Assembly (NCBI GenBank): GCA_022563535.1
Contig: JADFNE010000040.1
Coordinates: 1 to 39,270 of the forward strand
Length of the DNA stretch: 39,270 nucleotides
Source of the DNA: Myxococcales bacterium
GTDB lineage: Bacteria; Myxococcota_A; UBA9160; UBA4427
Direction: 5' to 3'
Numbering within the stretch: position 1 is the stretch's first letter; every line of letters begins with the position of its first letter. The notes beneath the pieces were generated by a model. That model saw only the letters and a list, made by a program, of their open reading frames with translations. It did not search any database and was not told where the DNA came from. The position numbers and the translations under genes were made by a program. Positions 1 to 39,270 of the stretch are shown here, one piece after another.

Positions 1-1329
1 CGCGATGACAGCCAAGCCCACGGCACACGTGATGCGGCCGCCGCTCCCTTCTCCCCGCGCGGCCAACAGCGGAAGCCCGCGCACGAGCCCCACCACGACG
101 AGCAGCGTACCCGGCGCGGCCAGCGCAAAGCCGTAATGGTAGTAGCGTACGTTGAGCACGATCTTGGCGAGCATGCCGAGCGAAAACACCGCCCAGGTGG
201 CGAGCAGGATGGGACGGCGACGCGCACTGGGACCGTGCCGCCATGCGCGGCGCAGCCACACGAGCGCCCAAAAGAGGGCCAGCAGCATCGCCAGGGGCAG
301 TGGCCGCAATACGTCCATCCAGAACATGCGATCGACCAGACCCAAGAGCGCCGCCAGGGTCCCAAAGCCAAAGGCCAGCGCAAGTCCAAGCCTCAAGTGG
401 CCTGTCACCCTGAGGTAGCGGTCGAGCGCAAAGGCCGGACCGATGATTGCCAACCACGCGAGACTGGCCAGTGCCATGGCTTCGAGGCTCGCCGACACAT
501 CCGCGACACCCTGGCCCCACTGGAAGATCGCGAGTTCTGTCACCGTGCCCGCAAAGACCAGCGGCCATGAGCCCGCGGTCGCCCGCACCGCATCGCCGAA
601 CGGAAGCTCGAGGGCGAGCAGGCCAATGCTAGCGAGGGACGGCAGCGCAACCGCCGCTGCGTAAGTAGCGAGATCCTGCGAGGTCGCGCGCCGCGAACCC
701 GCGCTCAACGCTCCTAGCACCACGCCGAGACTCAGCGCGGGGATCACCGCAACGACCACCTCTGGCTTGGTCAGCAGCGTGAGCCCTGCGAGCAAGCCGG
801 TCGCCACCAGCCATCGCCGGTCCCGGGCCACGAGATAGCGGCCGAGGCAGGCGATCGCCCCCAAGGACAGCGCAAAGGCATGGGTCACCTCATGGGTGTA
901 GGGCGTGATGAAGTTGAAATTGCCAACCCGGGAGAGCTGCGGCAGCACCGAGAACGGCAAAAAAAGCAGACACGCGGATGTGGCGGCGAGCCGTCCGCCC
1001 AGATCCGCCAGCAAGCGGTAGAGCAGCACCAGTACCCCTGCAGTGACCGCGATATTCGCGAACACCAGCGTGCGCATGCTGACGCCCGCGAACTTGAATA
1101 GCGCCGCGTTGAGGTGGGGCGAAAGCGGTCCCCCGTAGTAGTAGGAGACATCGGTGAAGAAGCTGCGCCCCTCGGAGAGCTGCCAGGCCACATAGAGCTG
1201 CTGGCCGAAGTCGATGATCGGATCAGCCCAGCGATTCCAGCTCCACACGAGCCCTGCGACAAAGGCAATCCCGATCAAGGCCAGGTCAGCCCATGCACCG
1301 GGCCATCCGCGCTGGCTACGTTCCGACAT
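1..1329 (-). CDS. Polytopic GT-C-type membrane glycosyltransferase-like protein (partial, C-terminus beyond left edge)
   Basis: The minus strand is open for 443 codons from an ATG at 1329 to the first base of the window, so the C-terminus is missing. The protein begins MSERSQRGWPGAWADLALIG and is very hydrophobic, with about nine visible membrane segments. The first periplasmic loop carries acidic residues (DPIIDFGQQLY, around residues 37-47) followed by a GPLSPHLNA segment, the arrangement of GT-C (ArnT/PMT-like) enzymes that use lipid-linked sugars. Substrate cannot be read from sequence. It is divergent from the sulfatase at 1467. The GT-C assignment is by topology and loop pattern only; a polytopic protein of unknown function is the alternative. 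Confidence 0.7.
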   Translation of the reverse strand, partial: MSERSQRGWPGAWADLALIGIAFVAGLVWSWNRWADPIIDFGQQLYVAWQLSEGRSFFTDVSYYYGGPLSPHLNAALFKFAGVSMRTLVFANIAVTAGVLVLLYRLLADLGGRLAATSACLLFLPFSVLPQLSRVGNFNFITPYTHEVTHAFALSLGAIACLGRYLVARDRRWLVATGLLAGLTLLTKPEVVVAVIPALSLGVVLGALSAGSRRATSQDLATYAAAVALPSLASIGLLALELPFGDAVRATAGSWPLVFAGTVTELAIFQWGQGVADVSASLEAMALASLAWLAIIGPAFALDRYLRVTGHLRLGLALAFGFGTLAALLGLVDRMFWMDVLRPLPLAMLLALFWALVWLRRAWRHGPSARRRPILLATWAVFSLGMLAKIVLNVRYYHYGFALAAPGTLLVVVGLVRGLPLLAARGEGSGGRITCAVGLAVIA

Positions 1330-1452
1330 GCTCGCTAGATAGCACAGAGCGCAATTCCAAAAACAATGCCGCACGACTCGGGGTTGTTCGGGTACAGTTT
1401 TCTCATTTCGCGGGCTTTGTTCTTTACCCCGTGCCGGGAGCATTGGTACTGA

Positions 1453-1458
1453 TAGGAG
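1453..1458 (+). promoter_or_regulatory. Shine-Dalgarno deciding the sulfatase start
   Basis: TAGGAG lies eight bases before the GTG at 1467. This favours that GTG over in-frame upstream starts, and it places a lipoprotein-type signal peptide exactly at the N-terminus. Confidence 0.6.
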
Positions 1459-1466
1459 CTTCACGC

Positions 1467-2942
1467 GTGCTGTGGCTGTACCGTCTACTACCGTCTGGGC
1501 TCGTACTGATGCTCAGTGTCTGCATTTGTGCCTGCAACCAACCCGGATCGCGGCCGCCCAATATCGTATTGATCCTGGCGGATGACCTGGGATGGCGCGA
1601 TACAGCGGTCTATGGCAGCGAATATTATCAGACCCCCAACATTGACCTGCTGGCGGCGGAGGGTCTGCGATTTACTCGAGCCTATTCCTCGAGCCCCGTG
1701 TGCTCCCCTACTCGCGCCAGCATCGTAACTGGATACAACCCCGCGTTTCTGCGCTTTACCGGTGCCGGCGCACGTGACGCCGAAGATGTCGATTTCCCGA
1801 CCGAGATGCCTGCAACGACCGGTCGCGACCGGGCAGTCGTACCGGCACCGTCTGCGACACGGCTTGCGCTCGAGCACAAGACGGTGGGCAGCTACCTGAA
1901 GGACGCTGGTTATAGAACCGGCTTTTTTGGCAAGTGGCATCTAGGGGATGGTGAGTGGTCACCCGGTCAGCGAGGTTATGATGTGGCGATGCCCGGTGGT
2001 TCATTCCCAGGCGTCGAGAGTTATTACTCTCCGTATCATCTGACCAACTTTCAAGATGGCCCTGAGGGTGAGCATCTCGATCAGCGGTTGGCGAAGGAGG
2101 CCGTTGCGTTCGTTCAGCACAGCCTCGAGAGCCAGGGCGACCAACCTTTCTTTCTCAGCTTTTGGCCTTTCTCACCGCACTACCCCTTTCAGGCGAGCAA
2201 GCAGTTGGTGCAAAAATATCAGCGCTTGCGGGACCCTTCTTATCCGCAGCAATACCCCGTCATGGCGGGGATGATCGAAGAACTCGATACCGCACTGGGT
2301 ATTTTGTTTGAGGGCTTGAAAGCAGCCGGGGTGTGGCAGAACACCGTGATCATCTTCATGTCCGACAATGGCGGTGTTGATTGGATGGGACGGGTGCCCG
2401 AGGAGCCAATGCCCACTGATAATTTCCCCCTGCGTGGCGGCAAGGCGCAAATCTACGAGGGAGGAATTCGCGTTCCCTTGATTGTGCGTTGGCCCGGTCA
2501 AGTGCAAGCACAGCAAGTCAGTGATCAACTGGTGAGCAGTGAAGATTTATTTGCAACGATTCTGCATATTGCAGGAATCGACCGGGGCCGCCGAATAATA
2601 AATCACAGTCAGAGTTTGTATCCGCTGTTGAGCGGGCAACCGGAGAATGAAAGCAGGAACTCGGTGGTGATCCATTATCCCCATTACGTGAAGCGTCTAC
2701 ATGCCAGTCCCGCTTCATCGATTCTCGACGGGCGCTGGAAACTGATTCACAACTACGCCACGGCGGGCGCGGGCGCACAGACCAGTACCTACGAATTGTA
2801 CGATCTAGAGCATGACATTGGCGAAACGAACAACCTGGCAGCTAGCCGGCCCGATCTTGTCAAGACCATGGGGCAGCAATTGGATGCCGCTTTGAAGCGG
2901 ATGGATGCCCTGGTGCCAATCCCCAATCCGTTGTTTCAATGA
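1467..2942 (+). CDS. Cys-type (formylglycine) sulfatase, predicted lipoprotein
   Basis: Predicted exported arylsulfatase of 491 residues. After a hydrophobic leader with a cysteine cluster (ICAC, Cys23 the likeliest lipidation site) come the metal-binding start NIVLILADD (Asp39-Asp40), the sulfatase signature CSPTR with Cys79 as the residue matured to formylglycine, GKWHLGD, and the second metal site SDNGG. Length and motif order fit family S1 sulfatases. An in-frame open region extends upstream to 1293, but the GTG at 1467 has a good ribosome site and gives a clean signal peptide. It is divergent from the membrane protein on its left and convergent with the cupin on its right. Third-position GC looks lower than in its neighbours, which may mean separate acquisition. 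Substrate (sulfated glycan or other sulfate ester) is unknown; no formylglycine-generating enzyme is in the window. Confidence 0.93.
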   Translation: MLWLYRLLPSGLVLMLSVCICACNQPGSRPPNIVLILADDLGWRDTAVYGSEYYQTPNIDLLAAEGLRFTRAYSSSPVCSPTRASIVTGYNPAFLRFTGAGARDAEDVDFPTEMPATTGRDRAVVPAPSATRLALEHKTVGSYLKDAGYRTGFFGKWHLGDGEWSPGQRGYDVAMPGGSFPGVESYYSPYHLTNFQDGPEGEHLDQRLAKEAVAFVQHSLESQGDQPFFLSFWPFSPHYPFQASKQLVQKYQRLRDPSYPQQYPVMAGMIEELDTALGILFEGLKAAGVWQNTVIIFMSDNGGVDWMGRVPEEPMPTDNFPLRGGKAQIYEGGIRVPLIVRWPGQVQAQQVSDQLVSSEDLFATILHIAGIDRGRRIINHSQSLYPLLSGQPENESRNSVVIHYPHYVKRLHASPASSILDGRWKLIHNYATAGAGAQTSTYELYDLEHDIGETNNLAASRPDLVKTMGQQLDAALKRMDALVPIPNPLFQ

Positions 2943-2972
2943 CAAACAAAACACCCGAGGTGGGGGCGAGCG

Positions 2973-3311
2973 TCAGCGGATCATGTAGACCTTGCGAATG
3001 GTCTCGTGAACGCGGCATGTGCCCTTCCAGCCCTTCGGAAAGAACGCTGCCGTGTCGGGCTCGATTTCGATGACGTCACCGGATTCGTGGGTGTATGTGC
3101 AACGGCCCTGGATGAAATGGCAGAACTCATCGCTCGTGACGTGGCAGTTCCAATAACCGGGCGTGCATAACCAGACCCCGGACTCCGACTCGGGCCCACG
3201 ATGAAGGAATACCCCCGACGTCATCGACTGACCCTCGATCATCGTGGGAACGGGTCCCCAGTCGAGGAGATCGGTCACTTCACGGGGATTGCGGACGATG
3301 GGTACCTTCAT
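2973..3311 (-). CDS. Small cupin-domain protein (DUF861/cupin_3-like)
   Basis: A 112-residue single-domain protein that looks like the compact cupin_3 (DUF861) type. Visible cupin features are the W-T/S-pattern strand GVWLCTPGYWNCHVTSDEFCHFIQGRCTY, with the DEFCHFIQG turn typical of motif 1, then EIEPDTAAFFPKGWKGTCRVHE for motif 2. The ATG at 3311 follows an AAGGAAG ribosome site. It lies 63 bases downstream of the GT1 gene on the same strand, so co-transcription is likely. Members bind or transform small molecules, but only some are characterised enzymes; no specific reaction is claimed. Confidence 0.85.
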   Translation of the reverse strand: MKVPIVRNPREVTDLLDWGPVPTMIEGQSMTSGVFLHRGPESESGVWLCTPGYWNCHVTSDEFCHFIQGRCTYTHESGDVIEIEPDTAAFFPKGWKGTCRVHETIRKVYMIR

Positions 3312-3374
3312 TGTCTTCCTTTTTGAGTGTACGAAATTGCTTGAAGAAAAAACTGTTTGCGAAAGACCGTCGGG

Positions 3375-4664
3375 CTAGAGGCGACCGCTGAGGATCCCGT
3401 CCAGCAGGTCTGCCGCCCGGGTGGGCCCGTCGAAGCGCTGCATGAACTCGGAGGTCGCCGCCGTCTTTGCCCGGATCTTTGGATCCGAAATGACGGTTTC
3501 GAGATTGCGCGCAAGTTCTTCGTCTGTCCAATTGCTGCGATGCATCTTCAACCCGTGACCAGTTTCTTGAACCCGGGTGGCGTTGTCGTGGCCGTCCCAC
3601 ACGTAGGGCGTGATGATCGCCGGCGTTCCGAAATAGAGGCACTCCGTGAAGGTATTGTTGCCCCCGTGATGAATCACTGCATCCATCTGGGCGATTACGG
3701 AGGGCTGCGGGAACCAGCTATCGACCTTCACGTTGGGTGGCAGGTCCCGATACGAATCCAGATAGTCGCCGACGTTCACCAGCACTCGATAGGAAAGCTC
3801 TCCCAGCACCCGAATGAACCGGTTGATCATTTCCGTGTCCCCGCAACCGAGACTGCCAAAGCTGTGATAAATGATGGGTGCATCATTGTGCTTTTCGAAC
3901 TTCGGTATCTCGTAGGGTTGTTCTTTCCGCACGCAGCCGTCGAGGTATTGGTACCGCTTCGGATCGAGGGGATTGCGGCGCTTGAACTTTACCGGCTCGG
4001 GGTATAGAAGAAGGTTCAAGTGCGGAGAGGGCTCGAAAAACTGGCCCAGCGGATAAGGCGCCTCGCCGCAGTCGGCGAGAAACCGGTTGAAGCTCTCGTG
4101 GAGCGGACCGATCGCCTTGTTGAACGATTCTTCGAAGGCTCGATAGCCTAGGTGATCGCCCTCGCTACACCCCGAGAGATGTGGCGCGATGTCGGGGTCG
4201 GGGATTTCGTTCTCGCTGCACGAAATGATTCGCACCCAAGGAACACCATACTGTTTGACTGCGGGGAACAAGATCACATTGTCGATACAGATGAGATCGG
4301 GCTGGACCTTCTTCAAGATTCCAGGGAGATCCTTTTCCGCCCAAACGGAAGTATTGACGATATTCGCCCAGCACTCCTTCACGTAGTTGTCGATTTGCTC
4401 ATAGGGAGTCTTGTTAAAATTGGAAATGTGACCGTCAATGAAACCCGTCCAGTAGCTCGCCATTTTTTCGGGTGACATCGGCTCGGACATGTTGACCACA
4501 TGCTCTTCGAAGCCGTACTTCGCGTACACGCCGGAAAGCCCTGGGTCGGTGAGGAAGACGGGCTTATGGCCGAGCTTCTCACAAGCCTGCGCGATCCCGA
4601 CGGAGTTGAGCGCCGGCCCGTAGCAAGCCTCAGGGAAGAATGCGATGATCTTCGGGTCGCCCAC
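3375..4664 (-). CDS. GT1-family (UGT/MGT-like) glycosyltransferase
   Basis: A 429-residue GT-B enzyme of the family that transfers sugars from UDP- or dTDP-sugars to lipophilic acceptors (macrolides, flavonoids, sterols, carotenoids). The N-terminus IIAFFPEACYGPALNSVGIA fits the acceptor-binding half. The C-terminal donor-binding half has the signature HHGGNNTFTECLYFGTPAII followed by DGHDNATR (about residues 332-363), including the HGG and the trailing acidic/asparagine residues. The GTG start has GAGGAG nine or ten bases upstream. It heads a probable two-gene unit with the cupin and is divergent from the GcvT-like gene with 86 bases between. Acceptor unknown. It is a cytosolic protein without signal peptide. 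Confidence 0.9.
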   Translation of the reverse strand: MGDPKIIAFFPEACYGPALNSVGIAQACEKLGHKPVFLTDPGLSGVYAKYGFEEHVVNMSEPMSPEKMASYWTGFIDGHISNFNKTPYEQIDNYVKECWANIVNTSVWAEKDLPGILKKVQPDLICIDNVILFPAVKQYGVPWVRIISCSENEIPDPDIAPHLSGCSEGDHLGYRAFEESFNKAIGPLHESFNRFLADCGEAPYPLGQFFEPSPHLNLLLYPEPVKFKRRNPLDPKRYQYLDGCVRKEQPYEIPKFEKHNDAPIIYHSFGSLGCGDTEMINRFIRVLGELSYRVLVNVGDYLDSYRDLPPNVKVDSWFPQPSVIAQMDAVIHHGGNNTFTECLYFGTPAIITPYVWDGHDNATRVQETGHGLKMHRSNWTDEELARNLETVISDPKIRAKTAATSEFMQRFDGPTRAADLLDGILSGRL

Positions 4665-4750
4665 GGACTACATCTCCTCGGCTCGATTTTCGTAGCTAGA
4701 AACAATCCTAACCGATGCAACGAGTTTCCACAGAGATTTCGAGGTAAGGC

Positions 4751-5851
4751 GTGAGCAAAAGAATTTCGGTGCTCGAAGATACAATGCTCGCGTTAGGTGC
4801 GGAGATGGGCGAGTGGAACGGAATGGACGTCGCCTTCACCCTACCGTCCGATCCACGGGACGAGCATACCGCGATCCGAGAAGCTGCAGGCTTGTGGGAC
4901 ACTTCGGTGCTCAAGAAGATTCATGTGCGAGGAACGGACGCCCTCGCCGCCGTCGACTACCTGGTATCCCGCGACATGAACAAGATCCAGATTGGCAGAG
5001 CGGGCTACTCGCCTGTCTTGAAAGAAAATGGTCATTTCTGCGATGACGGTTACTTCTTTCGAATCTCCGAAGATGAACTCCTCGCCGTTACGAGCATCGG
5101 TCCGTCACTGGAACTCCTACAGAGTTGGTCAAAGGGCAAGAACGTGAGCGTCGAGCTCGACGAAGAAATGCACATCATCACGATCCAGGGTCCGAAGTCC
5201 GTCGACATCCTCGAAACCAAGACGCCGATGAAGCTGCGCGAGCTGCGATTCTGTTTCCACGAGCAGACGACACTCCTGGGAAAAGATGTGATGCTGTCGC
5301 GAACAGGCTACTCGGGCGAGCGCGGCTACGAGATCTTCGTTCATGCACGAGACACGGTTGAACTCTGGAAGCAGCTCCTCGAACATGGAGCGCCCATGGG
5401 ACTGATGCCGATCTCCTGGGCGGGGCTCGAAAAAGTCCATATCGAGAGCGCGCTGATGGCCTATGGGGCCGAGGCGACCGAGGAGAACACGCCCTGGGAG
5501 GTCGACTTCGGTTGGTCGGTGTCGCGCAGCAAGGGAGACTTCCGGGGACGTGAGGCACTCTTTGCCCTCGAGGGCAAAGAACGCGTGAAGCTGCGAGGCA
5601 TCGTCGCCGATCATGACACTGAAGTGGATCACGGCGCCGACCTGATGCGAGACGGAGAGCGCGTGGGCCACGTCACCACCCCCGCCTTTTCAGAGCGGTT
5701 GGGGCAATCCCTCGCTCTCGTACACCTGGTTCCGTCGGCGGCGATCCCCGGAACAAAGATCCAAGTTGTCGGTCCAAAGGTCAGGTGCGATGCCACCGTG
5801 ACGCGCATTCCCTTCGTCGACCCCGAGCGCGTGCGACTTCGCGCTCTCTAG
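4751..5851 (+). CDS. GcvT-family tetrahydrofolate-dependent methyl/aminomethyltransferase-like protein
   Basis: A 366-residue protein with the GcvT fold: an N-terminal folate-binding domain (to about 245) and a C-terminal barrel (about 255-366). Landmarks are AAGLWDTSVLKKIHVRG, the acidic pair Asp98-Asp99 aligning with the catalytic-aspartate loop of GcvT, RTGYSGERGYEIFV, and a PWEVDFGW...KGDFRGREAL segment. There are no gcvH or gcvP genes nearby, so a role in glycine cleavage is unlikely. Relatives without those partners include folate-dependent demethylases such as DmdA and aromatic O-demethylases; length fits DmdA better than LigM. I infer a demethylase/methyltransferase, substrate unknown. 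The GTG start is preceded by AGGTAAGG. It is divergent from the GT1-cupin pair. Confidence 0.85.
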   Translation: MSKRISVLEDTMLALGAEMGEWNGMDVAFTLPSDPRDEHTAIREAAGLWDTSVLKKIHVRGTDALAAVDYLVSRDMNKIQIGRAGYSPVLKENGHFCDDGYFFRISEDELLAVTSIGPSLELLQSWSKGKNVSVELDEEMHIITIQGPKSVDILETKTPMKLRELRFCFHEQTTLLGKDVMLSRTGYSGERGYEIFVHARDTVELWKQLLEHGAPMGLMPISWAGLEKVHIESALMAYGAEATEENTPWEVDFGWSVSRSKGDFRGREALFALEGKERVKLRGIVADHDTEVDHGADLMRDGERVGHVTTPAFSERLGQSLALVHLVPSAAIPGTKIQVVGPKVRCDATVTRIPFVDPERVRLRAL

Positions 5852-5897
5852 CCAGCCCTCTGCTGAGCTTGAATTTCGATATAGCTTTAAAATGCGA

Positions 5898-5943
5898 AGC
5901 CGATTGTTCCCAAGTGCTAGCCGATTGTACCCATGCGCCGATT
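5898..5943. repeat. Direct repeats upstream of the diguanylate cyclase gene
   Basis: AGCCGATTGTTCCCA at 5898-5912 recurs as AGCCGATTGTACCCA at 5919-5933 (21-bp period, one mismatch). A shorter third copy of the core, GCCGATT, is at 5937-5943. A TAAAAT hexamer sits just before at 5888-5893. The spacing of two helical turns resembles an operator array, but the binding protein is unknown. Confidence 0.55.
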
Positions 5944-6046
5944 CACCTAAGCGGAGGGTCGCTTTCTGACGATCATCAAATGCCGCATAGCAGCTGCGGC
6001 GTGAGACGCGGAACCCGGAGCAGACCAGAGAGAGGCCACGGCGATC

Positions 6047-7540
6047 ATGAAACCTGTCGAAAACGACTGCCAATCGAGCGACCTGAGTAGAGCCAGGGCC
6101 ATGCTCTCGGCAGTTGCGTTCATCGCAAAGAAACTCAGCAGGGGATCTTCTTGGCAGGACGAAGCCGCTGACGCGCTCTGCCGTCTCGGCGAGGCCACCG
6201 AGGTCAGCCGCGTCTACATCTACCAAAATTCCGAACACGAAGGCAAGCTCGTGATGAGCGAGATTTGCGAGTGGTGTGCCCCCGGTATCGATTCCATGAT
6301 CGTCGATCCAGAAAATCAGAACTACCCGTACGAACTCCGGCTTCAGCGTTGGGTGGAGATTCTCGGCAGCGGCAAGGTCATCCACGGGAGTGCGCGCGAT
6401 CTGCCCGCTTGCGAGCGAAAGGATCTAGCCGAGGAAGGCATCCTGTCGACCGCCACCATTCCTATCTTCTGCGACGACGTATGGTGGGGATACATTGGAT
6501 TCGACGATTGCCTGATTGAACGAGGGTGGTCGGAAGTCGAAATCGACACGCTGCAAGCGGCTGCAGAAATAATTGGTGGCGCCATCGAGCGACAGCGCAG
6601 CGCCAAACAACTGGAGAGGAACCAGCTGATTTTTAAGGCTCTCGTCGAGCAGCTTCCGGCAATTCTCTACATCGAGGGGCACGACAGAGAAAATCGTGTC
6701 GACGAATTCATCAGCCCCAGGATTGAATCGATGACCGGCATCAGCCAGGAGGATTGGCTCTCCGAGGCCGGGACCGAGATCTGGCTCGACCGCGTACATC
6801 CCGACGACCGCGAGCGGGTGCGTGTGGTGTGGATGCAGGGACGGCTGACCGCAAAAGACGTGTGTGACTACCGCATGGTCCACCCGGATGGGCGCGTCGT
6901 GTGGTTCCGGGATCGCTCCACCGTGATTTATGACAAAAATGACGAGCCCTTCATGGAAGTTGGCTTGATGCTCGATATCACCGAGCAGAAGGAAGCCGAG
7001 CAACAGATCGCTTTTCTCGCCTATCACGACAAACTGACCGGGCTGGCCAATCGCGCTTTGTTCGAAGAGATGCTCGAGGCCGCCATGGCGCGGGCAACGC
7101 GAGATGGACTTGCGATCGCAGTGCTCTACATGGATCTCGACGACTTCAAGGCGGTGAACGACAGCCTCGGACATGCGGCGGGCGACGATCTTCTAAAACA
7201 GATCGCCGCAAGGATCGTGATCGCAACCCGGGGCACGGACCTCGTCGCTCGGCAAGGCGGAGATGAATTCCTCGTGCTGCTCCCGGACTTGCCTCTGATT
7301 CCAGTGCCCGGAGATCTCGCCGGTGGTGATGTTGCGGTGCGGGTTGCCAAAGTGATGGCCGGTCGCATTCGAGAACTCGTCAGCGAGCCCTTCGCACTCG
7401 GCAAGGTAGAGCTCCAGACTTCGCTCAGTATTGGAGTCAGCATCTATCCCGTCGATGCCGCAAGTGCCCGCGATCTGCTCAAGAACGCCGACTTGGCAAT
7501 GTACAAGTCCAAGCAGGCCCTCGCAGTCAAGACGAACTAG
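6047..7540 (+). CDS. GAF-PAS-GGDEF diguanylate cyclase
   Basis: Predicted soluble cyclic-di-GMP synthase of 497 residues. An N-terminal GAF-like sensory domain covers about residues 12-180, a PAS/PAC domain about 195-315 (ending MLDITEQKEAEQQI), and the GGDEF domain about 320-490. The catalytic motif is an intact GGDEF at 404-408, preceded at the correct spacing by an RGTD inhibitory site (395-398), so product inhibition is expected. LDDFKAVNDSLGHAAGDDLL supplies the nucleotide/metal-binding half. No EAL domain follows. The ATG start has no strong ribosome site. A short hairpin with a T run follows the gene. The signal sensed by GAF/PAS is unknown; no membrane segment is visible. Confidence 0.95.
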   Translation: MKPVENDCQSSDLSRARAMLSAVAFIAKKLSRGSSWQDEAADALCRLGEATEVSRVYIYQNSEHEGKLVMSEICEWCAPGIDSMIVDPENQNYPYELRLQRWVEILGSGKVIHGSARDLPACERKDLAEEGILSTATIPIFCDDVWWGYIGFDDCLIERGWSEVEIDTLQAAAEIIGGAIERQRSAKQLERNQLIFKALVEQLPAILYIEGHDRENRVDEFISPRIESMTGISQEDWLSEAGTEIWLDRVHPDDRERVRVVWMQGRLTAKDVCDYRMVHPDGRVVWFRDRSTVIYDKNDEPFMEVGLMLDITEQKEAEQQIAFLAYHDKLTGLANRALFEEMLEAAMARATRDGLAIAVLYMDLDDFKAVNDSLGHAAGDDLLKQIAARIVIATRGTDLVARQGGDEFLVLLPDLPLIPVPGDLAGGDVAVRVAKVMAGRIRELVSEPFALGKVELQTSLSIGVSIYPVDAASARDLLKNADLAMYKSKQALAVKTN

Positions 7541-7581
7541 AGCGCCTGCCACTTCGCAACCGCCGGCTCCGTGTCGTAAAG

Positions 7582-7606
7582 CCATCGAATCGATGGTGAT
7601 TTTTTT
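7582..7606 (+). terminator. Probable intrinsic terminator after the GGDEF gene
   Basis: CCATCG (7582-7587), loop AAT, CGATGG (7591-7596), three bases, then seven T residues at 7600-7606. The stem is short (6 bp), so strength is uncertain, but the position 42 bases after the stop codon fits. Confidence 0.6.
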
Positions 7607-7653
7607 CCCACTTTCGTACATTCATCGATTAAAATGAACATGGCGAGACACTG

Positions 7654-10600
7654 TTGCGTAATCGCAATACTGGAGTCCCCATCCGTTCAGCTTCCGAAAG
7701 CTCTCCTGAATCCGAAAGCTGTCGTCTTGCAGCGTTTCGAGCAGTCGGCGCAGCCCTATGCCTGATCGGATCCGTCGGGCTGACTGCAGTGACCCATGCG
7801 AGCGAAGACCCGTCGAAGAACACGACGAATGCAATCGGCACACAGGACAACCTGGTTACCTTGACCGACGCACTACGCATCGACCAACTCCCGGACGCGG
7901 ATACGGCCGGCTCCGAGGCAATCCGCTTTGCGCCCGGCGAGCTGATCGTTCGACTCCGCAAAGAGGTGGGGAGCCAGATCCACCGCGCTCGCGCAGATGG
8001 ATTTGCCTCTGCAATACCCGGCGATCCCGCCGCGGCCCAGCTCGACGAGATTCTGCTTCGCCACAAGGCGAAGAAAATGCGCCGCATCTTCAAGGTTTAC
8101 GAGGACGCCCACGGGCGACAGATTGACACTGCACGCGCGCGCCTCCTGCACGTTCGCGAAGCTCGCCAGAACCAGAGCAAACGGCGTCTACCCCCACTGC
8201 CAGCCCACACACCTGATCTCGAAAATTTCTTTCTCGTCGAAATTCCGGGACTCGAGACGACGGAAGAACTGAACGTCGTAATGGGCGAGCTGCGAGCCAA
8301 CGATCTGGTGGCTGACGTTCAGCCGAACTTCATTCATCGGATTCAGGCCGAACCCTTGCCCAACGTAAGCACCGTTCCAAATGATCCCTACGTGAGTAGC
8401 AACGGCACGACCTGGTCGGAGGGCAGCTTCGGAAACGCTTTCCCCGACCTGTATGGCGTGCGCAATCTGCACGTCCTCGAGGCCTGGAGCCTCTTGGATA
8501 CGAACGGGAACGGCGTATTCGACGAAAGCGAAATCGCTCCGGGTGAGGGCGTGGTCGTCGCGGTAATCGATTCCGGCCTGGACCTGGATCACCCTGACAT
8601 TGCGGGGGGCGTCTTCATCAATATGGGAGAGACGCCGGGCGACGGAATCGACAACGACGCCAACGGGCTGGTGGATGACGTGAGTGGCTGGGACTTCGTC
8701 GACGACGATTCCGTCCCGGAGGATTATCTCGGCCACGGAACCCATGTCGCCGGTACGATCGCGGCCGGTTCGAACAACGCCGAGGGGATCGTTGGAATCG
8801 CGCCCTTCGCACAAATCTTGCCCATCAAGGCGCTCAATGACGAAGGCTTCGGCCTTTCCGCAGATCTGGCTGCGGCCGTGCACTACGCGACCAGCGTAGG
8901 TGCCCACATCACGTCGAATTCCTGGGGTGGCGTGTTCGACGACCCGATCATTCGGGCCGCGTTCGACGACGCCGAAGCCGCCGGCGTGCTCTCGCTTGCG
9001 GCTGCCGGCAACAGCGCCAGGCCCCAAGTATTGATGCCCGCCCTGTTTCAGAGCGTCGTGGCCGTCGCCGCGGTCGATGCTGGAGACGTGCTGGCGTCGT
9101 TCTCGAGTTGGGGTTCCGAACTCGAACTCTGCGCTCCCGGCGTGGGCGTGCTCTCGCTCTCGGCAAACGATCACGACAACCGCTACGCCAACGGCACCGG
9201 GCGCGCAGTGGGTGATCGCTACCTCTGGCTGAGTGGCACCAGCATGGCGACCCCGCACGCAAGCGGGGTTGCGGCTCTCATGATGAGTATGCATCCCGAT
9301 GAGTCGGCCGCAGAGATTCGCGGCCGCCTGCTGGCCGGCGCGGTCTCGATCGATTTGCAGAATCCCGGCAGAGAGGACGACCTGGGCGCCGGGAGGGTGG
9401 ACGCGCTCTCGAGCGCCACCGCGGTTCCGACCCCGCTGCTGCGTCCCGTCGCGATTCGCGCGGGTGCGATCGTCGCGGGACAGCTGGCCTCGGTCGAGGT
9501 GGAACTGCGGAACCACTGGGTGTCCGCCACCGGCGTATTCGTTTCACTCACGAGTACGGACCCAGACGTGAGCGTTGCCGACGGCGATCGCGACTATGGC
9601 GATATGGCGAGCGGAGAAACCGCTTCCAGGTCATTCGAAATCCAAATCGCGCCGCAGGTCGAGCTCGGAACAGAGCTCAGCCTGCTTCTGACAATCACCG
9701 CCGACGGCCTTCCGGCGCAGGAGCACGCCTTCTTCGTGCGCGGCAGCTTCTTCATAAACCAGGACGATCTCGCCGAACTCAGTCCATTTCCATTCTTTGT
9801 CTTTGGCGCGACCTTCGGCGACTACGACAGCGACGGGCTGCAGGACATGGGAATCGGCACGGCTTTGGCAGCGACAAATCTCTATCGCCAAAATCCCGAT
9901 GGAACTTTCAGCCAGCACCAGCCCAATGGCTCTGGCTCAACCCGCTATCCAATCTTTGTGGACATGAACAACGACGGTCTTCTCGACATGTTGGCCGTCG
10001 GACCCGCCATCACCTCCAGTGCAGTCCTTGCGATAAACGTCGGAGGAGGACGTTTCGAGGTTCTGCCGGCTTCGAGCGGCTTCGCGTTTCCAGAATCGAG
10101 TCAAATTACAGGCATCACGCCGATCGATTACGACGCCGATGGCGATCTGGATTTGGTGGTGGGAGTCAGGGCTCTCTTTCAGGACGACCAGGGGGTTCAC
10201 CGCAATATCTTGGTGCTGCGCAACAACGGAGATCTCACCTTCTCCGACGCCTGGGCAGAAACGGGAATCGGAAGGCTCATGGGCAGTCACCAGTACCTGA
10301 CCCTCGACTGGAATGGCGACGGCTTCCAGGATCTATTGGGACTCCATCGATATTCCAACCGTCTGGCGCTTCATCGAAATCTGGGCAAGGGAAAATTCGA
10401 AGACGTGACCAGCATTGCCTTTCCGGACGAGTTCCTGGCGTGCATAAACTGGGCACAAGAGATCTGCGATTTTTTCCGGACGGCTGCTGCGGGAGACTAC
10501 GACAACGACGGCGACACAGACTTGTTGCTTGTCATCGCAGGCAACGTTTCGGCGGAGGACAGATCCGCCATCATGCTGCTCGAAAACGATGGGAACGGCG

Positions 10601-11604
10601 TCTACTCGGACGCGACCGATCAAGCGGGAGATCTCGCGACGGTGACGATGTTAAGCGGGTTGTGGGGCACTTCCTTTTTCGATCTGGAGAATGACGGCGA
10701 TCTGGACATCCTCATCCCGATCGACATTGCGCTTTTTGGGTCTCCGTTTCGCCAACCCGAAACGAAGGTCGTGATTTTTCGCAACGACGGCGAAGGTCAC
10801 TTCACTCACGTTTCGGACATCGCATTCCCCACCGATACACCCGTAGCGACGTTGATCGCGGCCGTGGGGGACTACGATGGTGATGGCGCGCAAGACATTC
10901 TCGCTCCAGTGAGCAATATCATTGGGCTGGTCGGCGGCCTGATGCACAATCAAGCGGGCCGGGAGCAAGCCTGGCTCGAGGTCGAACTCAACGGGATCGA
11001 CAGTGCACCCAATGGTTACGGTGCTCGGGTGACTTTGGTCGCAGATGGCCGCGTACAAACCCGGGAGATCCACTACTCGCCCGTCGAATTGTTCCGAGTC
11101 CATTTTGGCCTCGGTAGTAGCGCGATCGTGAACGTCCTGGAGATTCGTTGGCCGAGTGGTGCCGTCGGGATCCAACGCGATGTGGCAGTCAATCAACGAC
11201 TCAGCGTGACCGAGGGCATTCTCTGCCCGGACCTGCAGGGCGGGCAGTGTCCCACTGTAGAGATCGACATCGATCCCCTTAGCGACAAGAATCGCATCAA
11301 TCTCCACAGCAATCGCTACTTACGCGTAGCCATTCTTGGCTCCGAAAATTTCGACACAGCAAATATCGATGTGGCGAGGACTTTTTTTGGCCCGGCGAGA
11401 GCCACTGCGGCGCACAAGCAGGGAGGTCATATTGAAGATGTGAACGGCGACGGTTTGCTCGATCTGGTTTCCCACTACCGTATTGCAAACACCGGCATCG
11501 AATTGGGCGATGTCGAGGCATGCCTGAGGGGTCAGTTGCTGGACCGCACGCCCTTTGCGGGCTGCGATCGGGTCCACCCCGTGGCGAAGAAGAATTCCAA
11601 GTAA
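7654..11604 (+). CDS. Secreted subtilisin-like protease fused to VCBS/FG-GAP repeats and an ASPIC/UnbV domain
   Basis: A 1316-residue exported multidomain protein. A signal peptide (about 24-50, ending VTHAS) is followed by a propeptide-like region to about 240. The S8 peptidase domain has a complete active site: Asp306 (AVIDSGLDLDHPD), His361 (GHGTHVAGTI), the oxyanion Asn453 (AAAGNS) and Ser530 (SGTSMATPHASG). Just before the catalytic Asp is a textbook EF-hand loop, residues 282-293 (DTNGNGVFDESE). Then come about seven calcium-loop repeats of the FG-GAP/VCBS kind (GDYDSDGLQD, DYDADGDLDL, GDYDNDGDTDL and others), expected to form a beta-propeller. An ASPIC/UnbV domain follows (NGYGARVTLVADGR...LEIRWPSGAV), and a last segment ends LLDRTPFAGCDRVHPV. 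The start is a TTG with no clear ribosome site, so the true start may differ slightly. Likely a calcium-dependent extracellular or surface protease. Confidence 0.93.
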   Translation: MRNRNTGVPIRSASESSPESESCRLAAFRAVGAALCLIGSVGLTAVTHASEDPSKNTTNAIGTQDNLVTLTDALRIDQLPDADTAGSEAIRFAPGELIVRLRKEVGSQIHRARADGFASAIPGDPAAAQLDEILLRHKAKKMRRIFKVYEDAHGRQIDTARARLLHVREARQNQSKRRLPPLPAHTPDLENFFLVEIPGLETTEELNVVMGELRANDLVADVQPNFIHRIQAEPLPNVSTVPNDPYVSSNGTTWSEGSFGNAFPDLYGVRNLHVLEAWSLLDTNGNGVFDESEIAPGEGVVVAVIDSGLDLDHPDIAGGVFINMGETPGDGIDNDANGLVDDVSGWDFVDDDSVPEDYLGHGTHVAGTIAAGSNNAEGIVGIAPFAQILPIKALNDEGFGLSADLAAAVHYATSVGAHITSNSWGGVFDDPIIRAAFDDAEAAGVLSLAAAGNSARPQVLMPALFQSVVAVAAVDAGDVLASFSSWGSELELCAPGVGVLSLSANDHDNRYANGTGRAVGDRYLWLSGTSMATPHASGVAALMMSMHPDESAAEIRGRLLAGAVSIDLQNPGREDDLGAGRVDALSSATAVPTPLLRPVAIRAGAIVAGQLASVEVELRNHWVSATGVFVSLTSTDPDVSVADGDRDYGDMASGETASRSFEIQIAPQVELGTELSLLLTITADGLPAQEHAFFVRGSFFINQDDLAELSPFPFFVFGATFGDYDSDGLQDMGIGTALAATNLYRQNPDGTFSQHQPNGSGSTRYPIFVDMNNDGLLDMLAVGPAITSSAVLAINVGGGRFEVLPASSGFAFPESSQITGITPIDYDADGDLDLVVGVRALFQDDQGVHRNILVLRNNGDLTFSDAWAETGIGRLMGSHQYLTLDWNGDGFQDLLGLHRYSNRLALHRNLGKGKFEDVTSIAFPDEFLACINWAQEICDFFRTAAAGDYDNDGDTDLLLVIAGNVSAEDRSAIMLLENDGNGVYSDATDQAGDLATVTMLSGLWGTSFFDLENDGDLDILIPIDIALFGSPFRQPETKVVIFRNDGEGHFTHVSDIAFPTDTPVATLIAAVGDYDGDGAQDILAPVSNIIGLVGGLMHNQAGREQAWLEVELNGIDSAPNGYGARVTLVADGRVQTREIHYSPVELFRVHFGLGSSAIVNVLEIRWPSGAVGIQRDVAVNQRLSVTEGILCPDLQGGQCPTVEIDIDPLSDKNRINLHSNRYLRVAILGSENFDTANIDVARTFFGPARATAAHKQGGHIEDVNGDGLLDLVSHYRIANTGIELGDVEACLRGQLLDRTPFAGCDRVHPVAKKNSK

Positions 11605-11681
11605 TACAACGACCGCTGCTCACGCCTCACCGGCGCTACATCAGACGGGGCCGTTCGATTCGAGGTCACGATCTCTGCGGT

Positions 11682-12878
11682 TCACGGGTTCCTTCTTCGG
11701 GAGGAACTGAATCGCCCCTGGCTGTGCTCTTCCGATGGATAGAGGCGACATCTTCCTTCCCAATAGAGTCGCTGTGCATTGGCCAGGTAGGCCTTGCCAA
11801 CTCCTTCGGGTTTGCGCCCCGCGGTAAAGTTCCCCATCAGCGCCGTTACTTCGGATGGCGGTGCACTCGTCATTCCCGCGATCGCGTAGTGCAATAATCC
11901 AATCAGCGCAGCGCCGCCCACCGCTTCCTTGCGGCGCAACCACCAACCGGGATCTCGCAGCCAGAGGCCCGAGTCCTGCAGCGCAGATCGGAGTTCGCCC
12001 GCGATCCGCCGAGGGGTTCGCGCCGGGAGCAGCCGACCGATTCGTCGCGCTAGCGCAGCGTCGGCGGAGCCCGCCGGTCCCCTTCCGTCCAAAAACTCCA
12101 GCAAGGCGTCGATCGCCAGAAGAGCGCCGTCTTCTAGTTCGCGTCGGGCAACGTCGCCCTTGACGCGCATGCGAAGGGCAGCTTCCACGGCGGCCCGGAC
12201 AGACGGCACAGCCAACGGATGAGATTCGGGGAGTTCGAGGAAGGCCTTCACCCGGACGCCGTGTCCGGCGATGCAGCGCCCTTGTTCCGAAAAGGCGAGG
12301 ATCGGAAGATCCAGAATCATTCGCGCCAGCGAGAGCCGATAGCCGTCGTCGTCCGCGGCCTCCGGTGCAACCCAGGCCATCACACTCATCGAGATATTTC
12401 CAATCGAGGATTGGCGTGCTGCCCGGAGATCGAAGTCGAGGGGGAAAGAATCTAGGGCTTCGGGGCCAATGGGCGCGACCCCGGCGTGCTTTGCTTCGAC
12501 GAATTGGTAGCGCTTTGGAACATGTTTCAGAGCGGATACGTGAGAGATGGATACGTCGATATGAAAGAGGTGAGAGTTCTCGGATCGCTCCAACTCTTCG
12601 ATCCGGGTAGAGAACGCGGCACAGTCACCGCTTCGCTCGGCAAAGGCCATGACATCGATATCGGAGAGAAGACGCGTCGTTCCGTTCGACTCTCGCCAGA
12701 CAAAGTCTCCGGTCGCAACACTGCCGCTCAAGACCAATGCTTGAAGGCCCGGTATCTCCTCTCGTGCGGCATCTGTCAACGCTTCGAGGATTTCGCGCAG
12801 CCGGTTCGGATAGGCATGCTGCTCACAGAGTTTTGAGATTTGTGTCACGAGTCCGGGATTGAGTCCTGTCGGCGTCAC
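11682..12878 (-). CDS. Nucleotidyltransferase-fold (Pol beta superfamily) protein
   Basis: A 398-residue protein whose N-terminal part carries the Pol beta superfamily pattern: Gly52-Ser53 (LSGSVATGDF), the metal-binding pair Asp73 and Asp75 (LLSDIDVMAF) and a third acidic residue Asp108 (LFHIDVSIS). The remaining 280 residues are mostly alpha-helical and unassigned. All three metal ligands are present, so transfer of a nucleotide to a small molecule or protein is plausible, but no substrate can be named. The GTG start lacks a strong ribosome site. It is convergent with the giant protease gene and divergent from the GT4 gene. Cytosolic, no signal peptide. Confidence 0.75.
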   Translation of the reverse strand: MTPTGLNPGLVTQISKLCEQHAYPNRLREILEALTDAAREEIPGLQALVLSGSVATGDFVWRESNGTTRLLSDIDVMAFAERSGDCAAFSTRIEELERSENSHLFHIDVSISHVSALKHVPKRYQFVEAKHAGVAPIGPEALDSFPLDFDLRAARQSSIGNISMSVMAWVAPEAADDDGYRLSLARMILDLPILAFSEQGRCIAGHGVRVKAFLELPESHPLAVPSVRAAVEAALRMRVKGDVARRELEDGALLAIDALLEFLDGRGPAGSADAALARRIGRLLPARTPRRIAGELRSALQDSGLWLRDPGWWLRRKEAVGGAALIGLLHYAIAGMTSAPPSEVTALMGNFTAGRKPEGVGKAYLANAQRLYWEGRCRLYPSEEHSQGRFSSSRRRNP

Positions 12879-13163
12879 GGCCTGCAGTCACCGCGACCGG
12901 CTTTGATCGGGTGCACCTCGAATCTTTGCGTTCGGAATGACCCGAAGTGCGATCGAGACTAGCATGCAGACATCCGGTATCTGCTGAATTTCGACTTCGA
13001 CCTCGACCCCGACATCGGAGCGGACGAACCAGGCAGTCGCCTTGTTGAGTTCGAGTCGAGCGCGCGTTAGCCTCAGAGGGCGCGCATGCAGGACTTGAGG
13101 CCCAGCCGTGAAGTCCCCGGTCTCAGCGGAACGTCGGATTGATAGTCGGGGGGGTACACGATC

Positions 13164-14351
13164 GTGGGAAAGCGTGTCGCGGTTCTGGTCGTCGGCGGCG
13201 GAAATCTAGAATGGGCCCCGGACGGAAGCCGCGTCGCCAAGGTTCCGATTGTCGACTACATCCACGAACTTTCCGATCGTCTTGGCCATTGCGTGTGGCT
13301 CGCCCAGGACTCCGGAACTTGGGGTGTGTCGTTGGCGGGAACCACGACCCAGATCAAGGGCCGCCTCGACCCAGAGAAAGTGACCGTGATCGGGATCGAC
13401 GCGACAGTCAGGGGAGCGCTGAATAGCATGTGGCTATTCTTTCGTTACGCCCTCCAGCGCCCCTACGGCGTATTTTTTCTACCCGCATTCATGACGATGC
13501 TGCCGGTCTACCCCCTCGCAAGGCTCTTTCTGAAAAAGAATGCCGTCTATGTCGGTACGGATTGGGAAATGTATCTGGCCGAATCGCCGAAGGGAAAGTG
13601 GCTTGGTTGGCAGACTTTATATCGCGCAAGTTTCCAAGGCTCGATGAGACTTGCAGACATCGTAATCGCACGGGGACGGCGTCTTGCCGATCTCTCGAGA
13701 CGTCACAATGCAAATGTGGTCGAAACCGTTCCCTTGGCCCACATGGATTTTTCGAGCCCAGGTATCGCACCACTTCCGAGGGGCGAGGAGCCGTACAAGA
13801 TTTTGTACGTGGGGTTGATCCGGTTTGACAAGGGGCTCGGAGACCTGTTGGAAGCGCTGGCCCTGATCCGAGAACGGCGACCGAATTCTGCGGTGGTTCT
13901 CGACGTCCTGGGTGAGGGACCGGATCGCGCGAGCCTCGAAGCTGTCGCGCTGGATCTCGGCATCGCCGACTCGGTCAATTTTCGCGGTTGGATAGAGAGC
14001 CCCGACGAAGTAGGCCACTACTACGCGGAAACCCACGCTCTCGTGATGCCGACCTCGACACATCCGGAGGGGGTTCCGCGCTGTATCGATGAGGCGTTGG
14101 TGCGGGGCATCCCGGTGGTCGCCACTCGGATTGCCGGAGTCCCAGCCGAGTTTTCCGACGGCGAGGTACTGCTGGTTGATCCTTCGGCACCGGCTCGGCT
14201 CGCAGAGGGTGTCGAGCACATCCTGTTCGAGCCCGAAGTGCGAAGGCAATATATAGAAGGGGCCGCGCGCCGCCGTCTCCACTGGTCGAGATTCCGGTCC
14301 GCTGGCGAGCAGCATGCAATGCTGCTCAAAGGCGAATCTTCTACTGACTAA
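13164..14351 (+). CDS. GT4-family glycosyltransferase
   Basis: A 395-residue GT-B retaining glycosyltransferase. The N-terminal half starts KRVAVLVVGGGNLEWAPDGS. The C-terminal donor-binding half has ILYVGLIRFDKGLGDLLEAL, VLGEGPDR, VNFRGWIESPDEVGHYY and the EX7E motif (Glu302 and Glu310 in EGVPRCIDEALVRGIPVVAT). This is the standard GT4 layout (nucleotide-sugar donor, cytosolic face, usually surface polysaccharide or glycolipid assembly). The GTG start has a G-run (13148-13153) about ten bases upstream. A cluster of 11-bp repeats begins 18 bases after the stop codon. Acceptor and sugar unknown. Confidence 0.92.
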   Translation: MGKRVAVLVVGGGNLEWAPDGSRVAKVPIVDYIHELSDRLGHCVWLAQDSGTWGVSLAGTTTQIKGRLDPEKVTVIGIDATVRGALNSMWLFFRYALQRPYGVFFLPAFMTMLPVYPLARLFLKKNAVYVGTDWEMYLAESPKGKWLGWQTLYRASFQGSMRLADIVIARGRRLADLSRRHNANVVETVPLAHMDFSSPGIAPLPRGEEPYKILYVGLIRFDKGLGDLLEALALIRERRPNSAVVLDVLGEGPDRASLEAVALDLGIADSVNFRGWIESPDEVGHYYAETHALVMPTSTHPEGVPRCIDEALVRGIPVVATRIAGVPAEFSDGEVLLVDPSAPARLAEGVEHILFEPEVRRQYIEGAARRRLHWSRFRSAGEQHAMLLKGESSTD

Positions 14352-14369
14352 CCAGAATCAATAGGGCAG

Positions 14370-14402
14370 TTGCAAATTAGTTGCAGGTTAGCTGCAGAAA
14401 TT
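14370..14402. repeat. Three tandem 11-bp direct repeats with GTTGCA core
   Basis: GTTGCAAATTA (14370-14380), GTTGCAGGTTA (14381-14391) and GCTGCAGAAAT (14392-14402) follow one another without gaps; a degenerate ATTGCC follows at 14405. Each unit has a conserved G-C core and an A/T-rich tail, as in tandem sites for OmpR/PhoB-type regulators (11-bp period), but the core is not the Pho-box consensus. It lies between the GT4 stop and the di-haem gene promoter. Confidence 0.6.
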
Positions 14403-14473
14403 AATTGCCTGCGAGACTCAGCTTGCCGCCGAGCTTCCTCAGTTCGGCATAATTTTCTCGACCCGCCGACATT

Positions 14474-14504
14474 TTGACTCAGCTCGAGTGCCGATTGTTA
14501 TAGA
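14474..14504 (+). promoter_or_regulatory. Candidate sigma-70-type promoter of the di-haem gene
   Basis: TTGACT at 14474-14479 and TATAGA at 14499-14504 are separated by 19 bases. The -35 box matches five of six consensus positions and the -10 box four. It would give a leader of about 115 bases that contains the 14-bp repeats. Confidence 0.5.
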
Positions 14505-14567
14505 ATGGCCGTCCACTCGTTCACCGATCGAATCGTAACTTCGTCGGAATTGAACAGACGCAGCGTA

Positions 14568-14609
14568 GTTGTTGCAGCATTGTTGTTGCAGAGTTGTTGT
14601 TGCATTTGA
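14568..14609. repeat. Three tandem 14-bp repeats (GTTGTTGCA core) in the leader of the di-haem gene
   Basis: GTTGTTGCAGCATT (14568-14581), GTTGTTGCAGAGTT (14582-14595) and GTTGTTGCATTTGA (14596-14609) form an exact 14-bp register ending six bases before the ribosome site. They share the GTTGCA core with the 11-bp array at 14370, about 200 bases upstream. Confidence 0.65.
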
Positions 14610-14615
14610 GTCTCC

Positions 14616-14620
14616 GGAGG
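14616..14620 (+). promoter_or_regulatory. Shine-Dalgarno deciding the di-haem gene start
   Basis: GGAGG eight bases before the GTG at 14629. The open frame continues upstream to a TTG at 14569, but that part is repeat-derived sequence without a ribosome site. Confidence 0.65.
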
Positions 14621-14628
14621 TTCTGTCG

Positions 14629-16110
14629 GTGCGAATTCGAACATTGGTGAGTGGCACGAGTTCTATGTGCCCGGTCAACTCTCACAGCCAAGGTGGCCGC
14701 ATACTGGATACGACTCACCTCTTCGCGCTGTTCGCATTGCTCGTGGGTTGCGCGTTGCCCCTGGCTGCGGCAGCACGACCCGAATTCGAAGGGCCGCGGC
14801 TCGACGTCGACATCACTCAAGCGGAGATCGAAGCGAGGACCCATACGCTGAACACCCTCCGCAGCGCTGGCCGGCGGGTATTCTCGACCCCCTTCAACAA
14901 GGCCGATGGCCACGGCGACGGCCCGATGGACCCGAGTGATCCAACCGCCCTCGGCGGCCGACCTACCCTGCAGGACAACGGAACGTTTCTCCGTTTCAAC
15001 GGCCTCGACAGCCAGACATGTCTCGAATGTCACAGCATTCTCAGCAACCGGACGATTCCTGCGACCTTCGGTGTCGGGGGAGCGGGCTCCGCCAGCGCGA
15101 ACGCGTTCCCCGGTGTCGTCGCTCCCGACATCGCCGATACCGCGAACAACGGCTTCGCAGCGATCAGTGGCCGCATCATCAATCCACCGATCCTGTTCGG
15201 CGCCGGCGGGATTGAACTCGTCGGCAAGGAGATGACCACGGACCTTCAGGACCTTCTCGACCACGCTCTCGATCACCCGAACGTCGTAATATCTCTCGAC
15301 GCCAAAGGGGTGAACTTCGGCACGCTCGTCTGCGACGAAGCGGGGGCCTGCGACATGTCCAACGTTCAGGGGATCGAAGAAGACCTCGTCGTGCGACCCT
15401 TCGGCCGCAAGGGCGAGTTCATCTCGACGCGCCAGTTCGACCAGGGAGCTCTCCTGTTCCACCTGGGCATGCAGCCGGTCGAGATCGTCGAGTTGCTCGG
15501 CCGGGGACCCGACCCGGACGGCGACGGTGTCGAAAACGAGATCACGGTTGGGCAACTTTCCCTCTTGTCGATCTTCATTACGACCCTCGAACGACCGATT
15601 CAGCTGAAGCCCAACGGACAGGCACGCAACGGAGAGCGTCTCTTCGACCAAATCGGATGTGCGGACTGTCACGTTCCCATGCTGACGACCCAGTCGCGCT
15701 CGCTCGGCTTGGCGTTCCCCGAGATCGATCACGACCCCTCAGCCAACGTGTACTACTCGATGAACCTGTCGAAGAGACCTACTGGCTTTGATCGCTCGGG
15801 CCCCGGCCTTCGCGTGCCGATGTTCGCCGACCTGAAACGTCACGACATGGGGGAGTCCCTCGCAGAATCCACCGGTAGCGATCTCGCTTCGATGTTTACC
15901 ACCGCGCGGCTCTGGGGCGTAGCAGACAGTGCCCCATACCTCCACGATGGGCGTGCGCTGACCATAAGCGCTGCAATTCTTCTCCACGGCGGCGAGGCAG
16001 AGGCCTCAGCCGCAGCTTTCGACGACCTGTCCGACAGGGAAATGGAGGCCGTGCTCGCCTTCCTCGGAACGCTGCGAACCCCAGCGAAAGTCGGGCGAGA
16101 TCTCGACTAA
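14629..16110 (+). CDS. Exported di-haem cytochrome c peroxidase-like protein (DUF1111/DHOR type)
   Basis: A 493-residue protein with an N-terminal export signal (LFALFALLVGCALPLAAAA; the LVGC also fits a lipobox) and two haem c sites: Cys131-Leu-Glu-Cys134-His135 and Cys344-Ala-Asp-Cys347-His348. The C-terminal part has the segments ADLKRHDMG and RLWGVADSAPYLHDGRA, typical of the DUF1111 di-haem oxidoreductase family related to the MauG/CcpA peroxidases. It should act in the periplasm or at the outer membrane as a peroxidase or other oxidoreductase; the electron partner is not visible. The GTG start is set by GGAGG. Its stop overlaps by four bases the stop of the convergent gene at 16107. The repeat arrays upstream suggest tight regulation. 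Confidence 0.88.
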   Translation: MRIRTLVSGTSSMCPVNSHSQGGRILDTTHLFALFALLVGCALPLAAAARPEFEGPRLDVDITQAEIEARTHTLNTLRSAGRRVFSTPFNKADGHGDGPMDPSDPTALGGRPTLQDNGTFLRFNGLDSQTCLECHSILSNRTIPATFGVGGAGSASANAFPGVVAPDIADTANNGFAAISGRIINPPILFGAGGIELVGKEMTTDLQDLLDHALDHPNVVISLDAKGVNFGTLVCDEAGACDMSNVQGIEEDLVVRPFGRKGEFISTRQFDQGALLFHLGMQPVEIVELLGRGPDPDGDGVENEITVGQLSLLSIFITTLERPIQLKPNGQARNGERLFDQIGCADCHVPMLTTQSRSLGLAFPEIDHDPSANVYYSMNLSKRPTGFDRSGPGLRVPMFADLKRHDMGESLAESTGSDLASMFTTARLWGVADSAPYLHDGRALTISAAILLHGGEAEASAAAFDDLSDREMEAVLAFLGTLRTPAKVGRDLD

Positions 16111-17864
16111 TCTCGGGACCCCCGATTGCGAGGGCCAGCGACCCAGTCGGGGGCCATGATCACACGATTCAATCTCCAAGCGGAGCTTTTGCGCACCGGG
16201 CCATCGATGTCATATACGACCAGCTTGCGCAGGTAGGGGGCCTTCCAATCGGCTTGGGACCAGGGGTAGGACGCGAACTGACGCTTGCGCTTCGCACCTT
16301 TCACGTGTGTGAAGGCAGAGATTCCGGGGAAATTGTGCTCCCAACCCAGTTGTTCGAAGATCGTCGCAGGGATGTCACCGATGAAAGACGGCGCCTCCGA
16401 AACCTCAACAGGCCCGATTCGCCCGGCAGGCTTCACCATCAGTAGCGCGAGCGCCTTTCCAGCCAGGAGCGAGAAGCGTCTGTCATTTCGAGTATTCCCG
16501 GGCAGACGCGCCACAGAAACCCCGACCCCGTGATCGGAGCTGACCACGATCAAGCTCTCCTGGTAGATCCCGAGTTCACGCATACGGTCCAGCAGCCGTG
16601 CGAGCACCCGCAGCGAACAGCGTGACTGATCGATGAGTGTCTCGCGGTTTGTTGGAACCACACCGCTGAACTCGCACTCTGGGCCGCGGATGAACGGTGG
16701 ATGAATGCCTCCCGTATGAATGAGCTTGAACACGGGCTCTTCCCGGGTAGCCACTGCACGGGCCGCAAAGTCGAGCAGGAAGGCGTCGCCGTTGCCTGAG
16801 TGATACACGCGTTCTGGATGAGACTGAAGCCGGCGCAGTCGCCACCCGCGATCGGCATAGACCCACGCCTTGATGCCGTGGAAGCCGAATCGAAACAACG
16901 ACAGGTCGACTAATTGCAAGACTTCGGACCGGATGCGCTCAGTCGTGGAGCCGTACGGCATGGGGATGTCGAACCGGGTACTGGGCTCGGTGCCGATGAG
17001 CAAGTTCGTAATGCCCGCCAGGTCCGTCCTATAGCCGTGCTCGTGAAAGAGTTCAAAAATCGATGCCTGCTTCTCCGCTTGTCGGATGAAATCCATCAGC
17101 GGCATTTCGTTTCGATAGACCGCGCCAGTCATGATCGCCGGCAAGCTCGCCTTGGTGGTGGGGAAGCTCCCGGCATTGTCCCGGAAAAAGACGAAGCCGG
17201 CGTAGTCGCGATCAAACCACTCCTGCTCGGTTTGGTGCAGCGTGTCGACCGCATCGGATTGGAGGCTGTCCAATATGATGAGCACGACGTTCTGATTCTT
17301 CGAAAAGTCCCACAGCTCCGGTGCGGGCTCGTACTTGTGGAGTTCCGCGTTGTCGAGCAGTACCGAGAGCGACTGCTGACCCGCCAACGCTACGGAGAGC
17401 GCCGAGACGAACTGGAGAACCAGCAGAGCGGCGCAACCCCGTGATGCCAATGGGGCGAGACGGCGCGAATGCCACAAGGCGATCGACGGAAGTCCGATCC
17501 AGATCGGGAGTTCGTAAGCGAGCCGCCAGCGCTGTGACGCGAGGTCGATTCCTCGTCCATCCAGGATGCCGTAGTCCGCTACCAGCAGGCCCCCTTGAAG
17601 CCAGAGCACGACCCCCGCAGAGAAAAGTACCGACACGTACGCCCCACGCCGTCGCTCGCCCAGAAGCCACCCGAGTAAAAAGAGTGCGGTCGTTGCGACC
17701 AACGTGAGCCCCACGAGACTCGGGAGCACCGATTGCAGCGACGCATGAAACTCGCCGGGATTGCCGAGATGAAGATTCAGCGGCCCCATCAGAAACAACT
17801 CGGCGGGAATCACCAAGGCGGGCAGGATCAACGAAGCGACGGATTTGAGTGTGGGCGGCTGCAT
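16107..17864 (-). CDS. Membrane-anchored alkaline-phosphatase-superfamily (sulfatase/LTA-synthase-like) protein
   Basis: A 585-residue protein with about five membrane helices in the first 170 residues, then an extracytoplasmic catalytic domain. Metal-binding landmarks are Asp199 (VVLIILDSLQSDAV), a FPTTKASLPAIMTG segment (about 235-248) where a Thr replaces the formylglycine Cys as candidate nucleophile, a His-rich IHTGGIHPP (about 382-390), and SSDHG (Asp444-His445). No CxPxR occurs, so it is not a canonical sulfatase; phosphoglycerol or phosphoethanolamine transferases share this architecture. It is last in a three-gene operon, eight bases after the GT-C-like gene. I infer transfer of a phospho-substituent to, or hydrolysis from, a surface polymer or lipid. 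Confidence 0.85.
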   Translation of the reverse strand: MQPPTLKSVASLILPALVIPAELFLMGPLNLHLGNPGEFHASLQSVLPSLVGLTLVATTALFLLGWLLGERRRGAYVSVLFSAGVVLWLQGGLLVADYGILDGRGIDLASQRWRLAYELPIWIGLPSIALWHSRRLAPLASRGCAALLVLQFVSALSVALAGQQSLSVLLDNAELHKYEPAPELWDFSKNQNVVLIILDSLQSDAVDTLHQTEQEWFDRDYAGFVFFRDNAGSFPTTKASLPAIMTGAVYRNEMPLMDFIRQAEKQASIFELFHEHGYRTDLAGITNLLIGTEPSTRFDIPMPYGSTTERIRSEVLQLVDLSLFRFGFHGIKAWVYADRGWRLRRLQSHPERVYHSGNGDAFLLDFAARAVATREEPVFKLIHTGGIHPPFIRGPECEFSGVVPTNRETLIDQSRCSLRVLARLLDRMRELGIYQESLIVVSSDHGVGVSVARLPGNTRNDRRFSLLAGKALALLMVKPAGRIGPVEVSEAPSFIGDIPATIFEQLGWEHNFPGISAFTHVKGAKRKRQFASYPWSQADWKAPYLRKLVVYDIDGPVRKSSAWRLNRVIMAPDWVAGPRNRGSRD

Positions 17865-17872
17865 AGTGGAAA

Positions 17873-19456
17873 TTAATTGCGTCCCTTCTTGGGAAGTCGC
17901 TTGAAACGCGAACTGTCCTGCACCAGGCCCCAGCGATCGACAAATTTCGCACCCGACTTCTGGGCCGAGAACATGATCTCTCGCGCCGGCATTTTCAACC
18001 TCCTGGACCAGATCACGCCGGAATCGCTGGGAATGCCCGTCTCAATCGTTTTCTGATCATCGCCGATCAGACGGCTGAGTTCCTTGGCATCGTACTGGTA
18101 GAGCGTTGTGTAGCTCCAGTGCTGAAAGTAGGAGATTCTGCTCTCGGGGTGCTGCGTTTTGGGAAGCACGAGCAACAGCGCCAGGATCGGAACGCTCACC
18201 AGGACGGCGCGGCGCGAGAACGACTGTTCGAGCGCGAGACCCCAGGCCACGACTCCGAGCGGAAGGAACGCGGTAATCCACCAGAAGAAGAAGCGATTCC
18301 GCGCGTACATCGAGGGTCGCATGAGTTCGTCGACCTGGGGGATGTACCGGCCGCCGAAGTTTGCGCGCCCATAACTCACCAGCAGCGCATAGATCAACAC
18401 GGCCGCGAGCAGAGCCGTCACCACGATCGCCGTGCTACGACGATCAGCGGCAATCCGGTCGCGGACGATGAGCACAGGCAACCAAAACATTGGCAGGGCA
18501 AAGAAGAGCGCGACAAGCGACCCGCGCAGATCGGGAATCCATCCACTGGCAGTCGACAGGACAGCACGATCGAACAGACCGACGAAAAATTTCCAAAAGC
18601 TGGCGTCGGTGGGCCACGCCACCGAATACTTACGCGAATCGATGATCGGGTTGACATCGTGGACCTGCATCGGCATTAGCACGTGGAGTGAGAGAACCAC
18701 TGCGGCAGTCACAAGGATGATTACCGCGAGGTTGCGCGACGAATTCGACAACTCGCCCGGGGCGAACCGAGTCAGCTCCGAAACGGCCAGCACCGCGGCT
18801 CCGAAGACCACCAGGACAACGGCACCGCTCGAGTAGACGAAGGCGGAGAACAGCGTGATCACGACCGCCAGCGCGGGTGCGAGGCCGCGCGGCCAGCGAC
18901 TTCGATCGAGCACACAAAGCAGCCCGAGCAACGTGAGCCCCAAGACAGGGAGCATCTGGTGATAGGCGATCGCGGGCTCGAGCCACTGATACGGCGACAC
19001 GGTTACGAAGTACGGCGAGCCCGCCAACGCCAGGCACAACACAAGCAAGCTGCTGACCAGGGCAACCGGTCGATCCTGCGAGGTCGCCCTGAGCAGCGCG
19101 ACGGTCGCCAGCAACCAGCCTCCGAAGAACAGCCCAAAGCCGAGGGTCATGAGCAGGTTGTAGTCGTGGGACAGGTTCCGGAAAAATAGCCAGTCCAGGA
19201 ATTTTCCCGTCACGTGGAGCGTGTCCGTAGCGGGTCGGAAGAGCCACTCGAAACTGAGCGCCTCGGGCATGCGGTAGCGACCAAAGTAGTAACGCCAGTC
19301 GTCGACAACGGGGTAGTCGAGGCGGAACCGCGACAGCGCGAGGAGTTGGCTCGCGAAAAGCAGTGCGATCAGGGTGAGTGGCGGAAGTAGGTACGTCCGA
19401 TTATTTGCCGAGAAGGCCCGCATGAGTCCCCTGCGCCGATCGTCAGCCGTCAACAC
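17873..19456 (-). CDS. Polytopic GT-C-like membrane protein
   Basis: A 527-residue protein with about ten predicted membrane helices. The first extracytoplasmic loop contains YPVVDDWRYYFGRY (about residues 48-61), an acidic pair placed like the catalytic aspartates of GT-C enzymes that use polyprenyl-phosphate sugars. The soluble C-terminal tail (from about 430) is of unknown function. The GTG start at 19456 is one base past the stop of the upstream gene, so translation is probably coupled; an alternative ATG at 19423, preceded by AGGGGA, would shorten it by 11 residues. It lies between two alkaline-phosphatase-superfamily genes in one operon. It could instead be an unrelated membrane protein; no family is firmly recognised. 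Confidence 0.75.
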   Translation of the reverse strand: MLTADDRRRGLMRAFSANNRTYLLPPLTLIALLFASQLLALSRFRLDYPVVDDWRYYFGRYRMPEALSFEWLFRPATDTLHVTGKFLDWLFFRNLSHDYNLLMTLGFGLFFGGWLLATVALLRATSQDRPVALVSSLLVLCLALAGSPYFVTVSPYQWLEPAIAYHQMLPVLGLTLLGLLCVLDRSRWPRGLAPALAVVITLFSAFVYSSGAVVLVVFGAAVLAVSELTRFAPGELSNSSRNLAVIILVTAAVVLSLHVLMPMQVHDVNPIIDSRKYSVAWPTDASFWKFFVGLFDRAVLSTASGWIPDLRGSLVALFFALPMFWLPVLIVRDRIAADRRSTAIVVTALLAAVLIYALLVSYGRANFGGRYIPQVDELMRPSMYARNRFFFWWITAFLPLGVVAWGLALEQSFSRRAVLVSVPILALLLVLPKTQHPESRISYFQHWSYTTLYQYDAKELSRLIGDDQKTIETGIPSDSGVIWSRRLKMPAREIMFSAQKSGAKFVDRWGLVQDSSRFKRLPKKGRN

Positions 19457-19457
19457 C

Positions 19458-21050
19458 CTAGCGAAACTCCCTGCTCACATCTATTTGCCTGAATGGATCT
19501 TTGTATCCCTTCGGTAGGTCATAGTGCTTCACTTCCCGCACTTCGTAGTCTGCGCCGAAGTACTCGTTCAGCAATATCCCGAATGTGTTTATGGGAGAGA
19601 GCTCGCGGGTCACTCCAGACGGGCGGGCACCCGGCAGGTGAAGGGCGTGCATGATCTCGAAGTGCTTCAAACGATAATTCCTGGTCCAGACATCTCCCAG
19701 ATTCGATCCGTGATCTGCCTGCAGGATGATGATCGGAGGGGTACTCGATTTTTCGATCACACTGCCCAGGGCCTCGATCAAGCGATCGTTGACGAATTCG
19801 AGTTCGTCGAAGAATTGACGAGGCGAGGGTTTCTGGATGCTCTGCTCCAGCAGGCTCCCGTCCCGATGCAATTGAACGGGGGCGTGTGGTTCCATGAGGT
19901 GCACGAACGTAAAGGTCGCGACGGAACGTTCGGGGATCTTCTGGAGTTCTTCGAGGGTGGCCAAAAACCGCTTGGGGTTGCTCCACAGGTACGATCGACC
20001 GCTCTGCACCCAGGGCTCGAGGGCGTCGCTGAAGAGTCGCAAGAGGGTGGTCTGGACCAGGAGTCGCGAGAAGGGCTCCTTGTAGAACCCTCCTGTAATG
20101 ATGCTATCGATGTCGAAGTATCGTTCGTCGCTCTTCGTGTCCGAGTAATTGTATTCGATCAATCCGTCACTACCGAAATCGTAATTGAAATCCGCGATCC
20201 GGCTCGGCAGCAGGTAACCCGAAAGCATGTAGATGTAGGTATAGCCCCGGGCCAGCAGGTCGCGCGCCACGGCGTTGTCCGCGATGGACATCCGGAGGTA
20301 GACGAGATCGTCCACCTCCGCGGCCAGGGGTTTATCTGGCATGTATTGCATGTTCAGTGAAGACGCCAGGGAGAGCAGTGTCGCTCCGTAGTTGCTCTTG
20401 CTGTCGTACGCGACAAAGAAGCCGAGTTCCTCGAGGGCATCGGTAAAGCGCGAGTTGTCGTAGCCGTAGCTCCTTAGCAGATGCGCGTTGCTCGAGTAGC
20501 CGTCGACGATGATGTAGTAGATGTCGGGATGCTCCGGCCCATCTCGTACTTTTTCTCTGGTTACCTGTGCGCCCCCCTCTTCGACCCAACCACCGGGGTT
20601 CCGCGTCGAGACCTCCGCGAAGTACGAAGCGATCACAAAGGTCGGATATAACAGAAGCACAATCGCCGCCGTATTGGCCCCCGATGTGGTGAAGGCGGAT
20701 AGCGCGATCCCGTCGGCCGGTCGCCGCCAAAGCAAGAGAATCAGGGCGCCGATCGAAATGAAGAACGCATAGGGGAGCGCGACCAATGCCGATGCGTGGC
20801 TGCCCTCCTCGAGGAAAATCGCCAGATAACCGTACGAGTAGAAGCCGAACAGGATCAGACTCGCAATCAGACTCGCCTTCGAAAGGCAGCCGGTCAATTG
20901 CCGCAGCCCCATGACCAGTAGCGTCGTCACGCTGAGGCTGGCTGCGATCGCGACAGCCACGGGTACATCCGTGACGATCCCGAGATTCTCCGAGTAGAGG
21001 TGGAGTATGGGGAAGACACTCAGCAGCCAGGGGTGGATCGGTTTCTGCAT
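19458..21050 (-). CDS. Membrane-anchored sulfatase-like (alkaline phosphatase superfamily) protein
   Basis: A 530-residue protein. About four to five helices fill the first 145 residues, then an extracytoplasmic catalytic domain begins PDIYYIIVDGYSSN (metal ligand Asp183). The characteristic segment SNYGATLLSLASSLNMQYM follows, with Thr224 as candidate nucleophile, and the second metal site is LQADHGSN. This belongs to the branch of sulfatase/LTA-synthase-like proteins that lacks the CxPxR signature. It is the first gene of the minus operon running to 16107 and is divergent from the SGNH protein, with a 91-base shared upstream region. No clear ribosome site precedes the ATG. Substrate unknown; a surface-polymer substituent transferase is the inference. 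Confidence 0.87.
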   Translation of the reverse strand: MQKPIHPWLLSVFPILHLYSENLGIVTDVPVAVAIAASLSVTTLLVMGLRQLTGCLSKASLIASLILFGFYSYGYLAIFLEEGSHASALVALPYAFFISIGALILLLWRRPADGIALSAFTTSGANTAAIVLLLYPTFVIASYFAEVSTRNPGGWVEEGGAQVTREKVRDGPEHPDIYYIIVDGYSSNAHLLRSYGYDNSRFTDALEELGFFVAYDSKSNYGATLLSLASSLNMQYMPDKPLAAEVDDLVYLRMSIADNAVARDLLARGYTYIYMLSGYLLPSRIADFNYDFGSDGLIEYNYSDTKSDERYFDIDSIITGGFYKEPFSRLLVQTTLLRLFSDALEPWVQSGRSYLWSNPKRFLATLEELQKIPERSVATFTFVHLMEPHAPVQLHRDGSLLEQSIQKPSPRQFFDELEFVNDRLIEALGSVIEKSSTPPIIILQADHGSNLGDVWTRNYRLKHFEIMHALHLPGARPSGVTRELSPINTFGILLNEYFGADYEVREVKHYDLPKGYKDPFRQIDVSREFR

Positions 21051-21141
21051 GGTCGGATGAGTATAGGAAAATTAAGCCGCGGGACGGTCATGGGGAACAG
21101 GGCTATTCTTCTACACTGACCCCACGAGACCTGACGACACC

Positions 21142-22320
21142 ATGCCTAGAAGTATCCGGATCCTGATCGCGAAGATCGTCGTCTCATTCGTGAGCGCATG
21201 TCTCACCCTCCTGGCGGTCGAGTTGGGCGCCAGGACGCACGACCGGTTCTACCGACAAACTCCCAACCTGGATATGTTCGAGTTTCGCCAGCAACAGCCG
21301 CCTCCATACCGAGACGCTCCCTACTACTCCAAAGACTTCGTCGTCGAGTCGTTCAAACAGCCCGGAGGATTCGACATCCCCAAGGGCACGCGGCTCGTCA
21401 TTCCGCGAGACTACGAGGGAAAGTGGTTCAACATCGCGGGCGGTCTCCGGGTTACCGAGGGACAGCCTGAAACCTTTCGTCACACCGTCTACGTACTGGG
21501 TGGGTCAACGGTCTACAGCGGCGAAGTCCCCGACGCGTTCACCTTGCCCAGCCAGCTGCAGTTGCTCTTCACTGAACACTACGGAGACCGCTACCGGGTC
21601 CAGAATTATGGCATGACGACGGTCACGAGTTCTCAAGAGCTTGAGCGGCTGCGCACGATCAAGCTGCTGGCTGGGGACATCGTTGTCTTTTATGACGGCG
21701 TCAACGACGTATTCCAGGAGATCTACTACGCGCGCCCCGCAGAGACGATGGTCGAGCGAAATCGCAGAGCCATGGAAGAGTTCTCCCATGTAGAGCGACT
21801 CCTCATTCGACTTTCGGAGCACTCGGTGTTCATCAAAAACTGGACCAGTCCAATCAATTACGTGGACGTCCCCTCGCACCTCCGCGATCGCGAGGAGTTG
21901 GCGGTGCTGGTTCACTCACTGCAGGGCCGCTACCGGAGAAACATCATCAGTGCCCGGAAATATGCACATGCGCACCGAGCCAATTTCTTCCACTTCCTCC
22001 AACCCAACCTGTACACGATCAGGACACCCACGACCTATGAGAAGAAGATTCGTCAGAACCCGAACCTCTACGCTCCACCGGGCATGGATGGCGCGTTCGA
22101 GCTAGCGTATCCGCTCTTGAGGGAAGTGAGCAGAAATCTGCGCTCAAGCGAAGAGATGAACGCCTTCGACTTGACCGATGTTTTGGATGAGCGCGAGCCT
22201 GGGCAAGAGCACTACCTCGACATATGCCACGTGACCCACGCTGCAAATCTGATCATTGCATCGGCCATGTTCGAGGAGATCGCACCCTCGCTGGATACCG
22301 AACTACCCGGGTCCAACTAA
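21142..22320 (+). CDS. Membrane-anchored SGNH-hydrolase-like protein
   Basis: A 392-residue protein with one N-terminal membrane/signal helix (about residues 7-27), so it faces outward. SGNH landmarks are VLGGSTVYSG with Ser122 as nucleophile, the block II glycine in QNYGM, VVFYDGVND with the block III asparagine, and a C-terminal DICHVTHAAN carrying the Asp-x-x-His pair. Family members remove or transfer acyl (often acetyl) groups on polysaccharides and peptidoglycan. Divergence from the sulfatase-like operon suggests a joint role in surface-polymer modification, which is inference. Ribosome site weak. Confidence 0.8.
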   Translation: MPRSIRILIAKIVVSFVSACLTLLAVELGARTHDRFYRQTPNLDMFEFRQQQPPPYRDAPYYSKDFVVESFKQPGGFDIPKGTRLVIPRDYEGKWFNIAGGLRVTEGQPETFRHTVYVLGGSTVYSGEVPDAFTLPSQLQLLFTEHYGDRYRVQNYGMTTVTSSQELERLRTIKLLAGDIVVFYDGVNDVFQEIYYARPAETMVERNRRAMEEFSHVERLLIRLSEHSVFIKNWTSPINYVDVPSHLRDREELAVLVHSLQGRYRRNIISARKYAHAHRANFFHFLQPNLYTIRTPTTYEKKIRQNPNLYAPPGMDGAFELAYPLLREVSRNLRSSEEMNAFDLTDVLDEREPGQEHYLDICHVTHAANLIIASAMFEEIAPSLDTELPGSN

Positions 22321-22616
22321 CGCTGCGGACCGGGGGCCGGCGGCTCCGTCCAGCGGTCGTGCATGCGGATCAGCTCTTCGAGGCGATCGGGCGTTCCGGT
22401 GACCGCCTAGAATAGAGGCGACCGCGCCTCAGGGGAAGCACAATGTCTCAAAACAGGCCAACGGCCACAGTGTTCCAGCTGTGCAGTAGGGATGCGCAAA
22501 TGGGTGATCCAAGTCTCGCTTTGTCACTAGTCGGCGTATGCTTTGCTACAGTCCCGCCTCGCTCCGTTTTATTCCGAAACGTAGAGCGTACCGCAACAAC
22601 GACAAATGAGGCCCCC

Positions 22617-24038
22617 ATGAGAACTTACGAGAAGCTCTACATTAACGGCGAGTGGACGACCCCCAACGGCAAGGCGACGAGCGAAGTCATCAATCCGGCG
22701 ACGAATGCTGTCACGACGCGGGTTCCCGCCGGCGACGAGAGCGATGTCGATCGCGCCGTACTGGCCGCCCGCGCGGCCTTCCCGTCCTGGTCACAGACCA
22801 CGACCAAGGAACGCGCCGAACTGATGCGCGCGCTCGCGGACAAGTTGGATGAACGCAAGGAAGAGCTCGAGCAGGTGATGGTGGACGAGCTCGGCATGCC
22901 CATCCAATTGGCAGACGACTACCAGGTCAGCGGACCGATCGAGTCCATCAGAGGATTCGCGAATCGCTGCGAAGAGCTCGATCGCGTCGAAGAGATCAAC
23001 AACAGCTTGATCTACCAGGAGCCGGTCGGTGTTTGCGCATTCATCAATCCCTGGAACTACCCGATGCACCAGATGATCGGCAAGGTGGCCCCTGCCCTCG
23101 CAGCGGGCTGCACCATGGTCGTCAAAGCCGCCAGCCAAACCCCAAGTCACGCATTCATCATGGCGGAAGCCATCCACGCCGTCGGCTTTCCTGCGGGCGT
23201 CTTCAATCTCGTCCACGGCTCTGGCCGCATAATCGGCGAGGCGATGTGCCGGCACCCGGAAGTCGACATGGTTTCGTTTACGGGCTCGACGGGCGCGGGT
23301 ATCCGCATCGCGGAACTCGCCGCACCGAGCATTAAGCGCGTCTGCCAGGAGCTGGGCGGGAAATCACCGTTCATCATCACCGCAGACGCCGACCTGAAGA
23401 CCGCCGTGGAATTCGGCGTCGACGAAGTGATGGCCAACTCGGGCCAGACCTGCTCGGCACTGACCCGCATGCTGGTTCCGGAATCGCGCTACGACGAAGC
23501 AGTCGAAATCGCGCAGAAGTTCGCCGAGGGACTCTGCATCGGCGATCCCACCGATCCGAAGTCCTTCATGGGTCCGATGTCGTCCGAAGACCAGCGCCAG
23601 ACGGTCCTCGAATACATCCAGAAGGGCATCGACGAGGGCGCACGACTCGTCACAGGCGGAACCCAACGACCGGAAGGTCTCGAAACCGGCGCCTATGTCC
23701 TTCCCACCATCTTCGCCGATGTCACCAACGACATGGTGATTGCGCGCGAGGAAATTTTTGGTCCGGTGCTTACGATGATCAAGTACAGCGACGAAGCAGA
23801 GGCCATCCGAATTGCAAACGACACGGAGTTCGGTTTGTCCTCTGCAGTCTGGGCGAAGGACAAAGAAAGCGGGCTGAAGATCGCTCGCCAGATCCGCGCC
23901 GGTCAGGTCTACGTCAACGGCGGCGCCTACAACTTCGACGCTCCGTTCGGCGGCTACAAGCAGTCCGGAAACGGTCGCGAATGGGGTGGCCATCACGGTC
24001 TGAGTGAGTTCCTGGAGACCAAAGCCATTCAGATGTAG
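22617..24038 (+). CDS. NAD(P)-dependent aldehyde dehydrogenase
   Basis: A 473-residue ALDH-superfamily enzyme oxidising an aldehyde to the acid. Visible motifs: the N-terminal YINGEWTTPNGKATSEVINPAT, FINPWNYPMHQMIGKVAPALAAGCTMVVK (cofactor site), FTGSTGAGIRI, the general base Glu245 (CQELGGKSP), the nucleophile Cys279 (NSGQTCSALTR), EEIFGPVL and the C-terminal FGGYKQSGNGREWG. Length fits the family. The start chosen is the ATG at 22617, whose product aligns from the usual N-terminus; the frame stays open back to 22443, but that part looks non-coding. It ends 14 bases before the next gene. The aldehyde substrate cannot be told from sequence. Confidence 0.95.
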   Translation: MRTYEKLYINGEWTTPNGKATSEVINPATNAVTTRVPAGDESDVDRAVLAARAAFPSWSQTTTKERAELMRALADKLDERKEELEQVMVDELGMPIQLADDYQVSGPIESIRGFANRCEELDRVEEINNSLIYQEPVGVCAFINPWNYPMHQMIGKVAPALAAGCTMVVKAASQTPSHAFIMAEAIHAVGFPAGVFNLVHGSGRIIGEAMCRHPEVDMVSFTGSTGAGIRIAELAAPSIKRVCQELGGKSPFIITADADLKTAVEFGVDEVMANSGQTCSALTRMLVPESRYDEAVEIAQKFAEGLCIGDPTDPKSFMGPMSSEDQRQTVLEYIQKGIDEGARLVTGGTQRPEGLETGAYVLPTIFADVTNDMVIAREEIFGPVLTMIKYSDEAEAIRIANDTEFGLSSAVWAKDKESGLKIARQIRAGQVYVNGGAYNFDAPFGGYKQSGNGREWGGHHGLSEFLETKAIQM

Positions 24039-24052
24039 TAGCGTCGCACCCC

Positions 24053-25708
24053 ATGGCGAATGCGGATCAAGAAGTTGGGGAGGTGCCGGAAGAATCGAAT
24101 CGTTTGATCGCGGAGAGCCCGCTCCCGCGAACCATGCGGTCGCTTCTGTTTCTCGCCACGTTCGCGGCCGGGTTCGAAACCACAGGGATCGAGATCGCGC
24201 TCGGGCGACTGCTCGCACCCCATTTCGGAAGTTCGCTGACGGTCTGGGCGGCGATCATCGCCTCGGTGATCGGAGCACTCTCGGTCGGTTATCCGCTCGG
24301 CGGTTGGCTCGCCGATCGCAGGCCGGGACCGACCTTGCCGCTGATGGCGCTGCTCGGGGGTGGGATACTCGGTACCGGGCTGGGAATCGCTGTACCGCAT
24401 TGGTTGCGCGTTGCCCTCGCCGGTGTTGCGTTCTCCGGAATCGAATTCTGGGGGCGCCTTTCGGTTGCACTGCTGCTCTTTGCCCTGCCCTGCATCCTGC
24501 TCGCGACAGTGCCACCCGCGGTCTTGCGCCTGACCTTGCGCGACCGCACAACGACGGGGCGCGATGCGGGCATGCTCTACGCACTCGGGTCGATCGGAAG
24601 CGTGCTCGGGATCCTGCTGCCCGCTCTCTGGTGGATCCCGCTGCTCGGCGTGCGCGTCACATTCTTGCTGCTCGGTGCCGCCGCCGTGATTCCCGCTGTA
24701 GTGGGCCTCATATCGCGAGGTGCTGGCGCACGAAAGAAGACGGCCGCGATCGCGCTGTTGTCGATCACGTTGTTGTTCGCCGCGATGTTCGCCGTGCCGG
24801 AGGCCGTGCGCGATCCTGAAGACGCGGGTACGCAGGTGCTCTACGACCGTGACTCTGGGGTACAACGCATTCGGATTACGTCGAGCGATCGGGGCGCACA
24901 CCGCATTCGCTGGCTTCAACTCAACGAGGGTTGGTCGATTCACTCGTGGCTTCGCGAGCCTAACTACGTAACCAACGATGTCTGGGATTGGATGGCGCTC
25001 TCGGCGCTGATCCCGCAACCGTCCGACGGCCAGACCGACGTATTGATCGTCGGCCTGGCTGGGGGCACGGTGTCGAACCTGATCACGCTCGTGCTCGCTC
25101 CAAATCTCGGCAAGGTCGCGATCACCGGAATCGAACTTGATCCGGAGGTCATCAAGGTGGCGGATCGCTACCTGGGTCTCGATCGCAGCCAGCTCACGAC
25201 AGTCGTCGCCGACGGGCGCGTCTGGCTGCGGGGAAGCAGCGAACAATTCGACTTGATCATCCTCGACGCCTATCACCAACCGTCGATTCCCGCACATATG
25301 GCGACCGTCGAGTTTTTTGAAAACGTGCGAGCCCATCTTTCGCCGGATGGCCTCGCGGTACTCAACGTATTCGCTCCCGCTGAGCAATCGCGAATACTCT
25401 CGGGAATCAGTGCCACCTGGTTGGCGATCTTTCCCGGCGCGCAGTGGCTTCGCGGGCCCGCTGCGAACGGCTTGGCATCCCATCTCCTGCTCGGTGGCCC
25501 AGCGGTTCCGATCAATACATCGCACGTCACATTCGCTCAAATTCCCAAGCCGATACGCCGGGGCTGGCGGCTCTACGAGCGCGTCCGAGATCTTGTCGTT
25601 GCGCCCGGTGTTCGGCCCTGGACGGATGACCGGGCTCCGATTGAACTCCTGACCGACCGTGCGTATCGAAGTCTGCGACCCGAGAACCCCGAACGGCCTG
25701 CTGCCTGA
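24053..25708 (+). CDS. Membrane protein fused to a spermidine-synthase-like domain (copy 1)
   Basis: A 551-residue protein: seven or so membrane helices over residues 28-250, then a class I SAM-fold domain like polyamine aminopropyltransferases. Nucleotide-binding features are VGLAGGTVSN (333-342), acidic residues in TGIELDPEV (Glu361, Asp363), Asp387 (VVADGRVWL) and Asp405 in IILDAYHQPSIPAHMATVEFF, the position of the catalytic Asp in SpeE. Such fused membrane/spermidine synthase proteins are common but poorly characterised. It starts 14 bases after the ALDH gene and its stop overlaps the next start by one base (TGATG), so translation with copy 2 is coupled. Whether it makes polyamines is unknown. 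Confidence 0.88.
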   Translation: MANADQEVGEVPEESNRLIAESPLPRTMRSLLFLATFAAGFETTGIEIALGRLLAPHFGSSLTVWAAIIASVIGALSVGYPLGGWLADRRPGPTLPLMALLGGGILGTGLGIAVPHWLRVALAGVAFSGIEFWGRLSVALLLFALPCILLATVPPAVLRLTLRDRTTTGRDAGMLYALGSIGSVLGILLPALWWIPLLGVRVTFLLLGAAAVIPAVVGLISRGAGARKKTAAIALLSITLLFAAMFAVPEAVRDPEDAGTQVLYDRDSGVQRIRITSSDRGAHRIRWLQLNEGWSIHSWLREPNYVTNDVWDWMALSALIPQPSDGQTDVLIVGLAGGTVSNLITLVLAPNLGKVAITGIELDPEVIKVADRYLGLDRSQLTTVVADGRVWLRGSSEQFDLIILDAYHQPSIPAHMATVEFFENVRAHLSPDGLAVLNVFAPAEQSRILSGISATWLAIFPGAQWLRGPAANGLASHLLLGGPAVPINTSHVTFAQIPKPIRRGWRLYERVRDLVVAPGVRPWTDDRAPIELLTDRAYRSLRPENPERPAA

Positions 25709-27846
25709 TGGAAGCCAGCGACAGCCCGCCAGCGGAGCCCGCGGTCGGCCTCGACCAGTCTGCCCGCCCGTGGCGACTGGTGTTCGGCGCGAGTCTCATC
25801 GCGGGAGTCGTGCAGATCGCGTTGATTCGCGAACTTTCGGCCTACCACGCGCTTTCTTCGGTGGACTTGTCGATCCGCCTGGTCATTGCGGTCGTGATCG
25901 CCGCGTATGGAATCGGCGCGGTGCTGTCCCCGCTGATCGGGCGCTTTGGTGAAGCGAGAACCCTGGCCGCGTTGGGTAGTGGGCTGGCGCTCTACCTGAT
26001 CGCGCTGCTCGTCGCGGGCCTCTGGTGGCTCGAGTCCCAGTTGTCGGCGAGTGCAGTAGATGCCGTGCAACTTCTCACCCTGGGCGCGCTGGTTGCGCCC
26101 CCCTTCGTGGCGTGCGGCATGGTGGTCGCGCACCTCGTAACGAATCTCCAGCGACACTCTCCCGATCGGATCGGCGCGTTCGTGGGACTCTCGCTCGTCG
26201 GAACGATGGCGGGGGTCATCCTCTCCTACCACTACGCCCAGTGGGTCGGCATCAATTCGCTGATGGTGCTGGCCGCACTGTGCGCACTGCCGGTGTTGAT
26301 GGATCGCCTGAAGACCGCTGCTTTGGTGGCGGTCATCGTTACGGCGCTCCCGCTGGAAGGCTGGCTCGAAGCGCAGCGCGAATCGCGCCCCGATTTCTTT
26401 GGTCCCGTCAGCACCGAAACCACCGAATTGGTCTTCAGCGGTTGGTCACCGCATCAGAAGGTGGACCTGTACACCTTCGAAGAAGAGATTCTGCTGGGTT
26501 GTTATAACGGTTTCTGGCAGTGGTGGGTGGCGGCGCGCACCGACCATCCCAACGCGTTTCCCGGGTACTCGCTGCTCTACAACAGCGACTGGATCGAAAA
26601 TCGCGATGTACTCGTCATTGGCTCCGGGGCCGGAATGGGTCTGCTTCACCTGGAAGACAGCCACCCGCGTTCGATCACCGCGGTCGAGTTGGATCCCCTC
26701 GTCATCGAGCTTTCGCGTGGGCCGTTCGCGTCTTTCAACGATCGGATCTACGACCGCGTTGATATCTACGCGATGGACGGTCGCTCGTTTCTCGAGGCGA
26801 CCGATAAAAAATTCGACGTGATCATCTACGAGGCTTCATTTCTCACGGCCACGCATCCCAAGGTCGCCGTCAGTGCCGAAAACTATCTCTATACGAGGGA
26901 AGGCATTGAAGCGGCGTTGCAGCGCCTGCGTCCGGGTGGACTGGGCATCGTGACCTATGCGGGCTCGAATCTCGCGTTTGCGCGCGTGATCGAAGGGATC
27001 AAGCAGCAGGGTGCCACGGTGGCGACGCTGCGAGTGGTGGCAGATGAAACGCTGTGGCCGATCATGCCCGCGTTGATTTTCGGGCGAGACGCTGAGCAGG
27101 TAGACCGCGTTCTCGAAAAAATCTTCGCGAGCGAGACGAGCGCTCGGGTCGGACCCTATATGACGAAGGCAACCGGCGCCGAGTCGATCACCGATGCGCG
27201 CCCGTTTCTCTACGCAGGCCGGCCCGGAGAACTCCAGCCACTCGCGTGGATGACCGCAGGCTGTCTCGCCGCGCTGTGCTTCGGACTGCGCAAACCTCGG
27301 CAGCGCGCCGTTCGCTCTTATTTCTTTTTGATCGGTGCCGCGTTCATGCTGGTGCAGTACGCCCTGGTCTCGGCATTCCGATCTTTCTTGGGCGATCCGG
27401 TCACCACCGCATATGCGATCATATTGTTCCTGCTGGGCGGAATGGCGTTCGGGTCGGCGAGACTTCCGGTGTTTCTCGCATGGTCGCGCCAACGACAATG
27501 CATTTGCGCAGGGGCGGCGCTGCTGATCTCCACCGCCACGACCTGGTGGCTTCCGCTCGACCTGGCTTTCTTGCCGATCGGGTTCCGATCACTCCTTGCA
27601 GCAATCGCGGTGGTTCCCGTCGCTGTACTACTCGGCATCTTCTTCCCCCTGGGGTTGCGCGGGCAGACGCATGAAGCCGTCGCAACTGCCTACCTGTACG
27701 ACGCTTTGGGCACGATTGCGGGGTTCATGCTGTTCTACCTAGTCGCGCTACAAGCAGGCATCGCCGCCCCGTTCGGCCTTGGCGCCGTCGCATACGCAGC
27801 CGCCTGGTGGGTACTTCCCGCTGGAAAGAGAAATTACTTGACCTGA
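25708..27846 (+). CDS. Membrane protein with embedded spermidine-synthase-like domain (copy 2)
   Basis: A 712-residue protein with about six helices (22-215), a spermidine-synthase-like Rossmann domain (about 240-490) and a second block of about six helices (510-710). It keeps a SAM/nucleotide loop, GSGAGMG (305-311), acidic residues Glu327 and Asp329 (VELDPL), and Asp357 (AMDGRS). At the position of the catalytic Asp there is Glu375 (IIYEASFLTATHP), and the following DxxDP-like loop is absent, so normal aminopropyl transfer is doubtful. The ATG lies within the stop of copy 1. The double membrane block differs from copy 1 and suggests a flippase- or transport-like role or a different SAM-linked chemistry. 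Confidence 0.85.
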   Translation: MEASDSPPAEPAVGLDQSARPWRLVFGASLIAGVVQIALIRELSAYHALSSVDLSIRLVIAVVIAAYGIGAVLSPLIGRFGEARTLAALGSGLALYLIALLVAGLWWLESQLSASAVDAVQLLTLGALVAPPFVACGMVVAHLVTNLQRHSPDRIGAFVGLSLVGTMAGVILSYHYAQWVGINSLMVLAALCALPVLMDRLKTAALVAVIVTALPLEGWLEAQRESRPDFFGPVSTETTELVFSGWSPHQKVDLYTFEEEILLGCYNGFWQWWVAARTDHPNAFPGYSLLYNSDWIENRDVLVIGSGAGMGLLHLEDSHPRSITAVELDPLVIELSRGPFASFNDRIYDRVDIYAMDGRSFLEATDKKFDVIIYEASFLTATHPKVAVSAENYLYTREGIEAALQRLRPGGLGIVTYAGSNLAFARVIEGIKQQGATVATLRVVADETLWPIMPALIFGRDAEQVDRVLEKIFASETSARVGPYMTKATGAESITDARPFLYAGRPGELQPLAWMTAGCLAALCFGLRKPRQRAVRSYFFLIGAAFMLVQYALVSAFRSFLGDPVTTAYAIILFLLGGMAFGSARLPVFLAWSRQRQCICAGAALLISTATTWWLPLDLAFLPIGFRSLLAAIAVVPVAVLLGIFFPLGLRGQTHEAVATAYLYDALGTIAGFMLFYLVALQAGIAAPFGLGAVAYAAAWWVLPAGKRNYLT

Positions 27847-27906
27847 TTGGGTGGTTTGTTAAAAATGAGCCAGCTTTTTAATGTAATCACGACAGGAGAT
27901 TAAGGA

Positions 27907-28692
27907 ATGACATCTCGAAAATGGTTTTGTTTCGTTTCGGTATTAGTGGCCAGCGTACTGCTGCTCACTCAATCTGCCGCAGCGATGGGTGGTAGAGGCG
28001 GCGGAGCCGCCGTAGTGATCAGCTCTTTGCAGTTCGCTGATCTGCCATCGGGCGCGACGAGCATCGAAATTCTCGGAGGGGGGTTCCTCAACGGAACGGC
28101 CCCGGTGGTCACGTTGAGTGACGGGACCAATCTCGCTGTGGCGTCAGTGTCTACCACGGCGCTCACGGTGATCGTTCCCGTGGGCCAAGCGGATGGTGAC
28201 TACGTGCTGTCGATCTCAACGGGAACTTTCTCCAAGAACAACGCCAGCACCGACATCCACCTGGGTGGCACAATCTCCATCGTCTGCATTGATTGGTATC
28301 TGACCACCGGCCCCGACCACCACATTCACGCAGAAGGCTTCCTCCAAGATGAGAACGGCGACCCCGTGATCGGTGCGGCGGTGCATTGGGAGGCCTTCGT
28401 GGATAACGGCGTGGACCCCGAAGCAATGTGGTACGACTACAACACCACTACGTTCAAGTACGCGGGTTACAACCACGGCGAGAGCTGCCCCCTCTCGGTC
28501 GCAAAGGCTTCCGGCGCCACGGGCCAGAACTGCTGCATCGGCAACGCGTTCGACCCACCGGACGATTCGAGGAGTTGTGAATCCGGACATTACAGAGCGG
28601 ATGTGCTTTCCGTCACGCCGCCGGCAAACTCCAATCGGAAGTGGGACGGCATTACGCCGCCCAACGGTGCCGATTTCGTGCAGCCGTACTAG
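27907..28692 (+). CDS. Secreted protein with an IPT/TIG-like domain, function unknown
   Basis: A 261-residue exported protein. A clear signal peptide ends SAAA at about residue 26, followed by a glycine-rich MGGRGGG linker. Residues 37-105 look like an IPT/TIG immunoglobulin-type fold (VVISSLQFADLPSGATSIEI, GGGFLNGTAPVVTLSDG, LTVIVPVGQADGDYVLSIS). The C-terminal half (about 115-261), containing DENGDPVIGAAVHWEAF, resembles a second Ig-like strand pattern and has several cysteines (CPLS, NCCIGN, SCESG) that may form disulfides. Two ribosome-like sites (AGGAG and AAGGA) precede the ATG. It follows the spermidine-synthase-like pair by 60 AT-rich bases and ends in tandem hairpins. No enzymatic motif is seen; adhesion or surface display is a guess. 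Confidence 0.75.
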   Translation: MTSRKWFCFVSVLVASVLLLTQSAAAMGGRGGGAAVVISSLQFADLPSGATSIEILGGGFLNGTAPVVTLSDGTNLAVASVSTTALTVIVPVGQADGDYVLSISTGTFSKNNASTDIHLGGTISIVCIDWYLTTGPDHHIHAEGFLQDENGDPVIGAAVHWEAFVDNGVDPEAMWYDYNTTTFKYAGYNHGESCPLSVAKASGATGQNCCIGNAFDPPDDSRSCESGHYRADVLSVTPPANSNRKWDGITPPNGADFVQPY

Positions 28693-28712
28693 CGTCAACA
28701 GGAACTAGTATT

Positions 28713-28738
28713 CGAGACCGCATCTCAGATGCGTCTCG
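28713..28738. repeat. Hairpin upstream of the main terminator
   Basis: CGAGAC (28713-28718), a bulged C, GCATC (28720-28724), loop TCA, then GATGC and GTCTCG to 28738: an 11-bp stem with one bulge. It is not followed by a T run. Confidence 0.55.
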
Positions 28739-28749
28739 GAAAACGAGAT

Positions 28750-28795
28750 GAGGCCGGTGGAGACAACGATGTCTCCATCGGCCTCTTCCTTTATT
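28750..28795 (+). terminator. Strong intrinsic terminator after the IPT/TIG protein
   Basis: A 16-bp stem (28750-28765 with 28770-28785) containing a single G-U wobble, closed by the loop ACGA and followed by the T-rich tract TTCCTTTATT. It separates the secreted protein gene from yaaA. Confidence 0.85.
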
Positions 28796-28827
28796 GCAGT
28801 CTGCAGGCGGCCTGATAGCTTACCCCC

Positions 28828-29607
28828 ATGCTCGCAATCCTATCTCCCGCCAAGCGGCTCGATCTAGAGCCGACCTCTCGCAAACTCAGCCACAGCATGC
28901 CGGCATTGTTGGAGGATGCGAAGCAGCTGGTCAAAGTCAGCAGCAAGCTCAAGAGCAAAGACCTGATGGCCCTGATGGGAATCAGCCAGAATCTTGCCGA
29001 CTTGAACGTGCAACGCTTCAAGGACTTCATGACTCCCTTCAGCCCTCAGAACGCAAAACAGGCCATCCTGGCCTTCAAGGGCGATGCCTATCTGGGCTTC
29101 GACGCAGATACCCTCGATGCGCGCGGTTTGCGCTTCGCTCAGGATCACCTGCGGATTCTCTCGGGACTCTACGGCGTGCTGCGTCCGTTGGATCTGATTC
29201 AGCCCTATCGCCTGGAAATGGGCATCCGCTTGCCGATCAACGGGAGCGCCGGCCTCTACGAGTTCTGGGGAGATCGGATCACCGATGCCCTCAACGAGGC
29301 GATCAAGCCCATGCGCGACCCCGTCGTGGTCAATCTTGCGAGCAACGAATATTTCGCATCCGTACAGCGGGATCGACTCGACGCACGTCTCGTCACCTGC
29401 GCGTTCAAAGAAGTCAAAGATGGCAAGGCGAAGGTCCTGTCCTTCTTTGCCAAGCGAGCACGCGGCATGATGGCGCGCTTCATCTGTGAAGAGCGCATCA
29501 CCAAGGTCGATGATCTGCAGGGCTTTACGAGCGGCGGCTATCGCTACAGCGCCAAAGCGTCCAGTGATGACACGCTTGTCTTCCAGCGGAAGAGTACGAC
29601 GGCTTGA
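28828..29607 (+). CDS. yaaA: YaaA family peroxide-stress protein
   Basis: A 259-residue cytosolic protein matching the YaaA (DUF328) family along its length. The N-terminus MLAILSPAKRLDLEP, the segment LMGISQNLADLNVQRF, AFKGDAYLGFDADTL, LRILSGLYGVLRPLDLIQPYRLEMG and VVNLASNEYF are family hallmarks. In E. coli YaaA is induced by OxyR, binds DNA and lowers free iron-driven damage during hydrogen peroxide stress. The gene stands alone between a strong upstream terminator and a 366-base gap. No OxyR site could be recognised by eye. Confidence 0.96.
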   Translation: MLAILSPAKRLDLEPTSRKLSHSMPALLEDAKQLVKVSSKLKSKDLMALMGISQNLADLNVQRFKDFMTPFSPQNAKQAILAFKGDAYLGFDADTLDARGLRFAQDHLRILSGLYGVLRPLDLIQPYRLEMGIRLPINGSAGLYEFWGDRITDALNEAIKPMRDPVVVNLASNEYFASVQRDRLDARLVTCAFKEVKDGKAKVLSFFAKRARGMMARFICEERITKVDDLQGFTSGGYRYSAKASSDDTLVFQRKSTTA

Positions 29608-29973
29608 TCTCGCAGCGATTCCGAGTCCTTTGGCGATGATTCGACTGATCGGGATTTTCTTTCCGGGAGGCGGCGCTGCACCTGCCGCATCAGAGAACGC
29701 TAGCCGTATGTCCGAACCGCTACAAAAAACAAAATTCTGGTGCTGATCGCCAAGACCGCGCGGCTACGTTCTCCGCATTCCCCCACAGTTCCCCGCAAGT
29801 ACGAGCTGCCTTCCCATGTCAGCGGATTTTTGTCTGCGCGAACAGAATTCTGTGTTCACCGCATCGTGTTGCTTTCAGATACCGGGTACACAGGGCGCGT
29901 TCTCAGTCCACAATTTGCTCCTCCGTCTATTTCTACACACCGATACGTGGAGTAAAATCGCCAAGGGTCCAAC
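29608..29973. other. Gene-free stretch between yaaA and the receiver gene
   Basis: 366 bases without a convincing open frame. It holds a perfect 12-bp palindrome, ACAGAATTCTGT (29842-29853), and a related imperfect site, ACAAAATTCTGG (29729-29740). A TAAAAT hexamer lies about 15 bases before the receiver start. No RNA gene was recognised. Confidence 0.5.
29842..29853. promoter_or_regulatory. 12-bp palindrome, candidate operator
   Basis: ACAGAATTCTGT is perfectly self-complementary and lies about 120 bases upstream of the receiver/kinase operon. An imperfect relative lies at 29729. No known regulator is assigned. Confidence 0.35.
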
Positions 29974-30342
29974 ATGCGCATTCTTCTGGTCGACGACGAA
30001 CCTCTCGTTCTAAAATCCTATGCACGCTACCTCAACGTGTTTCTAGACCAGACCGTGGTCACCGCCGAAGACGGTACGAGCGCGCTGGCCCATCTCGAGA
30101 GTGGTGAACACTTCGACATGATCTTCTGCGACGTGACCATGCAACCCATGAACGGCATCGACCTGCACAAAGCGATTTGCGGACTCTATCCCGATATGGC
30201 GGACCAATTCGTGTTTCTCACGGGCGGAATCATCGATTCGACGACTGAAGCCTACATCCGCGATTCTGGGGCGTATGTTCTCGACAAGCCGGCCGACAAA
30301 TCCGATTTCGAGAAAGCGCTCGCGGCGGTACGCATTGGCTGA
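29974..30342 (+). CDS. Stand-alone response-regulator receiver protein
   Basis: A 122-residue single REC domain without output domain. It has the acidic pair Asp7-Asp8 (LLVDDEP), the phospho-acceptor Asp53 (IFCDVTMQPMNG), Thr83 (FLTGG) and Lys105 (LDKPADK), so it should be phosphorylated normally. It lies seven bases upstream of the hybrid kinase, so the two are almost certainly co-transcribed. It could be a diffusible phosphorelay carrier or act by protein contact, as CheY/DivK-type proteins do. Confidence 0.93.
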   Translation: MRILLVDDEPLVLKSYARYLNVFLDQTVVTAEDGTSALAHLESGEHFDMIFCDVTMQPMNGIDLHKAICGLYPDMADQFVFLTGGIIDSTTEAYIRDSGAYVLDKPADKSDFEKALAAVRIG

Positions 30343-30349
30343 CCTCTCC

Positions 30350-32596
30350 ATGCAGGCGGCTCCGGCGACGCCCGACACCATTCGGCAGGCGCTCCGGCGA
30401 CGTGCGCCGATTCTGCTTGTGCTGTTGGCCACGCTGCTTGCGTCGTTCTACCTCATATGGCTCGCCAACAACTCCGAGGGGTCGAGATGGTTCTCTTCCA
30501 TTCCGTTCATCTGCGTACCCTTCGCGGCATCGATCAAGATGTTTCTAACAGCGAGACGCTGCTCGGGCGACGCGAAAAGAGCCTGGTTCTGCTTTAGCCT
30601 GGCGTGCTTGTTCTTCACCTGTGCCGAGGCGCACTGGATGTTCTATGAGGTCGTATACAACGACCCAACGCCCAGTCCATCCCTCGGCGACATCGGCTAC
30701 TACAGCTTTCCAATTCTCTTCGTATTGGGGATCTGGCACTACAACATTCGCGCACAGCCGGTCGGGGTCCCTCTCTCCCAGATCGGAAATCTCGGCATCA
30801 TCGTTTCCGCCCTGATGCTCGCGTATCTTTTTCAGTACTACGAACTCGTCAAAGTGGCGCCGGACCTCCCCGAGGTGCTGACGGCCATCGCCTACGGGAT
30901 CTTCGACATTTCATCGTTCCTGTTTGCGCTCGTCGTACTCTCGCTTCATGTCTGGGGAAAAAAGAGAAACTCGTTGGTGCTGATCGTGTGCGCTCTCGCG
31001 ATGCTGGCGACGACGGACTTCTTCTACGCCTTCGCTCTCTTGCACCAGAATTATGTCAGCACCGGATGGATTGGCGTGCTCTATCCTCTCGTGTTCGTCA
31101 CTTTATTCATGGCAGCCTACGAGCAAGACCAGCTGCCCGATGTCGGAGAGGAATTGAGCCACGATCCCGCCTTCACAGATCCATCGGCACAATGGGAGAC
31201 ACTGGTCGCCCCCCTGGCAGTGACCATCGTCGTCGCTACGGCTTTCACCTACCGCGAAGTTTTGACTACCGACGTCGTGGCCTACGCACTCGTTCCGATT
31301 ACGCTTTTCGTGATCTCGCTCGCGCTCAGAAACTGGTGGGGTCACAAGGCGGAAACGCAGCTGCGGAGCGAGGCCATCGCCAGCAAATTCCAACTCCAGG
31401 TGGCGAACCAGGGACTCTGGGACGAGATGCAGAACCGTTCACGGATTGAGGACGAGTTGCGCCACTCCCAGAAGATGGAAGCCGTGGGGCAGCTCACAGG
31501 CGGCGTGGCACATGATTTCAACAACCTGCTGGCGGTGATAATCACCAACCTCGAAATTGCCGAACAATTTCCGAAAACCCAGCCGGCGCTGCAGGAGTGC
31601 CTGCACGACGCGTCCGCTGCGGCGCTTCGCGCCGCTTCACTGACGAAACAACTCCTCAGTTTGTCACGCAAGCAGGCCCTCAATGCCGAGTCTATCTCGA
31701 CGAGCCAGCTACTCAACGAGATGAGAGCGTTGCTCGAAAGAACGCTGGACGAGCGCATCCAGATAAAAATCGAGACCAGCAAAGACCTCCGAAATTGCAT
31801 CGCAGATCGTTCGCAGTTCGAAAATGCGATCCTGAATCTCGCCATCAATTCGCGTGACGCGATGCCCGCTGGCGGTGAACTCGCAATCCGCGCCTCCAAT
31901 ATCGTGCTCGACGAGACTCACGCCGCCGAGCATCCCGAATCGAAGCCCGGGTCCTATGTCAAAATCTCGGTAACCGACACCGGGAGCGGCATTGACTCCG
32001 ACGTTCTCTCACGCGTGTTCGAACCCTTCTTCACGACAAAGGACATCGGGGCGGGTACGGGCCTCGGCCTCAGCATGGTCTACGGTTTTGCCAAGCAATC
32101 GGGAGGCCACCTCACGATCGAGAGCGAAGTCGGCCGCGGCACTGAGATCTGCATCTATCTGCCCAGTGCGGAGCAGCAGCCGCAAGCTCCGCAGACCAAG
32201 AACGACGCGGACATACCAGAGGGTCGCGGCGAAACGATATTCGTCGTCGAAGACGAAGCGGCCGTTCGCAAGCTCGTCGTCAAACTCGCGAAAGAACTCG
32301 GATATGACGTGGTGGCGGCCGCTTCCGATGGCACCGAGGCGCTCGCGCTCGCAAGCGAGATCGAGTCCATCGACTTGCTCCTGTCGGACGTAATCCTTCC
32401 AGGCGACTACTCCGGCGCCGAGGTGGCGGCCGAACTTCGCCGCAAGAGGCCGGGCATCCGCGTCCTGCTCATGTCCGGGTATGCGCCCGAATCAGTCCTG
32501 GTAGATGCCCAGCTGGAACCCGATATCAAACTTCTCCACAAGCCCTTTCGCGCCGCCGATCTCGCACGTGCGATTCGCGGCGCCCTGGACGCATAG
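30350..32596 (+). CDS. Membrane hybrid sensor histidine kinase with C-terminal receiver
   Basis: A 748-residue hybrid kinase. The N-terminus has about nine helices (roughly 20-325), with a SPSLGDIGYY segment like the 7TM sensor regions of some GGDEF and kinase proteins. The dimerisation/phosphoacceptor domain has His388 in GGVAHDFNNLLAV, then the ATPase domain with NAILNLAINSRDAMP (N box), DTGSGI (G1) and GTGLGLSM (G2). The C-terminal REC domain starts FVVEDEAA, with phospho-Asp680 (LLLSDVILPG) and a lysine in LLHKPF. The start is placed at the ATG 30350, just after the receiver gene; the frame is open from 30275, but that would overlap the receiver by 68 bases. There is no clear ribosome site, which fits coupling. 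Ligand unknown. Confidence 0.92.
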   Translation: MQAAPATPDTIRQALRRRAPILLVLLATLLASFYLIWLANNSEGSRWFSSIPFICVPFAASIKMFLTARRCSGDAKRAWFCFSLACLFFTCAEAHWMFYEVVYNDPTPSPSLGDIGYYSFPILFVLGIWHYNIRAQPVGVPLSQIGNLGIIVSALMLAYLFQYYELVKVAPDLPEVLTAIAYGIFDISSFLFALVVLSLHVWGKKRNSLVLIVCALAMLATTDFFYAFALLHQNYVSTGWIGVLYPLVFVTLFMAAYEQDQLPDVGEELSHDPAFTDPSAQWETLVAPLAVTIVVATAFTYREVLTTDVVAYALVPITLFVISLALRNWWGHKAETQLRSEAIASKFQLQVANQGLWDEMQNRSRIEDELRHSQKMEAVGQLTGGVAHDFNNLLAVIITNLEIAEQFPKTQPALQECLHDASAAALRAASLTKQLLSLSRKQALNAESISTSQLLNEMRALLERTLDERIQIKIETSKDLRNCIADRSQFENAILNLAINSRDAMPAGGELAIRASNIVLDETHAAEHPESKPGSYVKISVTDTGSGIDSDVLSRVFEPFFTTKDIGAGTGLGLSMVYGFAKQSGGHLTIESEVGRGTEICIYLPSAEQQPQAPQTKNDADIPEGRGETIFVVEDEAAVRKLVVKLAKELGYDVVAAASDGTEALALASEIESIDLLLSDVILPGDYSGAEVAAELRRKRPGIRVLLMSGYAPESVLVDAQLEPDIKLLHKPFRAADLARAIRGALDA

Positions 32597-32666
32597 CAAG
32601 CCACTGCCCCCCTGACTAAAGTCCGCATCGATCGATTCCGAATTGACTCGGTTGGGGAGGGGGGAA

Positions 32667-34732
32667 GTGTCGACCGAAAGCGCGAAAAGCAGCGATTCGC
32701 AGCGGCCAATTGTCGACGCGCAATCCTCTGACCCGCTGCGCGAAGTACTCCTCTGCGGCGCTGTCTTTGCGACCAGCCTGTGCGTCTATCTGCTCACGCT
32801 CTCCCCGACTGTCGCGCTCGGCGATAGCCCCGAGCTCGCCGTCGCCGCCCATCGCCTGGGCATCGCGCACCCCACCGGCTACCCGCTCTATACCCTCCTC
32901 GGTCATCTATGGCTCAATCTGCTGCCGGTCGGGGACGTGGCCTGGCGCATGAACCTCTTCTCCGCGCTCACGGGTGCGGCCGGAATGGCTGTCTTCGCAT
33001 CGTTCCTGCTGCGCTTCACACAGAGCGCGTTGGGGGCCTGGGCGGGGGCCATCTCGTTTGCGTTCACGCCCCTCTTCTGGGCACAGTGCACCCTGACCGA
33101 AGTCTATTCTCTTCACGTCTTCCTGCTCGCGGTCGTGATGTGGATGTGGGGGCAGTGGGAGGAAACACGAGAACGCCGCTGGCTGAATGGCCTGGCGCTC
33201 AGCATTGGATTTGCAGCGACCCACCACGGCATGACGATCCTGCTCGTACCCTTCCTGGTGGTTTGTCTTGCTCACTCGCGCCCGCGAGTGGTGGGGGGCC
33301 GCATCGGTCGCCCAGCTCATATTGCTGGGCCTCCTGCCCCTTACCCTCTATCTCTACCTCCCCATCGTGGCCGCCGGCGATCCCGTCCTCGCCTACGGGG
33401 TGACCCCCGACTGGAGTTCATTCTGGGGGCATGTCACAGGCTCGCGCTTTCACGCATTGGTCCACCTGCCGGGGACCGCCGAACAGACCCTCCTCAACAC
33501 GCTCGCGCGCTGGCTACGCGGCATGTACGGGATCTACTCAGTCTTTCTGGTCGTCGCGCTGGCGGAGATCGGCTTTCAGCTCGGACGGCGGCGTCGACTC
33601 GCCGCCATCGCGCTCGCGTACGTACCAGCGGTGATCTTCGGGATGTCGTACTGGGTGGTGGATCGCGCGATCTTCTACATCCCCTCGATCTTCATCTTCT
33701 CGATCTGGATCGCAGAGGGCGTCGCGGGAGGAAGCAGGCTCAGTGCTCGCTACTCGCAGCTATCAGGTACCGCGTTCGGCGTTGTCGCCGCATTGGCGCC
33801 CGGATTGCTGCTCCACAACTTCGATGCTCTCGACCAGAGCGACTTCTACGCTGTCCACGACGAGACGATGGCAGCCTTCGGGGCCGCTTCCGAGGACGCC
33901 ATCTTGCTCATGGCCCTCGGCTTCATGGAGGATGACGCGGTCCTCTATGCCTCACTCGTCGAAGACGTGCGACCGGACGTCGAGGTAATCGACTATGCCC
34001 TCAACCAATACGGCCAATACGAACCCGAATTGGATCGGCTGCGCACAGCACACATCTCCATCGAGGAAGTCTTTCGGAGATCCGTCGCCGTGCAGCTGCG
34101 CGACGTTGACCCCGAACGAGAGATCTTCCTGCTCCCGGGTCGCAAGGATTACGATTGGAAGTCGATCGGCTTCACCCGTGTAACACTCGGCGTGATCGAT
34201 CAATTGGCCAGACGCACCCCCGACCTTTGCAGCACCGCCATCCCGACCTTTGCAGCGAACCTCGAGATCGACAAGGGGCCGACGTTTCGCGGCTTGTCGG
34301 TCGCAGTCCCCACGATCCTACAAGGTGACGTTCTCGAGCTGCAGCTGTATTGGGAACTCGGGGAGCGCTGCCGTGGAGCCATCCATCTATATCGTGCTGG
34401 GGGATCGCCGCGGAGGCTCTCCACTCGACACCCAGGGTCGTCCACTCGTGCACAATCGCCATCTCCTGGGACAGGGCGTCCCACTCGACGACTATGCGCC
34501 GGGGACCACGATCCGCGAGCGCATCCTGCTCGCCATCCCCTACGCGCTTCCCGCCGGCGACTGGGTAATCTGGTTGGGCGTCGAACGCGACGGCAAACTC
34601 CAGCGATTTGAAAATGGTCTGGAACTGATCGCCGCTGCATCCGTCCGCGTCGAAGCCCGGGAACGCGACCTATGGAGGCTACCCGTCGTCAGTCGACCCG
34701 CGGGCACGCTGGGGAACGACCAGAACCGGTAG
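32667..34732 (+). pseudogene. DUF2723 polytopic glycosyltransferase-like protein, interrupted by two frameshifts
   Basis: Three consecutive frames make one protein of about 687 residues. Frame one starts at the GTG 32667 (G-rich ribosome site) and holds the DUF2723 signature LSPTVALGDSPELAVAAHRL followed by GIAHPTGYPLYTLLGH. At about 33262-33270 it passes to the next frame (LTRAREWWGAASVAQLILL...), and near 34365-34378 to the third (VEPSIYIVLGDRRGG to DLWRLPVVSRPAG). Both changes equal one extra base. The joined product aligns end to end with the paralogue at 34847, which fixes the frame positions. DUF2723 proteins are multi-spanning GT-C-type enzymes. The pieces remain well conserved, so either the lesions are recent or they are sequencing errors. 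Without them the gene would be functional. Confidence 0.8.
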
Positions 34733-34846
34733 AGCAAACCGCAGGTGGCCTTGCCTGGCTCCGCTTCGTTGATTTTGGCAGTGTCTTGCGTCAGCGAAAC
34801 GTGCAGAGGTACAGCTGCCAACGAAGACTGCCGAAACAATCATGCC

Positions 34847-36577
34847 ATGGGTGTAAATTCGAGAACCAGCGCGGAAACCTGGGCTTCCTACTTGTTACCC
34901 GTTGTAGTCGGAGCGCTGGGGCTTGCAACTTATGTCGCGACCCTGGCCCCCACCGTGGTCGACCTCGACAGCCCGGAGCTGAGTGCCGCTGCGCTGACCC
35001 TGGGCATCCCCCACCCGACCGGCTACCCGCTGTTCATTTTGCTCGGACATGCTTGGACCCAGGTATTCGCCGTGGGTGATCCCGCCTGGCGCATGAACCT
35101 GCTGAGTGCACTCTTCGGTGCTGGCGCCGTAGCGTTGCTGGCCGCCGCAGCGCGCCGCCTTTCGGGCAACAGCAGCGCGGCCTTCATGGCGGCGGGGCTG
35201 TTGGCCTTTTCGCCGACCTTTTGGTCCCAGTGCACAGTGACCGAGGTCTACTCGCTTCACGTGCTGGTGCTGGCCGGTTTGATGTGGCTGTGGAGTGGCT
35301 GGGAGGAATCGAGCGATCCGCGCTGGCTCTATGGATTGGCGGCCGGCTTTGGGCTCGGCCTGACCCATCACGTGATGACAATTCTACTGGCACCGGCCAT
35401 TGGGCTGGCGGTACTGAGTCGCTGGCCCCAATGGTTGCAACGCGGCACGCTCTTGCGGCTGGCTGGCTGCTTTCTCGGCCCGTTGCTCCTGTACAGCAAC
35501 CTCGAAGCGCCGGACCAACTCGTGGTCTTGAAGAACTACGTGCTGGATCTACTCGATAACTTTGGTGTGGCGGCAGTCGGGTTGGCGCTCCTCGGCGCCG
35601 CGGTGGCTCGGCGCTCCCCCCGAAAGTCCATGGTGCTCGGGCTCGCCTACCTGACGAGTCTTGCCTTTGCGGTCTCCTATGGCGTGGTCGATGTCGAGCC
35701 CTTCTTCCTGGGTGCCAATGTTCTTTTCGTGATCTGGGCCGCGTGCGGTGCCGCACAGCTCAGCAACTGGGTCCAGGCGGTACGTCCAGAGATGCGAACC
35801 GTGTTGCAGGCCGTCTTGTGTATGTTGCCGCTGATCTCGCTTGCAACACACTTCGCCGATCAGGACAGACACGAAGATTACCGACACCACGACCACGCCG
35901 TGGCCGTCCTCTCCGTGATGCCGCGGCAAGGGATCCTCCTCACCGAGGGACCCGAGGGCTACGCACCGGTCTATGCCTCGCTGATCGAAGGCCTGCGACC
36001 GGACGTGACCGTTGTGGACATGTATCTGCGCATTCGCAACGACTACGGCGAGGAGTTGGAACGGGTGCGCCACATTGGGCTGCCACCCGATTGGACTCGC
36101 GACATGGTGGTCACACTCGAGGCTGCTCGTCTTGCAGGGGGAAGTCGGCCGTTGCGGTTGATGCCGCAAGTGCCGGATCTCGATTGGGAGAAGATGGGAT
36201 TGTTTCGGCTGCGTGGCGGCATGCTGGACAAGCTGCTGCGTCAGGAGCCCGACCTGCGGGTCGTCTGTATGTTGGCCGACGAAAACGGTGACGTGGTCCC
36301 CGCCCCTGGCGGCAATGCAGCCTTGCTGCTGCAGGAGCACGCCTTGGGACAGGGAGTCGACCTCAGTCAGTACACGGCCGGCGATGTCATTCGGGAACGC
36401 ATGAGCATACTCGTGCCGCGCCAGGTACCCCCGGGCGAGTGGTCCCTCTGGCTGGGCGTGCGAGGCAAGGACAAGGACTCCTGGCACTCGCTTCCGGATG
36501 GCGCACTCTTCGCCGAGGCGCTTCGCTTTGAAGTTGAACCGCGAAGCCGCGGGCTCTGGAAGCTTGCAACCCGCTGA
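34847..36577 (+). CDS. DUF2723 polytopic glycosyltransferase-like protein (second paralogue)
   Basis: A 576-residue protein, about ten membrane helices in the first 380 residues, then a soluble C-terminal domain. It has the family signature LAPTVVDLDSPELSAAALTL, then GIPHPTGYPLFILLGHAW, with the conserved DSPEL acidic motif in the first outer loop, and QCTVTEVYSLHVL. Compared with its neighbour it lacks about 35 residues after LGPLLLY, the region that reads YLYLPIVAAGDPVLAYG onward in the other copy. The start is taken as the ATG at 34847; the frame is open back to 34745. No strong ribosome site. It probably transfers sugars from a lipid carrier to an exported acceptor, by family analogy. Confidence 0.88.
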   Translation: MGVNSRTSAETWASYLLPVVVGALGLATYVATLAPTVVDLDSPELSAAALTLGIPHPTGYPLFILLGHAWTQVFAVGDPAWRMNLLSALFGAGAVALLAAAARRLSGNSSAAFMAAGLLAFSPTFWSQCTVTEVYSLHVLVLAGLMWLWSGWEESSDPRWLYGLAAGFGLGLTHHVMTILLAPAIGLAVLSRWPQWLQRGTLLRLAGCFLGPLLLYSNLEAPDQLVVLKNYVLDLLDNFGVAAVGLALLGAAVARRSPRKSMVLGLAYLTSLAFAVSYGVVDVEPFFLGANVLFVIWAACGAAQLSNWVQAVRPEMRTVLQAVLCMLPLISLATHFADQDRHEDYRHHDHAVAVLSVMPRQGILLTEGPEGYAPVYASLIEGLRPDVTVVDMYLRIRNDYGEELERVRHIGLPPDWTRDMVVTLEAARLAGGSRPLRLMPQVPDLDWEKMGLFRLRGGMLDKLLRQEPDLRVVCMLADENGDVVPAPGGNAALLLQEHALGQGVDLSQYTAGDVIRERMSILVPRQVPPGEWSLWLGVRGKDKDSWHSLPDGALFAEALRFEVEPRSRGLWKLATR

Positions 36578-36692
36578 AGAATCCTTGCCAGCGTCCCCTA
36601 TTGTCTCCGATACTATCTCCACCGGCTGTTGTCCCGATTGCACTTGCAGGACTTGTATTCTCTCTCCCCTTCAGTTCCAAGCCCCGATCAAC

Positions 36693-36697
36693 GGGAG
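36693..36697 (+). promoter_or_regulatory. Shine-Dalgarno deciding the greB start
   Basis: GGGAG six bases before the ATG at 36704. This ATG gives the usual GreB N-terminus MSRAFVKEDD, whereas the open frame continues 25 codons further upstream. Confidence 0.65.
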
Positions 36698-36703
36698 TCA
36701 CGA

Positions 36704-37213
36704 ATGAGTCGAGCCTTCGTCAAAGAGGACGACCAGAGCCAGGCGGGCGACGAGTTGCCCGAGCGACCGCTGAGCCCACACCCCAATTATGTCACGGCGC
36801 GGGGGCTTGCGGAGTTAAAGCGCGAACTCGACGGGCTGATCGCCCAACGCGAAGCCGCCTTGCAAAATGGTGGCGCCCTCGTCGCTGCGGAGAGCTTGCG
36901 CCGAATCGATCGCAATCTGCGTTATGCCAAAGCGCGTGTCAGCAGTGCGATCCCCGTCGATTTGGCCGAGCAGCCGGCGGATGAGGTCAGCTTCGGTGCC
37001 AGGGTTCGGGTGCGCGACCCGGAGGGTCAAGAGAGGGTCTTCGCCATCGTGGGCGAAGACGAAGCGGACACCGAGCAGGGAAAGGTCAGCTGGGTATCTC
37101 CGTTGGCCCGAGCGCTCCGCGGCGGGCAGCCGGGAGACCGCGTCCGCTGGAAGCGACCGACGGGCGATCTGGAACTGGAAGTCGTTTCGATCGACTACTC
37201 GGAAACGGACTAG
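36704..37213 (+). CDS. greB: GreB-type transcription elongation factor
   Basis: A 169-residue GreA/GreB family protein that would bind the RNA polymerase secondary channel and stimulate cleavage of backtracked RNA. The start MSRAFVKEDD, then LPERPLSPHPNYVTARGLAELKREL, is the GreB pattern. The coiled-coil hairpin runs to about residue 80, and the FKBP-like C-terminal domain has SFGARVRVRD, FAIVGEDEADTEQGKVSWVSPLARAL and a final LELEVVSIDY. The acidic tip residues expected near the hairpin turn are less obvious here (AQREAALQNGGALVAAESLRR), so cleavage activity is not certain. Its stop codon lies inside a 10-bp stem terminator. Confidence 0.9.
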   Translation: MSRAFVKEDDQSQAGDELPERPLSPHPNYVTARGLAELKRELDGLIAQREAALQNGGALVAAESLRRIDRNLRYAKARVSSAIPVDLAEQPADEVSFGARVRVRDPEGQERVFAIVGEDEADTEQGKVSWVSPLARALRGGQPGDRVRWKRPTGDLELEVVSIDYSETD

Positions 37214-37239
37214 CCCGCAGCATGAATCATGCGGGCTAG
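37210..37239. terminator. Hairpin between convergent greB and Sel1 genes
   Basis: CTAGCCCGCA (37210-37219) pairs perfectly with TGCGGGCTAG (37230-37239) around a 10-nt loop. The greB stop TAG is in the left arm and the Sel1 stop region in the right. There is little T-tract on either side, so it may be a weak bidirectional terminator or a stability element. Confidence 0.5.
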
Positions 37240-38036
37240 CGCCCCGGGGTTCGTCCGAGGGACCTGCCAGAGAATGAACTCCGTCTCGCCAGGTTCGCTA
37301 ATTCGCGGAACTGGGGATCGGTCCGATCGCGCTTACGCGTTTTTGTGTCGACGGTAAACTTGGAGACCTTGAACCGGGCAGCCTTCAACTCCGTCGGTGT
37401 CATCTCCGATACGATCACTGGCAGATTGGACCGAGCCATCGGGTTTCCCTGCCTGGAAGCCAGCTTCGTCCACTTGTATCCATCTACAATGCTCTTGGGC
37501 ACTCCGACCCCGTGATAGTATGCTGCTCCAAGTGCGGCCTGCCCCATCGGGTCACCCCGCTTGGCGGCTTTTCGATACAACTTTATTGCCGAGGCCGTGT
37601 CCTGTTCGACGCCTCTACCCGCTTCGTACAGAACACCCAGTTGCGCTTGACCCGCGGGCAACCCCGCTTCCGCAGCCTTGATATACCACTCAACGGCTTT
37701 CGCGAGATCTCGGTCAACTCCATCCCCGACCTCATAGAGTTGGCCAAGGTTGAGCTGTGCGTCGGAATGTCCTGCAGTCGCCGCACGGTGTAACAATTCG
37801 CTTGCAGCTCTCGGATCGCGCTCGCCGTCGAGCTTTCCGGAAAGCATCAGGACTGCGAGATAGTAATCGCAACGCTCGTCGCCTTTGCTTGCGCCTTCCT
37901 TCAGGAACTCTACGGCGTTCTGGTACTGCTTCTCTTCGACACTCTTCGAGGCGAGAAACAGATAGTCCGTTGCGCAAGCAGACCCGAGAACCAGTAGGAA
38001 CCCGACTACGATCAGGGAGACAGGGCGGAACACCAT
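37236..38036 (-). CDS. Sel1-repeat lipoprotein
   Basis: A 266-residue predicted lipoprotein. The leader MVFRPVSLIVVGFLLVLGSAC ends in a lipobox-like GSAC with Cys21 as the lipidation site. Four to five Sel1-like repeats follow, recognisable as AATAGHSDAQLNLGQLYEVG, AAEAGLPAGQAQLGVLYEAG and AAKRGDPMGQAALGAAYYHG. Such repeats form helical solenoids that hold protein partners. The tail after residue 215 is basic and unassigned. The ATG at 38036 is preceded at eight bases by GAGGAGG (38045-38051), preferred over an upstream in-frame start at 38099. It is convergent with greB. Confidence 0.88.
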   Translation of the reverse strand: MVFRPVSLIVVGFLLVLGSACATDYLFLASKSVEEKQYQNAVEFLKEGASKGDERCDYYLAVLMLSGKLDGERDPRAASELLHRAATAGHSDAQLNLGQLYEVGDGVDRDLAKAVEWYIKAAEAGLPAGQAQLGVLYEAGRGVEQDTASAIKLYRKAAKRGDPMGQAALGAAYYHGVGVPKSIVDGYKWTKLASRQGNPMARSNLPVIVSEMTPTELKAARFKVSKFTVDTKTRKRDRTDPQFRELANLARRSSFSGRSLGRTPGR

Positions 38037-38044
38037 CGGCGTAC

Positions 38045-38051
38045 CCTCCTC
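38045..38051 (-). promoter_or_regulatory. Shine-Dalgarno deciding the Sel1 lipoprotein start
   Basis: GAGGAGG on the minus strand, eight bases before the ATG at 38036; it places the signal peptide at the N-terminus. Confidence 0.7.
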
Positions 38052-38150
38052 TAGCAGCAGCGCTTCGAGAATAGATATTACAGGCTGGGAATTCCACATG
38101 AATGTCGGGGATGAAGTCCAGCATGCTTCTGAACGCAGCTGGGCAGAACC

Positions 38151-39269
38151 TCAGATTTGAATCTGCTGCCAGGCGTCGGAACGGAAGCGCCAACTGAGTA
38201 CTGCGGCCAGGACGGTGATGTGAAGCAACATGCCGGACCACGCGCCGATCAGACCCCCTTCGAGAACGATGCCCAGAATATAGGCTGCCGGCAGGAACAG
38301 CCCCCAGCTAAGGGCCGTTTCCAGCACGAGGACCCAGCGCGTGTCGCCGGCACCGCGCAGCGAGCCCGCTGTAATGATCGCGACGGCGTGGGGAAACGCG
38401 AAGCAAGCACCGAGCAGTAGCAGAGGACGACCCAGCGCCACGACTTCGAGGTCGTCGGTGAAAATTCTCAACAGTGGAACGGGGATCGCGATGAAAACGG
38501 CTGCGACGAGTGCCGCCAGGACGACTCCCAGTTTCACCGAGGACAGATGACTGCGCACAGTGAAATTGCGATCGCCGGATCCGATAAAGCGTCCCACCAG
38601 TGTCGCGGATGCAGTCGCAATTCCTTCCGCCTGCATGAATGCCATGGACTGCAGCATCACGAAGGCTTGGCTGGCCGCCATGGTGTTGTCGCCCATGCGC
38701 GCCACCAAGGTTGTGAACACAGCGAACGAGAACATGCTGAGGCTCCAATGGCCACCGATCGGCGCGCTGGTTTTCAGGAAACGCCGAATCTGTTTCATGT
38801 TTGGCGCGATCGGGCGGGTGTGGCAGCGCTCGGCGACCGAGCGGCGCTGAAAGAGCACAATTAGCACGATGGGGCTAGTCCACATAGCAATCGCGGTCGC
38901 GAGTCCTGCACCGGCGACGCCCAGCGCCGGAAAACCAAATTTTCCGAAAATGAGCGCGTAGTCGAGAATTGCGTTTACAACGATGGCGAAGATGGTGACG
39001 TACAGCGGTGTTCGCGTATCCCCCAAACCGATGAAGAACGACCCGAGTACCATGAAAATCAGATAACCGAGTTCTCCGAAAACCCGCATATGGGTGTAGT
39101 CCGCCGCCAGGGCCTGCAGGCACGGAGAGGGGCCGAGTTCCGCGAGCGCGGGTACGGTAAACCAAGCGACGGCGACGGCGAACAGGACTCCGACGGGAAA
39201 CACTGCGTAAAACCCATGCCATGGCCAGGCACCACAGTCCCTCGTGTCGCCGGCACCATCGGCTTGAGA
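38151..39269 (-). CDS. MATE-family multidrug/organic-cation efflux transporter (partial, start beyond right edge)
   Basis: The frame is open on the minus strand to the window edge, so the N-terminus (probably 60-70 residues) is missing; the visible part has 373 codons. It begins SQADGAGDTRDCGAWPWHG and continues with about ten membrane helices. MATE landmarks are SFFIGLGDTRTPLYVTIFAI then VVNAILDYALIFGKFGFPALGVAGAGLATAIA in the first half, and the equivalent ITAGSLRGAGDTRWVLVLE in the second. These proteins export drugs or metabolites by sodium or proton antiport in the inner membrane. An in-frame GTG at 39203 could be taken as a start, but coding sequence clearly continues upstream. Substrate unknown. 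Confidence 0.93.
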   Translation of the reverse strand, partial: SQADGAGDTRDCGAWPWHGFYAVFPVGVLFAVAVAWFTVPALAELGPSPCLQALAADYTHMRVFGELGYLIFMVLGSFFIGLGDTRTPLYVTIFAIVVNAILDYALIFGKFGFPALGVAGAGLATAIAMWTSPIVLIVLFQRRSVAERCHTRPIAPNMKQIRRFLKTSAPIGGHWSLSMFSFAVFTTLVARMGDNTMAASQAFVMLQSMAFMQAEGIATASATLVGRFIGSGDRNFTVRSHLSSVKLGVVLAALVAAVFIAIPVPLLRIFTDDLEVVALGRPLLLLGACFAFPHAVAIITAGSLRGAGDTRWVLVLETALSWGLFLPAAYILGIVLEGGLIGAWSGMLLHITVLAAVLSWRFRSDAWQQIQI

Positions 39270-39270
39270 T

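Follow-up and report, generated by a model that had tools for sequence, protein, structure and literature searches.

Two predicted phospho-substituent transferases and a GT-C-like protein are encoded in a lineage-specific operon of a Myxococcales bacterium

What might be built or modified by an operon that joins two membrane-anchored proteins of the alkaline phosphatase superfamily to a polytopic protein, with a gene for an SGNH protein diverging from it? The genes lie in the window analyzed here, a stretch of 39,270 nucleotides that is one contig (C40) of a 4.6-Mb genome in 147 contigs. Three of them occupy the minus strand: P0003 (530 aa; 19458..21050), the first gene of the operon, is followed after 1 bp by P0002 (527 aa, GTG start; 17873..19456) and, after a further 8 bp, by P0001 (585 aa; 16107..17864). 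The operon ends where P0001 overlaps, by 4 bp, a convergent gene resembling di-haem cytochrome c peroxidases (14569-16110). P0004 (392 aa; 21142..22320, plus strand) is divergent from the trio, and the 91 bp between the start codons of P0003 and P0004 (21051..21141) are likely to constitute the start region for both directions; a promoter scan of this region, of limited informative value in an organism of this kind, returned no sigma-70-type site. This anatomy, for which the sequences of the starts and of both gaps were read, agrees exactly with that described in the original prediction for the locus. Because homologs exist for P0001, P0003 and P0004, and because P0002 is polytopic over 527 codons, chance open reading frames are excluded.

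P0003 is predicted to comprise five N-terminal transmembrane helices followed by a periplasmic domain of the alkaline phosphatase superfamily. P0003 itself has no Pfam match, and no dedicated model for its family was found in Pfam or NCBIfam; 14 of the 19 aligned family members match PF00884 (Sulfatase). Within this alignment D183, T224, H384, H389 and D446 are invariant (n=19), and H447 is kept in 18 members, with Glu in the remaining one (L061). In the AlphaFold model (pLDDT 75.9) the five helices fall within residues 6-149 and T224 lies at a helix start. A Foldseek search with this model returned MCR-1 first (9.5e-9), then EptC, ICR and EptA; as the TM-scores are moderate (0.3-0.5), the likeness is one of fold. 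EptA, EptC and MCR-1 share with P0003 the five helices plus alkaline phosphatase domain, the Thr nucleophile and the Asp/His metal ligands, but differ in that P0003 is only about 12% identical to them in structural alignment and adjoins a GT-C-like gene. Membership in the superfamily was found by model, by PDB profile and through relatives. A genome-wide named search with the 67-aa catalytic stretch of P0003 yielded two loci, and one with the full-length protein gave no matches. Members of the family occur in the window's phylum and in metagenome-assembled genome records titled Chloroflexi and Acidimicrobium.

P0001, the last gene, encodes a protein with four clear transmembrane segments by hydropathy, a likely fifth, and then a Sulfatase-fold domain (PF00884, 4.1e-16). 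Seven of the 379 genomes sampled from the phylum contain the family at E <=1e-20. In an alignment of six members, two of which are paralogs from the same genome (C7:70258-71934 and C34:32388-34076), D199, T237, R325, H388, D444, H445 and K478 are invariant. The C34 paralog adjoins a YfhO-family gene (G000:C34, L058:375-15420); close by are an ABC exporter and other genes that may relate to glycans.

The profiles of the two families are homologous (hhalign, 99.3%), with T237 of P0001 aligned to T224 of P0003, and both proteins have the superfamily fold, its metal ligands (an N-terminal Asp, a C-terminal DHG and a His) and the layout of LtaS, EptA and MCR enzymes, in which about five N-terminal transmembrane segments precede a periplasmic Thr-nucleophile domain. 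The CxPxR (C/S-x-P-x-R) nucleophile signature of sulfatases is absent from both P0001 and P0003, which carry SFPTTKASLPAIM and SNYGATLLSLASS, and a sulfatase function was rejected on that ground. The original prediction of sulfatase-fold proteins with Thr in place of the signature is borne out by the invariance of this residue (6/6 for Thr237, 19/19 for Thr224). In EptA and MCR-1 the phospho-head group, once removed from a membrane lipid, is borne by the catalytic Thr, a residue that LtaS also has (PMC7576196, PMC12658134). Given their mutual homology, the aligned Thr and this shared chemistry, P0001 and P0003 are best read, from sequence and model, as periplasmic phospho-substituent transferases and not sulfatases; this predicted enzyme class is well supported. 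The score against the NCBIfam EptA equivalog, 10.3, is far under its cut-off of 561.

Between the two predicted transferase genes lies that for P0002, whose 11 hydrophobic segments and positively charged N-terminus are accompanied by a 59-residue loop after the first transmembrane segment; the loop bears the motif VVDDW at 50-54, its DD at 52-53, much as had been predicted. Proteins of the GT-C class have 7-13 transmembrane helices. GT-C enzymes in general carry a catalytic Asp in an extracytoplasmic element following the first transmembrane segment (PMC11127046), of which D58 of PimE is an example (PMC12041525). No convincing relative of P0002 was found in Pfam, NCBIfam or the PDB, and a single-sequence AF2 model was unreliable (pLDDT 45, pTM 0.28). 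A GT-C reading, drawn from topology, motif and context only, is the likeliest.

The divergent gene encodes the membrane-anchored SGNH protein that had been expected: P0004 has one N-terminal transmembrane anchor and an intact SGNH hydrolase domain, in which the blocks GGS, N155, GVND and DICH align and the catalytic positions are S122, N188 and D360-x-x-H363. Its family profile matched CgnD (8a2n, 2.5e-21) and many SGNH esterases in the PDB. As CgnD detaches the leader peptide from the core of crocagin (PMC10070186), this likeness alone fixes no substrate for P0004. Inspection of the neighborhoods of eight P0004 relatives revealed no linked alkaline phosphatase-family genes and so gave no support to P0004 as a conserved partner of the operon; its tie to the three genes is one of position only.

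We asked whether the gene set recurs in relatives. Searches for P0002 in the 79 further genomes of the order, and among what remained of 98 relatives, came back empty; the 379-genome phylum sample contained no significant relative, its only other match being weak and covering 62 residues (E 0.008). P0001 relatives adjoin a methyltransferase gene, a threonine-dehydratase-like gene and others, and not the set seen in the window. Across the order, the 98 relatives and the phylum sample, the exact trio was seen in one genome only. A conserved four-gene system is accordingly rejected, with P0002 lacking relatives in the 79 other genomes of the order and the relatives of P0001 and P0004 lying elsewhere; this is the outcome that the original prediction had named as counting against it. 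Of the single decorating system proposed there, what stands is the pair of Thr enzymes, probably acting with the GT-C-like protein, and what falls is the conservation of all four genes. The operon is a lineage-specific combination of known kinds of enzyme, and decoration of a surface glycan or glycolipid is its probable task.

The P0003 family offers a broader view of the company kept by such genes. A polytopic neighbor (380-720 aa, strongly hydrophobic) in a shared same-strand run was present for 6 of 20 P0003-family genes (L050, L051, L052, L117, L119 and the window), against a background of 34 among the 251 other genes of these stretches (p=0.056). The p value becomes 0.019 if L133, added after the fact, is counted; in this locus, from a record titled Acidimicrobium, a GT2 gene and a PMT_2 GT-C gene lie just upstream of the P0003-family gene. 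The excess is modest and, given the kinship among the loci and the use of controls from those very neighborhoods, suggestive only. Most of these polytopic neighbors score under Pfam thresholds, and several have GT-C-style acidic motifs near the N-terminus. They are unrelated to P0002 in sequence, and the idea that P0002 is of the same type was rejected (hhalign probability 0.2%, nothing by phmmer). The nearest likeness to the layout of the window is L050, from the same order, where a single run contains a P0003 relative, another alkaline phosphatase-superfamily gene and a pair of polytopic genes. Further, the P0003 family occurs in 4 of the 7 genomes with the P0001 family, against 15 of all 379 (hypergeometric 5e-5, with kinship ignored).

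A second association is clearer than that with polytopic genes. A class I SAM methyltransferase that starts with SFRDPSGF is encoded directly upstream of a five-helix alkaline phosphatase-superfamily transferase, often with overlapping ends, at L113:6025-9002, L115:5975-9042, L121:9052-12005, L134:5357-8220 and L057:9806-13431. The methyltransferase family adjoins P0003-family genes in L113, L115, L121 and L134, the last a Chloroflexi locus, and the pairing is seen in different phyla; it also adjoins the P0001 paralog on contig C7 of the genome studied here. Of 14 genomes searched, 13 have one copy each: the gene adjoins a P0003-family gene in G207 and G126, lies a few genes away in G245 and G040, and in five relatives from the order is either apart from both alkaline phosphatase families or near weak matches only. 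The window's operon lacks this family. Elsewhere, at L120:8720-14966, a P0003 relative and a PF04464 glycerophosphotransferase-like gene overlap, with genes for PEP mutase and phosphonopyruvate decarboxylase in their vicinity; this locus is possibly a phosphonoglycan cluster, and its context fits a phospho- or phosphono-decoration.

How well does a joint pathway survive these comparisons? One may argue that the genes encode envelope enzymes that have merely come to be adjacent in this lineage, since the trio is not conserved in relatives and the relatives of each gene occupy different contexts. Against this stand gaps of only 1 and 8 bp, the recurrence of polytopic GT-C-like genes beside P0003-family genes, and the run in L050; we regard adjacency with no shared pathway as fairly unlikely. 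That the operon encodes two inner-membrane transferases of the LtaS/EptA/MCR kind which, with a GT-C-like protein, modify a surface glycan or glycolipid is the reading we favor, and we hold it to be moderately likely. Most probably, each transferase would take a phosphorylated head group (candidates are phosphoethanolamine, phosphoglycerol or a phosphonate analog) from a membrane lipid onto its own Thr, releasing diacylglycerol as the Thr is loaded, and would then hand the head group to a sugar of the glycan or glycolipid. P0002 would glycosylate that same acceptor in the periplasm, drawing the sugar from a polyprenyl-phosphate donor, with P0004 possibly remodeling acyl groups of the product. 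The presence of two alkaline phosphatase-family enzymes suggests either (i) two modification sites, or (ii) two head groups. We infer, rather than observe, that all three enzymes share one acceptor, as we do the identity of the head group, the activity of P0002 and the role of P0004.

Parts of such a scheme have precedents. BcsG, encoded in the cellulose operon of E. coli, is an alkaline phosphatase-superfamily phosphoethanolamine transferase with a surface polysaccharide as its acceptor (PMC11379886); it differs from P0001 and P0003 in using a Ser nucleophile, and its partner is the cellulose synthase BcsA, not a GT-C enzyme. In the three-component periplasmic glycosylation systems of the Gtr and GT136 types, sugar transfer takes place beyond the cytoplasm, where a GT-C enzyme draws on a polyprenyl donor (PMC11127046). 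The three components described include no alkaline phosphatase-superfamily enzyme (PMC11127046); conversely, no polyprenyl-sugar synthase or flippase is encoded within the operon studied here. Literature searches found no described gene set that joins a GT-C enzyme to an LTA-synthase-like one.

Eukaryotic GPI-anchor assembly combines GT-C mannosyltransferases and ethanolamine-phosphate transferases of the alkaline phosphatase superfamily on one glycolipid. The operon may follow the same logic of GT-C enzyme plus alkaline phosphatase-type phosphotransferase, a resemblance that we use as a working analogy only. The bolder proposal, that P0002 is the first member of a new GT-C family and that the product, a surface glycan or glycolipid, bears two different phospho- or phosphono-substituents as a bacterial counterpart of GPI-anchor logic, is in our judgment unlikely.

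Instead of decorating a glycan, P0001 might be a polymerase. It would then build poly-phosphoglycerol by repeated phosphoglycerol transfer as LtaS does; P0003 would serve as the primase or the side-chain enzyme, P0002 would glycosylate, and the product would be a polymer like lipoteichoic acid. When the P0001 family was searched by profile against solved structures, lipoteichoic acid synthase LtaS (2w5r) was indeed the best match (2.3e-9), with related LTA synthase and primase structures also among the best, and two related alkaline phosphatase enzymes do share one operon. LtaS and OpgB (MdoB) also have the transmembrane-plus-domain layout of P0001. However, P0001 falls far under the NCBIfam equivalog cut-offs for both (15 vs 970 for LtaS; 10.6 vs 574 for OpgB), the fold is common to the decorating enzymes OpgB, BcsG and EptA, and the operon contains no genes for an LTA-anchor glycolipid. 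A polymerase is, on this evidence, rather unlikely.

It is more improbable still that one or both proteins are regulators or sensors like YejM/PbgA, which would keep the fold and decorate no glycan. The layout of five helices plus an alkaline phosphatase domain is shared, and YejM structures, together with BcsG, are lower-placed Foldseek matches of the P0003 model. Nevertheless, no YejM model appeared among the NCBIfam matches of P0001 or P0003 (E up to 1), conservation of the Thr and metal ligands extends over diverse members of both families (19 and 6) whereas some clades of YejM homologs lose the Thr (PMC7576196), and the neighbors of the relatives are glycan-type and methyltransferase genes. 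Finally, although the genome has 43 PF00884 matches, among them an apparently ordinary sulfatase at 1293-2942 of the window, a role for P0001 and P0003 as sulfatases or phosphatases, hydrolases that would degrade external glycans, is highly improbable, as the CxPxR needed for formylglycine is missing, the proteins have transmembrane anchors and a Thr nucleophile, and their best matches are of the transferase type.

The P0003 family matters more than the operon itself, which is found in one genome and brings parts of known kinds into a combination particular to one lineage. Members of this family are MCR/EptA-like enzymes with intact active sites that would tend to be annotated as sulfatases, and their repeated company (polytopic GT-C-like genes, one family of methyltransferases, a phosphonate cluster) suggests that phospho-decoration of surface glycans is wider than annotated in little-studied bacteria.

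Elsewhere in the window, two adjacent polytopic spermidine-synthase-like genes lie at 24053-27846, and a polytopic gene of this type is found near the P0003 relative in L061. A 1316-aa protein encoded at 7654-11604 combines a subtilase domain with FG-GAP repeats and an ASPIC/UnbV domain. At 32643-36577 there is a tandem pair of TMEM260-like (O-mannosyltransferase-like) genes, the first of which overlaps an open reading frame (33268-34611) resembling the rest of the second; this may be a frame break.
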